From contig NZ_FNQY01000004.1 of the NCBI RefSeq assembly GCF_900107765.1, positions 124,001 through 188,000 of the forward strand: DNA of 64,000 nt, in the 5' to 3' direction. The notes below the pieces were generated by a model. It did not search any database. It was not told the DNA's origin and worked only from the letters and a program-made list of their open reading frames with translations. Made by a program: the position numbers and the translations under genes. Within the stretch, counting starts at the first letter, position 1. The number at the start of each line of letters is the position of its first letter. This document shows positions 1-64,000 of the stretch, one piece after another. The DNA is from Arachidicoccus rhizosphaerae. Its GTDB lineage: Bacteria; Bacteroidota; Bacteroidia; Chitinophagales; Chitinophagaceae.

Positions 1-12
1 CAAAATTTCTCA

Positions 13-198
13 CTATTTATTGATTCCGGGTTTCTTTTTATTTGAATTAACCGTTAAAACCAGATTAATAAGCATAACTATTATTACCGCTGTCCACAGC
101 ATTTTGTTGAAAGGACTCGGTATTTTATCTCCCCAGACAGCCAGCAACAATAAGCAGATGACTACAAAAAATTTGCCTGCCAGTATAACCGCTTTCAT
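13..198 (-). CDS. Small two-helix membrane protein, unknown function
   Basis: A 61-residue protein that I do not recognise. Two hydrophobic segments are visible, about residues 5-22 and 33-50, separated by a short polar loop with GDKIPSPFNK. The C-terminus is basic (NSNKKKPGINK), so it looks like a hairpin inner-membrane protein. It lies divergent to the SulP gene. An overlapping plus-strand frame (20-214) also exists, but it lacks the helix-loop-helix-basic-tail organisation, so I prefer the minus-strand reading. The start is the ATG at 196-198. Expression and function are unknown. Confidence 0.5.
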   Translation of the reverse strand: MKAVILAGKFFVVICLLLLAVWGDKIPSPFNKMLWTAVIIVMLINLVLTVNSNKKKPGINK

Positions 199-338
199 GA
201 TTCAGGTAATTTAAAATTAAATTATTGATTCAATAATAAAGTTATTGATTAATAGTGAGTCTGCAAAAAATACAGATCGTATTTAATCCATTATTTAATT
301 AATAAGGTGCTCATTTTTCTCTTTATTAGGGTATTGCC

Positions 339-346
339 TACCTTTG
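339..346 (+). promoter_or_regulatory. Candidate -7 element for the SulP gene
   Basis: TACCTTTG matches the Bacteroidota sigma-ABfr -7 consensus TAnnTTTG and lies 53 bases before the SulP start codon. No clear TTG -33 element is seen at the usual spacing, only a T-rich stretch around 315-320. The call rests on motif and position only. Confidence 0.45.
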
Positions 347-399
347 CACACATTTTTTAAAAACATACACAGAACTTTTCTGAAAGATTTCACTCCTAT

Positions 400-1929
400 A
401 TGGCATTTACTTCTGCACTGAAAGCATTAAAAAACATTCGTTTAAAAACAGAAATCCTGGCAGGCCTGACAGTAGCCATGACAATGATACCAGAATCGCT
501 GTCTTTTGCCATTTTGGCGGGACTTACGCCACTAATTGGCCTATATGCAGCATTTATCATGGGGCTCATCACTGCCATTTTTGGTGGCAGGCCCGGTATG
601 GTTTCAGGAGGTGCCGGTTCAACTATCGTCGTTCTCATTGCACTGATTTCAACACACGGTCCTCAATATCTTTTTGCCGCCATTATTTTAGGGGGCATCT
701 TTCAGGCGCTGGTAGGCATATTCAAACTGGGTAAATTTGTAAGGCTCATCCCCCAGCCGGTGATGTACGGTTTTTTAAATGGTCTGGCCATCATCATTTT
801 TATGGCACAGATAGAACAGTTTAAGATCACAACAGGTGAAGTGACCTCCTGGCTGACAGGTACACCTTTATTTATTATGGCAGCACTGACTCTTCTGACA
901 ATTACGATTGTTTTAGTTTTTCCAAAAGTCACCAGGGCAGTTCCCGCGTCTTTGGTAGCCATTATCATCACCTCTTTACTGGTTTTTGCTTTGGGCATTC
1001 ACACAAAAAAAGTCATTGACATTGCAACAGTCAGTGGAAGATTTCCGGCATTTAAAATCCCTGCAGTCCCCTTAACCCTGGAAACACTGCAAATCATACT
1101 CCCCTATTCGCTGTTGATGGCAGGCGTCGGGCTTATTGAAACCTTACTGACGCTGAATATGGTGGATGAAATGACCCAGACAAAAGGCAACGCCAATAAA
1201 GAAGCAATGGCTCAAGGAGCGGCTAATTTAATAAATGGCTTTTTCTCCAGTATGGGTGGTTGCGCCATGGTAGCTCAGACACTAGTAAATATTGAAGCAG
1301 GTGCCCGCACGAAGCTTGCTGGTATCATAGGCGCCTTAACCATATTATTGATTATTCTGGTAGGAGGTCCTGTCATTGAGCAGATACCCATGGCGGCGCT
1401 TGTTGGTGTTATGATGATGGTGGCCATCAGTACCTTTAAATGGGGCAGCCTGCGAATCATTAAAAAAATGCCCAAATCTGATATTATCGTAGGCATATTA
1501 GTTGCAGCTATCACCGTTCTATTAAAAAACCTGGCGCTGGCTGTATTAATTGGGGTTGTCATCTCCGCCTTAGTATTTGCCTGGGACAATGCCATAAGAA
1601 TCCGGGCCAGAAAATCCATAGACAGTAACGGGCATAAAATCTATGAAATATACGGTCCCCTGTTTTTTGGCAGTACCACCGCTTTTTTGGAAAAGTTCGA
1701 TATCAAAGAGGATCCTGCACACATCATTATTGATTTTAAGCAGTCCAGAGTCGCTGATATGTCCGCCATTGATGCGCTTAAAAATATTACAGAAAAGTAT
1801 CTGGCCGCCGGAAAGAAAGTCGTGCTTAAACACTTAAGTCCCGATTGCCGTAAAGTCCTTCAGGACGCTGCAGGATTTATTGAGGTGGATATCATGGAAG
1901 ACCCTACCTATACGGTCATGCCAAAATAA
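400..1929 (+). CDS. SulP-family inorganic anion transporter with STAS domain
   Basis: A 509-residue inner-membrane protein of the SulP (SLC26-like) family, which moves sulfate, bicarbonate or related anions, usually driven by H+ or Na+. The N-terminus carries the family pattern (residues about 20-75: VAMTMIPESLSFAILAGL, then GLYAAF and GGRPGMVSGGAGS). It is followed by many hydrophobic helices to about residue 390. The C-terminal 100 residues form a STAS domain (GPLFFGST, then VIDF-like IIIDFKQSRVADMSAIDAL). The length is somewhat shorter than classical sulfate permeases but usual for bacterial SulP proteins. It stands alone and converges on the MacB-type permease with only 17 bases between the stops. 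The exact anion cannot be told from the sequence. Confidence 0.9.
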   Translation: MAFTSALKALKNIRLKTEILAGLTVAMTMIPESLSFAILAGLTPLIGLYAAFIMGLITAIFGGRPGMVSGGAGSTIVVLIALISTHGPQYLFAAIILGGIFQALVGIFKLGKFVRLIPQPVMYGFLNGLAIIIFMAQIEQFKITTGEVTSWLTGTPLFIMAALTLLTITIVLVFPKVTRAVPASLVAIIITSLLVFALGIHTKKVIDIATVSGRFPAFKIPAVPLTLETLQIILPYSLLMAGVGLIETLLTLNMVDEMTQTKGNANKEAMAQGAANLINGFFSSMGGCAMVAQTLVNIEAGARTKLAGIIGALTILLIILVGGPVIEQIPMAALVGVMMMVAISTFKWGSLRIIKKMPKSDIIVGILVAAITVLLKNLALAVLIGVVISALVFAWDNAIRIRARKSIDSNGHKIYEIYGPLFFGSTTAFLEKFDIKEDPAHIIIDFKQSRVADMSAIDALKNITEKYLAAGKKVVLKHLSPDCRKVLQDAAGFIEVDIMEDPTYTVMPK

Positions 1930-1946
1930 AATACAGGAAATAAAAA

Positions 1947-4358
1947 CTATTCACTTTTCAGGCTTTTGACAGGATTGGCACTGGCCGCCTGCAGCGCTTT
2001 TGACCCTATAATGGCCAAAGTGACGGTCATCATAAATAGGACCACCTCTATAAAAGCAAGGGGGCCAATGGTAATTTTATAGGCAAAGTTGCGTAACCAG
2101 TGGTGCATGATCCATGATCCGACTGGCATCGCTATCATCGCTGCCAGTAAAATCAGCCAGACAAAATCTCTGGATATAAGTGTTACAATATCTTTTTTTG
2201 AAGCACCCAGTACCTTTCTGATACCGATTTCCTTCGTTTTTGCTTCTGCTGTATAGGTGGCCAGACCAAACAATCCTAATCCGGAAATAAGGATGGCTAT
2301 GACAGAGAAAATATTCAATAAGGAAACAGAGCGGTTAAAAGTATCATAAGCGCTTTTAAAATTCTGATCCAGAAAGTCATATTTAAAAGGTTGCGCTCCG
2401 GCATACTGCCTGAAAACATTCTTCGTATTTTCGATAGCCTGATCAACCGAACCCGCCTTCGCCCTTACATACAGTACCCCTCCATGATTGCCATTTTTAC
2501 TGGGCCTGCTAAATACGATTAAAGGCGCAATCTTTTGCTTCAAGCTGGTAAAATTAAAATCCCGCATAACCCCTGTCACGATCCCTTTTCTGCCATTATA
2601 AACGACCTGTTGTCCGACAGGATTATTCAAATTAAGGGTCTTCACCGCCGTTTCATTCAATAAAAAATGTCCGGAATCTTCGGCCGTGCCATTAAAGTCC
2701 CGCCCTTGTAATAATTTTATTTGCATGGCGGCCAGAAACCCGGGCGCAATTTCCATATCGTTAAACAAAATATCAATATCCTTTCGGCCTTCAATGGCAA
2801 AACTGCCACTGCTATTATCTACCTGATCAATCATAGCACTCGCTGTTGTCACGGCTTCAATTGAATGACTATTTGCCAGCATATTGAGTACGGCTGTACT
2901 ATGCATCATCATTTCATGGGGCATATCGACTGTCAACACCAAAGACCTGTTATAGCCGATATCCCTGGTCTTTATAAAGTGCATCTGTTGCAACATTATC
3001 ACTGTACCGAAAATAATAATACCGGAAACAGCAAACTGAAAAACAACCAGTACACGCCGCAAGCCGTACTTACTACGACCAGTATCTCCGCCCCCCTTCA
3101 TAAATTGCAACGGTCTTAATCCAGCCAGCAACAAGGCAGGATATAGTGCTGATATTAAAAATGCACCTATAATTACCGCAAGGATTTTCAAAACAAAGCC
3201 ACCTGTTATCTGATCCATACTGAATAGCTGTCCGGATAAATTCTGGTAAATGGGCATCATAACTGAGACCAGGGCCAGGGCCAGCATAAACGCAGCCAAT
3301 AATAACAGACTGGTCTCCAGCATAAACTGACCCAATAAATTTAATTTATTAGCACCCAGGATTTTTTTTACGCCGACTTCCTTTAACCTTACCAAAGCTC
3401 TTGCCGTAGAAAGGTTTACATAATTGATGCAGGCAATAAAAACAATTAATAACCCGATCCAGCTAAAAGCATTGACTAAATAAAGCGTGGACTTACTGCC
3501 ATATTCATCTATTAAATGCATGTCTTTTAAGGATTGCAGGACAAAAAGATTTCCACTTACTCCAGGTCCGCCTAAATCCAGATAAACCTTTGTTATTTGA
3601 GACTCAACTGCGTGTATATCACTGCCGGCAACCAACCTGACAAATACGCTATAATCAAAATTTCCGTAATCATCATCGATGGTATGGCTGCTTTTTGGGC
3701 TATCCAGAGGATTATCAAGAGGACGCTTATATGGTCCAGCAATAAATGTTAAGGGTAAAAATATATCCAGGTGGCTAAGCGAGGTATTAGCAGGCATATC
3801 TTTAGCAACCCCTGACACAACAAACTGATCTTTACTATGCAGGGTTACTATTTTTCCGACAGGATTTTCCGCTCCGAATAACTTTTTAGCCATCGATGCT
3901 GACAGGACCACGTTATTACTTTGTTGTAAAACAGAACCTGCATTTCCGGATAATAACGGTAGTTTAAAAAAGTCAAAAAAATCAGCATCTACAAACCGGG
4001 TTACGCTACCAATTTCAAATATCTTTTTGCCGTTATATTCTATCACGGAAGCGGCGTAATCCGGACCAATTCTGACGCAGGCGGCAACTGCTTTATTCTG
4101 GAGCGCAATGTTACGAAGGGGGGCCGGGGAAGCAATCCAAACGGTATTGGTCCCATCCGAACCGGCATACGCATTATTTACCCTAAAAATGTGCCCCGCT
4201 TCCGGATTAAACTGATCAAAACTTTTCTCATATCTCACCCATAAAAATATAAATATAGCAGCTGCCACTCCGATACCCAGCCCAATAATATGCAGAAGAC
4301 TATAATAACGCTGTACCTTAATATTTCTATAGGCCGATTTTAAATTAAATAAAACCAT
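1947..4358 (-). CDS. MacB/FtsX-type ABC transporter permease
   Basis: An 803-residue permease of the Bacteroidota MacB-like type: two fused halves, each with a periplasmic MacB core domain and an FtsX domain, about eight transmembrane helices in total. Visible signatures are the N-terminal YRNIKVQRYYSLLHIIGLGIGVAAAIF helix region, the ARALVRLKEVGVKKILGANK cytoplasmic coupling segment near residue 325 and its repeat AEAKTKEIGIRKVLGASK near residue 705. Family members export peptides, lipoproteins or antimicrobial compounds, or act as mechanotransmitters. No ATPase gene is adjacent, so the partner must be encoded elsewhere. The gene follows the fucosidase gene on the same strand but is cut off from it by a strong terminator, so it is probably transcribed separately. 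Confidence 0.9.
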   Translation of the reverse strand: MVLFNLKSAYRNIKVQRYYSLLHIIGLGIGVAAAIFIFLWVRYEKSFDQFNPEAGHIFRVNNAYAGSDGTNTVWIASPAPLRNIALQNKAVAACVRIGPDYAASVIEYNGKKIFEIGSVTRFVDADFFDFFKLPLLSGNAGSVLQQSNNVVLSASMAKKLFGAENPVGKIVTLHSKDQFVVSGVAKDMPANTSLSHLDIFLPLTFIAGPYKRPLDNPLDSPKSSHTIDDDYGNFDYSVFVRLVAGSDIHAVESQITKVYLDLGGPGVSGNLFVLQSLKDMHLIDEYGSKSTLYLVNAFSWIGLLIVFIACINYVNLSTARALVRLKEVGVKKILGANKLNLLGQFMLETSLLLLAAFMLALALVSVMMPIYQNLSGQLFSMDQITGGFVLKILAVIIGAFLISALYPALLLAGLRPLQFMKGGGDTGRSKYGLRRVLVVFQFAVSGIIIFGTVIMLQQMHFIKTRDIGYNRSLVLTVDMPHEMMMHSTAVLNMLANSHSIEAVTTASAMIDQVDNSSGSFAIEGRKDIDILFNDMEIAPGFLAAMQIKLLQGRDFNGTAEDSGHFLLNETAVKTLNLNNPVGQQVVYNGRKGIVTGVMRDFNFTSLKQKIAPLIVFSRPSKNGNHGGVLYVRAKAGSVDQAIENTKNVFRQYAGAQPFKYDFLDQNFKSAYDTFNRSVSLLNIFSVIAILISGLGLFGLATYTAEAKTKEIGIRKVLGASKKDIVTLISRDFVWLILLAAMIAMPVGSWIMHHWLRNFAYKITIGPLAFIEVVLFMMTVTLAIIGSKALQAASANPVKSLKSE

Positions 4359-4438
4359 GACTTATCCCTTTTAAAAACCTACCATAAAGTATATGCCAAC
4401 AATTAAATTCTGAGTATCAAACGATTATATAGTAAATC

Positions 4439-4490
4439 AAAAAACCTGTGTTCGGTTTTGGAACAATTGCCACAAAACCGAACACAGGTT
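4439..4490 (-). terminator. Strong intrinsic terminator after the GH29 gene
   Basis: A perfect 18-base-pair inverted repeat (AACCTGTGTTCGGTTTTG at 4443-4460 and its complement at 4473-4490) with a 12-base loop. Read on the minus strand, the stem ends in a run of six T (complement of 4439-4444). It lies 25 bases past the fucosidase stop codon and ends the SusC/SusD/GH29 transcript. The plus strand has no T-run after the stem. Confidence 0.85.
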
Positions 4491-4515
4491 GCTAGCGCTG
4501 ACTTATGGTTACCGG

Positions 4516-6030
4516 TCATTTTTTTACCATCTTCAAAACCAGGGCATATTTAATGGCGGAAGATGAGTTACCTTTTTGGGTGATGGCTATTTCTCCCGTA
4601 TTTTTATTCAGCCTGGTTTTCCAGGCAGGTCTCCCCAGAACCGTAATATTTGCATATTCCGTTCTTAATGCTTCCGGCAAGTTAATGCTATGAGGTACCC
4701 CGAAATCACCTCCGTCATTTTTGTCATCAGTGAGGACAAAGGCATACACTGACTTCCCATCTTCGGATTGCGTAAACACTAAATTATTTTTTGCATAAGG
4801 AGCAATTGGCTTAGAATCATAAATAGCCGCTCCGTTTATTTTCATCCAGCTACCTATTTCTTTTAAACGGGCATAGGCCGTATCACTCCAGTCGCCTTTT
4901 GGAGAGGGCCCTATATTTAATAAAAAGTTGCCCCCTCTGGATACAATACGGACCAGCAAATGAATGAGTGTATTGGCAGGTTTATAATGATCATCCGGCA
5001 CATAACTCCAGGAGTCGCCCATCGTAATACAGCTCTCCCATGGATGATCCAAAGGCTTGTCTGGCACCTGTTGTTCCGGTGTCTGATAATTTTCATAAGG
5101 TCCTCCCACAGCTCTGTCAACTACAATAAGTCCCGGCTGATTTTTTCTGGCCATTGCCGCAATGCCGGCCATGTCTATATCCTGATTAAAAATACGCTGC
5201 TCTTTTTGTTCTTCCTGCGTATAAGGCCTGACCCAGCCACCATCCAACCACAAAATATCCATTGAACCATAACCGGTCATCAGTTCCTGAATCTGATTAT
5301 AGGTAAACTGTTTAAATTTGTTCCATATATCAGGATGCTTTGCCGGATCATAATTTACATTACGATCTTTGGGCGGTAAATAAGGCCACCAGTAATATGG
5401 GACATGCCAGTCAGGCTTAGAAAAATAAGCCCCAATCATAAAGCCGGCATTTCTAAAACTTTTAAATACTTCTTTCGCAATATTGGCTTTAGCATTACCG
5501 GAGAAAGGTGTTTTAGGCGATGTGACCTTATAATCCGTCTGTTTGGTATCAAACATACAGAATCCATCATGATGCTTGGTCGTAAAGACGACATACTTCA
5601 TGCCGGCATCTTTGGCTGCTGCGGCCCATTTATCGGGATTAAAATCAACCGGATTAAAGGTTGTCTGCAGGTTTTCATAAGCTTTTTTATAGGTAAAATA
5701 ATCATTTGCATAGGGGCCTTTACGCTGCGCCCAGGGTACATCTTCGGGACAAAGTGACCAGCTTTCTACGATACCCCACTGGCTATAAGTCCCCCAGTGC
5801 ATGAGTAATCCGAACTTCTCCCCCTGCCAGTGATGTAGCTTTTTTAATACGAGACTATCTGTAGGCCAGACATAGGTACTACCTTCCTGCTGTGCTTTTG
5901 CAGGCTGTAGTCCAGTCATTGCCAGACCAGATAGCACCAGTAAACCGGCTGCCAGTACTTTTCTGGCACCTCGGACATGACCGGCGCTGCCACGCGGGTC
6001 CGAACCTTTAGATATTATGTCTAATTGCAT
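4516..6030 (-). CDS. GH29 alpha-L-fucosidase, secreted
   Basis: A 504-residue exo-acting retaining alpha-L-fucosidase that removes terminal L-fucose from glycans. Family motifs are clear: KFGLLMHWGTYS (residues 72-83), TTKHHDGFCMFDT (150-162) and MDILWLDGGW (257-266). Asp263 in WLDGGW sits where GH29 enzymes carry the catalytic nucleophile. An N-terminal hydrophobic stretch followed by QPAKAQ suggests signal peptidase I cleavage near residue 47 and a periplasmic location. The n-region before it is unusually long (about 24 residues), and no better ATG exists. It lies downstream of SusC and SusD on the same strand with a 249-base gap and ends at the strong hairpin. It is the only clear depolymerising enzyme directly joined to the SusCD pair besides the altered GH2. 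Confidence 0.92.
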   Translation of the reverse strand: MQLDIISKGSDPRGSAGHVRGARKVLAAGLLVLSGLAMTGLQPAKAQQEGSTYVWPTDSLVLKKLHHWQGEKFGLLMHWGTYSQWGIVESWSLCPEDVPWAQRKGPYANDYFTYKKAYENLQTTFNPVDFNPDKWAAAAKDAGMKYVVFTTKHHDGFCMFDTKQTDYKVTSPKTPFSGNAKANIAKEVFKSFRNAGFMIGAYFSKPDWHVPYYWWPYLPPKDRNVNYDPAKHPDIWNKFKQFTYNQIQELMTGYGSMDILWLDGGWVRPYTQEEQKEQRIFNQDIDMAGIAAMARKNQPGLIVVDRAVGGPYENYQTPEQQVPDKPLDHPWESCITMGDSWSYVPDDHYKPANTLIHLLVRIVSRGGNFLLNIGPSPKGDWSDTAYARLKEIGSWMKINGAAIYDSKPIAPYAKNNLVFTQSEDGKSVYAFVLTDDKNDGGDFGVPHSINLPEALRTEYANITVLGRPAWKTRLNKNTGEIAITQKGNSSSAIKYALVLKMVKK

Positions 6031-6279
6031 GTAAACGTTATTTTACTTGGATAAAAAAAATGAAAGTCCCTAAAATTAAACCATTCCTTTCAAATCATAA
6101 AACCCGGCCACCTCTTTGTTTGGATTTTGTGCCGTCTGGCTGCCGTGAAAGACTACATGCATACATAAAAAAGACCGGGGCCGCCCATCCAAGCAAATAA
6201 AATTTTGCCTGTTCTGGTGACCCCAGCCTGGTGTCGATACTTAATAATCATTCACTTATCCGTAAGTCATGCTGTCCGC

Positions 6280-8181
6280 TTATTCGCTATAACCCGGATT
6301 CTGACCCAACAAGGGATTTTTATTGATTTCATTACGGCTGAAAGGCCTGAAATACATTTTATTCACCCATGTTCTGTTTTCGTGGGCATTATCCGTATAG
6401 GGGGTATAGGTATAATCATAAATGCTCTCATCGTGATGATAAGGCGCCTTCATGGTTTTACCGCTTTTGAAATTACCGGTAATTTTAATAAAGGTAATCT
6501 TACGCCCCAGGGTAGTCGGTGCAATCATCCACCTTCTGCAATCATGGTACCTATGCTCCTCATAGGCCAGTTCTATCCTTCTTTCATTACGATACTCATC
6601 CATCAACGCCGCACCCGTTGAAGTTACTGCCGGCATACCGGCGCGGAAACGAATTTTATTCAACCAACTTTTAGCCGTTGATTCATCGCCCGTCTCCAGG
6701 CAGCATTCAATATAGTTTAGTACGGCTTCAGTATACCTTAAGAAAGGCCATGGTACGAACTGCTTATCATTGGCATCAATAATATTATCATCAGGATCAA
6801 TAAATTTACGCATATAATACCCTGTCCTTGAACCATTCCAGTCCTCAATGGAACTACTCCTGGTATCCAGACCGGCCTGCGTAATCTTATTGCCTTTACT
6901 ATCCACCAGATCATAACTGCCCGTCTGGATCTGATTAGCCGGATCTACGTCACCGGATATTTTACTACGAGGTTTCCATCCCGCACCATCATATAAAATA
7001 GTGGCATATAAACGAGGGTCCCTGTTATCATAAGGATGTGCCTTTTCCGTGGCATCGTCCCAGCTAAATTTAGAGCCGTCCGCCATTTCATAATCATCTA
7101 CCAGTAGTCCAATAGGGGTATTACCTGACCAGTTATGATAACCGTTTGGTCCGTTATGCAGACCAACATATTCTCCATCCTCACTTTTACTGGCAATAAA
7201 ATACCGGGCAAATAAGAGTTCAGAACTGGCAGATGCGTCTACGCCACTGGCCTTGCTACCTCCGCCCATTGAAATGGAGATATAATTGGCCGTACCTTCT
7301 GCGGCAGACACTTTCGCAGTCAGATCCAGTTTATAACCGCCTCCGCCTTTATTTACCACTTCCAGTGCAGCGGCCTTGGCCTTGACCCAGCGTTCCTGTT
7401 GAGAGCCACTGGTATAGGCCAGCTGGTCTATATTATAATTGGGATCATTATCACTAAAGTCTGATAATGCTTCCAATTTGGACGCTACGTGCAGGTCGCT
7501 GGCTGCATACAACAATATCCTTGATTTCAGGGCCAGTGCAGCGATACTGCTTGCCTGCCCTGCGGACATGGTTTTATCAGAAAGCAAGGCCGCCGCACTG
7601 TCACAATCCTTTACGATAAAATCGACACAATCCGCAAAACTGCTACGAGCTATGGAGAATGTATCATTGAGTTCATAATGTTTTGTAATCAGCGGCACAC
7701 CGCCATAATAACGGACGAGCTGATGATAATAATAGGCGCGTAAAAAATAGGCCTGCCCTCTGAGCGTCTCATTGGTAGCTGCATCCGTAATGGCCGTCTC
7801 TGCACTGGTCAGGTTTTCTATTGCCAGATTACAGGCACGGATTCTTTGATACATATTGGCATAGGCATAAGTACCGGATACCCAGCCTAAAATGGTCGGG
7901 CTTAAGCTACCCTCGTTGATGGTGTTGATATTGCGTCCCGTATGGGTAAATACGGCTTCATCTGATAAAGAAGCCAGCATCTGCTCTTCAAATCCGCCAA
8001 CACCCAGGCCATTGTATATTTCCGTAATAAAGGCTGAGGCGAGTGCCGGATCCTTCCACACCTGATCGGAGGGAACAGCATCCAGCGGTTGCTGATTTAA
8101 AAAATCCTTGCTACAGCCACTTACCGTCAGTAGCCCCACAGCAAAGAACAGGTATATTATATTTTTAATTGACTTTTTCAT
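6280..8181 (-). CDS. RagB/SusD outer-membrane glycan-binding lipoprotein
   Basis: A 633-residue SusD-like surface lipoprotein that caps the SusC channel and captures oligosaccharide. I start it at the ATG at 8179-8181 because this gives a proper lipoprotein signal (MKKSIKNIIYLFFAVGLLTVSGC) with the lipobox cysteine at residue 22. The 21-codon upstream extension is in frame but not signal-like. Family signatures include FLNQQPLDAVPSDQVW after the cysteine, a TPR-like helical region with RAYYYHQLVRYYGGVPLI, and the C-terminal RagB block with ERRIELAYEEHRYHDCRRWM. The gene follows SusC by 49 bases, so the two are co-transcribed. The glycan is not deducible from sequence; the neighbouring fucosidase suggests a fucosylated ligand. 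Confidence 0.95.
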   Translation of the reverse strand: MKKSIKNIIYLFFAVGLLTVSGCSKDFLNQQPLDAVPSDQVWKDPALASAFITEIYNGLGVGGFEEQMLASLSDEAVFTHTGRNINTINEGSLSPTILGWVSGTYAYANMYQRIRACNLAIENLTSAETAITDAATNETLRGQAYFLRAYYYHQLVRYYGGVPLITKHYELNDTFSIARSSFADCVDFIVKDCDSAAALLSDKTMSAGQASSIAALALKSRILLYAASDLHVASKLEALSDFSDNDPNYNIDQLAYTSGSQQERWVKAKAAALEVVNKGGGGYKLDLTAKVSAAEGTANYISISMGGGSKASGVDASASSELLFARYFIASKSEDGEYVGLHNGPNGYHNWSGNTPIGLLVDDYEMADGSKFSWDDATEKAHPYDNRDPRLYATILYDGAGWKPRSKISGDVDPANQIQTGSYDLVDSKGNKITQAGLDTRSSSIEDWNGSRTGYYMRKFIDPDDNIIDANDKQFVPWPFLRYTEAVLNYIECCLETGDESTAKSWLNKIRFRAGMPAVTSTGAALMDEYRNERRIELAYEEHRYHDCRRWMIAPTTLGRKITFIKITGNFKSGKTMKAPYHHDESIYDYTYTPYTDNAHENRTWVNKMYFRPFSRNEINKNPLLGQNPGYSE

Positions 8182-8230
8182 ACTAATTAATTTTTTATGT
8201 ACTGCATAACCATACATGACTAAAATAGAT

Positions 8231-11200
8231 TTAGAACTGAACACTCACCCCGAAATTGATGATCTTGGCCTGTGGATAATACTGTCCGTTGGAGGAAGTT
8301 GATTCCGGATCCCAGATCTTGATTTTATCCCAGGTAATCAGGTTAAGTGCATTGACAAAGACACGGAGTCTGGAGATACCTGCTTTATCCAGCATTTCCT
8401 CAGGTAAGGTATAGCCCAGTTCCATATTTTTAAGTCTCACGTAATTATTGCTGCGCAGCCAATAGGTATTGTTACCGGCTACATTCATATCTGCATAATA
8501 AGTATTGTTGCGGTTGGCCAGTCTTGGATCCGTAGCGCTTTGATTGTCTACTGTCCACTGATGATCATAAGACCATTTCGTAAAGTTTCCGATATCTCCG
8601 GATTCGGTCAGCCCGATATATTGCAGGCCGCCAAAAGCTCCCTGAAACAATACGGACAAATCAAAACCCTTATAATCTACATTCAGATTTAAACCTGCCG
8701 TAAAAGAGGGCGAATTGGTCTTATCCAGTCGCACCTGGTCATCTCCCGTAATTTTACCGTCGCCGTTGATATCTTTAAACTTCATATCACCAGGTCTGAT
8801 CTGACCGGTTATATCACTGTAATCAATCGTATTGGCGTCAACCTCCGCCTGATTGGCAAACACACCGTCATATTGATAAGCCAGAAAACTGTTTACAGGT
8901 GAACCGGTAGATTTCTGATAATCCGGAGCTCCTGGTGTTTCATCCCAGAATATGATTTTATTTTTAGAATATCCGCCGTTCACGCTGGCGCTGTAATGGA
9001 CATCACCGGCATTCCCGTTATATCCTACCTTAAATTCCCAGCCTTTATTATCTACTTTACCCAGATTAACCGGAGGGAGTTTATCTGTAATACCTGAACT
9101 TTCAGGTATGGAATTACCACGAGTAATCAAAATATTGGTTCTTTTATTTGAAAAATAATCAAACTCAATACTGATATGATTATTCAACAGACTCGCGTCA
9201 AATCCGATATCCGTATTATTGGCAGTTTCCCAGGTAAAATCAGGATTATTGACCACTTTTTCATACAAGGATTTAACTTCCTGTCCGCCCAGTATATAGC
9301 TACTGTAACCCATCGTGGCTAAATACTGATATTCGGCCAGATTGCTGGTTCCTGGTGTATAAGCCTCTGCTCCCATTCTACCCCAGGAACCCCGCAGTTT
9401 AAAGTTATTGATGAAGGAAAGATTATTTTTCCAGAAATTCTCCTCCGATACACGCCAGGCCAGACTCACACCCGGGAAGAACCCAAAACGTTTATTGGGA
9501 GGGAAAATATAAGACCCGTCAGAACGCCACAAAAATTCAGCGATATAGCGTTCCTTATAGTTATAGCCCACTCTGCCAAAATAACTCAGTCTGGCTCTTT
9601 GGAACAGCCCGTATGGATTTCCGGTTGGCCCGTCATTGCCAAGGTCCTCCTCCTGGGTGCCGCCCGCATTAAACTGATCCAGATAAGAAGAAATAAAATA
9701 ACGGCGATAGGCATAAAAATCATCATTATCAACTTTTTCTCTGCTGACCCCGGCAAGGAATGTCACTTCGTGCGCACCTCCAAAAGTGTGCTGATAATCC
9801 AATAACCCCGTCAGATTCACCGCAAGCTGACTGGCAGCCCACTCTTTTAACCTTGGGTCTGTATAGGGAGAGCGCACATGACCGGTGAGGTCCGGGGTTA
9901 CGCCGTCATCCTGAAACTCACCGTTATCCCAGAAATACAAAGTCCAGGGAATCTGCCAGAGCTTTCTTCTGCCTGACATCTTATCTATGGAAGCGATCCC
10001 GGATAATTTCAGTCCTTCTACGCCTGGAATTTTTATTTCAATTTTACCGTTGGACTGAAAATAATCTCTTTTATCTCTGTCGTAGCCGGTTAAATTAGTG
10101 GTAATTACATAAGGGTTCTGGCCGTACTCAATATCCGGCCCCGGCAATCCGTTTGGCCAGACTTCAATTTCCGTTGGCTTGCCACGCATCAGCATCCTGA
10201 AGATATCGCCCGCACCCAGTGTCGGAAAATGACGGTATTCTTCTCTGGCCGTCACCCCTAATGTAGCTTTGACGTATTGATTAATATTAGCTTCCAGATT
10301 AATGCGCATGTCATACTGCTGATAACCCGTAGCAGAATTTTTATAATAAGCGTCCTGATCCAAATAGCCCAAAGAAGCCAGATAATGAATTTTATCCGTC
10401 CCCCCGCTTAACTGCACATTATGCTTTTGCTGAGGTGCCCAGTTTTTCAAGGTCGTCTTGAACCAATCCGTATTCGGATAATTTAACGGATCAGATCCGT
10501 CTGCATATTTTTGCATATCATCAGGTGTAAAATCTGCCGTGACGGTAGTTCCGGCCGTCGTTGTATATACCCCGTCCGTTTGAAAGGCCTTCGTTGCCGC
10601 CTCCCATTCATCGGTGGGTACATTATCATAGATTTTAAGTTCATTACGGATTTTGGCATACTGAACGGCGTCAGACATCTCAGGCGTCCTGGTCGGACGC
10701 TGCAGCCCGTAACTAAAATCATAGGATAATCTGGGCTTGCCTGTTTTACCCTGCTTGGTGGTAATCAGGATAACGCCGTTACCTGCTCTGGAACCATAAA
10801 TGGCGGCAGAAGCATCTTTTAACACAGACACGCTCTCTATGTCAGCTGGATTAAGCCGCTCCAGTCCGCCCGCTCTGTTAGGGACTCCGTCTATGACAAT
10901 CAGGGCGTCACTGTTACCCAGTGAATTCGTTCCTCTGATTCTGATGGAAGAGCCGTCATAACCCGGCTCCCCGCTGGACTGAATCGCGGTCACACCAGGC
11001 AGCCTTCCGGCCAGCGAGTTGGAGAGATTGGTCACCGGTGCTTTCTGAAGGTCTGTCCCCTGAACCGAAGCAACGGCGCCGGAGATGGTTACTTTTTTTT
11101 GAGTGCCGTATCCGACGACTACAATATCCTGCAGGGATTTATCAGCGGCCTTCAGCTGAATCACCAGACTACTCAAAGACTGACCGGCCAGTGGTACGGT

Positions 11201-11470
11201 TTTAACCTCAAAGCCGACATAACTGACCGTTATCTGGGTTGCCGTGTCAGGAATGTTCAAGGAGAATTTACCTGCCCTGTCCGTGAGCATTCCCGCCTTG
11301 GTTCCGGTAGCCTGCACGGAAGCCCCCTGAATGGGTTCGCTGGTGGCTTCATCTTGTACCACCCCTTTAATTTCCTTTTGATTTTGCGCTTTTACCGCTC
11401 CAAGCAGCATAAACAGGCATGCAATGGGCAGAAGCGACCTCTTTTTTTTCAAACAACTTTTTCTGTTCAT
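8231..11470 (-). CDS. SusC/RagA TonB-dependent outer-membrane transporter
   Basis: A 1079-residue TonB-dependent transporter that imports oligosaccharides with its SusD partner. I start it at the ATG at 11468-11470, which gives a signal peptide ending in GAVKAQ; an in-frame extension of 17 codons lacks signal character. Domain order: carboxypeptidase-regulatory-like beta-sandwich (about residues 35-110, [19 protein letters not shown]), plug domain (about 120-240, with [34 protein letters not shown] and [33 protein letters not shown]), then a beta-barrel to the C-terminal FGVSVQF. No N-terminal STN or anti-sigma-interacting domain is present, so regulation is probably not through an ECF/anti-sigma pair. 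The GntR-type regulator upstream is the likely controller. Confidence 0.95.
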   Translation of the reverse strand: [1079 protein letters not shown]

Positions 11471-11967
11471 AGGGTCAAATAATAATGGATGAGAAAATAG
11501 AATTTCGAAAAGCAACAACAAACACCCTTAAATTGTTAAGAGTACAATAAAGATAGGGCAATTAGTGTTAATTTTAACAATATTTGACAAATAAACAACC
11601 GATTGTAATTTTTTGCATTAACAAAATAAATAATATCATTAACGGGTTACTGACTATTACTTTTCACTAAAAGCGCTGAGGATGATATAGGGCAGCCATT
11701 GGTAGCCATGGCTGATTTTTTCATGGCAAAAAAAACAGCAAAAATTAGCCGAGTTATATTTTACATTTTTTTTTAAATAAAATCCGGAATTTGCAAAATT
11801 TGCATGGAGTTTTCAGGCATTTTTACCTTCCATAAGCGTTTTGATGACAATAGCAATCTTACCGGCAGATTAACTGCTGAAACTGAGCTCACAGAACTAC
11901 TTTACGGCTACCGATATAATCCCCGCAATAAAAATCTTCCTTTGCTTTTTATCCGTCCGGTTAATTG
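11471..11967. other. Intergenic region upstream of SusC, with palindrome
   Basis: A 497-base AT-rich stretch with no credible gene. It should hold the SusC promoter (minus strand). The nearest match to the -7 consensus on that strand is 7 of 8 bases (complement of CAAAATAA at about 11620-11627) without a good -33. An inverted repeat TGTTAA-TT-TTAACA lies at 11566-11579, 96 bases before the SusC start, and CATTAAC occurs twice nearby (around 11607 and 11637). These TTAAC-type words are candidate regulator sites. Nothing else is recognised. Confidence 0.4.
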
Positions 11968-14589
11968 TTATTCCCCTACCAGGATGCTCGCTCTTTGTTC
12001 CTCCATTCCTGCGGCCTGCATATCCAGTTCAATATGTCCTTTATTGACTTTAGGTTCAATAAAGGCCACCAGCTTTCCTTTCCAGGTACCCATTATGTGC
12101 CCTTTTAGAGAACGGCTTCCGGCCTGATATCCGTTACTTAATCCTACCAGCGATGCAGGACCTTTAATGGAAAATTCAATCTCCCGGTCATCACTGGTAA
12201 CAAGAACCCCGTTTTCATCCGTCAGCCTGATGGTAACAAAAATCAAATCGCCCGTAATACCTCTGAAAAATGCCTGATCCACGCTAACGGCAAGGCGGGT
12301 GGCGCCACCTGCTGTTTTGACTTCCTCGGTCAATACCGTCTGACCTTCTTTTTTAGATACCACCTCAAGTTTGCCGGCCTTATACGGCACGCGCCAGCAT
12401 ACATGCAGGGGGCTGTCTCCGGGTTTGCCATCTCCTTTACTGCGCTTTCCCAGGGAAACACCGTTAAGCAGTAGCTCCACACTGTCCGCCTGACTATAAT
12501 ATGCCCAGACACTGATTGTATCTCCCGCATTCCAGTTCCATTCAGGGAACACATGTAAAACAGGCTTTGCCGCCCACTCACTTTGGTACATAAAATAAAC
12601 ATCCTTATGCAGTCCTGCCATATCCACAATGCCAGAGTAAGCGCTTCTGGCAGGAAAGGGATAGGGTAAGTGCCCACCCATATAATCAAAAGCCGTCCAG
12701 ACAAAACTACCGGCTATAAAGTCTCTGTTTTTTACATCGAGCAGCGCCTGCTCATGCGTTTCCCCCCAGGGCGCAGCATATAAATCATAGGCGCTGACAG
12801 CCCAGTTTGTTCCTGTTGTATCCGCATATGATTCATTAGCGCTGGCCGGTAAATACATAGTAGAATCCGGAATAAGGGCTGTATAGGAACCTCTTGATTC
12901 TAATGCACCGGCTACTTCGGTTGCAATAAATGATTGACCCGGGTAAAAACGGGGCAAAGAATCATAAAGCCTGCTATGGTAATTAAAGCCCAATACGTCC
13001 AAAAGACCGGAGCGCGCCAGTTTATTTTCTTCAGGCATCATATTATTCATGGCAGCGGTTATCATCCGGGTACTGTCCAGACTTCTGATAACCCGGATCA
13101 TGGCCGCAGCCATTTTAACCCCTAGCGTATCATTTTCCAGATTGCCGGTATTGCCTAAAGACCAGATAAATACACTGGGGTGATAACGATCTCTTTTAAT
13201 TAAATCAGAAAGTTGCCCTAGAAAGCTCCAGGTTTCAATGGAGTCTTTGGAAATTGTAGCGGCAAGCGCCTTCCAGTTGTCAAAAGTTTCGTCCATGACT
13301 AAAAAACCCATGGAATCACATAAAGAAAGTAATTCCGGAGCTGGCGTCTGATGGATGGTTCTGATGGCATTACAGCCCATATCTTTCAACATCTTGAGCT
13401 GCCTTGTCATCGCACTGTAATTATAGGCGGTCCCCAGCGGTCCCCAATCCCCCGTCATGCACACACCTTTGACTGCAGTAGGAACCCCATTTAAAATAAA
13501 TCCTTTAGAGGAATCAAACTGTATATCCCTAAAACCCAGTGGTTTTCGGATACGGTCTATTACATGACTACCTTGTCTGAGTTCCACTTCCCAGGTATAT
13601 AAATAAGGCTCGTCCGGAGACCAGAGCTTCAGATCCCTGACTTTAAGCTGCCATTTTACATGCTGGCGACCCCTGGTAGGTTTTACAGAGCCGGTTTTCT
13701 GCGCCACCTGAAAATTATTGGCATCGTAAATGGTCGTCTTAATCTGTATTCTAAGACCCAGCCGCTGCTGCTGACTTTCCAGCTCCTTTTTCTCATATTT
13801 ATCCGTTACCTCTTCAATGGGCGGCATCCCCATATTATCAATGACCAAATCCTGATTTAAAACAGCAGTTGCATCTCCTATCCTATTGGAAGGGACGGAA
13901 TCATTTCTATGGGGCATCAGAATGCTGGCTGCATAATTACTTTCGACTTCGTCCACTGTTATGGGCATTTTTTTTATCAGCCAGACATTGCGGTTGATCC
14001 CGGATCCGGTATACCAGTCTGCGGCCGGCTGCGACCGGTTATCTACCCTTACCACTAGCACATTGGAGCGGTCGTCAAAATGCAGGTACTTACTCAAATC
14101 ATAGGTGACACCAATATCGCCGGCCGGTTGATTACCGAGCCTGTGTCCGTTTATCCAGACCGTGCTGTTACGATATATTCCTTCAAATTCAATAAAAATA
14201 TGCTTATACCTGTCGGAGCTGGGAAGATTGAACGTCTTTCGATACCAGCCTATCCCGACAGGTAAGGCATGCCCCCCGTTTTTTTCCAGATTCTGCCTGG
14301 AGAATTTTCCATAAATGCTCCAGTCGTGAGGCAACATAATATTATACCAACGGGACGTATCAATCAGACCATTCATGGGCAGCTGTCCACTGATAAATAC
14401 CTGTGTGCTGTCCAGCTGCCCTCTGTGAAAAGTCCACCTTTGATTAAAACTGATTTTTTCCGTTCCGATACTATGGCCAAAATCATGAGAAGTACAGCCA
14501 CTCATAATGAGGAGTATAACACAGATACAAAATACATATAAAGCACCTGTGCCCCTGCCTCTTAAACAAGCAGACCGTAAGGCGGACAT
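11968..14589 (-). CDS. GH2-family lipoprotein lacking the acid/base glutamate
   Basis: An 873-residue GH2-clan protein (jelly-roll sugar-binding domain about residues 40-210, Ig-like domain, TIM barrel about 340-640, C-terminal Ig-like domains). The ATG at 14587-14589 gives a lipoprotein signal ending LLIMSGC; an ATG at 14626-14628 is an alternative start. It is a paralogue of the GH2 protein at 42142-44724: both share TAYNYSAM, RQLK, MGCNAIRT and LCDSMGFLVMDE. In the paralogue the acid/base motif reads WSIGNE. Here it reads WSLGNT, with threonine 481 (codon at 13147-13149) in place of glutamate. The nucleophile glutamate is kept (E558 in FIATEVAG), and HNPP has become HQTP. GH2 retaining enzymes need both glutamates, so this protein is either inactive, uses another residue, or works as a binding protein. 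It lies between the GntR gene and SusC. Confidence 0.85.
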   Translation of the reverse strand: MSALRSACLRGRGTGALYVFCICVILLIMSGCTSHDFGHSIGTEKISFNQRWTFHRGQLDSTQVFISGQLPMNGLIDTSRWYNIMLPHDWSIYGKFSRQNLEKNGGHALPVGIGWYRKTFNLPSSDRYKHIFIEFEGIYRNSTVWINGHRLGNQPAGDIGVTYDLSKYLHFDDRSNVLVVRVDNRSQPAADWYTGSGINRNVWLIKKMPITVDEVESNYAASILMPHRNDSVPSNRIGDATAVLNQDLVIDNMGMPPIEEVTDKYEKKELESQQQRLGLRIQIKTTIYDANNFQVAQKTGSVKPTRGRQHVKWQLKVRDLKLWSPDEPYLYTWEVELRQGSHVIDRIRKPLGFRDIQFDSSKGFILNGVPTAVKGVCMTGDWGPLGTAYNYSAMTRQLKMLKDMGCNAIRTIHQTPAPELLSLCDSMGFLVMDETFDNWKALAATISKDSIETWSFLGQLSDLIKRDRYHPSVFIWSLGNTGNLENDTLGVKMAAAMIRVIRSLDSTRMITAAMNNMMPEENKLARSGLLDVLGFNYHSRLYDSLPRFYPGQSFIATEVAGALESRGSYTALIPDSTMYLPASANESYADTTGTNWAVSAYDLYAAPWGETHEQALLDVKNRDFIAGSFVWTAFDYMGGHLPYPFPARSAYSGIVDMAGLHKDVYFMYQSEWAAKPVLHVFPEWNWNAGDTISVWAYYSQADSVELLLNGVSLGKRSKGDGKPGDSPLHVCWRVPYKAGKLEVVSKKEGQTVLTEEVKTAGGATRLAVSVDQAFFRGITGDLIFVTIRLTDENGVLVTSDDREIEFSIKGPASLVGLSNGYQAGSRSLKGHIMGTWKGKLVAFIEPKVNKGHIELDMQAAGMEEQRASILVGE

Positions 14590-14778
14590 ATGCTTGAGAA
14601 ACCCTCTTATATAAAAAAATATTGGCATATTATTTAAACGCTCATGTTGGAAAAGCAGCAGGAGCCGACAATGGAAGTCCCTGCCTGCTACAAAAATATA
14701 AAAAAACAGGCAGGATAAAGGCAGCCTTTCAGGTAATGATACCAATACCGGGATTCCGGCAAACAACAGACAACTACA

Positions 14779-15807
14779 TTAAAGAGAGTCTCTTAAATGC
14801 GTCTTAAAAGGAATCGGGATCAACGCTTTCTTTCCTTTAGAAATCAGTGCAGCCGCTTCCCTGCCCATTGCAATAAAATCAGTAGAAATTGTGGTGATCC
14901 CACTTAAAATGATTCGTTTAATAGGTGTTTCATTGTAAGAGATAACTCCGATATCTTTACCGGTACTCAGCTGACGGTCTTTGATGATCTCTATGAGTTT
15001 TACCAGATCATCTTCCATTACCGTTATAAAAACATCCCCTACCGCGATTTGAACAGACCCTGTATCCGGGACGATGGCATAGTCAAATAACATCTCTTCA
15101 CAAAAGCGTTTAAATCCTCCGATAATTTCTCTGGGATAATAACTTTTGCCCGGGAAGATGAGCACCAGACGCTGATAACTCCTTAGCCGGTGATTGGCAG
15201 CCTGCAGGGCTCCATAAATATCCTCTTCAAACCGCTCGTATACGGCACTATAACCCATTTCCGGTTCCATGAATGACATTTTCTTATCCAGCAGGATCAG
15301 TTTATCCTTAGGAATCTGGTCAATCAGTTCTCTTACGGGTGGAGCTTCCTCCAGAAAATGGGTAATTAATACGTAATGCGTGTATTGATCCAGCCTTTCC
15401 AATAATATCTTTTTGAAAAGATTGAAGTCGTTGTTATAAATATAAAAATCAATTTGTGTATCGGGGTCCAGTGCGGCTACAAAAGCATCATAAATAATTT
15501 TTTTATGCGCACTTAACTTATTGAACAGTAAAAGTATCTTATGGCGCTTTTTCTGCACCATGGCATTGATAAAATAACCCTTTCCAGGCACAGAATCCAA
15601 CACCCCCAGTTTTTTTAAATGCCGGTAGGCCTTTTCTGCCGTGTCTCTGGAAATTTCCAGAGAAGCACTGATCTCATTAATGGAAGGTAATAGATCATCC
15701 TTTTTAAGCTCACCTGTTTCAACCGCAGATAAAATACTACTGGCCAGTTGCGTATACTTCGGGGTAGCAGAATAAGAATCTATTTCAATTATTTCAAATA
15801 TATTCAC
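14779..15807 (-). CDS. GntR-family regulator with periplasmic-binding-like sensor domain
   Basis: A 342-residue transcription factor. Residues about 14-80 form a GntR winged helix (PKYTQLASSILSAVETGEL, then LLPSINEISASLEISRDTAEKAYRHLKKLGVL and PGKGYFI). Residues about 88-340 look like a LacI/PBP1-type sugar-sensor domain, ending with the usual TTISTDFIAMGREAAALI segment. Such fused regulators respond to sugars or oligosaccharides in Bacteroidota utilisation loci. It is the first gene of the minus-strand block GntR-GH2-SusC-SusD-GH29 and the likely regulator of that locus. The gap to the next start is 149-189 bases, depending on the GH2 start chosen. The inducer is unknown. Confidence 0.88.
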   Translation of the reverse strand: MNIFEIIEIDSYSATPKYTQLASSILSAVETGELKKDDLLPSINEISASLEISRDTAEKAYRHLKKLGVLDSVPGKGYFINAMVQKKRHKILLLFNKLSAHKKIIYDAFVAALDPDTQIDFYIYNNDFNLFKKILLERLDQYTHYVLITHFLEEAPPVRELIDQIPKDKLILLDKKMSFMEPEMGYSAVYERFEEDIYGALQAANHRLRSYQRLVLIFPGKSYYPREIIGGFKRFCEEMLFDYAIVPDTGSVQIAVGDVFITVMEDDLVKLIEIIKDRQLSTGKDIGVISYNETPIKRIILSGITTISTDFIAMGREAAALISKGKKALIPIPFKTHLRDSL

Positions 15808-15919
15808 AGTTACATCAATTCATTTTTTGTCAAATACCTGAAGGAGGCGATAATTCCAAAAATAATAAATATTTGTGGCTATTGGCGCATAAAAATAAAA
15901 CCGGCATATACCCGCAGCT

Positions 15920-16939
15920 TTAGTTCGCCGCAGCGGCCAGTATACGAATCTGAGCCAATACCTGTTCTCGTTTAACAGGGTATGCGGCTCCATTCCTAAT
16001 AGTCTGATTAACAGCTTCAAATAAGCCAAGATAATTAGAATCATTTTCTGCTATAGAGATGGCAGGCTGCACTTCATCTCCTGCTTTAGTATATAATCCG
16101 GCCAGCGCCTCCGGCGGATGTCCATATCCGGGATCCACCGGTTTTACTCCGGCTTTTAACTGATCTTCCTGTACGTCACTTCGCATTTTTTCAAAAGAAC
16201 CTTTGTCCCCGTATAGCCTAAAAGCGGGGGGTTGCCTGGCTGTTACAAGACTTGCTGCCACGTAGACTTCCAGGTTACCCGGATAGCTTAACTGAATGCT
16301 GCAAAAATCATTTACCCGGCTTTCGGGTCTTAAATTTAAAAGGCGCTTATAATACCGGTCCGGCACGCCAAATAAGGCGATGGCCTGATCCAGCACATGA
16401 GGAATCAAATCGTATTGGATGCCACTGGCATCAATAGGCATCTCCTTAAACTTCTTCGGACTTAATGTCAAATTATAACGGTCAAACCTGAAATGAGCTT
16501 CGTGAATATGTCCTAAATGCTGTCCGGCGACCATAGCCAGAACACTCTGGTAATCACTGTCCCATCGGCGGTTCTGATAAAACAGCACTTGTCTGCCTAC
16601 CTGATCGGCCAGTGCAAAAAGGGCTTCCAGCTCTTCAGGCCTGCTGGTCACCGGCTTTTCCACCAGCGCATGTTTACCCGCCTCCAGCACCGCTTTGGTC
16701 TGCTCAAAATGAAGGTTATTGGGCGTATTTACAATCACCAGCTCAATTGCCGGATCTGCCAGCAACTGCTCCATAGTATCGAAACTTTTAACCCCCGGAT
16801 AATCAGTAGCTGCAGTTTTTGAATGGCGTTCCAAAACTGCATAAAGTTCAAAACCCTCATGTGCCTTTACAAAAGGCGCATGAAAGATTTTACCGGACAT
16901 ACCGTATGCGAGCAGGGCTGTTTTAATTTGATTTGACAT
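15920..16939 (-). CDS. Gfo/Idh/MocA oxidoreductase, YdgJ-like
   Basis: A 339-residue cytoplasmic NAD(P)-dependent oxidoreductase. The N-terminal Rossmann fold shows LLAYGMSGKIFHAPF (residues 9-23), the family EKP motif is intact (E94, K95, P96 in ALVEKPVTS), and the NRRWDSDY stretch near residue 123 resembles E. coli YdgJ and its relatives. An H-x-x-D pattern (PHVLD, about residue 180) fits the active-site His/Asp. The substrate is not predictable; family members oxidise sugars, inositols or sugar acids. It sits upstream of the GntR gene on the same strand with a 112-base gap, and divergent to the MFS gene, so it may be an independent transcript. Confidence 0.88.
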   Translation of the reverse strand: MSNQIKTALLAYGMSGKIFHAPFVKAHEGFELYAVLERHSKTAATDYPGVKSFDTMEQLLADPAIELVIVNTPNNLHFEQTKAVLEAGKHALVEKPVTSRPEELEALFALADQVGRQVLFYQNRRWDSDYQSVLAMVAGQHLGHIHEAHFRFDRYNLTLSPKKFKEMPIDASGIQYDLIPHVLDQAIALFGVPDRYYKRLLNLRPESRVNDFCSIQLSYPGNLEVYVAASLVTARQPPAFRLYGDKGSFEKMRSDVQEDQLKAGVKPVDPGYGHPPEALAGLYTKAGDEVQPAISIAENDSNYLGLFEAVNQTIRNGAAYPVKREQVLAQIRILAAAAN

Positions 16940-17130
16940 TTTCCTGTTTTTTACCTTCTAACCCATTTATTAACAGCAGATTAGAACTGTGTGAAAATCA
17001 TTTTTGCAATTCATGCAATTTAATAAAAATCAGACAATTATGCTTCAGTAAAACGCTTAAATATGCTTAAAAATGCACCCGGTGTAAAATCAGGGTCCTT
17101 ATATTAAATTTTATAAAAATACTTACGGGC

Positions 17131-17159
17131 GTTACAACGAGAACTTGGTTGTAACTTTG
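17131..17159 (+). promoter_or_regulatory. MFS promoter with overlapping palindromic operator
   Basis: The intergenic stretch 16940-17240 holds an inverted repeat GTTACAAC-N9-GTTGTAAC (17131-17138 and 17148-17155). Its right arm overlaps a Bacteroidota -7 element TAACTTTG (17152-17159). A repressor bound there would block RNA polymerase. The MFS start codon is 81 bases further on. No regulator gene of the usual efflux-repressor type is adjacent, so the binding protein is unknown. The -33 element is weak. Confidence 0.6.
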
Positions 17160-17240
17160 CTGCTTATTATTTGTGTCAAATCAACAAGAATAAAAATAAA
17201 GAGATAGTCCGGCACAAATCTGCGAAAAAATATTTTTCCT

Positions 17241-18422
17241 ATGGAAAATAAAAAATTATTAACCCTTACACTCGGAGGCCTGAGTATTGGTACTACGGAA
17301 TTTATTATGATGGGAATTTTACCCCAGGTAGCTGGTGACTTTAAAATCTCTATTCCGGAGGCTGGCCATTTTATTGCCGCCTATGCCCTGGGCGTCGTCA
17401 TCGGAGCTCCGCTATTTGCTATTATAGGATCTAAACTGGCACCTAAAAAATTGCTTTTGATACTTATGGCGATTTTTACGGTTTTTAACGGACTTACGGC
17501 CTTATCCACAGGCCATGCCATGATGGTGTTTACGCGTCTGATGAGCGGGCTGCCCCACGGTGCTTTTTTCGGTGTTGGTTCCGTCGTGGCTGCCAGACTG
17601 GCCACGCGGGGAAAAGAGGCCGCCGCCATGTCCATCATGTTTGCCGGTCTCACCATAGCAAATATTATTATGGTGCCCGTAGGCACCTATATCGGCATAC
17701 ATTCCAGTTGGCGATATATTTTCGGATTAATCGCCTTGCTGGGCTTTCTGACTTTTATTTTTATAGCCAAAGTACTTCCTGATCTGCCGGCTAACAAAAA
17801 CGGTTCCATAGAAAAAGAGCTGGGAATCTTTAAAAAGCCTATGGTGTGGGTCATGATTTTAATCACTGCCATCGGAACGGGTGGCTTATTTGCCTGGATT
17901 AGTTATATCTCTCCTATGCTCACCAGTATCACCCATTTTAAAGCAACTGCCGTACCCTACATTATGATTGTAGCAGGAGTCGGAATGTTTGCGGGTAATA
18001 TTCTGGGGGGAAAACTGGCCGATAAACTAGCGCCGGCGAGTGCGCTTTTGATTTGTCTGTTAAGCGTCACCACCAGCCTGCTGCTTGATTATTTTTTTGC
18101 ATCTAATCAATTATTAACCCTGGTAGGCACCTTTTTAACCGGCGCCTCTTCCTTTGCCCTGATCGCTCCTATTCAGATATTAATGATCAGAATCGCTTCG
18201 GAAGCGGAAATTCTGGGTGCATCCGCCACACAGGCGGCATTTAATATCGGCAATGCTATCGGCGCATTTGCCGGTGGCCTGCCCATAGCTGCAGGATTTG
18301 GTTATAGCTCTCCAATCCTTGTGGGTATTTTAATGGTCGTCATCGGCATAGGCCTGACCATGCTACTGATTCAGATGCAGCAAAAAGACCTGAAAGCCAG
18401 TGTCTGCACAGCCAAGTGCTAG
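17241..18422 (+). CDS. MFS transporter, AraJ/DHA1-like efflux permease
   Basis: A 393-residue major facilitator of the DHA1 drug/sugar efflux type, with about 12 hydrophobic helices. Signatures: GTTEFIMMGILPQVAGDF in helix 1, the motif A-like loop after helix 2 (GSKLAPKK), SGLPHGAFFGVGSVVAARLA in helix 4, and NIGNAIGAFAGG in helix 11. AraJ-, PbuE- and Bmr-like members export arabinose-like sugars, purines or drugs. It is divergent from the YdgJ-like oxidoreductase, and its promoter carries a palindromic operator. It converges on the DUF4421 gene with 7 bases between the stops. The substrate is unknown. Confidence 0.88.
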   Translation: MENKKLLTLTLGGLSIGTTEFIMMGILPQVAGDFKISIPEAGHFIAAYALGVVIGAPLFAIIGSKLAPKKLLLILMAIFTVFNGLTALSTGHAMMVFTRLMSGLPHGAFFGVGSVVAARLATRGKEAAAMSIMFAGLTIANIIMVPVGTYIGIHSSWRYIFGLIALLGFLTFIFIAKVLPDLPANKNGSIEKELGIFKKPMVWVMILITAIGTGGLFAWISYISPMLTSITHFKATAVPYIMIVAGVGMFAGNILGGKLADKLAPASALLICLLSVTTSLLLDYFFASNQLLTLVGTFLTGASSFALIAPIQILMIRIASEAEILGASATQAAFNIGNAIGAFAGGLPIAAGFGYSSPILVGILMVVIGIGLTMLLIQMQQKDLKASVCTAKC

Positions 18423-18429
18423 CTGGTCA

Positions 18430-19569
18430 TTATTTTCCCTGGAGTTTTTTTACTTTATCCTCCACTTTGTCAAGCTGTTGATCCACAGGATTTAAAATCT
18501 TGGATCTGACTTTATGCCCGACATTAAACCGTCTGGCAATCGTAATTCTGAACTGCTGATTAAAATTATTATAATTACTGCCTGACAGGGCGCTGTGCGC
18601 GGGGATGCTGTTATTGAATAAGGAGGCAACAATATTGGTACGACGGCTATTATAGCCAAGGCTGATCCGGTAACTAACATTCGGAGACAAGGCATTTACG
18701 CTCTTAAAATCTTTGCCCTGATACTCTCTTGTAGTGGCATAATCTATTATAGCGGTGACGCCTCCTGATGCAAAAAAATGCTTTTTAAATACATAAGTAT
18801 AGGCATATCCCACACCGGCTCCTATCCTGAAAAAACGGATATTATCCACACCGGCTTGCGGATAATTGGCCGCCAGAGCAGCAGGTACCAGGGCGCTGTC
18901 GCCCTTAGTGTTTCCATAATAAAGTTCTCCACCTAATAGTAAAGTCCCTGCAGATTTTACCTGCCATTCATTTTGTGTCATCACTGCTCTATAGGAAAAC
19001 CGGTCAGAATTTAAAATCCGCCAGAAGTCAATTCCCGCCAGTGTACTTTTAATATCAGGCCTGAGATAATATTGCCCCGCCGAATTATATACCTCCTGCG
19101 GGTTTAAGTACATCCCTTTAAAATGCTGATACACAAAATCATACACCCACTGCTCTTTATATAACGAGGTCTGCAGCGACAATGAATGCGTTTTCCCTTT
19201 ATCCTTATCCGTTCCCAGCACCTTAAAGGAGGCATTCAGCGTCAGGTAGCGATAACTGACACCCAGGCCCAGTCCTTTTGAATTATTGGGTTTATAATCA
19301 AAAGATTTTTGCCCAGGCGCTCTGAGCGTTAATCCTGTATTGGCACGGGTATAATAGAGCCGCCCCGTAATATCATGTCCATAGGCTTTTATATAACTGG
19401 TGTCCCGCTGATCATGGGAGTGCCCCAGTCGGCTCCATATTGCGGAGACTGGGTGACTGTCCTTGGCCAGGCTGTCTTGGCCCAGGCATTCAATCGTCCA
19501 CAGGGAACCTGCAAGCAGCATCAAAATGAACCGCCCGGCATAAATCCTGCGTCTGGTTTTGTATTTCAT
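18430..19569 (-). CDS. DUF4421 outer-membrane beta-barrel protein
   Basis: A 379-residue protein with an N-terminal signal peptide (hydrophobic core about residues 13-25, cleavage near CLGQ). The rest has alternating short beta-strand patterns (for example GLGLGVSYRYLTLNASFKV and FFRIGAGVGYAYTYVF), typical of an outer-membrane barrel. The pattern fits the uncharacterised Bacteroidota family DUF4421. The C-terminal 35 residues are charged and helical (PVDQQLDKVEDKVKKLQGK), an unusual tail for a barrel and perhaps a short coiled coil in the periplasm. The gene is convergent with the MFS gene. Function is unknown. Confidence 0.75.
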   Translation of the reverse strand: MKYKTRRRIYAGRFILMLLAGSLWTIECLGQDSLAKDSHPVSAIWSRLGHSHDQRDTSYIKAYGHDITGRLYYTRANTGLTLRAPGQKSFDYKPNNSKGLGLGVSYRYLTLNASFKVLGTDKDKGKTHSLSLQTSLYKEQWVYDFVYQHFKGMYLNPQEVYNSAGQYYLRPDIKSTLAGIDFWRILNSDRFSYRAVMTQNEWQVKSAGTLLLGGELYYGNTKGDSALVPAALAANYPQAGVDNIRFFRIGAGVGYAYTYVFKKHFFASGGVTAIIDYATTREYQGKDFKSVNALSPNVSYRISLGYNSRRTNIVASLFNNSIPAHSALSGSNYNNFNQQFRITIARRFNVGHKVRSKILNPVDQQLDKVEDKVKKLQGK

Positions 19570-19781
19570 GTTAATTATTACTAAAAGGGTGTTGCTTTAA
19601 GGTAAATGTGAAGTTCGGCCATCCCACTTGAAACAGCAAATATTTTTAAAGCGCCGGATAATACCAGGCCCGGTAAAGGTGAAAAACGAAATATATTTTT
19701 TATATTCATACATCCTTATTTTTCTACAGAACCTAAACCTCATAAACGATGCGACAATCACTGACGCTAAAAAATACAACT

Positions 19782-20261
19782 ATGAAAAGTTTAATACGCT
19801 GCCTGCTGGCTGCCATGCTGATTTTATGGCTTGCCGGCTGTCAATCTGCCCGGCGCAACCCCGAAGATTCGCCGCCTCCTGATGCGAAGCACCGTCCGCT
19901 TGCCGGTACCTGGAAACTGCTGCAAGGACGCTTAATAGAAAATGGAGATACGACCCTCACTGATTATACAGGGGACACCAGTTTTATTAAAATCATCAAC
20001 CAGGATCATTTTGCCTTCCTGGAGCATACCGTCCAAAAAGACAGTGCCTCTTTATTTGCAGCAGGCGGCGGACATTATAGCCTTAAAGACAGTATTTACA
20101 CCGAACATCTTGAATATTGTAATGCCAGGCAGTGGGAGAACCATGATTTTTCCTTCACGGTTACCATAAAGGGAGACACCCTGACCCAGTCAGGCATAGA
20201 AAAAATTGACAGCCTCGGGGTTAACCGGATAAATACAGAGATTTATCTCAGAGTTCAATAA
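19782..20261 (+). CDS. Small lipoprotein, lipocalin-like fold suspected
   Basis: A 159-residue lipoprotein. I choose the ATG at 19782 because it starts a signal sequence with lipobox LAGC (cysteine at residue 20); an in-frame ATG 33 bases upstream would add an untypical leader. After a proline-rich linker the protein reads LAGTWKLLQGRLIENGDTT, followed by strands such as FIKIINQDHFAFLEH. This resembles the start of lipocalin-like Bacteroidota proteins that open with a G-x-W-K-L strand. No specific family can be named with certainty. It lies upstream of the DUF5703 gene on the same strand with a 122-base gap. Confidence 0.65.
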   Translation: MKSLIRCLLAAMLILWLAGCQSARRNPEDSPPPDAKHRPLAGTWKLLQGRLIENGDTTLTDYTGDTSFIKIINQDHFAFLEHTVQKDSASLFAAGGGHYSLKDSIYTEHLEYCNARQWENHDFSFTVTIKGDTLTQSGIEKIDSLGVNRINTEIYLRVQ

Positions 20262-20383
20262 GGGGATTATGGCAATTCTTTGCCGCTTATTGATACATTT
20301 TGTCCATTTTCCTGATGTAATTACCCCGGGCCCCGGATCACACCGGAATAAATGTCCATCAATTTGTATTTTCGTAAAGCAGG

Positions 20384-22894
20384 ATGAAATACAAATACCA
20401 TAAAATACCCGTATCCGATCGCCTTTCTAATAGACAGGTCTTCGCAAAGCGGCACCTAATTGCCGGAGCAAGGCTCAGTCTCTGGCTATTGACAGGTCTA
20501 TGCCTAAGTTTAGTTGTCTCTGTTGACAAAGTATCGGCACAAAATAACCGGATGCCTATATTCTCCATTCAGAAAGACAATATCAGCTGGCCCCGGTTCA
20601 GCCTTAACGCGGCCGGATCCATGCCGCTGGGTGGCGGAGACATCGGGCTGAACGTCTGGACCGAACAGGGGGATATTTTATTTTATATGGCCAAAAGTGA
20701 CGCTTTTGATCAAAATAACACGTTATTAAAATTAGGCCGCATCCGTATCCATGTAAGCCCTAACCCGTTTGTTCATACCAGCTTCAATCAGAGCCTTCAT
20801 CTTCAGGATGGCAGTATTTACATAAAAGGCAGTGTGGATGGCCGGCCCGTGACGCTTCATCTCTGGGTGGATGTCCGCCATCCTGCTATTCACGGCAATC
20901 TAACCTATGACCATAAAGGACCAAGCAATCTTAATGCCTTGATTACCTATGAGAGCTGGCGCGATAAGGATCACACGGTTAAAGGCAAACAGAACAATCA
21001 GAATTCCTATAAATTCGGACCTCAGGGCATTATTCTGATGAAAAAGGATAGCATCAGTACGGGGTATGATCAGCAAACAGGGGGACGCATCCTTTTCTTT
21101 CATGCCAATGGTGACAAAACGGTATTTGATGTAACGGTCCATCAACAAAAACTGGACAGTGTTAAAAACGAGTTGTATGATCCGCTTAAAAACAGGATCT
21201 CCGGTGGCCTGCTGTGCGCACCGGAGTTTATGGCGCTGTCGCCCACTGCAGGCACTTACCTGTCCACACCCTATACAGGCTACAGACTTGGCACGAGAAA
21301 GCCGGTAGCGGGGTTTAGCTTCCATATACAACTCAGTTCAACGCAGACGCCTGACCTGACAGGCTGGGTTTCTCAATTAAAACAAAGCATCAGAACAGGC
21401 AGCCAGGTTTCACAGGACTGGGCCGTTACCAGGCAATGGTGGCAATCTTTTTGGCAAAGAAGTTTCATTGACATCAGTCCTGATTATAACACCGGTGACG
21501 ACAGTTCTCCTAAAAGGGCAAAGGACAGTTCCGGTTACCGCTATTTTACCATGGGTAGAAATTATCAGCTGTTCAGATATATGCTGGGGGCCAATGCCTA
21601 TGGCAAATTCCCCACAAAATTCAACGGCGGTTTATTTACATATGACCCGGTACTGGTAGACAGCACCTATCCTTTTACCCCGGACTTCAGAAACTGGGGG
21701 GGCGGGACTTTTACCGCCCAGAATCAACGTCTTGTTTATTTTCCAATGCTTAAAAGCGGAGACTTTGATTTACTGCAAAGCAGTTTTGATTTTTACAACA
21801 GACTCCTTAAAACAGCTGAACTAAGAAGCCTGATATACTGGCATCATAAAGGTGCAGCCTTTACGGAACAATTGGAAAACTTTGGCTTACCCAATCCAAG
21901 TGAATACAGCTGGAAACGTCCGCCGGGATATGATCCGGGCATGCAATACAACGCGTGGCTGGAATATGAATGGGATACGGTGCTGGAATTTTGTAAAATG
22001 ATGCTGGATGCCAGAGATTATAACAATACGGATATCCGTTCATATCTGCCCTTTATTAAGAGTTGTCTCAGCTTCTTTGATGCGCACTACCAGTATCTGG
22101 CTGAAAAAAGAGGGGCACGCACCCTGGATGGAAACGGCCATCTAATTCTCTATCCCGGCTCCGGCGCTGAAACCTATAAACTTGCTTATAATGCATCCTC
22201 TACCATTGCCGCACTGAAAACAATTACCGGTGAACTGCTGGAACTCCCTGATACTTTATTAGATAAAACAGACAGGGATTATGTAGCGGGGTTTCAAAAA
22301 AGAATACCACCACTGCCGCTGACCCGTATTAAAGGCAAGGAGGCCATAGCTCCTGCCATTACCTGGGCCAGAATTAATAATCAGGAATCTCCGCAACTCT
22401 ATCCGGTTTATCCGTGGGGTATCTACGGCGTGGGAAAGCCGGATCTGGATATCGCATTAAATACCTGGAATCTGGACACGAACGTCATTAAAAACAGAAG
22501 CTATATAGGCTGGAAACAGGATAATATTTTTGCAGCGAGATTAGGACTTGCCAGGCAGGCCTTTGATCTTACCGCGCTGAAATTAAAAGATGGCCCCAGG
22601 CGATTCCCTGCATTTTGGGGGCCGGGATTTGACTGGGTGCCGGATCATAACTGGGGCGGGTCTGCGATGATTGGATTACAGGAAATGCTGCTTCAGACGG
22701 CAGGAGACAGCATCATCCTTTTTGCGGCCTGGCCAAAAGACATTGATGTCCATTTCAAGTTACATGCAACCAGGCAGACGACCGTGGAGGCCTGGCTGAA
22801 AAACGGCAAACTATCTGCCTTAAAAGTATTACCTGCATATAGGCAAAAAGACATCATCAATTACCTGGATAAAAAACCTGCGGCTGGTCAGTAG
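20384..22894 (+). CDS. DUF5703 protein, GH95-like six-hairpin glycosidase candidate
   Basis: An 836-residue exported protein (signal peptide with core about residues 30-48, cleavage near VSAQ). The N-terminal part (about 55-300) is beta-rich with SMPLGGGDIGLNVWTEQGDILFYMAKSDAFDQ, the pattern of DUF5703 and of GH95-like N-domains. The middle and C-terminal part (about 380-800) has helical stretches and motifs such as LILYPGSGAETYKLAYNASSTIAAL and FWGPGFDWVPDHNWGGS, fitting an (alpha/alpha)6 barrel. The family is found beside glycoside hydrolases in Bacteroidota, but I know of no assigned activity. It stands near, but not in, the CAZyme operons and ends in a terminator shared with the convergent IclR gene. 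Confidence 0.7.
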   Translation: MKYKYHKIPVSDRLSNRQVFAKRHLIAGARLSLWLLTGLCLSLVVSVDKVSAQNNRMPIFSIQKDNISWPRFSLNAAGSMPLGGGDIGLNVWTEQGDILFYMAKSDAFDQNNTLLKLGRIRIHVSPNPFVHTSFNQSLHLQDGSIYIKGSVDGRPVTLHLWVDVRHPAIHGNLTYDHKGPSNLNALITYESWRDKDHTVKGKQNNQNSYKFGPQGIILMKKDSISTGYDQQTGGRILFFHANGDKTVFDVTVHQQKLDSVKNELYDPLKNRISGGLLCAPEFMALSPTAGTYLSTPYTGYRLGTRKPVAGFSFHIQLSSTQTPDLTGWVSQLKQSIRTGSQVSQDWAVTRQWWQSFWQRSFIDISPDYNTGDDSSPKRAKDSSGYRYFTMGRNYQLFRYMLGANAYGKFPTKFNGGLFTYDPVLVDSTYPFTPDFRNWGGGTFTAQNQRLVYFPMLKSGDFDLLQSSFDFYNRLLKTAELRSLIYWHHKGAAFTEQLENFGLPNPSEYSWKRPPGYDPGMQYNAWLEYEWDTVLEFCKMMLDARDYNNTDIRSYLPFIKSCLSFFDAHYQYLAEKRGARTLDGNGHLILYPGSGAETYKLAYNASSTIAALKTITGELLELPDTLLDKTDRDYVAGFQKRIPPLPLTRIKGKEAIAPAITWARINNQESPQLYPVYPWGIYGVGKPDLDIALNTWNLDTNVIKNRSYIGWKQDNIFAARLGLARQAFDLTALKLKDGPRRFPAFWGPGFDWVPDHNWGGSAMIGLQEMLLQTAGDSIILFAAWPKDIDVHFKLHATRQTTVEAWLKNGKLSALKVLPAYRQKDIINYLDKKPAAGQ

Positions 22895-22898
22895 TTTT

Positions 22899-22940
22899 AA
22901 AAAAGGGACTGCCTGCAGATGTAGGAAAATCAGCAGGCAG
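22899..22940 (-). terminator. Terminator of the IclR gene, with competing stems
   Basis: Between the convergent DUF5703 and IclR genes. On the minus strand an 8-base stem (CTGCCTGC at 22909-22916 with GCAGGCAG at 22933-22940) is followed by TCCC and six T (complement of 22899-22904). A second 8-base stem GGGACTGC/GCAGTCCC (22905-22912 with 22968-22975) shares the CTGC arm, so the two folds exclude each other. Confidence 0.65.
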
Positions 22941-22980
22941 CCTCAAAAAAATATCAGCACAGGATACGCAGTCCCAAAAA

Positions 22981-23787
22981 TCAGTTCTCTGCAAGAATTC
23001 TTTCTTCCAGACCCAGGTTCACAGAAATACGACGGGCCGTTTCTTTGGCTTTTTTAGCGATTTGTTCCAGACTTACTTCTTCTTTAAGCTGAACGGATAA
23101 TATGGCAATGGTCAGACAGGCGATGGCCCTGTCTCCATTCATTACCGGCACTGTAACATCCATAATTCCTTTGGCCAGGTCACTGCCGGTAATAAAATGA
23201 CCGTCTGCCCGAATGTCCTGTAGTGAGCTTAAAAACTTCTGTTGTTTTCTAAGCGGAAACTCATTGAAAAGATCATTTCGCTTTAGGAGTTCAAGCCTTT
23301 CATTTTCTTCCATATAGGCCAACAGTACCTTGCCTGAGGCAGTCAGCATGACAGGAAAGGTACTTCCTTCCTCAATAGACAGCGCAATAGGAACGGGACT
23401 TCTTGACTGAGAAACGACAATCAGTTTATCCTGATATAAAACCCCGAGATGGCAGGATTGTTTAATGCTATCAGCTAGATCATCCATTGGATAATGAGAG
23501 GCCCTTCTGATTTCATCAATGGGTGAGTGCCGGTGAGAGAGATTATATAATTTCAGGGATTGCTTATACTTTCCGGAGATTTCATCCCGCAGCAGATACC
23601 CTCGTTGCTCCAGACAGACCAGCATCCGGTAAATCTCACTGGGATTCTTATTAATGCCAAGAGCGATATCCGCCTGGGAGAGCGGCCGGCCTTCTTCAGA
23701 TATAAACTCCAGAATATCAAGCCCTTTTTCCAGGGCGGGGGCATGGTATTTCACTTCGGATTCCTCGACAGATTTCTTTTTTGCCAT
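22981..23787 (-). CDS. IclR-family transcriptional regulator
   Basis: A 268-residue regulator. Residues about 17-80 are the IclR winged helix (ALEKGLDILEFISEEGRPLSQADIALGINKNPSEIYRMLVCLEQRGYL). Residues about 90-262 form the GAF-like effector domain with the typical AIVLSIEEG-, LTASGKVLLAYM- and DVTVPVMN-like stretches. IclR proteins often control aromatic, sugar-acid or organic-acid catabolism and bind small carboxylates. It is divergent from the seven-gene operon starting at 23921, with 133 bases between them, so it very likely controls that operon and itself. IclR regulators are much less usual than AraC, GntR or hybrid two-component regulators in Bacteroidota glycan loci, which suggests an acidic effector here (inference). 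Confidence 0.92.
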   Translation of the reverse strand: MAKKKSVEESEVKYHAPALEKGLDILEFISEEGRPLSQADIALGINKNPSEIYRMLVCLEQRGYLLRDEISGKYKQSLKLYNLSHRHSPIDEIRRASHYPMDDLADSIKQSCHLGVLYQDKLIVVSQSRSPVPIALSIEEGSTFPVMLTASGKVLLAYMEENERLELLKRNDLFNEFPLRKQQKFLSSLQDIRADGHFITGSDLAKGIMDVTVPVMNGDRAIACLTIAILSVQLKEEVSLEQIAKKAKETARRISVNLGLEERILAEN

Positions 23788-23842
23788 ATGTTGGTTCTTG
23801 GTTTATATATATGAATTGTGAATTTACGCCATTCAACGGGAA

Positions 23843-23850
23843 CAAAAATA
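23843..23850 (-). promoter_or_regulatory. Candidate -7 element of the IclR gene
   Basis: The minus strand reads TATTTTTG, a full match to TAnnTTTG, 56 bases before the IclR start. No good -33 partner is seen. The region is AT-rich, so a chance match is possible. Confidence 0.35.
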
Positions 23851-23867
23851 ATAATTTTAAAGCCATT

Positions 23868-23900
23868 TTTGTTTATTTATGAATATTATATTTATATTTG
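23868..23900 (+). promoter_or_regulatory. Promoter of the seven-gene CoA-transferase operon, with palindrome
   Basis: TTTG (23868-23871), a 21-base spacer and TATATTTG (23893-23900) fit the Bacteroidota -33/-7 promoter. An imperfect 19-base palindrome TATGAATATTATATTTATA (23878-23896, one mismatched pair) fills the spacer and overlaps the -7. It is a plausible site for the divergent IclR protein. Transcription would begin around 23905, only about 15 bases before the TTG start of the first gene. Confidence 0.6.
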
Positions 23901-23920
23901 AATGACAAAAATTTGAAAAT

Positions 23921-25060
23921 TTGGGGCAGATTACTTTAAAAGGCATCACCTGGGATCATAGCAGGGGGTATACGCCGCTGGTCGCTACGGCACAGCGGTT
24001 CATGGAATTACATAAGGATATTGAGATCATCTGGCATAAGCGTAGCCTTCAGGACTTTGCAGATAAGCCCATAAGCAGCCTGGCTAAGGAGTATGATTTA
24101 CTGATTATCGATTACCCCTGGATAGGTTTCAGCGCCGAAAACCAGCAATTCTTACCACTTAATAAATATCTGCCTGAGCGCTTCTTACAGGATCAGTTAC
24201 AGGGAACAGTCGGAGCCTCTTATGAGAGCTACACGTATAAGGGACAGACCTGGGCCATTCCTATGGATGCAGCGACGCCGGTAGCCAGCTACCGGCCTGA
24301 TTGGTTTCAAAAAAATAACCGGCCGCTTCCTGCCACCTTTGACGATGTCCTGGAGCTGGCTGAACAAGGCCAGGTGATTTTGCCCGGCATCGCGGTAGAT
24401 ACTCTGATGAACTTTTATATGTTCTGCTGCACCCTGGGTGAAAACCCTTTTACATCACCGGGCAGACTCATAAGCGAGACCACGGGACTAAGGGCATTAT
24501 CTTTATATAAATCCCTGACGGACAAAACAGACCCGGTCTGTTTTGATCTTAACCCTATTAAAGTATACGAATTACTTAGCGCCTCTGACTCCTTCAGCTA
24601 TTGCCCCTTCGCATATGGTTATACCAATTATTCCAGACCGGGATACGCTGACCATATTTTACATTTTACAGATCTGGTCCGCTTAAATGACACACCACTC
24701 ATTTCTACCATTGGCGGAACAGGACTGGCCGTCTCTCAATATTGCCTGCACAGGACCAAGGCAATAGCGTATCTGCAATATACGACCAGCCCGAATATTC
24801 AGGAACACCTGTATTTTGACAACGGCGGTCAGCCGGCACATATGAAAGCCTGGAGTTCCGGGGCCAATAATGCAGCCACAAACCAGTTCTTTCAGCAAAC
24901 ACTACCCGCGCTTAAAAGAGCCTATTTGAGACCCAGATACAATGGATACATTCATTTTCAGGACCATGCAGGCGATATCATCAGGCAGTATTTGATAAGC
25001 GGCGGAAATCCCAAAAACGTATTAAACCAATTAGACCAACTTTTAAACCAACGCAACTGA
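23921..25060 (+). CDS. Solute-binding-protein-like protein without signal peptide (1)
   Basis: A 379-residue protein with the pattern of ABC sugar-binding proteins (SBP_bac_1 type). It shows an N-terminal strand LKGITWDHSRGYTPLVATAQRF, the inter-lobe segment YKGQTWAIPMDAATPVASYRPDWF (about residues 105-128) and PATFDDVLELAEQG soon after. Such proteins normally carry a signal peptide and serve an ABC importer. Here the frame opens at 23906 and contains no signal sequence, and no permease or ATPase gene is near, so the protein is predicted to be cytoplasmic. The only reasonable start is TTG at 23921; an ATG at 23902 is in another frame and ends after four codons. The stop overlaps the next ATG (TGATG), implying translational coupling with the CoA-transferase. 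Its role is unknown; binding a sugar-like substrate or intermediate is the natural guess. Confidence 0.75.
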   Translation: MGQITLKGITWDHSRGYTPLVATAQRFMELHKDIEIIWHKRSLQDFADKPISSLAKEYDLLIIDYPWIGFSAENQQFLPLNKYLPERFLQDQLQGTVGASYESYTYKGQTWAIPMDAATPVASYRPDWFQKNNRPLPATFDDVLELAEQGQVILPGIAVDTLMNFYMFCCTLGENPFTSPGRLISETTGLRALSLYKSLTDKTDPVCFDLNPIKVYELLSASDSFSYCPFAYGYTNYSRPGYADHILHFTDLVRLNDTPLISTIGGTGLAVSQYCLHRTKAIAYLQYTTSPNIQEHLYFDNGGQPAHMKAWSSGANNAATNQFFQQTLPALKRAYLRPRYNGYIHFQDHAGDIIRQYLISGGNPKNVLNQLDQLLNQRN

Positions 25061-26193
25061 TGGCACCATTAGAAAATCTGATTGTACTTGAATTTTGCCA
25101 ATATATGTCCGGTCCGTCAGCTGGTATGCGGATGGCGGATTTAGGTGCAACGGTTATTAAAATAGAAAGGCCGGGAACCGGGGAAGGCGGCAGACAGCTG
25201 GCCATCCGCAATCTGTTTGCCGGCAATAATAGCGTACTGTTCCATACCATCAACAGAAATAAACTTTCCTACAGTGCCAATCTGAAAGACCCTTCCGACC
25301 TAATCAAAATCAAAAAACTCATTGAAAAGGCGGATGTGCTGATCCATAATTTCAGGCCTGGCGTAATGGAAAAACTGGAATTAGGCTTCAGGGACTGTGC
25401 CCGGATAAATCCAAAGCTCATTTATGGGGAAATCAGCGGCTATGGCAAAGAGGGAAAATGGCAGGCAAAACCAGGTCAGGATCTCCTTTTACAATCTATA
25501 TCCGGACTCACCTGGTTATCTGGCAACAAGAATGATCCACCTGTCCCCTTCGGTCTTTCTATAGCTGATTATATGTGTGGCACACATCTGGTGCAGGGCA
25601 TTTTAGCGGCACTGATTGCCAGATCCAAAACAGGAAAAGGCGCCCTGATAGAAGTTAATTTACTTTCATCCCTTATTGATTTTCAGTTTGAAGTCATTAC
25701 CACGCATTTAAACGACAGCGGGAAGCTGCCTGATCGCGCTTTAAAAGGAAATGCGCACGCCTACCTGAGTGCACCATACGGCATTTATGCCACCAGCGAC
25801 GGACACCTGGCCATGGCCATGGAGGATTTAAAGTATCTGGCAGCGGCCTTGGAGCTGCCACAGATCATACCGCTGGCCGAAGACGGCTTCACCCATCGGG
25901 ATCAGATTATGGCTGCCATAGCCAGTGCGCTGGCCAGTGCGTCTACCAGACACTGGCTCAGTATATTCGAACCTGCTGACATATGGTGTGCCGAGGTACA
26001 GAATTATGATCAGTTCACCAGCCATCCGGGCTACCTTGCGATGAATCTTGAACAATCCATCACCCTTGCTGACGGACAGCAACTCAAAACCACCCGGTGC
26101 CCTATCCGCATTGACGGCCATATTTTCAGGAGCAGTAAACCAGGGCCGGAAGTCGGCGCTGACAACAGACAACTGGAACAAACACTCTTATAA
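25060..26193 (+). CDS. CaiB/BaiF (class III) CoA-transferase (1)
   Basis: A 377-residue class III CoA-transferase, a family that moves CoA between carboxylic acids. Family signatures are present: LIVLEFCQYMSGPSAGMRMADLGATVIKIERP at the N-terminus (in pieces of the usual pattern), ADVLIHNFRPGVMEKLEL (91-108), YGEISGYG (122-129) and PGQDLLLQ (138-145). Asp170 in GLSIADYMCG lies where the family has its catalytic aspartate, followed by GTHLVQGILAAL. It is translationally coupled to the solute-binding-like gene upstream and followed after 40 bases by a close paralogue. The donor and acceptor acids cannot be inferred. Members of this type work on formate/oxalate, carnitine, succinate/mesaconate and similar acids. 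Confidence 0.92.
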   Translation: MAPLENLIVLEFCQYMSGPSAGMRMADLGATVIKIERPGTGEGGRQLAIRNLFAGNNSVLFHTINRNKLSYSANLKDPSDLIKIKKLIEKADVLIHNFRPGVMEKLELGFRDCARINPKLIYGEISGYGKEGKWQAKPGQDLLLQSISGLTWLSGNKNDPPVPFGLSIADYMCGTHLVQGILAALIARSKTGKGALIEVNLLSSLIDFQFEVITTHLNDSGKLPDRALKGNAHAYLSAPYGIYATSDGHLAMAMEDLKYLAAALELPQIIPLAEDGFTHRDQIMAAIASALASASTRHWLSIFEPADIWCAEVQNYDQFTSHPGYLAMNLEQSITLADGQQLKTTRCPIRIDGHIFRSSKPGPEVGADNRQLEQTLL

Positions 26194-26233
26194 TTAAGAA
26201 TGCATATAAAAATGGATATTTAACCTGCAGCAC

Positions 26234-27409
26234 ATGAATAAACCTTTAGAAGATATTTTGGTAATTGACCTGAGTCAGTTTTTATCCGGCCCTTCCGCCA
26301 GTCTTAAACTGGCCGACCTCGGGGCCCGGGTCATAAAAATAGAAAGGCCGAAAACAGGGGATATCTCCAGACATATGTATATCTCCGACGTACAAATGAA
26401 CGGAGCTTCTTCTGTATTTCATGCCATCAATAGAAATAAAGAAAGTTACATAGCCGACCTAAAACGCCCGCAGGATGTTGCTAAGATTCTGGAACTGATC
26501 AAAAAAGCGGACATTGTCATGCATAATTTTCGTCCTGGCGTGATGGAAAGGCTGGGACTGGACTATACTACCATTCAAGCCATTCACCCAAATGTCATAT
26601 ACGGTGAAATTTCCGGGTACGGAACGGAAGGTCCCTGGAAAAACAAGCCCGGTCAGGACTTATTATTACAGGCCCTGACCGGGATGTGTTACTTAAGCGG
26701 CAATGCGGACATGGCCCCTGTGGCCATGGGCATCTCGCTGGTGGACATCGCAACAGGCGGTCATTTAGTGCAAGGCTTACTGGCCAGTCTGATCAGGCGC
26801 GGCGTCACCGGCAAGGGCGCCCTTGTCCAGGTCAGTATGCTGGAATCAGCCTGTGACCTGCAATTTGAATCGATAACCTGTTATTTAAATGACGGTCACC
26901 AGTTACCGGAACGCACCTTACAAAATAATGCAAATGCTTATCTGGGTGCTCCATACGGCATCTATAAAACCAAGGATGGTTACCTGGCCATAGCCATGAC
27001 GGCGGTGAACAAATTAGGAGAACTTATTAACTGCCAAAAATTAATTAATTACACCGATCCTGCAGGATGGTTTACGTATCGTGAACAAATAAAAGCTATC
27101 TTGGGTGCACATTTGAGTACCGAGTCTACCCATCATTGGCTGGCAATCCTTGAACCGGCAGATATCTGGTGTGCTCAGGTTCAAAGTTGGCGGGAATTAC
27201 TGGCAGATATCTCCTTAAAAGAGACGATTAAAACCCAAAGGGTTGTCATGCAGGATGGATACAGTTTTGAAACAACACGCTGTCCTATACTTATAAATGG
27301 ACAGCCAATGTTGTCTGAAAAAGGCACGCCTACTTTAGGTCAGGATAATGAACATATTGATGACACGCTACTCGCAGACTTAATAAAGGAGAAATCAGTG
27401 AATCATTAA
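26234..27409 (+). CDS. CaiB/BaiF (class III) CoA-transferase (2)
   Basis: A 391-residue paralogue of the preceding CoA-transferase; by eye roughly half of the positions are the same. The conserved blocks are LADLGARVIKIERP, VMHNFRPGVMERLGLDY, YGEISGYGTEGPW and PGQDLLLQALTG. Asp171 in GISLVDIATGG is the expected catalytic aspartate. Both paralogues share a C-terminal EPADIWCAQVQ/EPADIWCAEVQ motif and the ending ETTRCPI/KTTRCPI, so they belong to one subfamily. A tandem pair with two intact active sites suggests two CoA transfer steps or a hetero-oligomer (class III enzymes are interlocked dimers). The spacing to the next gene is 34 bases. Confidence 0.92.
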   Translation: MNKPLEDILVIDLSQFLSGPSASLKLADLGARVIKIERPKTGDISRHMYISDVQMNGASSVFHAINRNKESYIADLKRPQDVAKILELIKKADIVMHNFRPGVMERLGLDYTTIQAIHPNVIYGEISGYGTEGPWKNKPGQDLLLQALTGMCYLSGNADMAPVAMGISLVDIATGGHLVQGLLASLIRRGVTGKGALVQVSMLESACDLQFESITCYLNDGHQLPERTLQNNANAYLGAPYGIYKTKDGYLAIAMTAVNKLGELINCQKLINYTDPAGWFTYREQIKAILGAHLSTESTHHWLAILEPADIWCAQVQSWRELLADISLKETIKTQRVVMQDGYSFETTRCPILINGQPMLSEKGTPTLGQDNEHIDDTLLADLIKEKSVNH

Positions 27410-27443
27410 AATATTTAATAAATCAGACCCATTTTCAATCCTT

Positions 27444-28682
27444 ATGCAGACAGGTCAGTTCCATATTGCAATCAGAAAATTTGAACCATTTGAGCGATTC
27501 ATACAAGCAAGATGGCAGGATTTCTGCGCTGAATCAGGATGCAGACTTGAGCTATGTGCTGCAGCGATGGATCTCCCTGAGCTCCACCGTTCCCTGCTGA
27601 CAGAGAACGGACTGAAAAACGGCCATTGGGATATAGCCCTTATCAGCTCCGATTGGATTAAAGAGGCGATCGCAACAAAGGCAGTGCTTCCCATAGAGCC
27701 TTTGATTCAACAGGAAGATTATTTTACCCCGTGGCCCGCTTCATTACTCAGAAGCCAGCAATCCGGAAATAATCACTTCGCAGTCCCTTTCCATGACGGA
27801 CCGGAATGTCTTATCTACCGAAAGGACTTATTTGAGGATCCCAGGCATTGCAGCGGTTTTTTGGCGCAGTATGGCTATGTACTTGAACCGCCTAAAAACT
27901 GGGAGACTTTTTATGATATAGCCTGTTATTTTCAAAATAAAGAACCGGGGTTATGCGGTACTGCCCTGGCGGCTTATCCGGATGGTCATAATGCCGTATA
28001 TGATTTTTGTATACAGGCCTGGACAAGGGGGGCGGATTTCACTTCAGCCAATCCATCCATTAACCTGCAAAACCAGGGGATTATAGACGGTCTGCATTTT
28101 TACCGCAAACTCGCAAACAGCAGCCATGCGCTCCACAAAGACTCTTTCAATATGGATTCCGTCAAATTAGGAGCAGCATTTGCCGGCGGTGAACTTGCCA
28201 TGATGATCAACTGGTTTGGATTTGCCACTTATGCGGCCCAACTTGACAATAGTCCTGTTAAAGATAAAATAGGCGTAGCCCCTATCCCCCATCAGGTGGA
28301 CAAGCCTTCCGTATGCCCTAATTCTTATTGGATGTACTGCATCGCAAGCGGCTCTGCCAACAGCGCTGTGGCCATGGACTTCATCCAATTTGCCTCCCAA
28401 CCCAAATATGATATTGCCCTCACTTTAAATGGAGGCATTGGTTGCAGAAAATCTACCTGGCATGACCCGGAGGTCAATAGTCAGTTACCGTTTTTTAATC
28501 AGCTGGAAGCCATACACGAACTGGCCAGGGAATTACCCGACTGGCCCAACTGGCCGGCCATCGCACAAATTATTGATGAGGTGATGATACAAACCGGCAC
28601 CACAACCCAAGAAATAGAAAGTATCCTTTTTGCTGCACAACAAAAAATTGATCTGCTGCAAAGCACTCCGGCAGTAAATTAA
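27444..28682 (+). CDS. Solute-binding-protein-like protein without signal peptide (2)
   Basis: A 412-residue protein of the same general fold as the first solute-binding-like protein but clearly divergent from it. SBP-type patterns include WDIALISSDWIKEAIATKAVLPIEPLI (about residues 62-88), NHFAVPFHDGPECLIYRKDLFED (about 110-132), PPKNWETFYDIACYF, and GAAFAGGELAMMINWFG in the second lobe, where sugar-binding proteins typically read F..G.aAM...G. The upstream in-frame codons (back to the stop just before 27410) encode no hydrophobic signal, so export by Sec is not supported. It follows the second CoA-transferase by 34 bases. Conserved Trp, Asp and Asn residues typical of sugar stacking are present (NWETF, PDWPNWP). 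Function is unknown. Confidence 0.75.
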   Translation: MQTGQFHIAIRKFEPFERFIQARWQDFCAESGCRLELCAAAMDLPELHRSLLTENGLKNGHWDIALISSDWIKEAIATKAVLPIEPLIQQEDYFTPWPASLLRSQQSGNNHFAVPFHDGPECLIYRKDLFEDPRHCSGFLAQYGYVLEPPKNWETFYDIACYFQNKEPGLCGTALAAYPDGHNAVYDFCIQAWTRGADFTSANPSINLQNQGIIDGLHFYRKLANSSHALHKDSFNMDSVKLGAAFAGGELAMMINWFGFATYAAQLDNSPVKDKIGVAPIPHQVDKPSVCPNSYWMYCIASGSANSAVAMDFIQFASQPKYDIALTLNGGIGCRKSTWHDPEVNSQLPFFNQLEAIHELARELPDWPNWPAIAQIIDEVMIQTGTTTQEIESILFAAQQKIDLLQSTPAVN

Positions 28683-28711
28683 ATACCGGAATCTAAAAAC
28701 GAAACCACATA

Positions 28712-29818
28712 ATGGATAAATTAATTGACATCAGCAGTATTACCCGGGTACAGCTTCGCTATCCAAAGCCTGAGACGCCGGTCCCTATTATTATAATCGG
28801 AGCCGGTGGCATTGTCAGAGATGCCCATTTACCCGCTTATACGGAGGCGGGACTGGAAGTATTTGCCATTGTCAACCGAACCATCAGCAAAGCAAAAGCA
28901 CTGGCCGAAACCTTTAACGTGCCGCGCGTATTCGCTACCATACAGGAGGCCGTCAGCATTGCGCCCAAGGACGTCATTTATGACATGGCCCTTATGCCTG
29001 CCCAATACATGGAAATCTTAAAGCACCTGCCCGATGAATCAACGGTACTCATCCAAAAACCAATGGGGGAAACGCTGCAGGAAGCGCAAGAGCTACTGGC
29101 ACTCTGCAGAAAGAAACGACTGAAAGCAGCCATCAATTGTCAGTTGCGGTATGCGCCTTATGTGCATATTGCCCGCCAGATGATACAAAAAGGACTCCTG
29201 GGAGACATTTACGACATGGAAGTCAGACTCACCACCTATACGCCCTGGGAGATCTTCCCCCATGTGGCGGTCAACAAAAGACTTGAAATCCTTTATCATT
29301 CTATCCATTATATGGACCTGATCCGAAGTTTTCTTGGGGAACCTGATAGCATTATCAGCAAAACATTCGGGCATCCTGACAAACCCTTTTCTTCCACCAG
29401 GACCACCACGGTATTCTCTTATGGCAAAAATAAAAGAGCAGTTATCAACACCAACCATGACCATAACTTTGGCCCGGATCAGCAGGAAAGCTTTATCAAA
29501 TGGGAAGGCACCCAAGGTGTTATCAAGGCTAAAATGGGCCTGCTCCTGAATTACCCTAAAGGAACAAGTGACGCATTTGATTATTATCTGGCTAATGACC
29601 CAACAAAGGCCGGATGGCAAAAACTGAATATTCAGGAAAGCTGGTTCCCGGATGCCTTCAGAAATATCATGTTCGCCCTGCAAAGATTCAAAGAAGGTTC
29701 AGACAGCATATTAACCAATCACGTTGAGGATGTTTTTCATACGATGGAGTTGGTGGAAGCTGCCTACCAGTCCGATAAACTAGACGGCCACCATATCCCT
29801 ACAGGGAATATTATATAA
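28712..29818 (+). CDS. Gfo/Idh/MocA-family oxidoreductase in the CoA-transferase operon
   Basis: A 368-residue cytoplasmic NAD(P)-dependent oxidoreductase. The Rossmann glycine motif is PIIIIGAGGIVRDAHLPAY (residues 25-43). The EKP motif is altered to QKP (Q115, K116, P117), keeping the catalytic lysine, and HYMD (about residue 197) supplies the usual His/Asp. The N-terminus has about 20 extra residues (MDKLIDISSITRVQLRYPKP) before the first strand. It would oxidise a hydroxyl of a sugar or sugar acid, or reduce a keto group, and is the probable redox step of this operon. The spacing is 29 bases upstream and 25 bases downstream. Confidence 0.88.
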   Translation: MDKLIDISSITRVQLRYPKPETPVPIIIIGAGGIVRDAHLPAYTEAGLEVFAIVNRTISKAKALAETFNVPRVFATIQEAVSIAPKDVIYDMALMPAQYMEILKHLPDESTVLIQKPMGETLQEAQELLALCRKKRLKAAINCQLRYAPYVHIARQMIQKGLLGDIYDMEVRLTTYTPWEIFPHVAVNKRLEILYHSIHYMDLIRSFLGEPDSIISKTFGHPDKPFSSTRTTTVFSYGKNKRAVINTNHDHNFGPDQQESFIKWEGTQGVIKAKMGLLLNYPKGTSDAFDYYLANDPTKAGWQKLNIQESWFPDAFRNIMFALQRFKEGSDSILTNHVEDVFHTMELVEAAYQSDKLDGHHIPTGNII

Positions 29819-29843
29819 TTATTGATACAGAAAAATTCATCAG

Positions 29844-30293
29844 ATGCATATCCACCAACAATTCTATGAACAATATACATTAGGAGACTCCAGAACAAGC
29901 CTAGGCAGAACAATTACAGAAAGTGATATCGTTTTACACGCTGGTCAGACAGGTGATTTCTTCCCTCATCATATGGATGCTGAATGGTGTAAAACGCAGC
30001 CATTTAAACAAAGAATTGCACATGGCACTTTAATCTTTAGCATCGCCATTGGCCAGACGGCTACCCAGATTAATCCGGAAGCCTTCTCAAAGGGCTACGA
30101 CAGATTACGTTTTATAAAGCCCGTATTTATAGGTGACACCATCCGCACGAAAGTAACCATTACCGAAGCGGTATTGGATAAAAAACCGGGTTTTGGGAAA
30201 ATCGTCGAACATGTAGAAGTATTTAATCAACAGGATACGCTGGTGATGGTGTGCGACCATATCCTGCTGGCCAAACTACAATCCGGTGCATAA
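29844..30293 (+). CDS. MaoC-family (R)-enoyl-CoA hydratase/dehydratase
   Basis: A 149-residue single hot-dog-fold MaoC domain. The hydratase-2 catalytic pattern D-x4-H is present as [12 protein letters not shown], with Asp38 and His43. [12 protein letters not shown] and [13 protein letters not shown] follow as the central helix and the overhanging segment. Such enzymes add or remove water at an acyl-CoA double bond; relatives work with CoA-transferases on mesaconyl- or itaconyl-CoA and in polyhydroxyalkanoate supply. Together with the two CoA-transferases it implies that an acid in this pathway is activated to a CoA thioester and then hydrated or dehydrated. No citramalyl-CoA lyase (CitE/HpcH type) or thiolase gene is adjacent. 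Confidence 0.92.
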
Positions 30294-30320
30294 TTCCAGT
30301 AAAGTTTAAATAAGTAATCA

Positions 30321-31400
30321 ATGATGACACCCAACCCGATTGAGGGCATCGGCTTACATGCGATCGGAGCCACCTCCGCTTCCACCTGCTATTTACCTTT
30401 TCATAAAACTAAAAAATGGTCCTGGGTATCTTACTGGCTCATCCAGTCACTTTTTGCCTGGATTTTGACGCCATTAGCTTTAGCGTTACTGACGATTCCT
30501 CATTTTTTCGATGTGATTCACGAAGCTTCCGCCCAAACGCTCTGGCTAACCTTTTTATTCGGGGGGATGTATGGCTTCGGCGGCATGTCCTTCGGCTTTG
30601 CCACCCGCTATATTGGCTATTCCCTCACCTATGCCATCTCCATAGGTCTGTCAGCAGTACTGGGCACTCTGCTACCGCTTTTGCTGCACGGGACTTTAGG
30701 CACCTATTTTGGTGGGGAAGACGGACATATCATCGCCGTCGGTATGATCATTGCCATGATTGGCGTAGGATTATGCGGTGTGGCCGGATTTAAGAAAGAA
30801 CAGGAAATTAAATTATCACAGTCAGGCAGCCATATACACACAAAGCAGTTTAATATGCGTCTCGGCCTCTTGCTGGCAATCATAGCGGGTGTTCTGTCGG
30901 GTGTATTTAATATTGCCTTAGAATACGGGCAGCCCGTCTCTGATATTGCCGCACAAAAAGGTGCAGGCATATTTGAGGGGAATGCCAAACTCGTGATCGC
31001 AACCAGTGGATGTTTTGTGATCAACTTCATCTGGTTTACCATACTTGGCCTCCGAGAAAAACGATTCAAAGAGTTCAGCAGCAGCCATTACTTATCCAAA
31101 GAGAATAATCAGATAATACCGGATAAGGCCAGATTATGGAAGAACATATGCTGGTCCGCCTTTGGCGGCATTCTATGGTGTATGCAATTCTTTTTTTACG
31201 GACTGGGGCATGTCAAAATGGGGCATCTGCAATTTGCCAGCTGGGTCATCCATATGTCCATGCTGATTTTCTTTAGTTTTGTGGTAGGCATAGGCATGAA
31301 AGAATGGAAAAACGTCTCCGGAAAAACTTATAGTATTTTAATTATCGCCTTAATTACCCTGGCCGCCTCATTTATAATAATGAGTTATGCCGGCCTTTAG
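30321..31400 (+). CDS. rhaT: RhaT-type L-rhamnose/H+ symporter family protein
   Basis: A 359-residue inner-membrane protein of the RhaT (drug/metabolite transporter superfamily) family with about ten helices. It has the typical opening MTPNPIEGIGLHAIGATSASTCYLPFHKTKKWSWVS in pieces, GGMYGFGGMSFGFATRYIGYSLTYAISIGLSAVLGTLLPLL, and the late AFGGILWCMQFFFYGLGHVKMG. RhaT imports L-rhamnose with a proton. In Bacteroidota, paralogues may carry L-fucose, lyxose or other 6-deoxy sugars, so the substrate is inferred as a rhamnose-like monosaccharide. It is the last gene of the seven-gene operon (27 bases after MaoC) and is followed by a hairpin terminator. Its presence is the strongest hint that the operon handles a sugar. 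Confidence 0.9.
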   Translation: MMTPNPIEGIGLHAIGATSASTCYLPFHKTKKWSWVSYWLIQSLFAWILTPLALALLTIPHFFDVIHEASAQTLWLTFLFGGMYGFGGMSFGFATRYIGYSLTYAISIGLSAVLGTLLPLLLHGTLGTYFGGEDGHIIAVGMIIAMIGVGLCGVAGFKKEQEIKLSQSGSHIHTKQFNMRLGLLLAIIAGVLSGVFNIALEYGQPVSDIAAQKGAGIFEGNAKLVIATSGCFVINFIWFTILGLREKRFKEFSSSHYLSKENNQIIPDKARLWKNICWSAFGGILWCMQFFFYGLGHVKMGHLQFASWVIHMSMLIFFSFVVGIGMKEWKNVSGKTYSILIIALITLAASFIIMSYAGL

Positions 31401-31427
31401 ATAAACATTCGTTTTATCATTAAAAAC

Positions 31428-31480
31428 AAACAGATCTGATGGCTATATGTATAAAATACCGCCAGATCTGTTTATTTTTA
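31428..31480. terminator. Bidirectional terminator between rhaT and GH127 genes
   Basis: AAACAGATCT (31428-31437) pairs with AGATCTGTTT (31464-31473), and GGC/GCC continue the stem past a three-base bulge. T-rich sequence follows on both strands (ATTTTTA on plus, TTGTTTTTA on minus). It lies between convergent genes and can serve both. Confidence 0.75.
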
Positions 31481-31518
31481 AATCATCAGACATCTCCTTC
31501 AGCAGATTTTTGTCTATT

Positions 31519-33630
31519 CTATTTACCTGCCAGTGGCAACCAGACCTCCATATCGTCGCGGCCTCTGTTTTCCCAACCATAATATGGAATCATTCTGATT
31601 TTAACAGGCCTGGCCGCGCCTGCTGATAGCGGATAATAAAGCAAATCCTTACTGAGTTTCTGTGTATTTAATTGGGCAGTCGTTTCCAGCGCCACCAGTG
31701 TTTGAGGTCCGATTTTTTCTTTTACCGCAGTCCATTTGCAGTTTTTATCAATAGAGATATCCGTTATACCTACCTCTGCCGGTAAATCCTCAGATTCCAG
31801 GCAATAAACAACAGGACCTCTTTGTACCGCTACCTGCCCCCGGTTTGCCTCAACCATTGGGTTAGCTGCCATCAGTTTTACTTCCATGGGAAAATCGAGC
31901 TCAATTTTATCCCCTTTTTTCCAATATCTTGTAAGCGTCAGATAAGAACCGGGAAGAACCTCCTGGTCCACCTTTTGGCCATTTATTTTTACGGAGGCCC
32001 CATTGGCCCAGCCTGGAATCCTTAAATAAAGAGAATAGCTGCTTTTGGGCATGGCAGCAAGTGTCAATAAAATATTACCATCCCAGGGATAATCGGTGCT
32101 TTCATTAATAGAGATCCTTTCTCCTTTATCACTTACGGTTTCCAGCTGATTGGCTCCATACAAATGAATATATAGTCCCTGCTGATCCAGTCCGTACACA
32201 TAATCACTGGCTTCGGCAATGGTTCTGACTACATTTGGCGGACAACAAAAGGAATAGCCTATATAAGGATCTCTTGGCAGCTCCGACCAGCGTAAGGTAA
32301 ATGGCTGATGACGGTTATATGCCAAAGGATTGGCATATAAAAAAGTCTTTCCATCCAGACTAATCCCGGACAGGATACTGTTATATAAGGTTCTTTCCAA
32401 TACATCCGCATATTTCTCCTGACCCGTAATCTGCAACATGCGCCAATTCCATAACAGATTACCGATATTGGCGCAGGTCTCATCATGAGCCGTATAATTG
32501 GGTAGCTGGTAAGGTCGTCCATATGCCTGAGCCACCTGTTGAATCTCTTCGGGATGATAAGAAGTTCCGTCAGGCGAAACGCCGTCATATAAAGCGCCAC
32601 AGCCACCTGTAATATACATCTTGCGATAAACCACGTCTTTCCATATCGCGTCCAAAGGTTTAAACAAGGAACTATCTCCTGTTTCCAAAAAGACATCTGC
32701 AGCCCCTGCATATAAATAATTAGCCCTTACGGCATGGCCAACGGCCGTTCGCTGCTGCCTGAAAGGGATCCTGTCCTGATTCTGATCCGTGCCATTTGTC
32801 ACACCATCCCTGAGGTTCATTAGTTTTTTGGCCAGTTCCAGATACTTCTTATCACCAGTCGTTCTATAAAGCTCCACAACCCCCATATAATGGGCCGGGC
32901 AGATGGCACTTCTGGCAAGGGTGGGTGAAGAGTGATCATAATATTTTTCCAGAAACCCGGCCGCCTTTTGGGCCACATTAAGCAAACTGGTTTTCCCCGT
33001 GGCCCTGTAATAAATACAGGCCGTAGTCATTAAATGTCCCATATTATAGGCCTCAAAGCTCAAAGTGTCTCCAAAAACTTTTAAAGAATCGGGATGGAGC
33101 TTTGCGGTAATTTCTACCTGTGTACCTAAATAACCGTCCGGTCTTTGTGCCTTGGCCACTACCTGAATCACATCATCCATCAGTTTATCCAGTTTTGCAG
33201 ACCTGGTATGGGCATATACAGCAGCAGCGCCTTCCAGCCACTTTAAAAAATCGCCATCCATAAATGGAGGACCTACATGAATACCCGTATCCAGACCGGC
33301 TGCTATTTTAAAGTTTTTAAATCCATGGCTCAGGCTGTCGTTATTAAACAAATTCCACATATTGGGCACCATAGAGCTATCGCAGACTTCAAACCAGTCC
33401 GCCCAAAAACCATTTGTCCATTGAACCGACTGCATCGGAACCCCATGCATCCTGGCATACGGGCTGTGTCTGGTATCCGTAACGCCCGCATTTTGAAAAG
33501 GAGTTCCCGGCTCTCTCACACTGTTTTGTGCTTTTGAATAAAAACAGGATAAAAATCCGGCCATCAATAAGCAGGCCTTCCATGGCGTAAAGTAGTGATA
33601 TTTTAAACGACCGCTGGTTTTCATACGCAT
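31519..33630 (-). CDS. GH127 beta-L-arabinofuranosidase-family protein
   Basis: A 703-residue exported enzyme (signal peptide, cleavage near SKAQ at residue 35) of GH127 (formerly DUF1680), an (alpha/alpha)6-barrel family. The zinc-thiolate site of the founding enzyme HypBA1 is conserved: Glu384 and Cys386 in HDETCANIG, and Cys462-Cys463 in FCCPPN, the first cysteine of that pair being the expected nucleophile. Activities known in the family are beta-L-arabinofuranosidase and, in RG-II degradation, removal of other unusual residues from side chains. The gene precedes nothing on its strand and follows the GH106 gene by 53 bases, so the two form a bicistron. It is divergent in function from, but adjacent to, the IclR-controlled operon, with a shared terminator between. 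Confidence 0.92.
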   Translation of the reverse strand: MRMKTSGRLKYHYFTPWKACLLMAGFLSCFYSKAQNSVREPGTPFQNAGVTDTRHSPYARMHGVPMQSVQWTNGFWADWFEVCDSSMVPNMWNLFNNDSLSHGFKNFKIAAGLDTGIHVGPPFMDGDFLKWLEGAAAVYAHTRSAKLDKLMDDVIQVVAKAQRPDGYLGTQVEITAKLHPDSLKVFGDTLSFEAYNMGHLMTTACIYYRATGKTSLLNVAQKAAGFLEKYYDHSSPTLARSAICPAHYMGVVELYRTTGDKKYLELAKKLMNLRDGVTNGTDQNQDRIPFRQQRTAVGHAVRANYLYAGAADVFLETGDSSLFKPLDAIWKDVVYRKMYITGGCGALYDGVSPDGTSYHPEEIQQVAQAYGRPYQLPNYTAHDETCANIGNLLWNWRMLQITGQEKYADVLERTLYNSILSGISLDGKTFLYANPLAYNRHQPFTLRWSELPRDPYIGYSFCCPPNVVRTIAEASDYVYGLDQQGLYIHLYGANQLETVSDKGERISINESTDYPWDGNILLTLAAMPKSSYSLYLRIPGWANGASVKINGQKVDQEVLPGSYLTLTRYWKKGDKIELDFPMEVKLMAANPMVEANRGQVAVQRGPVVYCLESEDLPAEVGITDISIDKNCKWTAVKEKIGPQTLVALETTAQLNTQKLSKDLLYYPLSAGAARPVKIRMIPYYGWENRGRDDMEVWLPLAGK

Positions 33631-33683
33631 AATTAAAACACTTTAAAAATCTGGTTTAAATAAGAGGTTTGCAAGGTCCGAAT

Positions 33684-36600
33684 CTAATTGTCAACAGCCC
33701 TGTCCTTGTTTACGGGTATCAGTTGAACAGGGCCCAGCAATCCTGCACTCAGAAGTGTATCTCCTTGTAAATTAAACGGACAGGTTGTCCAGGTTTGTCT
33801 TTCATTTACAGGCAGTGCTTCATCTCGTAAAATCCTGTTCGCCCAGGTATTAGCCACCTTGATTTCCAATATATTTTCGCCTTCCTTCAGGTTCTTTGTA
33901 ATATCAAGCTGATAAGGCATGGTCCAGGCGACACCACAATCCTTTCCATTTAAAAGAACGCTGGCTATATTTTGAACCTGACCCAGATCTAGTAAAATAC
34001 GCTGATTAACTGCCCCTGAAATGGCTTTACCACTGCTCCAGTTAAATCGCATCTTGTAACTGGCAATACCCGAATAATAGCGTATACTATCTAATATGGA
34101 TGTTCGCCAATCATATAAAGTATCAAAAGCCACCGGTCTGACTGGTCCTCCATAGGCTGGATCAAACTGAACTTGCCAGGGCCCTTTTAAATCCTGAACC
34201 CCGGAGGGATCATTTGACAGCCCCGTCACACTTTCTGCTTTACCGGAGGCATTTTTTTCATTGTCTACATCCTTTAATAAGATAAAAAGAGACCCGCTGA
34301 CTGGCAGTCTTAATGTCAGCTCGGTTCTCTGCTTATTGGTGCTCCATTCAGACGCATTCGTCAGCGTCCCTGTAACCGCATTATACAACAAAGGGCGCTT
34401 CCCAGAGACCCGCAGACTCACGCTGATCAGTTTTTCTTCAGTCGATTGATTGGACACAAAATAAATATCGGAGACTCCTAACTTTTTCAGATCAGGCACA
34501 TCCGGATTTGCTGATGCCAGCCGCTCACCAATCATCTGCGGATTTATTTTTCTATGATTCCAGGCAATCCCTTTGGTCTGACGGCCTGTAGCATCTGTCG
34601 CCTTAAAATCCTTAGAAATATCTAAAAGACTGAGATCCGGTTGTCCGTAATCACCCAAAAAAACGCGTCCTTTTCCTACTGACCGAATATAATCCTTATC
34701 CCGGTGTGCCTTAAAAAAAGACGCTGAGCCTAACAGCTCCTCTATTACTTTATGTAAAGAGTCCACAGACCTGCCCTTAGCTTCCAAACCAGATAAATAC
34801 CTTGGGTATCTGTCCATAATTAAGGTTGCCCCTGCCCTGGTAAGTCTTAATAGTGCGCGGGCCACATCCAGGGTCATAAACGGGCTGTCCGGATCCATCT
34901 TTTCTAAATCCGGCACGATCAGGACGCTATAACTATTATCACCGCCAAATAAAACCCCTCCCTGCGCATTCATGTGCGCTAACCGGACTAAAGCATCTGC
35001 GTTCACCGCGTCATATTTATACCCGTTTAAAGGATCTACCCAGTCCTTTGCAGTCGTAATCCCTGCGGAGGAGGTCACTTTTTCAGGAATATGCTGTAAC
35101 GGATTCCCTTTATTCTCAAGCCGGCTTTTTTCCGCAAGTATCCTGCCTGCTCCAAATAATCCAGGCAAGGTTTTGATAAGTCTGTCTGGCAAAACTGACC
35201 TGGATGGGATTTCCATCCCGTTAAAAACTGCAATATCAGTAACCGGTGTACCTTGCTGTAGCAAAGCCTGTGTCCTTCTGGTATAGTCCATCCAACCACG
35301 GACCATGGGCCACCAGGTCTGATTGCGCTGAAAATACAAACCAACTCCGCCAAGTGTCATTCCTGGTGCTCTGTCCAACCAGGGATTCTCACCAAAAACA
35401 TGAAATACCAGCCGGTTGATCCCCATGGCGTAATGATGATCCTGCAAGGCTTTTAACATCCCGGGATATTCATCCCATTTATTACGAAGCTCAGTAAATG
35501 CCTCGGACTGAACAACGCTTTTACCATATATATGAGCGCCGCTTATAGCATCCAAAATATCGTTAGGCTTATCATGCGTAGGGCTTCTTAACCAAAATTC
35601 TCCCATCGGAAAATCTACTTTATCAAAATGACGCATCCCGTCCCCCACCATTACCGGAGCTGTAGCTTCAGCTGCAATCTGATAGCCACCCTGATGCGCC
35701 AGTTGCTGTAAGGTTCCAAAATAATTTTCATTCAACAGTTCCGAAATAGTCAGACGGACATCATATAAAAACTTTTCAGACAGACTGGCTGAGCCGATCG
35801 GGTAACCAGCCATCACTGGCAGGTACTGTATCGGATCATAACCTCTGCGCTTTAAAAATTCCTGTCTGAAAACGGGAGACCAGTTCTGCGATCCGCATTC
35901 CCAGCTGTCCATATAAAAAACCCTGAGTACATTACCCGCTAATTCAGGACCTAATTTTTTAATTGCCTGGCCGAACCAGCTGTCATATTGTAATTTTACG
36001 GCCTTGGGATTAAACTTATCACTTTCTAAACCTTTTGCTCCGCCTGCCGTGCTGTTAATGGAACCGGTTGAAGAATGGCCCATCCTGAGTATCGTCCATT
36101 TACCAGGCGGCGGCCTCCATTTAAGCTTGCCATCAGACTGTAAAAAGGAGGTTATATTGATAACACTATCCACTGTAATACAATCCCTGTCAGGAATTAA
36201 GGCAGTATCTGCTCTTTTAGCAATCCGCCAGATCGCTCCTGATTTTCCCAAAAAATGAGGAATTCTGGCACGGCTGCTTAATATCAGGCCAGTTAGTTTT
36301 AAACTGGGACTCCATTTAGCATCATCCAGATCTTCACTGCCGGGTTCCGTGCCTGCCGGATCATAAACAAAACGAAAATATTTTGAACTTACAGCCGCAA
36401 TGGAATAATATACAGGCAGCGAGTAATCCTGCCATCCGCTGCGAGCGGGTTCCAGTTGTGTATAAAACCGGTAATCCCTGCCATTATCACTTATAAAAAT
36501 ACGCAATCTTTTCGCCTGAAAAGTTATTCCCTTAGTCCTGATTTCAATTGTCCTGCAGGTGAACGGCTCCTTATAAGCGAAATCAATCCAACAAGGCTCC

Positions 36601-37274
36601 TTACTGGAGAAATTAATGGTATTATCAGCATTGATTAATACACCGGGATCCTGTCCTTTGACACTCGATGTCACGACGGGCTTTACTTGCTCCGGTGCCC
36701 CTTCTGCTCCTTTTTGAGCCGGGAAGGCATAAACAGCAATATCCTGATAATATCCGGCTTTAATATCCTTTGATTTTGGCAATGTAAGCTGAACTGTTTT
36801 GCCGCCGGTAATACTCGTATCTGACCAGACTATTCTCTGCATCGATAAATCCGGTGTGATCCACGGACCTCCTGAAGTTGCAAAACCGTCTCCTATATGC
36901 ATCCCCAGTTTTAAACCAAGGCTATCCGCGATAGTAAAAGCATATTTCACCATTTGCCACCATATGGGTGTCAACTGAACAACAGGCGGATCAATCAGTA
37001 AGGAATCAGGTTTCCCCTTTATACAAACCAAATAAGCGCCTGCAATTCCTTGCTGTTTCATGGCTACCAGATCAGCTCGGATGCCTGCTTTAGAAACGCT
37101 GGCCTCCATCCAATACCAAAGCACCCAGGGCTTAGCTTCATTAAATCCGGCAACGTCCGGTGCCTGCCTTTTAATGTTCTGGCCTTTTGCTTCATGAATA
37201 AGTAAAAGGCTTACAAACAGCAGGCAAAAAACCGCGGTTCTTAGCGGAAGAAAATTATTGGTATTATCTGACAT
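33684..37274 (-). CDS. GH106-family alpha-L-rhamnosidase
   Basis: A 1196-residue exported protein (signal peptide MSDNTNNFLPLRTAVFCLLF..., cleavage near AKGQ). The N-terminal half matches the GH106 TIM-barrel pattern, with KPWVLWYWMEASVSKAGIRADL, MKQQGIAGAYLVCI and LGLKLGMHIGDGFATSGGPWI. Further on are RVFYMDSWECGSQNW and a C-terminal beta-sandwich with ILLDLGQVQNIASVLLNGKDCGVAW and NILEIKVANTWANRI, which is a galactose-binding-like module. GH106 enzymes remove alpha-L-rhamnose from rhamnogalacturonan side chains by inversion. It is the first gene of the GH106-GH127 pair. A TACTTTTG -7 candidate on the minus strand lies at 37444-37451. Confidence 0.9.
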   Translation of the reverse strand: MSDNTNNFLPLRTAVFCLLFVSLLLIHEAKGQNIKRQAPDVAGFNEAKPWVLWYWMEASVSKAGIRADLVAMKQQGIAGAYLVCIKGKPDSLLIDPPVVQLTPIWWQMVKYAFTIADSLGLKLGMHIGDGFATSGGPWITPDLSMQRIVWSDTSITGGKTVQLTLPKSKDIKAGYYQDIAVYAFPAQKGAEGAPEQVKPVVTSSVKGQDPGVLINADNTINFSSKEPCWIDFAYKEPFTCRTIEIRTKGITFQAKRLRIFISDNGRDYRFYTQLEPARSGWQDYSLPVYYSIAAVSSKYFRFVYDPAGTEPGSEDLDDAKWSPSLKLTGLILSSRARIPHFLGKSGAIWRIAKRADTALIPDRDCITVDSVINITSFLQSDGKLKWRPPPGKWTILRMGHSSTGSINSTAGGAKGLESDKFNPKAVKLQYDSWFGQAIKKLGPELAGNVLRVFYMDSWECGSQNWSPVFRQEFLKRRGYDPIQYLPVMAGYPIGSASLSEKFLYDVRLTISELLNENYFGTLQQLAHQGGYQIAAEATAPVMVGDGMRHFDKVDFPMGEFWLRSPTHDKPNDILDAISGAHIYGKSVVQSEAFTELRNKWDEYPGMLKALQDHHYAMGINRLVFHVFGENPWLDRAPGMTLGGVGLYFQRNQTWWPMVRGWMDYTRRTQALLQQGTPVTDIAVFNGMEIPSRSVLPDRLIKTLPGLFGAGRILAEKSRLENKGNPLQHIPEKVTSSAGITTAKDWVDPLNGYKYDAVNADALVRLAHMNAQGGVLFGGDNSYSVLIVPDLEKMDPDSPFMTLDVARALLRLTRAGATLIMDRYPRYLSGLEAKGRSVDSLHKVIEELLGSASFFKAHRDKDYIRSVGKGRVFLGDYGQPDLSLLDISKDFKATDATGRQTKGIAWNHRKINPQMIGERLASANPDVPDLKKLGVSDIYFVSNQSTEEKLISVSLRVSGKRPLLYNAVTGTLTNASEWSTNKQRTELTLRLPVSGSLFILLKDVDNEKNASGKAESVTGLSNDPSGVQDLKGPWQVQFDPAYGGPVRPVAFDTLYDWRTSILDSIRYYSGIASYKMRFNWSSGKAISGAVNQRILLDLGQVQNIASVLLNGKDCGVAWTMPYQLDITKNLKEGENILEIKVANTWANRILRDEALPVNERQTWTTCPFNLQGDTLLSAGLLGPVQLIPVNKDRAVDN

Positions 37275-37710
37275 ATCTGAACTTAACCTGTTGTAGCATT
37301 GTAATTAGGAAAAAATCTGATTTTTTTCTGAAAACTCAGATGATTTATTGGATGATAAAGGGGGTAGCGCCGCTACATCCCGATAAAATTTAACTCGTGT
37401 AAATTTACTTAAACTCAGCTACATAAAAGCACCAAAATCTTATCAAAAGTATTCACAGAATTTATCAATTAAGCCCTCAACCTTTTATCTTTCAGGCACT
37501 TATTTTCCCGGCATCGATTGCATAGATAATGAGTAAGGATTAGAAAGAACTTTCTTAAATTTGTTTATGACTTTGGACAGGGTGAGTCAGGCCTCCTAAG
37601 ACACATATTTAATTAAAAATCAAATAAACTTTAAAGGCAACAGGTGCCATATTAACAACACCTGCCCTTATCATACATTCTGATATTTCACCTTTTTAAA
37701 AAAGCAGATT
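37275..37710. other. Divergent intergenic region GH106/AraC with GC-rich palindrome
   Basis: A 436-base stretch with no credible gene. It holds a perfect 13-base palindrome GTAGCG-C-CGCTAC (37364-37376), flanked on both sides by GATAAA words and standing out against AT-rich DNA. There is also a minus-strand -7 candidate TACTTTTG (complement of 37444-37451) for the GH106 gene, a plus-strand -7 candidate TAAATTTG (37556-37563) for the AraC gene, and AGAAAG-AA-CTTTCT (37542-37555) just before it. The -33 elements are poor. The palindrome is a candidate site for the AraC-type protein or another regulator. Confidence 0.45.
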
Positions 37711-38586
37711 ATGAAACCTCAATTCCATAAAGTTCCCCTGCTAGCTAATAGTTCCTATGTAGCCCGCCATGAATTTAAGCGGCAGCACACGGAAACCAAT
37801 TGGCATTATCACCCGGAAATGGAACTGGTTTATATCAAGCGCGGTAATGGCTCCCGGTATATTGGCAATAATATCTCGCCATTTGAATCAGGTGAAGTGA
37901 TTTTACTTGGAGAAAATATACCCCATATCTGGAGATTTAATAAAGACGCAAATGCAACCGGTCACCAGATGGATGCAGAAGCGTTATCTATTCATTTCCA
38001 TCCGGAATGCCTGGGGAAGGATATTTTTCAATTGCAGGAAGCCTATTTATTACCTCGCCTTTTTGAGAAAGCGAAAAGCGGACTGGTCGTAAAAGGTGAG
38101 GCAAGAGAAAAAATTGCCGGCTTCATGCTTGAAGCAATGGAGGCAACCAATCTGGACAGGATTATCATTTTATTGAAAATACTCAAAACACTTGCCGAAT
38201 CTTCAGAGTTAACGCCTATCTGCATTTCTCATAATGTCCCGCCCAAATCCAGCGAATACGATCAGGCCAGGCTGAATGAAATTTGCGCCTATACGCTTTC
38301 CAATTACAAAAACGATATCACCTTAGAAGAAATTTCTGCCATCAGTCATTTAAGTACGACTTCTTTTTGCAGGTATTTTAAGTCGATGACCAAAAAGACC
38401 TATTATAATTTCTTAAATGAAATCAGGGTAAGTCAGGCCTGCAAATTGCTGATAGAAGACAAAATACCTACTAATATCATTTGTTTTGAAAGCGGATTTA
38501 ACAACATCTCCAACTTCTACCGGCATTTTAAAAAGGTGACAGGCGTTACACCTTTTGAATACAAGAAAAAATATCTGAGCTGTTAA
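37711..38586 (+). CDS. AraC-family transcriptional regulator with cupin sensor
   Basis: A 291-residue regulator. The N-terminal cupin (about residues 15-110) shows HTETNWHYHPEMELVYIKRGNGSRYIGNNISPFESGEVILLGENIPHIW in conserved pieces and would bind a sugar or related ligand. The C-terminal 100 residues hold two AraC helix-turn-helix motifs (LEEISAISHLSTTSFCRYFKSMTKKT and IICFESGFNNISNFYRHFKKVTGVTPFEYKKKYL). It is divergent from the GH106-GH127 genes and convergent with the large CAZyme operon, so it probably controls the former and perhaps the latter. A hairpin terminator follows it. Confidence 0.92.
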   Translation: MKPQFHKVPLLANSSYVARHEFKRQHTETNWHYHPEMELVYIKRGNGSRYIGNNISPFESGEVILLGENIPHIWRFNKDANATGHQMDAEALSIHFHPECLGKDIFQLQEAYLLPRLFEKAKSGLVVKGEAREKIAGFMLEAMEATNLDRIIILLKILKTLAESSELTPICISHNVPPKSSEYDQARLNEICAYTLSNYKNDITLEEISAISHLSTTSFCRYFKSMTKKTYYNFLNEIRVSQACKLLIEDKIPTNIICFESGFNNISNFYRHFKKVTGVTPFEYKKKYLSC

Positions 38587-38630
38587 AACACCTCTTTACA
38601 ACCGTCTCAGCGACTATATTGAACCAATTG

Positions 38631-38670
38631 AATCCTATGGCAATAAGACTTTAATACCATAGGATTTTTT
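38631..38670 (+). terminator. Intrinsic terminator of the AraC gene
   Basis: A perfect 10-base-pair stem AATCCTATGG (38631-38640) with CCATAGGATT (38657-38666), loop 16 bases, running into six T (38665-38670). It is 44 bases past the AraC stop. No T-run follows on the minus strand, so it is mainly for the plus strand. Confidence 0.8.
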
Positions 38671-38720
38671 ATGCAGCTTCCGCAATTCAATAAACGAATG
38701 TATTAAACACCATCTCCTAG

Positions 38721-42104
<3,384 letters not shown>

Positions 42105-42141
42105 TTAATAATACCCCTTTCCAATACTTAGACAGGTGCAG

Positions 42142-44724
42142 TTATTTTCCAAAATTTACTTTGAATGCTCCAGTGCTGATTCCCTGTCCTTTGACATTCA
42201 AAGTAAAACTTCCTTTGGCCGTCTCTGGTCGTACGACAACGACACATTTACCTTTCCAGGTAGGATATTGTTCTGACTGAAATGATCTGAGCTCCGCCTG
42301 ATAACCATTATTTATGCCTACCAGTTTAGCCTGCCCATTAATGTCAAATTGCAGGAGCCTGTCATTATCAGGTACTGAATTACCTTGTTCGTCTTCAAGC
42401 TGCAATGTCAGATAACACAAATCTCCGCTGACACCTCTGAAACCGGATAAATCCACATCCACTTTAACCCGGGAAGGTGCACTCGCCGTTTTCACTTCCG
42501 TCGTTTTTACAGCTTTCCCTTTCTGGTAGGCGACTACCTTTAAGGTACCCAGTAAAAAAGGAACCTGCCAGCTGACATGAAATTCATTATCCCCTTTTTG
42601 TCCGTCAGCTTTATGGCGCTTACCCAGCGATTTGCCATTGAGAAACAATTCCACCATGTCTGCCTGGTTGTAATAACACCAAACATCTACATGCTGACCT
42701 TTCCCCCAGTTCCAGTGAGGCAGCAGATGCAGCACAGCTGAATCTGACCATTCACTTTGATAAAAATAATAAACATCCTTAACGAGGCCGGCCTGGTCAA
42801 TAATACCATAATACGAGCTTCTTGCCGGAAACGGGAAAGGCACAGGCTCTCCCAGATAATCAATGCCTGTCCAGACAAAAGTTCCGGCGATAAAAGGTCG
42901 GTTTTTAACAGCCCGCCAGGCATTCTCATGGGTTGTACCCCAATAGGCAGCTACTTTATCATAGGCCGAGACCGTCCAGTCTCCATTGGTATTATTGGCA
43001 AATTTCTGTTGAGAGCCAACAGGCATGTAAACAATTGTATCTTTCGGCTCATTTTTATAAACGCCTCTGGTTTCCAGGGCAGAAACGGTTTCACTGGCAA
43101 TAAAACAGGAGTTTGGAAAATTGATCGGCAAACTATCATATTGATCAATTTTATAATTAAATCCCATAAGATCTAAAGCGCCGGATTTAGCAATATTATT
43201 CTTATCCGGGTGCGTCTCGGTCATGGCAGATAAAACGGGTCTTGTAGTATCCAAGGCTTTTACAAGGGCCACCAATTCCCTGGTCAATCTAATGCCACTC
43301 GTATCAAATTGCTCCCTGATTTCATTACCAATTGACCAACAGATAATACTGGTATGACGGCGGTCTCTTTTAATCTGGTCCTCCAAATCCTTTCTATGCC
43401 ACGCTTTAAAATCCCTGGAATAATCAAACTTGGTCTTCTTCTTTTCCCACATATCAAAAGCTTCATCCATCACTAAAAAACCCATCGAGTCACAAAGATC
43501 AAGCATACCTGGAGCAGGAGGATTATGCGCAGTGCGTATTGCGTTGCACCCCATCTCTTTAAGAAGTTTTAACTGACGATGCATGGCACTGTAATTATAG
43601 GCGGTCCCCAGTACGCCGAAATCACTATGCAGACAAACTCCTTTAATCTTAGTACTTTCTCCATTTAAATAGAAGCCGTTTTGGGAATCAAACCTAAAAT
43701 GTCTGAATCCAATTTTTTGCCGATAACGATCCACCATATTTCCTTCCTGAGTAACTTCTATCTGTAATGTATATAAGTACGGCTGAGCAGGCGACCACAG
43801 CCGAAGGTTATTCAGTGGCCATTCAGCATCCAATGTATTGATAACGCCGCTGTTCTGAGCTGACAGTCTTTCAACTTTTTCTCCCACTTTATGCTGTAAA
43901 GCATCCCACAGGGTCAGCTTAATCTCTAAAGGTTTTACAGTAGCACTGGCTCCGTTTAACACCAAATGCTGATGCAACGTGGCAGAACCCTGTGCATACT
44001 CACGCTGTCTGTTATTGGGTATACTGACAGTGGAGGAATAAAAATAGCTTTCGCTCTGATTAATGTATAAAGGCCCCCTTTTAATCAACCAGACATCCCG
44101 GTTTATACCAGATCCGCAGTACCATCTGGAATTAGGCTGTTCACTATTATCCACCCTTACAATCAATCTGTTTTGTCTCCCGTCAAAATTCAGATATGGG
44201 TTCAATGTATATTCAAAAGAAATAAAACCGTTCGGACGCTCCCCTAATAAATGTCCATTTAACCAAACTTTGCTTTTACGATAAATTCCATCAAAAGCAA
44301 TACAGATATTTTTAAGGCTGTCATTTTCCGTTAACGTAAATGATTTAAAATACCAGCCTATGCCACCAGGAAGCGCGCCCCCCTGATTGCCTGCGGGATT
44401 CCCCTTATCAAACGGCCCTGTGATACTCCAGTCATGGGGCAGGTCTACCTGCTGAAAGCCAAGGTTTTCAGGTTTGTCCATCGCACTGGTATCATTAAAC
44501 AACTTAAGAGAATCTACAGCCCCTACATGAAACGCCCAGTTGGAATCCAGTAGTACCTTTTCAGTAGAATAATCGACTTTTCCAGTTACCGCATCACAGC
44601 TGGACAGATGGAGACCGATGATTCCCGATAACAGTATGGCCAACAGCCGCAGGCAAATGCTCCGCGAATGCCAACTTTGCAGCGTAAATCTCTGACGACC
44701 GTATAATACTTTCTTTAAATGCAT
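42142..44724 (-). CDS. GH2 glycosidase lipoprotein with intact catalytic pair
   Basis: An 860-residue GH2 enzyme of the beta-galactosidase/beta-glucuronidase type. The ATG at 44722-44724 gives a long lipoprotein signal with lipobox LSSC; an in-frame ATG at 44748 would add eight residues. Domain order is sugar-binding jelly roll (about 40-220), Ig-like domain, TIM barrel (about 330-640) and C-terminal Ig-like and DUF4982-like domains. The acid/base is Glu468 (ICWSIGNEIRE) and the nucleophile Glu545 (FIASETVSALETRG). It is a full-length paralogue of the altered GH2 at 11968-14589, with the same 77-residue distance between the two catalytic positions. It lies in the large CAZyme operon, 50 bases after the propeller gene. 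Confidence 0.92.
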   Translation of the reverse strand: MHLKKVLYGRQRFTLQSWHSRSICLRLLAILLSGIIGLHLSSCDAVTGKVDYSTEKVLLDSNWAFHVGAVDSLKLFNDTSAMDKPENLGFQQVDLPHDWSITGPFDKGNPAGNQGGALPGGIGWYFKSFTLTENDSLKNICIAFDGIYRKSKVWLNGHLLGERPNGFISFEYTLNPYLNFDGRQNRLIVRVDNSEQPNSRWYCGSGINRDVWLIKRGPLYINQSESYFYSSTVSIPNNRQREYAQGSATLHQHLVLNGASATVKPLEIKLTLWDALQHKVGEKVERLSAQNSGVINTLDAEWPLNNLRLWSPAQPYLYTLQIEVTQEGNMVDRYRQKIGFRHFRFDSQNGFYLNGESTKIKGVCLHSDFGVLGTAYNYSAMHRQLKLLKEMGCNAIRTAHNPPAPGMLDLCDSMGFLVMDEAFDMWEKKKTKFDYSRDFKAWHRKDLEDQIKRDRRHTSIICWSIGNEIREQFDTSGIRLTRELVALVKALDTTRPVLSAMTETHPDKNNIAKSGALDLMGFNYKIDQYDSLPINFPNSCFIASETVSALETRGVYKNEPKDTIVYMPVGSQQKFANNTNGDWTVSAYDKVAAYWGTTHENAWRAVKNRPFIAGTFVWTGIDYLGEPVPFPFPARSSYYGIIDQAGLVKDVYYFYQSEWSDSAVLHLLPHWNWGKGQHVDVWCYYNQADMVELFLNGKSLGKRHKADGQKGDNEFHVSWQVPFLLGTLKVVAYQKGKAVKTTEVKTASAPSRVKVDVDLSGFRGVSGDLCYLTLQLEDEQGNSVPDNDRLLQFDINGQAKLVGINNGYQAELRSFQSEQYPTWKGKCVVVVRPETAKGSFTLNVKGQGISTGAFKVNFGK

Positions 44725-44774
44725 ATCTATTTGTAATCTGGAAAACAATTCAGCGCAATCATTTTAATATTGCA

Positions 44775-45914
44775 CTATTTTTTCTTTAATTTTTTAACTG
44801 GCGGGGAAACAAACTGCAATGTACTCTTCCCCAAGTCTTTAGATGTAGCCACAGCTATACCACGTTGGTCAGATTTATTAACGGCACAATAAAAATGATA
44901 AACAACTCCTTTATGTTTAATTACAAAGGATTTGTGAGCAAACATATTATCATAGGGTTCAGACGGCGCTATTAAATCTTCGCCGGTCCAATCCGTCCAG
45001 TGAATCAGGTCATAGGAACAGGCAAACCGGTTAAATGCACCTCCTTTCGTTTTCCAGAAAGCTCCAAAATAAAACATCACATATACATTACCTATTTTCT
45101 GGATCACAGGATCACCGGTTATTCCCTGAAAATGATCCAGAACCGGGTCTTTTTTATAGCGAATCCAGTGGGTCATATCCTTTGAAACAGCCATCCCGAT
45201 CCTTTCCGCTCCTCTGGTTTTAGATAAACTGTCTCCATTCGCATTGTAATACATGATAAAGGGATATCCGGTATGCAATTTCTTGTCCCAGATAACCGTA
45301 CTCTTATACTGCGTATGATTTTCCCACCATCGTACATCTTTATCCGTAGACATTAAAACGGGATGTCCCAGCGTGTTCCACTCATGAACTTTACCTGGAT
45401 CTTGTTTTGACCAGGCCATACTGATCGACAAGAGTCCTTTTTCATACCCGGTGCTGTTGCCGCCAAAATAAGACATCCAGTATTTTCCTTGGTAGGTCTG
45501 CCATTTATAGCTGCCGCCCCACTTTATTGTTTCCAGGGCGACATACCCCGCTTTTTGATTGGCATCCCAATCCGCGCTATCAGAAAATGCCATTAGTCTG
45601 CCTTTATTATCCCAATGAAGCAAATCTTTTGAAGTAGCTAGCCATGTTTCATAACCTCTTCCATCAAAAATAATATATACCATATACCATCTATTGCCCT
45701 TTTTAAATATACTCGGACAATCCATCTTTTTGTCATTGGAAGGCGGCACCATGACCAGTCCATACTTATAGGGGGTCTTTACTTCCTGATAAACAGCGTT
45801 CATCGTTTGCTCTGGCACAGACAGTGCCGATACATTTTTTTGCGCACACACTTTTGCCAGGCAACCACCCAACACGAATAGCACCATTATAAGACTCTGA
45901 TAGCTTTGATTCAT
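44775..45914 (-). CDS. Five-bladed beta-propeller glycosidase (GH43/GH32-like)
   Basis: A 379-residue exported protein, starting at the ATG at 45912-45914, which begins a signal sequence (MNQSYQSLIMVLFVLGGC). That sequence could be a lipobox or be cut near VCAQ; an upstream in-frame ATG at 45980 is an alternative. The body shows repeated propeller blades: MDCPSIFKKGNRWYMVYIIFDGRGYETWLATSKDLLHW in pieces, then GDPVIQKIGNVYVMFYFGAFW and SYDLIHWTDW, with acidic residues at blade starts as in GH43, GH32 and GH130 clans. The exact family is not clear. In context it would remove an arabinose- or galactose-like residue. It sits between a GH78 gene (30 to 96 bases upstream) and the GH2 lipoprotein gene. 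Confidence 0.75.
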   Translation of the reverse strand: MNQSYQSLIMVLFVLGGCLAKVCAQKNVSALSVPEQTMNAVYQEVKTPYKYGLVMVPPSNDKKMDCPSIFKKGNRWYMVYIIFDGRGYETWLATSKDLLHWDNKGRLMAFSDSADWDANQKAGYVALETIKWGGSYKWQTYQGKYWMSYFGGNSTGYEKGLLSISMAWSKQDPGKVHEWNTLGHPVLMSTDKDVRWWENHTQYKSTVIWDKKLHTGYPFIMYYNANGDSLSKTRGAERIGMAVSKDMTHWIRYKKDPVLDHFQGITGDPVIQKIGNVYVMFYFGAFWKTKGGAFNRFACSYDLIHWTDWTGEDLIAPSEPYDNMFAHKSFVIKHKGVVYHFYCAVNKSDQRGIAVATSKDLGKSTLQFVSPPVKKLKKK

Positions 45915-46010
45915 CCTCCAGAATTTTGCTATTCCATTGTTTAAAACAGGATGCCCCCTTTTTAATTTCATTTCTTTCATTTTAAAATTACTTCCGTTTA
46001 TCCCCTGGTC

Positions 46011-48968
46011 TTACTTAGTATTAATTGAATATAAATGATGTCCACTTCTGACTTTTGTCACGAAATACCGATCCGATCCTATCTTTTTGACGGTTAGCTG
46101 CGACAAACCGACACCGGCTGGTTTTGCTCCTTTATGATAAGGCAGCCTTAACTCTGCCTCCAGTCCGACGGGTATGACTACTTTCAGTTCAATATGATGC
46201 GCACTTTTCTGCCAGGCTACCTGAATGGGTCCATAAACAGAGTTATAACTGCCTTTTGCCCATTTCAAATCTCCCACCATCTGTGGTTCTATAACTAGTG
46301 GCAGGTTCGTATCATTATCAGAGGCTTGGGTTAGGTTTAACCGGATACCTAAAATTCCGGAATAGAACCATTCCATAATGTGTCCCAACATAAAATGATT
46401 ATTGGAAACGGTTGGAAGTGCCTGCCAGGATTCAGTTAAGGCCGTCGCTCCATGCGCTAATTGATACCCGTATCCAGGCACATCACTTCGGTTGTTCATT
46501 TTGAAAATAATTTCATTATAACCTTCCTTTTCCAGTACGCATAGCAGATACCTGTAACCTATATCTCCGGCTGTCAGCTTATAACCACTCTTAACGATTC
46601 CTTTCACTAAATTTCGGACAATTGCATCATGTAAGGTATCAGGCACCAAATCCATATACAGCGCCATGGCATCTGCCGTCTGACTTCCTGTCCCATAATA
46701 GGCGGTAATACTTCCTGAGCGGGCAGGCTTCATATGCAAAAACAGCTTATTAAATGCCGCTTTAACCTCTTTAGCTTCCTTTATATACCCATCCATATCT
46801 TCTTTGTGTCCTAATAAACTGGCTGTACGGGCCAGAATCGTCAAATCATAATAATAGATGGCCGTTGCAGTCAGACCCTGTGGTGTCAACTGAGAGGTTC
46901 CCGGAGGATTAGGACCTAAATCATACCAGTCACCCAGGCCCTGATATAGAATATGATCCTTAGCCTTCCCTTTTAAATAATTGCGATAGCGAACCATCAT
47001 ATCGTAATTTTTAATCAGCTCAGTTGAATCTCCATACCACTCATAAATATACCAGGGAACAATAATTGAACTGCTACCCCACTCGGGTGAGTCTCTAAAC
47101 ATATCCCCACCCCAGGTAAAAACCGTATATTCAGGCGCAATTTCGGGAATCAGACCATCCGGGGTCTGCGCATTGCGCATATCACTCAGTGCTTTTTTCA
47201 GTAAGGGTAACACCGCGAAATTATAACGCAGGGAACTACCCATTAAGTGAACCTGTTCCAGCCACCCTAATTTCTCTCTATGAGGGCAATCCGTCAGTAA
47301 ACTAACCATATTGCTCTTCATCGCCCATTTTATAAGCGCGTTTGTCCTGTTGAATAAATCATTAGAACAACTAAACTGACCAGCTTCGGGAGCACTGTTT
47401 CTAATATGCCAGGTCTCCAAATGCTCAACTACCGGAAGTCTATTCGGGTTTTGCTTGCCTTTAGGCACAGCTCCCTCTACTTCAATATATCTGAACCCGT
47501 AATACGTAAATTCAGGATGCCATTTTTGCAGGCCATCCTTACCCAAAACATAGACTAATTTATAATTGCCTGTCGCTTTTTGATTTGCCGCATGATTATC
47601 CTGCAATAACTCTGCTGGCTTTAAAATTATTGTATCTCCTTTTTTCCCATTTATTTCTATATAGGGAATACCGGAACAGTTCTGTCCCATATCAAAGGTC
47701 CAGCCGGTAACTTTTGAGTTGTCACCATTGCTTAAAACCGGCATGGCAGAACGGGGAGTAAATTTCTCCATTACTTTAACCGGATCCTCCTGCTGCATAT
47801 TCAAAACAAGCGGCGTGTCAGTAACAGCAATTGCGCTTTTCCATCCCGCCGCAGCTGCATTAAACCCTGCTTTATTCCAGTTATCATCTTGAATGCGTCC
47901 ATCCTCCAGCTCGCCTCCATAGATGCTGGAAAAAAGAATCGGAGAGCTGCCAGTCTGCCAGCTTTCATCAGATACCACATTCTGAACAGATCCGTCTTTA
48001 TAATGAATAGAAAGCCTGCAGATCATTTTCGGATAACCATACTGGACCAATAGTTTTTTGTACCACCCTTTTTTATTCGGAACATAATAAAAACCGTTTC
48101 CAAGACTTACTCCAATTGCATTCTGACCCTTGATCAATAAGTCACTGACATCAAAGCCGACATACAAGGCCTCTTTCTGGTAATTTGTCCAGCCCGGATC
48201 CAGATAATGATCCCCCACCTTTTTTCCGTTAATACTGGCTTCAAATTGCCCAAGACCTGAAATATAAAGCGTAGCTCTCTGGATATTGTTATTTTGACCA
48301 GAGAGTTCAAATACCCTCCTGAATAAAGGCAAACTATCATTTTCCGTCCCAAAAGGCAACGGTTTAATCACCCCGTCTTTTCCCTTTACCTTTAAAGCCG
48401 TATCTCCTGGTAAAATCCTATCACTTTTGCGCAGCTGACTTTTACCGATCCATTTGGCACCCTCAAAATCTTTTCTTTTATATAATGCGGTTTGAAAAGA
48501 ATCCAGGGGACTCCAGCGGACAGGCTTCCCTGCCTGGTTCCAGACTCTAACCGCCCAATAATAAAGATGATCTGATTGAAGCTGCCGGGGACTGTTGTAA
48601 TAAGCATACAATAAATTGCCAGATATGACTTTTCCGCTATTCCACATCAGCCCCGTCCCGCTATTTTCCCCGGTATGGACCATCGCCATCTCGGGGCTGG
48701 GGCTATTGATTATCTTTTCTAATTCGTTCTTAGAACCAACGATAACCTGATAGCCGGTAATCCCGCTAAAATGATCAGCAGCCCCGTCCTTTACGGACCA
48801 CTCCCAGCTAAAACGAGGCTGTTTGCCGGATATCAGCAACTTTTCGGTACTTGTCCGCCAATCCACCTTTAAAATCTGACCATCCAGCCTTTTAAATAGA
48901 AAAAGAACCATCCATAAAAAAACATATCTTCTAAGAAGCCTCATCTTTACTAATAATTTAATCTTCAC
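46011..48968 (-). CDS. GH78 alpha-L-rhamnosidase
   Basis: A 985-residue exported GH78 enzyme. After a signal sequence (hydrophobic stretch about residues 12-25, end near LDGQ) come Ig-like and beta-sandwich N-domains with ATLYISGLGQFEASINGKKVGDHYLDPGWTNYQKEALY in pieces, then the (alpha/alpha)6 barrel. The GH78 catalytic loop reads TDCPHREKLGWLEQ, with Glu565 as the likely general acid. WGSSSIIVPWYIYEWYGD and the late HFMLGHIMEWFYSGILGI follow. It cleaves alpha-L-rhamnose by inversion. It is one of three GH78-like genes in this operon, 22 bases after the neighbouring GH78-like gene, suggesting different linkages on one rhamnose-rich substrate. Confidence 0.93.
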   Translation of the reverse strand: MKIKLLVKMRLLRRYVFLWMVLFLFKRLDGQILKVDWRTSTEKLLISGKQPRFSWEWSVKDGAADHFSGITGYQVIVGSKNELEKIINSPSPEMAMVHTGENSGTGLMWNSGKVISGNLLYAYYNSPRQLQSDHLYYWAVRVWNQAGKPVRWSPLDSFQTALYKRKDFEGAKWIGKSQLRKSDRILPGDTALKVKGKDGVIKPLPFGTENDSLPLFRRVFELSGQNNNIQRATLYISGLGQFEASINGKKVGDHYLDPGWTNYQKEALYVGFDVSDLLIKGQNAIGVSLGNGFYYVPNKKGWYKKLLVQYGYPKMICRLSIHYKDGSVQNVVSDESWQTGSSPILFSSIYGGELEDGRIQDDNWNKAGFNAAAAGWKSAIAVTDTPLVLNMQQEDPVKVMEKFTPRSAMPVLSNGDNSKVTGWTFDMGQNCSGIPYIEINGKKGDTIILKPAELLQDNHAANQKATGNYKLVYVLGKDGLQKWHPEFTYYGFRYIEVEGAVPKGKQNPNRLPVVEHLETWHIRNSAPEAGQFSCSNDLFNRTNALIKWAMKSNMVSLLTDCPHREKLGWLEQVHLMGSSLRYNFAVLPLLKKALSDMRNAQTPDGLIPEIAPEYTVFTWGGDMFRDSPEWGSSSIIVPWYIYEWYGDSTELIKNYDMMVRYRNYLKGKAKDHILYQGLGDWYDLGPNPPGTSQLTPQGLTATAIYYYDLTILARTASLLGHKEDMDGYIKEAKEVKAAFNKLFLHMKPARSGSITAYYGTGSQTADAMALYMDLVPDTLHDAIVRNLVKGIVKSGYKLTAGDIGYRYLLCVLEKEGYNEIIFKMNNRSDVPGYGYQLAHGATALTESWQALPTVSNNHFMLGHIMEWFYSGILGIRLNLTQASDNDTNLPLVIEPQMVGDLKWAKGSYNSVYGPIQVAWQKSAHHIELKVVIPVGLEAELRLPYHKGAKPAGVGLSQLTVKKIGSDRYFVTKVRSGHHLYSINTK

Positions 48969-48990
48969 TAATTACGCACAACATAGATCA

Positions 48991-51258
48991 CTACATCGCT
49001 ACGTAATTTACAACATATTGCTGATCAGGCAGAATTTCTACTTTATATAGGCCATCCTGTATTTTCCTGATTGTGCCCTGAACAGTAGTTGGTGGCGTTT
49101 TACTCTGAATAATCAAAGTACCCACTCCGATAATACCACTACTTTTGACTGAAATCTTTTTTGCGTCACAATAAACCTGAATATCTCCATCTGCAGATGG
49201 CACGGTTCCTTTAATCCATTTCAGCCCTCCAAGCTGAGGCCGCACCTCATAAGTCTGATAGCCGGGACTGGTCGGTTTTACACCCAAATAATACTTTCCT
49301 AACAGATAAATTGGGCTTGCCCCCCAGGCATGGCACAAACTCTTACCAAAAGGCCTTCCATACATTGCATATTGGGCAGCCCCTTTGGCAGCCGGATCAT
49401 ATTGTTCCCAAAAACTGGTAGCTCCTCTGGCCAGCATTCCACCCCAATAGTTCCTCATTTCACCGGTCACAACATTTAATTTCCCGGCAGCGCAGAGCGC
49501 TTCTAACTCATAAAAACGCATATAGGGCGTATGTATGGCCTGTACCTGTTTATTCAGCAGCACATGACTTACTACCTCTTTTTGCTTTGCACTATCCAGA
49601 TAGCCTAACAACAAGGCAAACATATTCGTATATCTGAACACCTGTTCACCACTCCGGCCGCCTATATCACTATGAATAAAAGCATGCCGGTTCTGATCCC
49701 AGAATACATCAAAGAGTTTTCGGGTTAGTTCATTGGATAATTTACTGTACTCTGCTGCTCCTTTCAAATCATTTGAAACACGGGCACAAATGGCCATTGT
49801 TTTTAGACTTTGACAAAAAAGCAACTGTTCAAAGCTCAGGGCCCCCTGTTTTGTTAAATGGTCTGCCCAATCAATAAATACCCAGTCTCCTGGCAAACCT
49901 TCCATAAATCCGTCTTTATTCCTTCTGGACAGGCAATAATCCATCAGGGTAACCATCTTGGGATAAATTGTTCTGACCAGTGCCGAGTCCCCCGTATATT
50001 CAAAATAGTCCTTAACTCCCATAAACCAATAGAAGCTATAATCCATAATAGTATTAATATGACTGGTAACCGGGTCTTTCCCTCTTAACGCATAAAGCGT
50101 TCTTTTAACCGTTGGCTGATCAAAGAATAAGTAATAATTCATCAGATAACTCTGATAGGCATCTCCGGACCAGATCCAACGGTCCCTTTTAATCCCATCT
50201 ATAAAGAATTCACGGGTATTTAAGTGTAAAGTATAATTAGCTACCTGCCAGATTTTATTAATCAAAGTATCTGAACAGCTAAATGAGCCTCTGGTTGTAA
50301 CAGGCGCATATTCATAAAGCATGTCTGCATCATCTATGCTTAACCCTTTTGGGGTTGAAATCTGAACATAGCGAAAAGCCTTTGTTGAAGCCGTCATGGT
50401 ATCAAAACCGGAAACGGCATGTTGCAGCATTATCGTGTCCAATGTCTCGCAACTGTCCCTAGAGAGCGCTTCCTCTCTGGACTCCCCATAATACATTCGT
50501 ACCACCCCTTTACCGGTAATATTTTTAAGCCGGACATAACCAAAAGTCTCCTGGCCAAAATCAAGCAGTATGGATCCGTCTGGCAAAAATTCTTTTTTTA
50601 CGGCCTGCTTTTGTTTTGTCCTAAGATGAAACTGCGAAGGCTTCTGCAATGCACTATTAAAATTCCAATAACCTACTGACTGATAGATAGTACCGGATTT
50701 GTCGGACGCTTTTCCGGAGGCATCAATCCATTCCTTATCTTCAAAAGTCACCTTCCAGCTGCTGTCTGACTTCACGTCGTCGCCACTGACAAAAACTGCA
50801 GGCACATTTGCCTGATTAAACACCTTTAGACTCAGGCGGTGCTTTCCCGAGGGCATGACAATATTCTCCGGACTCCCTGTCAGCGCCTTGCCGTCTATTT
50901 TAATATTAAATCTTCCTTCAGCGGCAATACGAACCCTTTCGGGCGCCTTCAGTTCAAAATCCTTATGAAATTCCACCAACACATAATGACTGTCCATTTT
51001 CCAGAAAACGGGCAAAAATGACCCTCTTTCGGTGCGCCGATTCTGCATTTTATTGGCCAGCCAGATAGCGTAATCACCAGGATACCAAATCCAGGTCGCC
51101 TCTCCAGCCCTTACACCGGCCGTTGATCCGGGAAAGTTTCCCTGGGAAAATAATGCCGACTGCCATAGCATGATCATCAAAAGCGTTAAAATAACGGCTT
51201 TTAATGCCTTTGCCACATTTGAATATCTACAAGTCAAAGAGGACTGATTCATAAACAA
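48991..51258 (-). CDS. GH78-like alpha-L-rhamnosidase, short form
   Basis: A 755-residue exported protein (signal peptide with core about residues 20-35, end near LFSQ). It has beta-sandwich domains in the first 330 residues and an (alpha/alpha)6 barrel with FFIDGIKRDRWIWSGDAYQSYLMNYY in pieces; Asp359 and Asp368 in the KRDRWIWSGD motif are the expected acidic catalytic positions. Further signatures are GDWVFIDWAD and SFWEQYDP. The size and motif resemble the RG-II rhamnosidase BT1001 type of Bacteroides thetaiotaomicron (resemblance judged from memory). The gene starts 3 bases after the stop of the SSS symporter gene, indicating tight coupling. Confidence 0.87.
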   Translation of the reverse strand: MFMNQSSLTCRYSNVAKALKAVILTLLMIMLWQSALFSQGNFPGSTAGVRAGEATWIWYPGDYAIWLANKMQNRRTERGSFLPVFWKMDSHYVLVEFHKDFELKAPERVRIAAEGRFNIKIDGKALTGSPENIVMPSGKHRLSLKVFNQANVPAVFVSGDDVKSDSSWKVTFEDKEWIDASGKASDKSGTIYQSVGYWNFNSALQKPSQFHLRTKQKQAVKKEFLPDGSILLDFGQETFGYVRLKNITGKGVVRMYYGESREEALSRDSCETLDTIMLQHAVSGFDTMTASTKAFRYVQISTPKGLSIDDADMLYEYAPVTTRGSFSCSDTLINKIWQVANYTLHLNTREFFIDGIKRDRWIWSGDAYQSYLMNYYLFFDQPTVKRTLYALRGKDPVTSHINTIMDYSFYWFMGVKDYFEYTGDSALVRTIYPKMVTLMDYCLSRRNKDGFMEGLPGDWVFIDWADHLTKQGALSFEQLLFCQSLKTMAICARVSNDLKGAAEYSKLSNELTRKLFDVFWDQNRHAFIHSDIGGRSGEQVFRYTNMFALLLGYLDSAKQKEVVSHVLLNKQVQAIHTPYMRFYELEALCAAGKLNVVTGEMRNYWGGMLARGATSFWEQYDPAAKGAAQYAMYGRPFGKSLCHAWGASPIYLLGKYYLGVKPTSPGYQTYEVRPQLGGLKWIKGTVPSADGDIQVYCDAKKISVKSSGIIGVGTLIIQSKTPPTTVQGTIRKIQDGLYKVEILPDQQYVVNYVAM

Positions 51259-51261
51259 CTT

Positions 51262-52854
51262 TTAATGTCCGTTAAAATATAAATACAGGGCCAGCATCAC
51301 CAAAGACAAAGCCACCCAACTGAAAATGACTTTCCCTCCGGGCTTTTTGTAAACAAAATCAAGCGCAGGCTGCCCCTCAAAAGTTTGCGCGTCCTTACTA
51401 CCGGCTTTGGAAACGATGAACAAAACGATCGATAAAATCAAAAATATATAAAAGGAAAGTAACAAAAAATGCGGCCACCAGGCATTTTGCTTTGCCGGAA
51501 AAACCCACAAATACAGCACCCCTACCAGCACACTGAAGCCGGTGCCGTAAGTCAGAACGATATTAACGGCTCTTGCAGTTGTTCTGCGCCATAAGATACC
51601 AAATAGGAATACCACAGACATGGGAGGAGCTAAAAAGCCGAGGATCGATTGAAAAACATCAAATAAGTTCAATCCTTTTATCGAATTGATGGCAAGGGCT
51701 ATGATGACAGACAGGGCTGCACTTGCGACGGTTACCCAACGGCCGATTCTAATTATATCTTTATTAGAGGCTGCTGGCTGGTACTTTTTTATAAAGATAT
51801 CCATCGTAAAAACCGTACTGACTGAATTTAAGGAAGATCCTATATTAGAAACAAGAGCAGCAATTAGCACTACTATAATTAACCCTTTCATTCCGGCAGG
51901 AAACAACTGGGTGACCATCACCAGATAAGCCTCGTCCGGATTTTTCATGTGCGGGTATAAAATAAAGCACAAAATTCCGGGTAATATAAACAATGGAACA
52001 TCCAGAATTTTAAGCCAACCAATAAAATTAGCGCCCAATTGTCCTTGTTCCAGACTTTTAGCACCCAGAACAGACTGAACCATAGACTGTTCCGTACACC
52101 AAAACCAGATTCCCATCACCGGGTATCCTAAAATAATAGCCGGCCAGGGATAGGACTGATCCTTTGCAGGCAATAGTAGGTTCCAATAATGTCCCGGTGT
52201 CTTCTCAAACAACTGGCTTATCCCGCCTATCTTTTGAATTCCAAGCCAAACAAGCAGCAAGGAGACCGCAATCAGTAAGATCATCTGAAACATATTGGTC
52301 AGCGCAATAGCCTTTAACCCGCCGGAAGCAGCAAAAAATGTCGCCAGTAATATCATGGCCAGCACAGATTGCCACATGGGAATATTCAGCAATTGCTGAA
52401 CCAGAATACCTCCGGCAAACAGACCTAAGGAGAGCCAGGAAATAAGTATGGTAATTAACGTATACCAGGCCAGTATATTTCTGGTTTTGGGACCAAAATG
52501 AAGTCCCATATATTCCGGCAGGGTCGAAACTTTTGCACCCAGATATCTGGGTGCAAAAAAAAGCGCCAGAAGTCCGATAAATACAAAGGCATACCACGCG
52601 AAATTCCCTGCGACAATACCTGTTGAATACCCGATACTGGCAGAAGCAATCAGCATGGAAGGGCCGACATTCGTCCCCCACATATTCAGGCCTATACTTG
52701 ACCAGCCTAAAGTATGCTGCGCCAGAAACAGATTTTCATCCTGCTTTCTTTTCTTTACAAAAGAGATATAATAGCCCAGGCCAAAGAGTATCACCAGATA
52801 CACAATGACAATCAAAAAATCGACTGGTTGTAAAGAATTATATATACCGTTCAT
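51262..52854 (-). CDS. SSS (SGLT-like) sodium/solute symporter
   Basis: A 530-residue inner-membrane symporter of the SSS family with about 13-14 helices. I start it at the ATG at 52852-52854 (MNGIYNSLQPVDFLIVIVYLV); a longer frame from 52926 overlaps the preceding gene and is not needed. Signatures: GRSLGWSSIG-like HTLGWSSIGLNMWGTNVGPSMLIASASIGYSTG in pieces, LPEYMGLHFGPKTRN, and ALVSNIGSSLNSVSTVFTMDI near the sodium-site helix. It imports a monosaccharide or sugar acid with Na+. Being inside the CAZyme operon, it is the inner-membrane uptake route for a released product. Confidence 0.92.
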   Translation of the reverse strand: MNGIYNSLQPVDFLIVIVYLVILFGLGYYISFVKKRKQDENLFLAQHTLGWSSIGLNMWGTNVGPSMLIASASIGYSTGIVAGNFAWYAFVFIGLLALFFAPRYLGAKVSTLPEYMGLHFGPKTRNILAWYTLITILISWLSLGLFAGGILVQQLLNIPMWQSVLAMILLATFFAASGGLKAIALTNMFQMILLIAVSLLLVWLGIQKIGGISQLFEKTPGHYWNLLLPAKDQSYPWPAIILGYPVMGIWFWCTEQSMVQSVLGAKSLEQGQLGANFIGWLKILDVPLFILPGILCFILYPHMKNPDEAYLVMVTQLFPAGMKGLIIVVLIAALVSNIGSSLNSVSTVFTMDIFIKKYQPAASNKDIIRIGRWVTVASAALSVIIALAINSIKGLNLFDVFQSILGFLAPPMSVVFLFGILWRRTTARAVNIVLTYGTGFSVLVGVLYLWVFPAKQNAWWPHFLLLSFYIFLILSIVLFIVSKAGSKDAQTFEGQPALDFVYKKPGGKVIFSWVALSLVMLALYLYFNGH

Positions 52855-52885
52855 ATTCAGGAATTTGTCAATTAAAATACTGGCA

Positions 52886-53986
52886 TCAGAGCGACGGAAG
52901 ACCAAAGCCTTCCAATAAAGGATCAATCATTACTGGCTGACCTGTTTTCAATGACATATCCATGGCCTGTAAGACAGCCACCGTTCCGATGCCTTCACGA
53001 ATATCCGGATAGGCGGGCTTATCCGACAAAATAGCTTCCGCCACATATTCCATATAATTCTGGTATTCTCCTGCATGATGACTTTTGCCTTCAAACCTGA
53101 AATAATGCTTCAGCTTATGCTCCCATGTCTGAACTATTTCCTCTCCCTCCTTATTAGTAATAGCGTAACGCAAATCCATATAATCACCCTGACTGCACCC
53201 CATTGTCCCGCGAAGAATACAGCTCATTTCACTGTCGCGGACAACAGGCTGGACCGGCCCTGTATAACAACCGCTAACCCGGGCGACCCGGCCATCTTTG
53301 GACTTAAAAATAAAATGCATGGTATCTTCATGGTGCAATCCACCAGCCCTTCCATTGGAACTCAGCATCCCATACCCCATAACCGATTCCAGATGAGGTA
53401 AATACCACCTGATAAAATCAACCGGATGACTCAAGCCTCCATATAACCATTTAAAAGAGCTTTCCAGTGCCCATGGCTTTTCCAAAAACCATCTGTGATC
53501 TGCATGATAGTAAGCTTCTATGGTGATCAGGTCCCCGATTGCGCCCTTTTCAAAATCCTGTCGCTGCTTGCGCATCGGTTCAAAAAAACGAGAACTCTGA
53601 CCGACAAAGCAACGCAGCCCCGTCTTACGTCCAAGTTCCAGCAAACCGGCCGCATCCGCTAAATCATCAATGAATGGCTTTGTGCAGATAACATGCTTGC
53701 CGGCTTCCAGGGCCTGCTTCACATGTTTTGCATGTAAGTGATCCGGTGTATAGATAGCGATAATATCCAAATCAGCATGGTTTAACAGGTCTTCATACTT
53801 TGTCGTATACGCGTGAAAGCCAAATTCTTCCGCTCGTCTTCTGCACATATCTTCATTCAGATCACATACCAATAGCAAATTTAGTAAGGGGCTATTTAAA
53901 GCTGCGGACATAGCACTTCGTCCCTCTCCCAGTCCCAGAATGCCAATATTTAATTTTTTTTGTCCCATTTTTTTATAATTAATCAT
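52886..53986 (-). CDS. Gfo/Idh/MocA-family oxidoreductase in the CAZyme operon
   Basis: A 366-residue NAD(P)-dependent oxidoreductase without a signal peptide. The Rossmann motif is LNIGILGLGEGRSAM (residues 12-26). The EKP motif is TKP (T102, K103, P104), with lysine kept. GLSHPVDFIRWYLP has the usual H-x-x-D, and the DHRWFLEKPWALE and SHHAGEYQNYMEYV stretches are typical of a Bacteroidota branch. The start ATG overlaps the stop of the beta-helix gene by 8 bases, showing translational coupling; an ATG at residue 7 is possible. It may oxidise the sugar brought in by the neighbouring symporter. Some members of this superfamily are NAD-dependent glycosidases, so that cannot be excluded. Confidence 0.88.
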   Translation of the reverse strand: MINYKKMGQKKLNIGILGLGEGRSAMSAALNSPLLNLLLVCDLNEDMCRRRAEEFGFHAYTTKYEDLLNHADLDIIAIYTPDHLHAKHVKQALEAGKHVICTKPFIDDLADAAGLLELGRKTGLRCFVGQSSRFFEPMRKQRQDFEKGAIGDLITIEAYYHADHRWFLEKPWALESSFKWLYGGLSHPVDFIRWYLPHLESVMGYGMLSSNGRAGGLHHEDTMHFIFKSKDGRVARVSGCYTGPVQPVVRDSEMSCILRGTMGCSQGDYMDLRYAITNKEGEEIVQTWEHKLKHYFRFEGKSHHAGEYQNYMEYVAEAILSDKPAYPDIREGIGTVAVLQAMDMSLKTGQPVMIDPLLEGFGLPSL

Positions 53987-56039
53987 TATGAATCTTAGGT
54001 ATAGGCTGAATCGGCCAGCCGCTATCCTGTACTTTCCATTTCAGCAAATACTTAAACCCGGCTTCCAATCCTGCATTATTTTTAATTGAATCGGGTACAC
54101 CAGGACCATTATTCTCCCATGTATTTCCGGGACCATTTGAATTTTTCATCACTTTCAACGCCGGACACCAGTTATTTTTAATGGTAATAAACGAAGAACC
54201 TTCATCAAGATAGAAATAGAACCAGTGCTCGGGGTCATGAGGATAGGGCGCCTTGTATATGGAGTCTATATAGTTCCCTTCAATGAGGGTTCCGGGTTGA
54301 GCAGATAAGGTGTAAAGACCGCCCACATCATACATCCTTTTAGCATAATGAGTCACCTTATTATCAACAATCTTATTATTTGACAAAGCACTTATCTGTT
54401 TAGTCCAGCCCCAGCCAACACAAATACCGGAATAGGATACGTCTGAAACTTCATTATGCTCAATGCGTTCATCATGAACATATCCTGCACTTATCCCAAC
54501 GCAGCCCCAGTCTTCATTAGTTACATCTGTCACAAGATTATTACGAATGGTATCAAATCGGCAAACAGCATGCTGATCTGCCGGCTTATAGGGCAAATGC
54601 GTTTCAAAACCCTCAGGCGAATAAGTCCCGATCTGAATCCCGGTACCACCGATATCTTTAAACAGATTTCCTTCTACCAGCGTTTTTGCAGTGCCTTCTA
54701 ACAAATCAAGACCCGTAGAGGCCATATGCTGAAACCTGCAATTTTTAATAACCACATTCTGTGTATACTGTAACTCGACCGCTCCGGGAGGTCGCCCGAT
54801 CCATGCCTGATTCTCCAGTCCTGCTTTCTGTCTGGTACCGGGCTTTTTAAGTTTATAGGCTTCTAGCAGATACATTCCCGCCTGCAATGGGACATGGCCT
54901 TTTTGGGAAGGACGTAGCCAGGTCGAATAATTAAAGGCAAGCCCTGATAAATGAAAATCTGTTACAGACTGCATATCTGTTCCTTCAACTCTGATGATAC
55001 TGGTCAGGTAAGGAAATACTACCTTATCACGTGATAAATCTTCCCCGGGCCTTGGGATATAATACACTTTCTGTCTGGCTCTGTCCAGATACCACTCCCC
55101 CGCTGTATCCAGGAAGCTGGCAGCATTGGATAAATAAAAAGCTGAATTTCCCGTTTTTGCAGACATCCAGGGCGCCGGCCATGGATGTTCAGATTCTATT
55201 CGGGACTCTGGATTCAAAAAATAAAGTTCTACACTGTCAGCCTGGACCCTGGCAGATTTTATCCTGAGATTGGCAATTGCCCACCATTGATGAATCACCA
55301 TTTCCATACCTGCCACCTCCAAAGGATTAAAGTCAGCGGGTTTGGGAATCCAGCAGCTTTCGTCTTTATGGTTCCAATTTAAGATCCGTTGCATATTAAT
55401 ACCCTTACTCCCCCCGTTTTGTAACTCAGCCCTGACAGCCTTATGTCCACCTACCCAGAGCTGTCTGAAATTCAAATCTGCTCCATAGCCTTCTGGCAGT
55501 GCAGCAACATAAACTTCAGCTAACGCCCTGTGAGCCATTAAATCATATAGAGGATCGCTGCTGTCAATCTTATGCCACCCGGTTATTTCCCTGCCCCCGC
55601 TTATGGTAACATGCCCGGGATGCAGCGCTGCCATTATAGTAGGAGCCAGCGAAGTTCCACCATCCTCCGGTCTGATGACAACCGTCTGTTCCGGTTGATA
55701 GTCCCCGTCTTCCAACAATATCTGAACAGCTCTTTCAATACCATCAGCAGTCACATTCAACTTTAACCTACGCGCATCCCTGGCTTTGCGAACAGCAAAA
55801 CCGATCGTTTTTAAAGGCAATAGCTTCGTTCCGTCATTTGAATCGCTGCCCCGTGGTGACACATAGATCGTATAAGGCTCCCTTGCTAATTGTTTAGGTG
55901 ACTTTCCTGCATGCTGCCCGTAACAAAAATTAAAAAAAAGCAGCAATAGCACAAAACTCACCCCGCACAAACGACCTATACATAACCGTTGACGTCCTGT
56001 CACCCGCTGCAGCGATAAATCTGTAACAACTCTATTCAT
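53979..56039 (-). CDS. Right-handed parallel beta-helix protein, GH141-like
   Basis: A 686-residue exported protein starting at the ATG at 56037-56039 (an in-frame ATG 26 codons upstream would overlap the preceding gene). The signal core is FVLLLLFFNFCYG. The opening YTIYVSPRGSDSNDGTKLLPLKTIGFAVRKARDAR (seen in pieces) and later repeats such as NVVIKNCRFQHMASTGLDLLEG, IEHNEVSDVSYSGICVGWGW and LIEGNYIDSIYKAPYPHDPEHWFYFYLDEGSS mark a parallel beta-helix of the type seen in GH141. GH141 includes the RG-II alpha-L-fucosidase BT1002 and a xylanase; a lyase role is an alternative. The assignment is by pattern only. Confidence 0.75.
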   Translation of the reverse strand: MNRVVTDLSLQRVTGRQRLCIGRLCGVSFVLLLLFFNFCYGQHAGKSPKQLAREPYTIYVSPRGSDSNDGTKLLPLKTIGFAVRKARDARRLKLNVTADGIERAVQILLEDGDYQPEQTVVIRPEDGGTSLAPTIMAALHPGHVTISGGREITGWHKIDSSDPLYDLMAHRALAEVYVAALPEGYGADLNFRQLWVGGHKAVRAELQNGGSKGINMQRILNWNHKDESCWIPKPADFNPLEVAGMEMVIHQWWAIANLRIKSARVQADSVELYFLNPESRIESEHPWPAPWMSAKTGNSAFYLSNAASFLDTAGEWYLDRARQKVYYIPRPGEDLSRDKVVFPYLTSIIRVEGTDMQSVTDFHLSGLAFNYSTWLRPSQKGHVPLQAGMYLLEAYKLKKPGTRQKAGLENQAWIGRPPGAVELQYTQNVVIKNCRFQHMASTGLDLLEGTAKTLVEGNLFKDIGGTGIQIGTYSPEGFETHLPYKPADQHAVCRFDTIRNNLVTDVTNEDWGCVGISAGYVHDERIEHNEVSDVSYSGICVGWGWTKQISALSNNKIVDNKVTHYAKRMYDVGGLYTLSAQPGTLIEGNYIDSIYKAPYPHDPEHWFYFYLDEGSSFITIKNNWCPALKVMKNSNGPGNTWENNGPGVPDSIKNNAGLEAGFKYLLKWKVQDSGWPIQPIPKIHND

Positions 56040-56061
56040 ATCCCTCTTTTTATTCAAATAC

Positions 56062-57510
56062 TTATTTATTATTCCAGTCCGATTGTGCAGACCGCATAGC
56101 TGAGTTATAGACTTCAACTAATTGATCATAGCCTTTTATTGCATCCTTTGGCAAATATTGTCCGTGATCCCCAAAGGTGTATAATGCTTCTTTAGGTTCA
56201 ATATGAACAAAGGATTCATCAATATGGTTTTCTTTATTTAGTATTCTATCTATTGGCAAATGAAAATATTTGCTTACAAATCGGTAGAGTGCGGTACGTT
56301 TGGAAGGTCCGAAATCATGAGATTCCTTGGGTAAATGAACATTGACCACGTTGTTTTCAGCACCGTAATAACTATAGACCCTTTGCAGATATGGAAAATC
56401 ATGCTCTGGCATGTGCTGTGTCCAGTCATGGCCATCTGAAATTAATAACTGAGGATTAGGAGCCGCCATAGCCGCTAATTCCACATTATCCGTCCCACCG
56501 CCACACTCATGAATCCCCCTGCCACTCTCACAAGGACACCCGCCATAAAAATAGGAAGAAACGGAAACTACCGGAGCACTCAGTTTAATGCGGGCATCCA
56601 TCGCCGCTATCAGCACGGTATGACTCCCGCCCCCGGAGCCACCGCTAATCCCTATTCTGGAAGTATCTACCTGTTTCAGAGATGTCACATAATCCAATAG
56701 CCTGATGGCTCCTAACGTCTGGACCGTTATCGATAAACTTTTTCTATGATCTTCTCCATTAAACTGCAATAAGGACTCCCCCCAGGCAAATAAATCATAA
56801 CTGATCGCCATTGCGCCTAATTTAGCAAGCGTGGCACACCTGATCTGACAATCTTTCCGATATCGCTGATCTGTCCAGTGCCCATCCGGACTCAACATAA
56901 CCGCAATTTTGCCTTTTACTTTCAATGGTTGATAAATAGAACCATTCAAATATAGCCCCGGTAAAATTTCAAGGGCGAAATTCTGTACCTGGTAATCAGC
57001 ATATTTCCTTTCCGGGGTAAGCATCACAGGTTTATCTGGCCTTGCGGGCATGGGAAACAAACCAACGGCTGCATAGAGTTCGGTTCGGATGGAATCTTTA
57101 CGTGCTTCCCAACTCTGTTTATCGTGATATTGACCTGCGATCGCATCGAGCGTTGCCCAGCCTTCTTTAACGGGCCACCTATAATATTCAAATGGTTTCA
57201 ATTCATATTTATGATCTCCGTCCGGATTTACTTTTAAATCTAAAGGCGTCAGCACATTTTCAAATGTCGCATCCAGGGAAGGCCTGAACCGCCAGAATGC
57301 ATAGGTCACCCATTTATCTTTAACTAAATCCGCCGCATATCTTATTTTCACATTAAATCTTGATTCAATCTGCTGGATCACTTCTTTTAAGGGCAGCTTA
57401 TACAGACTATCCGTATTTTGAAAGACATTGTCATATAAAGGCTTTTGCTGCTGTGCTTTAACACCGACACCTGCGAGCACCAATAGAATAGCAAGTAAGC
57501 TTGCTTTCAT
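56062..57510 (-). CDS. Exported esterase (CE19-like) with N-terminal STN-like domain
   Basis: A 482-residue protein starting at the ATG at 57508-57510 (signal peptide MKASLLAILLVLAGVGVKAQ). Residues about 38-105 (LPLKEVIQQIESRFNVKIRYAADLVKDKWVTYAF and following, seen in pieces) look like an STN/DUF4974-type small domain, as found in secretins, SusC proteins and FecR. Then comes an alpha/beta-hydrolase with nucleophile Ser289 in GISGGSGGGS, the probable acid in LLISDGHDW and His in SHDFG. Relatives are annotated as acetylxylan esterases; the RG-II pectin methylesterase family CE19 is a better contextual guess. It would remove acetyl or methyl esters that block side-chain glycosidases. The spacing is 22 bases to the beta-helix gene. 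Confidence 0.78.
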   Translation of the reverse strand: MKASLLAILLVLAGVGVKAQQQKPLYDNVFQNTDSLYKLPLKEVIQQIESRFNVKIRYAADLVKDKWVTYAFWRFRPSLDATFENVLTPLDLKVNPDGDHKYELKPFEYYRWPVKEGWATLDAIAGQYHDKQSWEARKDSIRTELYAAVGLFPMPARPDKPVMLTPERKYADYQVQNFALEILPGLYLNGSIYQPLKVKGKIAVMLSPDGHWTDQRYRKDCQIRCATLAKLGAMAISYDLFAWGESLLQFNGEDHRKSLSITVQTLGAIRLLDYVTSLKQVDTSRIGISGGSGGGSHTVLIAAMDARIKLSAPVVSVSSYFYGGCPCESGRGIHECGGGTDNVELAAMAAPNPQLLISDGHDWTQHMPEHDFPYLQRVYSYYGAENNVVNVHLPKESHDFGPSKRTALYRFVSKYFHLPIDRILNKENHIDESFVHIEPKEALYTFGDHGQYLPKDAIKGYDQLVEVYNSAMRSAQSDWNNK

Positions 57511-57590
57511 CTTTGATACCCTGAAAAGCTTCTGAATTAATTCAATCTGAAAATGAGTCATATTTCAAATTTTAGTAAAATCTATTAAAA

Positions 57591-58769
57591 TTATCCCTCA
57601 GGCACAGGGGCCACATATCCTTTCACTGCCGGCCAGATACTATCCCGGATAGGTAAACTGTGTAATTTAGCCGGATCAATTACCGTATGTTTGATTTTTA
57701 ATCTACGCCAGGTATATACTACATGCAATTTCCCGTCAGAAGACTGAATAATGGAAGGATAGGAATATTGACTGATTGGCGAATCTTCTAATATGGCCGC
57801 CGCATCCCAGTGAATACCATCTTTTGAAATGGCCAAATTCAACGGGGTTCTGGCGCCCTTGGCCTTACCTTCAGGTGGAATCACATGATTATAAACTAAG
57901 GCGAATCTCCCGCCAGTGAGCGTCACGGCGTCAATTCCTGAATTATTATTGGGAAGCTCCGTTCTGGTGAGTGCGCTCCAGGTATTGCCACCGTCTGTTG
58001 ACCAGGATTGTAAAATCGCCCTGTCTTTACTTCTGCAAAGTAACTGGATACGATGATCAGGATGAACTAGTATACTGGGCTGAATGGCCCCTTGAAACTG
58101 TCCGTTATCAATAGGTCCTGTCATGGTCCAGGTTTTTCCAAAATCGGTTGTTTTTTCTATATGCAGATGCCAGCCATGGTCTTCCGTACTGGAAGGGCAA
58201 AGAAGGGTTTTGCCATCGGATAATAAAACAGGCTGATTTTTAATGGGCCCCAAAAAGCCTTCCGGAAGCGCGTCAGGAGACGACCAGGTTTTACCATTAT
58301 CTTTGGAACGAACCATCCAGCCTTTCCATTCGGAGGGTTTGGGACCAATCTTATAAAACAAAAGCAAGTCCCCGCCAGGCACCTGATATAAAACAGGATT
58401 CCAGGTTGGATAGCGTAAAGTATCATTTTGTATTCCATTGGCTACAGACCGGGGAGCGGTCCATTTACCTCCGACTTGTCTGCAAACATATATTTCAACA
58501 TCCGGGTTTCTTTCCTTTGTACCACCAAAAAATGCGGCCACCATTCCGCCAGGAGTCTGGGCAATGGTAGCAGAATGACAGGAAGGAAAAGGGGCTGTAT
58601 CGTATAAAAATTCATCTTTAACAATACCCGCTTTCCAGTAAGCAGTTCCGCTATCATCAGATTTTGCTGATTTTCTGGCTGCACTACATGAAATCACTAC
58701 AACCATGGAAGTTGCTGCAACCATGTAAATCATCAGGGGCTTCCATCCAAAATATTTTCTAATCGTCAT
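57591..58769 (-). CDS. BNR-repeat (sialidase-like) propeller lipoprotein
   Basis: A 392-residue lipoprotein (start ATG at 58767-58769; lipobox VISC; an upstream in-frame ATG at 58805 is possible). Asp-box (BNR) repeats are clear: SKDNGKTW, TTDFGKTW and STDGGNTW, plus SKDGIHW. The fold is a six-bladed propeller of the BNR_2 type. The sialidase FRIP arginine motif is absent: the N-terminal region reads TAPFPSCHSATIAQTPGG. It is therefore probably not a classical sialidase, and the name by homology would mislead. Propellers of this sort in pectin loci act on unusual residues or as rhamnose-uronate lyases. It lies between the DUF3826 gene and the esterase gene. Confidence 0.78.
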   Translation of the reverse strand: MTIRKYFGWKPLMIYMVAATSMVVVISCSAARKSAKSDDSGTAYWKAGIVKDEFLYDTAPFPSCHSATIAQTPGGMVAAFFGGTKERNPDVEIYVCRQVGGKWTAPRSVANGIQNDTLRYPTWNPVLYQVPGGDLLLFYKIGPKPSEWKGWMVRSKDNGKTWSSPDALPEGFLGPIKNQPVLLSDGKTLLCPSSTEDHGWHLHIEKTTDFGKTWTMTGPIDNGQFQGAIQPSILVHPDHRIQLLCRSKDRAILQSWSTDGGNTWSALTRTELPNNNSGIDAVTLTGGRFALVYNHVIPPEGKAKGARTPLNLAISKDGIHWDAAAILEDSPISQYSYPSIIQSSDGKLHVVYTWRRLKIKHTVIDPAKLHSLPIRDSIWPAVKGYVAPVPEG

Positions 58770-58829
58770 TATATACTTATTTTCTTCACCAATTATTTTA
58801 TTCAAACCTATGTTCTACCTACAATCCAT

Positions 58830-59534
58830 TTATCTTTTTTGCTTTGCCGCCTTCTCTGCCTGAACTTTGTTGACATAATTTTTAAATAGCTGATGCCAGT
58901 TGCGGCCGTTTTCGTTCAGATATTTCTCATTTTTTGTCTTATAAATTTCAAAAATCGCCGAGATGGCCTTCATACTTTTATAATCAATAGCCTGCTCCCT
59001 GGCTAATTTTAAGTTCTTGAGAATGACTGCGGTCTCCGTCTGTGTCAAACCGGGAACAATGGCCTGATAGCCTTTTAAGGTAAAAGCCACCTTCCCGACT
59101 GTATAGCCATCCAGTATCTCTTCCACTTGTTGTTCATTTAGATAGCGCTTCAGGCTATCCATTAAATCCTGATGAACATTTTCAGGCATGGATGACTGTA
59201 CGATCATTTTCCGGTCCAGTTCCGTTAACCTTTCACCTGTCCTTGGATTTATCCCGGCAGGCACCTCCGTAAAATCATGTGTCTTATTCCAGCTATAAAC
59301 GGCGCTCAGATGATTAATGACAAAACCTGTCACTTTATCTATTGTATGTTGCTCCGTTAGATGGATGGCATCTACCCATTTGGCAGCCTTTTGGTGAATC
59401 TTCTGTACATCTTCCTGATCCAGACCGTCCTGGGCATACAGCGTATTTGTATGCGTTAATAACCCAAACAACAAAAACGCTGCAAAAAGGCCCTTACAGG
59501 TAAAAGACAAATTATTTTTTTTATTCATATTCAT
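58830..59534 (-). CDS. DUF3826 exported helical protein
   Basis: A 234-residue protein of the uncharacterised family DUF3826. I start it at the ATG at 59532-59534, giving a signal peptide (GLFAAFLLFGLLTHTNTLYAQ); a longer frame reaches into the GH78 gene. The mature part is almost entirely helical and charged: VQKIHQKAAKWVDAIHLTEQ, then VINHLSAVYSWNKTHD and VPGLTQTETAVILKNLKLAREQAIDYKSMKAISAIFEIYKTK (in pieces), ending with a basic tail QAEKAAKQKR. Family members are seen in Bacteroidota loci for rhamnogalacturonan-like glycans, but no activity is established to my knowledge. Its position inside the operon implies a role in the same pathway. Confidence 0.85.
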   Translation of the reverse strand: MNMNKKNNLSFTCKGLFAAFLLFGLLTHTNTLYAQDGLDQEDVQKIHQKAAKWVDAIHLTEQHTIDKVTGFVINHLSAVYSWNKTHDFTEVPAGINPRTGERLTELDRKMIVQSSMPENVHQDLMDSLKRYLNEQQVEEILDGYTVGKVAFTLKGYQAIVPGLTQTETAVILKNLKLAREQAIDYKSMKAISAIFEIYKTKNEKYLNENGRNWHQLFKNYVNKVQAEKAAKQKR

Positions 59535-59589
59535 TACATTTTTTAAGCACCCCCTGCTTATTATATGTAAGGGACACTTTATTAACGAT

Positions 59590-62490
59590 CTATTTATCAA
59601 CTAAGAATTTTCCGGATATAATATAAGAACCTGAACCCAATTCAATCTGCCGTTTCCCTTCCTGACTTAATAAGTTCGTCACAGATTTACCATCTAAGCA
59701 CACGCTATTCAATCCAGACGGAATATGAACAGTGGCTGTTGTCCCCGGTGGAATCCGGATGGTCCAATTTAATGAACCTTCTTTTTTCACCCAATGACTT
59801 TTGACCCAACCATACCCTGAATGAAAAGTGGCGCTCACACTATCTAACCGGCCGGTAAAAAATGGTTCAAATTGTATTTTCTTAAATCCCACCCAATGAT
59901 TATCAGATTTTATTCCGGCCTGATCCTGATACAGCCAGATCAGTAAATCTCCTAAAAGCATCACATGATTCTGAGAATTCATGGCGGGATTGGCGGTGTT
60001 GCCATTCCACAGCTCCCAGATAGTGGTAGCGCCGTTGGCTACCATATATCCCCATCCCGGATAAGTTCTGTCTGCTGCAATACGGACTGCCAGATCATTA
60101 CGGCCATACCGGCTCAACATCCTTAAAAACCATTGAATACCAATTACGCCTGAACTGATGTGATTATTATAGTCCTCTTTGGTCTTTTGAATGATATGAT
60201 TAAAAATTTTTAATTCATCCAACGAATCAACAAGTCCGAATGCCAGGGGCAGAAGATTCGCCGTAACCGTATTATTACCGTAATAGCCGGCACTATGATT
60301 AAAATACTTCTTTTGAAAAGCCGACTTTATTTGCCTGGCTGCCTTCTGATAATCCGAAGTATCCCCCGGTTGCCTGGCTATCACAGCAAAGCGGGTCATC
60401 AGTTGCAGATCATGATAAAAGGTTGCCGTTGCGATTAAAGCGCCATCCGTTATTTTAGAAGGGTTCGTACTGTGAATGACTTTTAAAGAATCAGGAGGTA
60501 CACACCAATCCCCATAACTATCTTTATCTATTAAATCATCCTTAAGGTATTTTTTCCGCATATATTCAATCCATAATTTCATGGAAGCATAGCACTTCTG
60601 AATGATGGCAGAATCTCCGTATTGATGAAATAACATTTCTCCGACGGTTAAAAATGTGGAAGGCCAGGCAACATCATCCTTATAATACATCCAGAAATTT
60701 GGTGCTACATCCGGAATACTTCCTGTCACCAGCTGTGCATCTTTGATATCACCTAACCATTTATCATAAAGGAGTTGGTTATTAAATGCAAAACTTTCCC
60801 CATATGCACCCGTGGTACGATCACCCAGCCATGGCTGGCGTTCATTACGCTGAGGACAATCCACCGGCATACCCTTATAATTTGATTGTATACCCCAGAC
60901 TGCATTTTGGTAAATCTGATTAATGGTACTGTCTGAACAGGTAAACTGGCCATTTTGCAAAAGATCATCGTAAATCACATCACCCGTAAACACGTCTGTC
61001 ACCTCCTTAAGGGTAGGGCGCAGGCTCGGATTAGCCGGATAACCATTTATTTTTACATACCTAAATCCATGATAGGTAAAAACAGGATGCCAGGTTTCCT
61101 TTTCTTCCCCTTTAATTACATAATAGTCCGTTGATTTTGCATCGCGAAGGTTGGCCCTGTACAATTGATAACTATCCCCTGATTTAACCAGACTCTCCGC
61201 GAACGTCATTTGAACCGTATCGCCTCTGTGACCATTACCATTTAAGGCCATCTCCAGCCAGCCCGCAAAATTCTGCCCCATATCCAGAATAAAGCCTCCA
61301 TCAGCAGCAGGCAGTACTCTTTGGGGCTTCAGACGCTGCATAATTTTCATGGGCGGATTCAGCTGCGCCTTCCATACCCCCGAAGGTGCATCCACCCATT
61401 CAACGGGTTGCCATAGGTTATGAGGACAGGTATACCCCGGACTATCCCAGCCTGCCAGTTCCATTCTCGCGTCATAAACCTCCCCGTCATATTCGTTATT
61501 ATTGCGAATGGGCCCTTTTCCGGAGATATCCCAGTGCCTGTCTGAAACAACATTTTTGATACTACCATCCTCATATTCAATGCGTAATTGAAAATAAAGT
61601 TTTGGAAAACCAAAGGTCCGCCACTTCCAGATTTTGTAATTTTGTCGCATCGCAAAAAAGCGTCCATTACCTAATATAACGCCAACCGCATTTTCACCAG
61701 CCCGAAGCAGATCCGTTACATCAATCGCATTATAGAGTACAGTTTTTGTATAATCCGTGGGTGCAGGTGCTAATACCCCGCCCCCTGCTTTCCGCCCGTT
61801 AATATGCAGTTCATAAAGGCCTAATCCACTGATGTAGGCAATGGCGGACTTCACTTTTTTATCAGTAGTAAATCCCCGCCTCAGATATCTGGAGCAAAGC
61901 CTGGGAAATTTCATGATCGTATCCCCTTCGAACGGATGATCATAACCGATCCATTCTGCTTTCCTATCAGAAATACGCAACATTCCCATGCGCCAGTTAC
62001 TGATTTTGCTCCATGGAGAGCCGCCCTTGTTTGTCCAGACCCTGACCCGCCAGTAAACCTTCTGAAAACTCTGCAGCAGGCTGCCTCCATAGACTACATT
62101 CAATTGCTGGTCACTGATCATCTTTTTGCTATCCCATAGGTCAGCTGCGCCTGTCACTAGCATCGCCGAATCGCTGGCGACCTGAATCTGATAGGCTGTC
62201 TGCAGCACGTTTTTAATACCTGCCCCCACGGTGATCTGCCAGCTTAATTCCGGTGTTTTCATATCCAGATTATTGGGTGCGGTAATGCCTGCACAACTCA
62301 GGTTCTCTGCAATGACATCGGCTCCGTATAAACGGTTACCAGCTATTGAGACCATAACCACCATAAGCATGACGGCGAATAAAAATAACCGACGTGCAAC
62401 AGATGCCCATAGAGCATGAACGCTCCTCAGGCACGCTTCATCAAGTCCGATCTTTTTAATATTTTGTTTATATGTGATAGTAACAATCAA
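59590..62490 (-). CDS. GH78 alpha-L-rhamnosidase, second full-length copy
   Basis: A 966-residue exported GH78 enzyme with an unusually long n-region before its signal core (LFLFAVMLMVVMVSIAG, residues about 35-51). Ig-like domain (LSCAGITAPNNLDMKTPELSWQI in pieces), beta-sandwich with AIAYISGLGLYELHINGRKAGGGVLAPAPTDY, then the (alpha/alpha)6 barrel with catalytic loop VDCPQRNERQPWLGDR (Glu550 the likely acid) and late ANGATTIWELWNGNTANPAMNSQNHVMLGD-like GH78 ending. It differs from the other full-length GH78 in the catalytic loop (NERQPW against REKLGW), so the two probably cleave different rhamnose linkages. It starts 7 bases after the upstream GH2 stop. Confidence 0.93.
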   Translation of the reverse strand: MIVTITYKQNIKKIGLDEACLRSVHALWASVARRLFLFAVMLMVVMVSIAGNRLYGADVIAENLSCAGITAPNNLDMKTPELSWQITVGAGIKNVLQTAYQIQVASDSAMLVTGAADLWDSKKMISDQQLNVVYGGSLLQSFQKVYWRVRVWTNKGGSPWSKISNWRMGMLRISDRKAEWIGYDHPFEGDTIMKFPRLCSRYLRRGFTTDKKVKSAIAYISGLGLYELHINGRKAGGGVLAPAPTDYTKTVLYNAIDVTDLLRAGENAVGVILGNGRFFAMRQNYKIWKWRTFGFPKLYFQLRIEYEDGSIKNVVSDRHWDISGKGPIRNNNEYDGEVYDARMELAGWDSPGYTCPHNLWQPVEWVDAPSGVWKAQLNPPMKIMQRLKPQRVLPAADGGFILDMGQNFAGWLEMALNGNGHRGDTVQMTFAESLVKSGDSYQLYRANLRDAKSTDYYVIKGEEKETWHPVFTYHGFRYVKINGYPANPSLRPTLKEVTDVFTGDVIYDDLLQNGQFTCSDSTINQIYQNAVWGIQSNYKGMPVDCPQRNERQPWLGDRTTGAYGESFAFNNQLLYDKWLGDIKDAQLVTGSIPDVAPNFWMYYKDDVAWPSTFLTVGEMLFHQYGDSAIIQKCYASMKLWIEYMRKKYLKDDLIDKDSYGDWCVPPDSLKVIHSTNPSKITDGALIATATFYHDLQLMTRFAVIARQPGDTSDYQKAARQIKSAFQKKYFNHSAGYYGNNTVTANLLPLAFGLVDSLDELKIFNHIIQKTKEDYNNHISSGVIGIQWFLRMLSRYGRNDLAVRIAADRTYPGWGYMVANGATTIWELWNGNTANPAMNSQNHVMLLGDLLIWLYQDQAGIKSDNHWVGFKKIQFEPFFTGRLDSVSATFHSGYGWVKSHWVKKEGSLNWTIRIPPGTTATVHIPSGLNSVCLDGKSVTNLLSQEGKRQIELGSGSYIISGKFLVDK

Positions 62491-62497
62491 TTTTTAA

Positions 62498-64000
62498 TTA
62501 TTTATCAGACTTATCGCCAAAGATGAAATACAGCACTAAAGGTTTGGCATAATCCATAGATTTCCCATAATCATAATACATATTTTTTCTGCCGGAAGGA
62601 CCCATATTTTCAGCTACCTGAGATTTTGTTCCGATCGGGTTAATGGCATGCATAAAGGAAATATCACCACCAGGGAATCTGGGTGCCGTATTATAAGGTT
62701 TGTTGGCAGAATCAGGCGTATACAGTCTAACAAAAACATCTTCTGAACTGCATATTACGGTAATAGGCACTAGTTTAGTCTGTAACTGCATCCAATACAG
62801 GTTGGCAAAATATCCTTTAAACTCAGGATAAATCATTTTCGGAACATTCTCACCGGTAATGGTATTATTATAACGATTTTCCCAAGTCCCCAGCTGCACT
62901 CCTTCCATCCTGTTTTTCCAGACCCTGTAAGGCCCTGCACCCATTCTTTTTACACCTGTCACCAGATTTTCAGGAAAGTTAAAGCTAAGCCCCATAAAAT
63001 CATAATCATACTGATGCGGGAAATATCCGCAGTCTAATTTCAATACCCCGTCCGGATAAACAGTCCAGGTAAGTTTCTGAATATCACTTTTTCTCTCAAA
63101 ACTGGATGTAAGGACGACCGAATCTTTATATTCAGAAATATCAAAGCTTTTTAGCTGCGCCGATCCATCACATAAAACAGGACCGTTATTAAAGGGAATC
63201 TCCTTTCCTTCTTTTACGACTTTTGTCAAAACACCGGTAGCCCTATCAAACCGGTAACTGAAGTCACCATCCTTACCGTCTGAGATGTCATAAAAATCAG
63301 GTTGCTTGTCAATAAGCCATTGTACCTGATTTTTTTGCCGGGTAAGATGCAGTTTCTGCACAGTTGCAGCCGCTTTTTGCAATGGACTGCGTATTGCATA
63401 GGTCTTAGCCACAATAATCTCCCCCTTCGCATCTCTCACTACCAAAGACAAGTAATCTGCCTTTTCAAAATCACGGGGCAAATCAATGGAAAGCGCACCC
63501 CATTCATGGGGCTGTACGTCGGGCAATTTATTTTCAGGTACGAAACCACTGTCTAATACAACGGAACCAGACAGCAGGGCATTATAACCGGGAGATAATT
63601 GATTAAAACCTTTCGCATGAGCATTGACTACAGGAAGAGCTCCCTGCATTAATTTCCACTGATAAGTAAGTGTATTTAAATTAGTAAAATCATACCGGTT
63701 TTCTACCCTGAATATCCCGTCAAAACCTGGTGTAATTTCCCTATGTTCAATAAATACGGGCGACCAGATATCCTTAATCGCAAAATAACTCCCTTCTTTT
63801 TCATGATATGGCCCGACAATACCATCAGGACCGTGATCTCCATCAGCATCCAGGATGCCATTTTTATCCGTTCTCACGACTGCCTCATCGGCGAAGACCC
63901 ACAAAAACCCTCCTGCCGACAGCGGGTTAGACCACATCTCCCGCCAATAATCACCCAGCCCGGCACCCAGCCCGCCGTCATAAAGGCCATGTAAGAATTC
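62498..64000 (-). CDS. GH2-family glycosidase, 5' end outside the window
   Basis: Only the C-terminal part (about 500 residues) is inside the window. The frame stays open to base 64000, and the first visible residues are EFLHGLYDGGLGAGLGDYWR, so the ATG at 63937 is an internal methionine, not the start. The barrel end has WREMWSNPLSAGGFLWVFADEAVV (in pieces). It continues with a DUF4981/Ig-like domain and a C-terminal domain resembling the beta-galactosidase small-chain region (VTGVKRMGAGPYRVWKNRM). The catalytic residues lie upstream, outside the window. It is the first visible gene of the long CAZyme operon and is 7 bases from the GH78 gene. Confidence 0.85.
   Translation of the reverse strand, partial: EFLHGLYDGGLGAGLGDYWREMWSNPLSAGGFLWVFADEAVVRTDKNGILDADGDHGPDGIVGPYHEKEGSYFAIKDIWSPVFIEHREITPGFDGIFRVENRYDFTNLNTLTYQWKLMQGALPVVNAHAKGFNQLSPGYNALLSGSVVLDSGFVPENKLPDVQPHEWGALSIDLPRDFEKADYLSLVVRDAKGEIIVAKTYAIRSPLQKAAATVQKLHLTRQKNQVQWLIDKQPDFYDISDGKDGDFSYRFDRATGVLTKVVKEGKEIPFNNGPVLCDGSAQLKSFDISEYKDSVVLTSSFERKSDIQKLTWTVYPDGVLKLDCGYFPHQYDYDFMGLSFNFPENLVTGVKRMGAGPYRVWKNRMEGVQLGTWENRYNNTITGENVPKMIYPEFKGYFANLYWMQLQTKLVPITVICSSEDVFVRLYTPDSANKPYNTAPRFPGGDISFMHAINPIGTKSQVAENMGPSGRKNMYYDYGKSMDYAKPLVLYFIFGDKSDK

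Follow-up and report, generated by a model that had tools for sequence, protein, structure and literature searches.

A conserved operon of predicted cytoplasmic sugar-binding folds, CoA-transferases and a CoA-ester hydratase in Arachidicoccus rhizosphaerae, with a possible role in sugar-acid metabolism

Gene content and surroundings of the operon

In the window (the whole 64,000-nucleotide stretch of the A. rhizosphaerae contig NZ_FNQY01000004.1 that was analysed), seven plus-strand ORFs occupy positions 23921–31400, separated by −1, 40, 34, 29, 25 and 27 nt. They encode a protein with a sugar solute-binding-protein fold, SBP1 (23921–25060; Pfam SBP_bac_1, 35.8 bits), two class III CoA-transferases, CoAT1 (25060–26193; CoA_transf_3, 308.8 bits) and CoAT2 (26234–27409; 313.4 bits), a second sugar-binding-protein fold, SBP2 (27444–28682; SBP_bac_1, 73.9 bits), a Gfo/Idh/MocA-family dehydrogenase (28712–29818; GFO_IDH_MocA, 46.4 bits), a MaoC/PaaZ-C hot-dog hydratase (29844–30293; MaoC_dehydratas, PF01575, 77.9 bits) and a RhaT-family symporter (30321–31400; RhaT, 186 bits). 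All seven proteins score above the Pfam gathering cut-offs. The SBP1 and CoAT1 genes overlap by 1 nt, and SBP1 starts with TTG at 23921, with no alternative in-frame start between the upstream stop and this codon.

An IclR-family regulator gene lies divergently at 22981–23787 on the minus strand (IclR_C, 87.1 bits; HTH_IclR, 46.8 bits), and copies 91% and 70% identical hold the same position in the same-genus relatives L124 and L125. The gap between this gene and SBP1 contains a match to TTTG-N21-TATATTTG, which we take to be the Bacteroidota-type promoter consensus, at 23868–23900 on the plus strand; the pattern has two matches on the plus strand of the whole window, and base shuffling gives a chance of 0.0096 for a match in this gap. 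Downstream, a hairpin between convergent genes (31421–31480; −20 kcal/mol, z −6.55), absent from the output of a generic terminator scan, is a likely terminator. From this layout we infer that the seven genes form one transcript. A preliminary description, made from the letters alone, had proposed these same families, gaps of 25–40 nt with one overlap, a divergent IclR gene, one promoter and one terminator; the coordinates, distances and families agree, and the promoter and terminator now have a candidate match and a strong hairpin, respectively.

The operon lies in the context of a polysaccharide utilization locus (PUL). Upstream is a gene for a DUF5703-domain protein (20384–22894, plus strand; Pfam, 334.8 bits), also found upstream of SBP1 in L028, L035 and L067 and upstream of the IclR gene in L124 and L125. 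On the minus strand downstream are genes for a GH127 aceric acid hydrolase of rhamnogalacturonan II (RG-II) type (31519–33630; NCBIfam AcerHdlse, 1030 bits, cut-off 950) and a GH106 alpha-L-rhamnosidase (33684–37274; Pfam Glyco_hydro_106, 514 bits).

Conservation of the gene set and exchange of its parts

Among the best 80 loci kept from a genome scan, picked by SBP1 similarity, 68 contain SBP1, CoAT1, CoAT2, SBP2, Gfo/Idh and MaoC genes in a single order and on one strand, at 41–82% identity. A strict best-match recount gives 65 loci; three more have both CoA-transferase genes in place but drop out of this count, the CoAT1 query having matched the CoAT2 gene. The preliminary description had named merely local adjacency as the outcome that would speak against it; the neighbourhood search that it proposed found instead a gene set conserved in divergent genomes. 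By this sequence comparison, the operon is one conserved module and not a local accident. No description of it was found in a full-text literature search.

At least 541 SBP1 relatives were confirmed in the genome scan, and those with CoA-transferase genes occur in Bacteroidota, Pseudomonadota, Bacillota, Actinomycetota and Acidobacteriota. An immediate CoA-transferase neighbour was seen for SBP1 in the Bacteroidota and Bacillota loci and in most of the alphaproteobacterial ones. In Streptomyces and Jannaschia the two genes lie apart, and in Microvirga (L118) no CoA-transferase gene was present in the stretch around SBP1.

The residues expected of the enzyme families are kept, as the preliminary description had read them in the single genome. 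The PF02515 match of CoAT1 and CoAT2 spans profile positions 1–366 of 366 (cut-off 23.3 bits). In alignment with SUGCT and formyl-CoA transferase, CoAT1 D170 falls on their Asp, presumably the catalytic one, and is conserved in 77/77 rows, as is CoAT2 D171 in 79/79, leaving out rows where the query's best match was the other CoA-transferase gene. CoAT2 forms a clade separate from CoAT1, and no named CoA-transferase equivalog (formyl-, succinyl-mesaconate, carnitine, glutarate) was reached (best 191.7 bits, cut-off 750). In the Gfo/Idh protein, which matches no NCBIfam equivalog above cut-off, K116 and H196 are invariant (K116 in 71/71). MaoC D38 and H43 align with 4ffu (E 1e-53), 1q6w and PaaZ, and are conserved in 73/73 and 72/73, respectively.

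Exchange of parts in the operon follows function. A MaoC gene is present in 72 of the 80 best loci and a crotonase gene in eight (both in one, neither in one); these two unrelated families of CoA-ester hydratases exchange places. Counting on SBP1's strand, SBP2 is found in 74 Gfo/Idh–MaoC operons, a fuconolactonase-like amidohydrolase in 19 distinct ones and neither in three; no operon has SBP2 and the lactonase relative together on that strand. On the opposite strand, the lactonase relative is present in 23 of the 74 SBP2 loci (22 of Flavobacterium type and L048), and SBP2 is thus not a marker of lactonase absence in the cell. Six crotonase operons have an aldehyde dehydrogenase gene and lack Gfo/Idh, SBP2 and lactonase genes. 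Gfo/Idh with SBP2, Gfo/Idh with lactonase, and aldehyde dehydrogenase would all be means of producing an acid. The Ammoniphilus locus (L091) encodes an SDR, an SMP-30 gluconolactonase, an AMP-binding acyl-CoA synthetase, a CoA-transferase, SBP1, a crotonase, a MaoC protein and an RraA-like aldolase.

Two solute-binding folds predicted to be cytoplasmic

Both SBP_bac_1 proteins are confidently predicted to have sugar-binding folds, in line with their earlier label as SBP-like. The AF2 model of SBP1 (pLDDT 94.8) matches the structures of ABC-importer sugar SBPs with Z 37.6–38.2, including MalE3 6dtq (Z 38.2, rmsd 2.6 over 366), and that of SBP2 (pLDDT 90.8) matches known sugar SBPs at TM 0.82–0.86 in Foldseek, with 1eu8 at 0.86 and 23% identity. 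They share their full-length fold with MalE3, 1eu8 and SmoF (7ofy) but differ from these importer proteins in lacking a signal peptide, in having no ABC permease or ATPase gene in their operon and in being sited with CoA-transferase genes. An N-terminal hydrophobic stretch resembling an export signal was found in 0/93 SBP1 and 0/71 SBP2 relatives vs 13/14 true SBPs, in what is a hydrophobicity test only. SBP1 and SBP2 thus seem to stay in the cytoplasm, unlike their usual relatives. This oddest feature of the operon was missing from the preliminary description. In the gene tables read, SBP1 relatives are annotated as extracellular or ABC-transporter binding proteins.

These folds and Pfam families would also suit ordinary transport proteins with a lost or mis-annotated signal, remnants of a decayed ABC importer joined by chance to a carboxylic-acid operon. 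Considering that the signal-like stretch is missing from every relative tested, that none of the seven genes encodes a permease or ATPase by Pfam, and that conservation is strong and gene order fixed across divergent genomes, this origin is very improbable.

Another explanation, possible although somewhat improbable, would keep the CoA route proposed below and make SBP1 and SBP2 non-catalytic, acting as regulators or as binding proteins that keep a reactive sugar acid or lactone buffered. The full sugar-binding folds, the adjoining IclR gene and the lactonase relatives near SBP2 point this way. Against it, SBP1 sits directly beside the CoA-transferase gene in most of the lineages seen, and SBP2 alternates with an enzyme within the operon; catalysis or a catalytic complex fits these two observations better than buffering. 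A specific form of such catalysis, which we regard as unlikely, is that SBP1 would recognise the sugar as a subunit of an aldonic-acid CoA-transferase and SBP2 would do the work of a sugar lactonase in this operon, ABC-importer SBPs having been recruited to the cytoplasm as enzyme parts that jointly run a CoA-dependent sugar-acid route. The lactonase relatives on the other strand of SBP2 loci weaken this proposal.

A possible CoA-dependent sugar-acid route

The comparison shows that the module is conserved, that its family residues are intact, that both SBPs look cytoplasmic and that the gene swaps keep a function. The operon may encode a CoA-dependent route for sugar acids that runs in the cytoplasm and receives its sugar through a symporter of rhamnose/fucose type, a reading to which we give a probability of about 0.5. 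An imported 6-deoxy-type sugar would be converted to a lactone, an acid and a CoA ester, followed by hydration or dehydration. RhaT, or elsewhere a FucP-type transporter, would import a 6-deoxy-type L-sugar released from pectin, and Gfo/Idh would oxidise C1 to give the lactone. The lactone would be opened or handled by the amidohydrolase in some clades, SBP2 taking that slot elsewhere. CoAT1 and CoAT2, with SBP1 as a putative sugar-binding partner, would then move CoA onto the sugar acid via the catalytic Asp, and MaoC (elsewhere crotonase) would remove or add water at C2–C3 of the thioester; the direction of this step and the carboxylate that bears CoA are our suppositions. A CoA-transferase would hand CoA from the product to a new substrate, and the product would pass to cleavage enzymes differing by clade, with IclR sensing a pathway intermediate.

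Such recycling has a model in the CaiB/CaiD carnitine cycle, in which a class III CoA-transferase acts with a (de)hydratase of the CoA ester and CoA is recycled between substrate and product. That cycle differs in its non-sugar substrate, whereas the operon has SBPs and a hydratase of the MaoC family; the carnitine CoA-transferase model scores 68 and 70 bits for CoAT1 and CoAT2 vs a cut-off of 413. Routes of the itaconate/methylaspartate-cycle type, which act on branched C5 dicarboxylates, use a CoA-transferase and a MaoC hydratase, the same two families. The corresponding models remain far below cut-off (Scnl_mescCoAtase, 162 and 171 vs 700 bits; RipB/Ich, 38 vs 340), and Pfam detects no lyase family among the seven proteins, unlike in these routes. 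The preliminary description knew of no pathway joining 6-deoxy sugar uptake to carboxylic acid catabolism by CoA-transferase and MaoC, but a link from sugar acids to CoA exists in deoxyribonate oxidation (PMC6365646), with a glyceryl-CoA step (PMC9007349). That route likewise leads from sugar to aldonic acid to CoA ester and differs in having a beta-keto-acid cleavage enzyme. No such family was detected among the seven operon proteins with Pfam and NCBIfam.

As to the sugar, all NCBIfam RhaT models are below cut-off for the operon symporter (best 300.5 vs 468 bits). The FucP-type MFS cluster, of which one member scored 356 bits (cut-off 280), occurs in 66 of the 80 best loci and RhaT in five. 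The operon symporter belongs to the RhaT Pfam family, as assigned earlier, and most relatives have a FucP-type gene in its stead. This genome has separate clusters for L-rhamnose and L-fucose, which makes it improbable that either plain sugar is the operon's sole substrate: L148 is a RhaI-type isomerase cluster that includes a RhaT paralog of its own, L147 a FucI cluster, and L146 an oxidative fucose cluster with a UxaA-type dehydratase. RhaI-like genes are present in 33/33 SBP1-bearing genomes of the family sample, and with the coexisting routes this indicates that the operon is no replacement for them. Of the substrate first envisaged, a rhamnose-like sugar or sugar acid, what holds is the joint conservation of sugar symporter, oxidation, CoA-transfer and CoA-ester hydration families; what is unlikely is either plain sugar as sole substrate.

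The substrate in this window could equally well be L-rhamnose or an RG-II sugar, for instance aceric acid or L-galactose. L-aceric acid is 3-C-carboxy-5-deoxy-L-xylose, a branched RG-II sugar, and a deoxy sugar acid would suit RhaT and CoA-transferase chemistry. Its C1 oxidation would give a branched dicarboxylate, to be activated by CoAT and (de)hydrated by MaoC in the manner of itaconate or citramalate. AcerHdlse matches above cut-off adjoin the operon here and in L125 (1061 bits) and L130 (1125 bits), and the window PUL also encodes GH106, rhamnosidase-type and GH141-type proteins and one that aligns with the initial portion of the GlucurArabfur model, which we take to be GH137 (539 bits, below the cut-off of 1800). 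Dedication to aceric acid is nevertheless quite doubtful: the GH127 hydrolase is beside the operon in only 3/21 own-family loci, the window included, and marine Bacteroidota, Vibrio and rhizobia, for which RG-II is not an obvious food, also carry relatives of SBP1.

The oxidative L-fucose/L-rhamnose pathway consists of a dehydrogenase, lactonase, dehydratase, SDR and FAH-type hydrolase, and to our knowledge it involves no CoA, CoA-transferase, MaoC or SBP. Like our scheme, it has a sugar importer, of symporter or ABC type, and a lactone step, and its genes lie beside or within the operon cluster in Flavobacterium, L137 and several alphaproteobacteria; in contrast, Pfam finds no L-fucose dehydrogenase (FucDH), fuconate dehydratase or FAH/diketo-acid hydrolase in the window operon. 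At the locus, 21 of 24 Flavobacterium genomes carry a fucose-type cluster, with a FucDH-type SDR, a lactonase, an ADH and mostly FAH, divergent beside the operon (in L049, FucDH 356 bits, cut-off 300; lactonase 258, cut-off 400; FAH 366, cut-off 500). In L137 (genome G080), SDR, FAH, FucP, lactonase and FucDH genes immediately precede the operon on its own strand. Only one of the 24 Flavobacterium genomes yielded a close fuconate dehydratase; the others gave nothing or remote matches scoring no more than 79 bits.

It is conceivable, then, that CoAT and MaoC dehydrate the aldonate in place of fuconate or rhamnonate dehydratase, with SDR and FAH hydrolase finishing the route, whose end products are pyruvate and lactate. 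In a Flavobacteriaceae sample, by tests that ignore phylogeny, FucDH occurs in 15/20 genomes with SBP1 vs 44/199 others (P 3e-6), which favours the CoA-dependent sugar-acid route in general; fuconate dehydratase is not associated with SBP1 (3/20 vs 22/199). Several observations make this bypass unlikely. UxaA relatives occur in 31/31 genomes searched, one of them beside this genome's fucose cluster, and 24 of 59 FucDH-positive Flavobacteriaceae have neither fuconate dehydratase nor SBP1. In Nitratireductor, Martelella and Labrenzia, the neighbours of the CoAT–SBP1 pair include genes annotated as L-fuconate dehydratase, amidohydrolase, FAH and sugar ABC transport; amidohydrolase and FAH genes are absent from the stretch seen in Shinella, and no fuconate dehydratase gene appears by the pair in Thalassospira. 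Fuconate dehydratase and CoAT/MaoC thus stand together in four alphaproteobacterial clusters, which argues that MaoC is not simply a fuconate dehydratase substitute.

Returning to the CoA-dependent sugar-acid pathway, the parts of the operon are ordinary soluble proteins, and the proposal can be tested directly. The transporter-type names of SBP1 relatives would mislead the annotation of carbohydrate uptake, and, should SBP1 or SBP2 prove to act as an enzyme or as part of one, a transport fold would have been turned to metabolism. If the pathway is right, a CoA-dependent sugar-acid route would exist alongside those of the enolase-type and UxaA-type dehydratases, and degraders of pectin and algal polysaccharides would hold it beside their hydrolases.

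Operon structure and conservation of the six-gene module

Seven plus-strand open reading frames at 23921-31400 and a divergent IclR gene (22981-23787, minus strand) were found as the preliminary description had placed them, and a Pfam search returned the families that it had named. The operon encodes a protein with a sugar solute-binding fold (SBP1), two class III CoA-transferases (CoAT1 and CoAT2), a second solute-binding-fold protein (SBP2), a Gfo/Idh/MocA dehydrogenase (Gfo/Idh), a MaoC hydratase and RhaT, with intergenic gaps of -1 to 40 nt. SBP1 starts with a TTG at 23921, with an in-frame stop a few codons upstream and no alternative start between. No PF02515 match other than the two CoA-transferase genes was found in the 4.87-Mb genome. 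The 133-nt divergent gap contains a match to a Bacteroidota-type promoter consensus, and the 118-nt convergent gap 3' of RhaT holds a strong hairpin. A generic terminator scan was at chance level (8 found vs 8.8 expected), a generic sigma-70 scan gave 26 promoter-like matches vs 16.8 expected and was left unused in the analysis, and no Rfam family reached its gathering score in 22900-31600.

Scanning GTDB species genomes with an alignment of 12 SBP1 relatives confirmed at least 541 SBP1 relatives, of which the best 80 loci were retained; these were chosen by SBP1 similarity, so that fractions among them are not those of a random sample. The neighbourhood search suggested in the preliminary description showed that SBP1, CoAT1, CoAT2, SBP2, Gfo/Idh and MaoC lie together on a single strand, with their order unchanged, in 68/80 of these best loci. 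A strict best-match recount gave 65/80 (of the same best 80 of at least 541), the difference being three loci (L047, L057 and L072) in which the CoAT1 query matched the CoAT2 gene and both genes are present. Across the 65 strict loci, identity to the window proteins ranged from 41% (SBP2) to 82% (MaoC). Most of the loci belong to Flavobacterium, Pedobacter, Hymenobacter, Mucilaginibacter, Sphingobacterium and relatives, while Acidobacteriota (L083), Bacillota (L091) and Vibrio (L092) contribute one each to the best 80 of at least 541; no SBP1 relative was confirmed in the viral contigs searched. In six Hymenobacter loci (L062, L070, L077, L093, L100 and L104), the CoAT1-CoAT2 region is one open reading frame of about 790-835 aa, possibly a natural fusion.

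In Ammoniphilus (L091), the neighbours of the module encode an SDR, an SMP-30 gluconolactonase, an AMP-binding acyl-CoA synthetase and an RraA-like aldolase. Nitratireductor, Martelella and Labrenzia each have a CoAT-SBP1 pair near genes for IclR, an amidohydrolase, a sugar ABC system, Gfo/Idh and MaoC, as well as genes annotated as L-fuconate dehydratase and FAH-type hydrolase (FAH), and in Martelella, Gfo/Idh-CoAT-SBP1-MaoC forms a single four-gene run. Sinorhizobium K101 has CoAT-SBP1-crotonase; in Streptomyces and Jannaschia, the SBP1 gene has CoAT close by, yet not next to it. A second kind of cluster, with a CoA-transferase, a crotonase, an SDR, an aldose epimerase and a sugar ABC transporter, was observed in Martelella (L113, 17779-30910) and Sinorhizobium K101 (L119, 8795-17414, a locus with an SBP1 relative), and probably serves the same chemistry on a different sugar. 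In Microvirga (L118), an SBP1 relative (32%; 11998-13170) adjoins mannonate dehydratases, a gluconolactonase and an SDR, and no CoAT was found in the 25-kb stretch covered; SBP1 may thus have roles independent of CoA.

The catalytic residues described as intact in the window proteins are conserved among the relatives. With the rows set aside in which, at six loci, a query's best match fell on the other CoAT gene (81 rows per set at the start), the CoA-transferase aspartates were present in 77/77 rows for CoAT1 (D170) and 79/79 for CoAT2 (D171), while MaoC keeps D38 in 73/73 rows and H43 in 72/73, and Gfo/Idh keeps both K116 and H196 in 71/71. In a tree of 55 CoA-transferases, CoAT1 and CoAT2 form two well-separated groups, except for one Ammoniphilus gene that was labelled as both, and the alphaproteobacterial CoAT forms a third.

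Predicted cytoplasmic solute-binding folds and exchangeable parts

The AlphaFold models of SBP1 and SBP2 are confident (mean pLDDT of 94.8 and 90.8). Predicted SBP1 matches the sugar-binding protein 6dtq over its full length (Z 38.2, rmsd 2.6, 366 aligned), as well as 1eu8 (Z 37.8) and SmoF 7ofy (Z 37.6), and predicted SBP2 matches 1eu8 with a TM of 0.86. The conserved part of these proteins starts at about the first strand, and a hydrophobicity test detected a signal-like N-terminal stretch in 0/93 SBP1 rows and 0/71 SBP2 rows, vs 13/14 annotated exported solute-binding proteins used as the control, the 14th of which is possibly annotated with a wrong start. In SBP1, many of the invariant residues (W11, H13 and R15; D64 and P66; D116) are located at or just past the ends of predicted strands 4-11, 60-64 and 113-116. 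In this fold, the loops after such strands line the ligand cleft.

The mutual replacement of operon parts is the strongest clue to function. Among the best 80 of at least 541 loci, a MaoC gene is present in 72/80 and a crotonase-type enoyl-CoA hydratase in 8/80, with both only in the Ammoniphilus locus and neither in one locus. A FucP-type transporter is encoded in 66/80 of these best loci and RhaT in 5/80, with both in one and neither in ten. Six crotonase operons contain an aldehyde dehydrogenase and are without Gfo/Idh, SBP2 and lactonase. In operons with Gfo/Idh and MaoC, SBP2 was found on the strand of SBP1 in 74 and an amidohydrolase related to L-fucono-1,5-lactonase in 19, both in none (Fisher P 3e-17, ignoring common descent). 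These counts cover 113 loci (one duplicate, L086 = L126, counted once) and genes that share the strand of SBP1 and lie within 9 kb, excluding L119, which has Gfo/Idh with a crotonase. Three loci (L114, L115 and L120) have neither on that strand; the SBP2 match in L114 and L115 is an ABC importer's own binding protein and was not counted, and L114 and L120 carry a lactonase relative on the opposite strand. The lactonase form is usual in the window's own family (18/20 relatives), and two in-operon amidohydrolases scored against the fuconolactonase model (cut-off 400 bits) stayed below that value, at 153.5 and 159.3 bits.

Given that 23/74 SBP2 loci (22 Flavobacterium-type and L048) have a lactonase relative encoded on the opposite strand, we do not read this pattern as strict exclusion; in the 22 Flavobacterium-type loci, the gene belongs to a divergent fucose-dehydrogenase-type cluster. 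These 23 relatives somewhat reduce the odds of the boldest reading, which we consider unlikely and in which SBP1 would be the sugar-recognising subunit of an aldonic-acid CoA-transferase and SBP2 a lactonase replacement. As judged from gene content, every swap would preserve a 'sugar to acid' or a 'CoA ester plus or minus water' step.

Candidate substrates and the RG-II-like surroundings

The genomic context points to L-fucose-like sugars. One FucP-type gene that was scored reached 356 bits (cut-off 280), an L-fucose dehydrogenase (FucDH) gene adjoins the operon in Flavobacterium L049, and FucDH is enriched in SBP1-bearing Flavobacteriaceae (15/20 vs 44/199, P 3e-6; SBP1 at >=200 bits with one weak match removed, dehydratase and FAH at >300). 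Rhamnosidases, GH141-type and pectin genes are also close by. Plain L-fucose and L-rhamnose are disfavoured here, since the window genome has FucI (1044 bits, cut-off 775), an oxidative fucose cluster (L146) adjoining a UxaA-type dehydratase and a RhaI-type cluster (L148) with a second RhaT, 31% identical to that of the operon.

The L146 cluster (G000:C16:66000-85900, 9291-16047) is compact, with FucP-like, SDR, FAH hydrolase, lactonase and FucDH genes, next to which is one for a UxaA/galactarate-dehydratase-family protein, possibly the fuconate dehydratase; an intervening 119-aa open reading frame matches a GH141/rhaM reference. The RhaI-type L-rhamnose cluster of L148 (G000:C27:394000-413900) occupies 7376-13494, and the same-genus locus L125 has a similar one immediately upstream of DUF5703 and the operon. 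In Flavobacterium L038 (1164-3671), a GH141-type protein ends in an L-rhamnose-mutarotase domain (rhaM) at its C-terminus.

A role as the family's sole L-rhamnose route, an idea drawn from RhaA being found in 1/195, was rejected, as RhaI-like genes occur in 33/33 SBP1-bearing genomes of the own-family sample, with matches all below the RhaI model cut-off, vs 62/162 others (one weak SBP1 and one weak FAH match removed; FucI counted only at >=90 bits). A close fuconate dehydratase ortholog is present in 1/24 Flavobacterium genomes; the idea that CoAT and MaoC simply fill this gap, strong at first sight, is weakened by 24/59 FucDH genomes with neither fuconate dehydratase nor SBP1, and further by UxaA-type dehydratases in 31/31 genomes. 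The assignment of an S. meliloti pSymB ABC transporter from this region to L-fucose was not supported and was dropped; the high-affinity L-fucose binder is a chromosomal protein, according to PMC3454389.

The gene content of the window is that of an RG-II-like locus. A GH127 aceric acid hydrolase by the operon scores 1030 bits (cut-off 950), and this gene adjoins the operon in L125 (same genus) and L130 too, 3/21 own-family loci altogether. An RG-II-like hydrolase set with GH106, three rhamnosidase-type (GH78-like) proteins, a GH141-type protein and GH2s extends over 11968-14766 and 33684-63937, mostly as one minus-strand run. Within it are a protein (44775-45980) matched by just the first part of the GlucurArabfur model, an SSS symporter (51262-52926), a Gfo/Idh (52886-53986), a BNR-repeat protein and DUF3826. 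RG-II contains L-galactose, L-rhamnose, L-fucose and L-aceric acid, according to PMC6353982.

A putative route through CoA esters

In the open-access literature, no description of the operon was found. The nearest pathway we met that links sugar acids and CoA is deoxyribonate oxidation (PMC6365646), with its glyceryl-CoA step (PMC9007349). Behind the operon in Mucilaginibacter loci L082 and L040, and also in L052, L071 and L080, are genes for a RuBisCO-like OiaX-type decarboxylase, an OiaK-type kinase and an Asp/Glu racemase, which suggests a 3-oxo acid branch; two Mucilaginibacter OiaX/OiaK-like proteins scored below the NCBIfam equivalog cut-offs.

What the window proteins do is inferred from their families and residues, and the order and chemistry of the steps are likewise inferred. 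The sugar would enter by symport and be oxidised at C1 by Gfo/Idh, and the resulting lactone would be opened by the amidohydrolase, or by SBP2 occupying that slot. CoAT1/CoAT2, with SBP1, would then put CoA on the acid, and MaoC would hydrate or dehydrate the ester. With CoA cycled between product and substrate, the route would yield a keto-deoxy acid, which may be cleaved by a clade-specific enzyme, be it an FAH hydrolase, an RraA-like aldolase or, in Mucilaginibacter, an OiaX/OiaK-like one.
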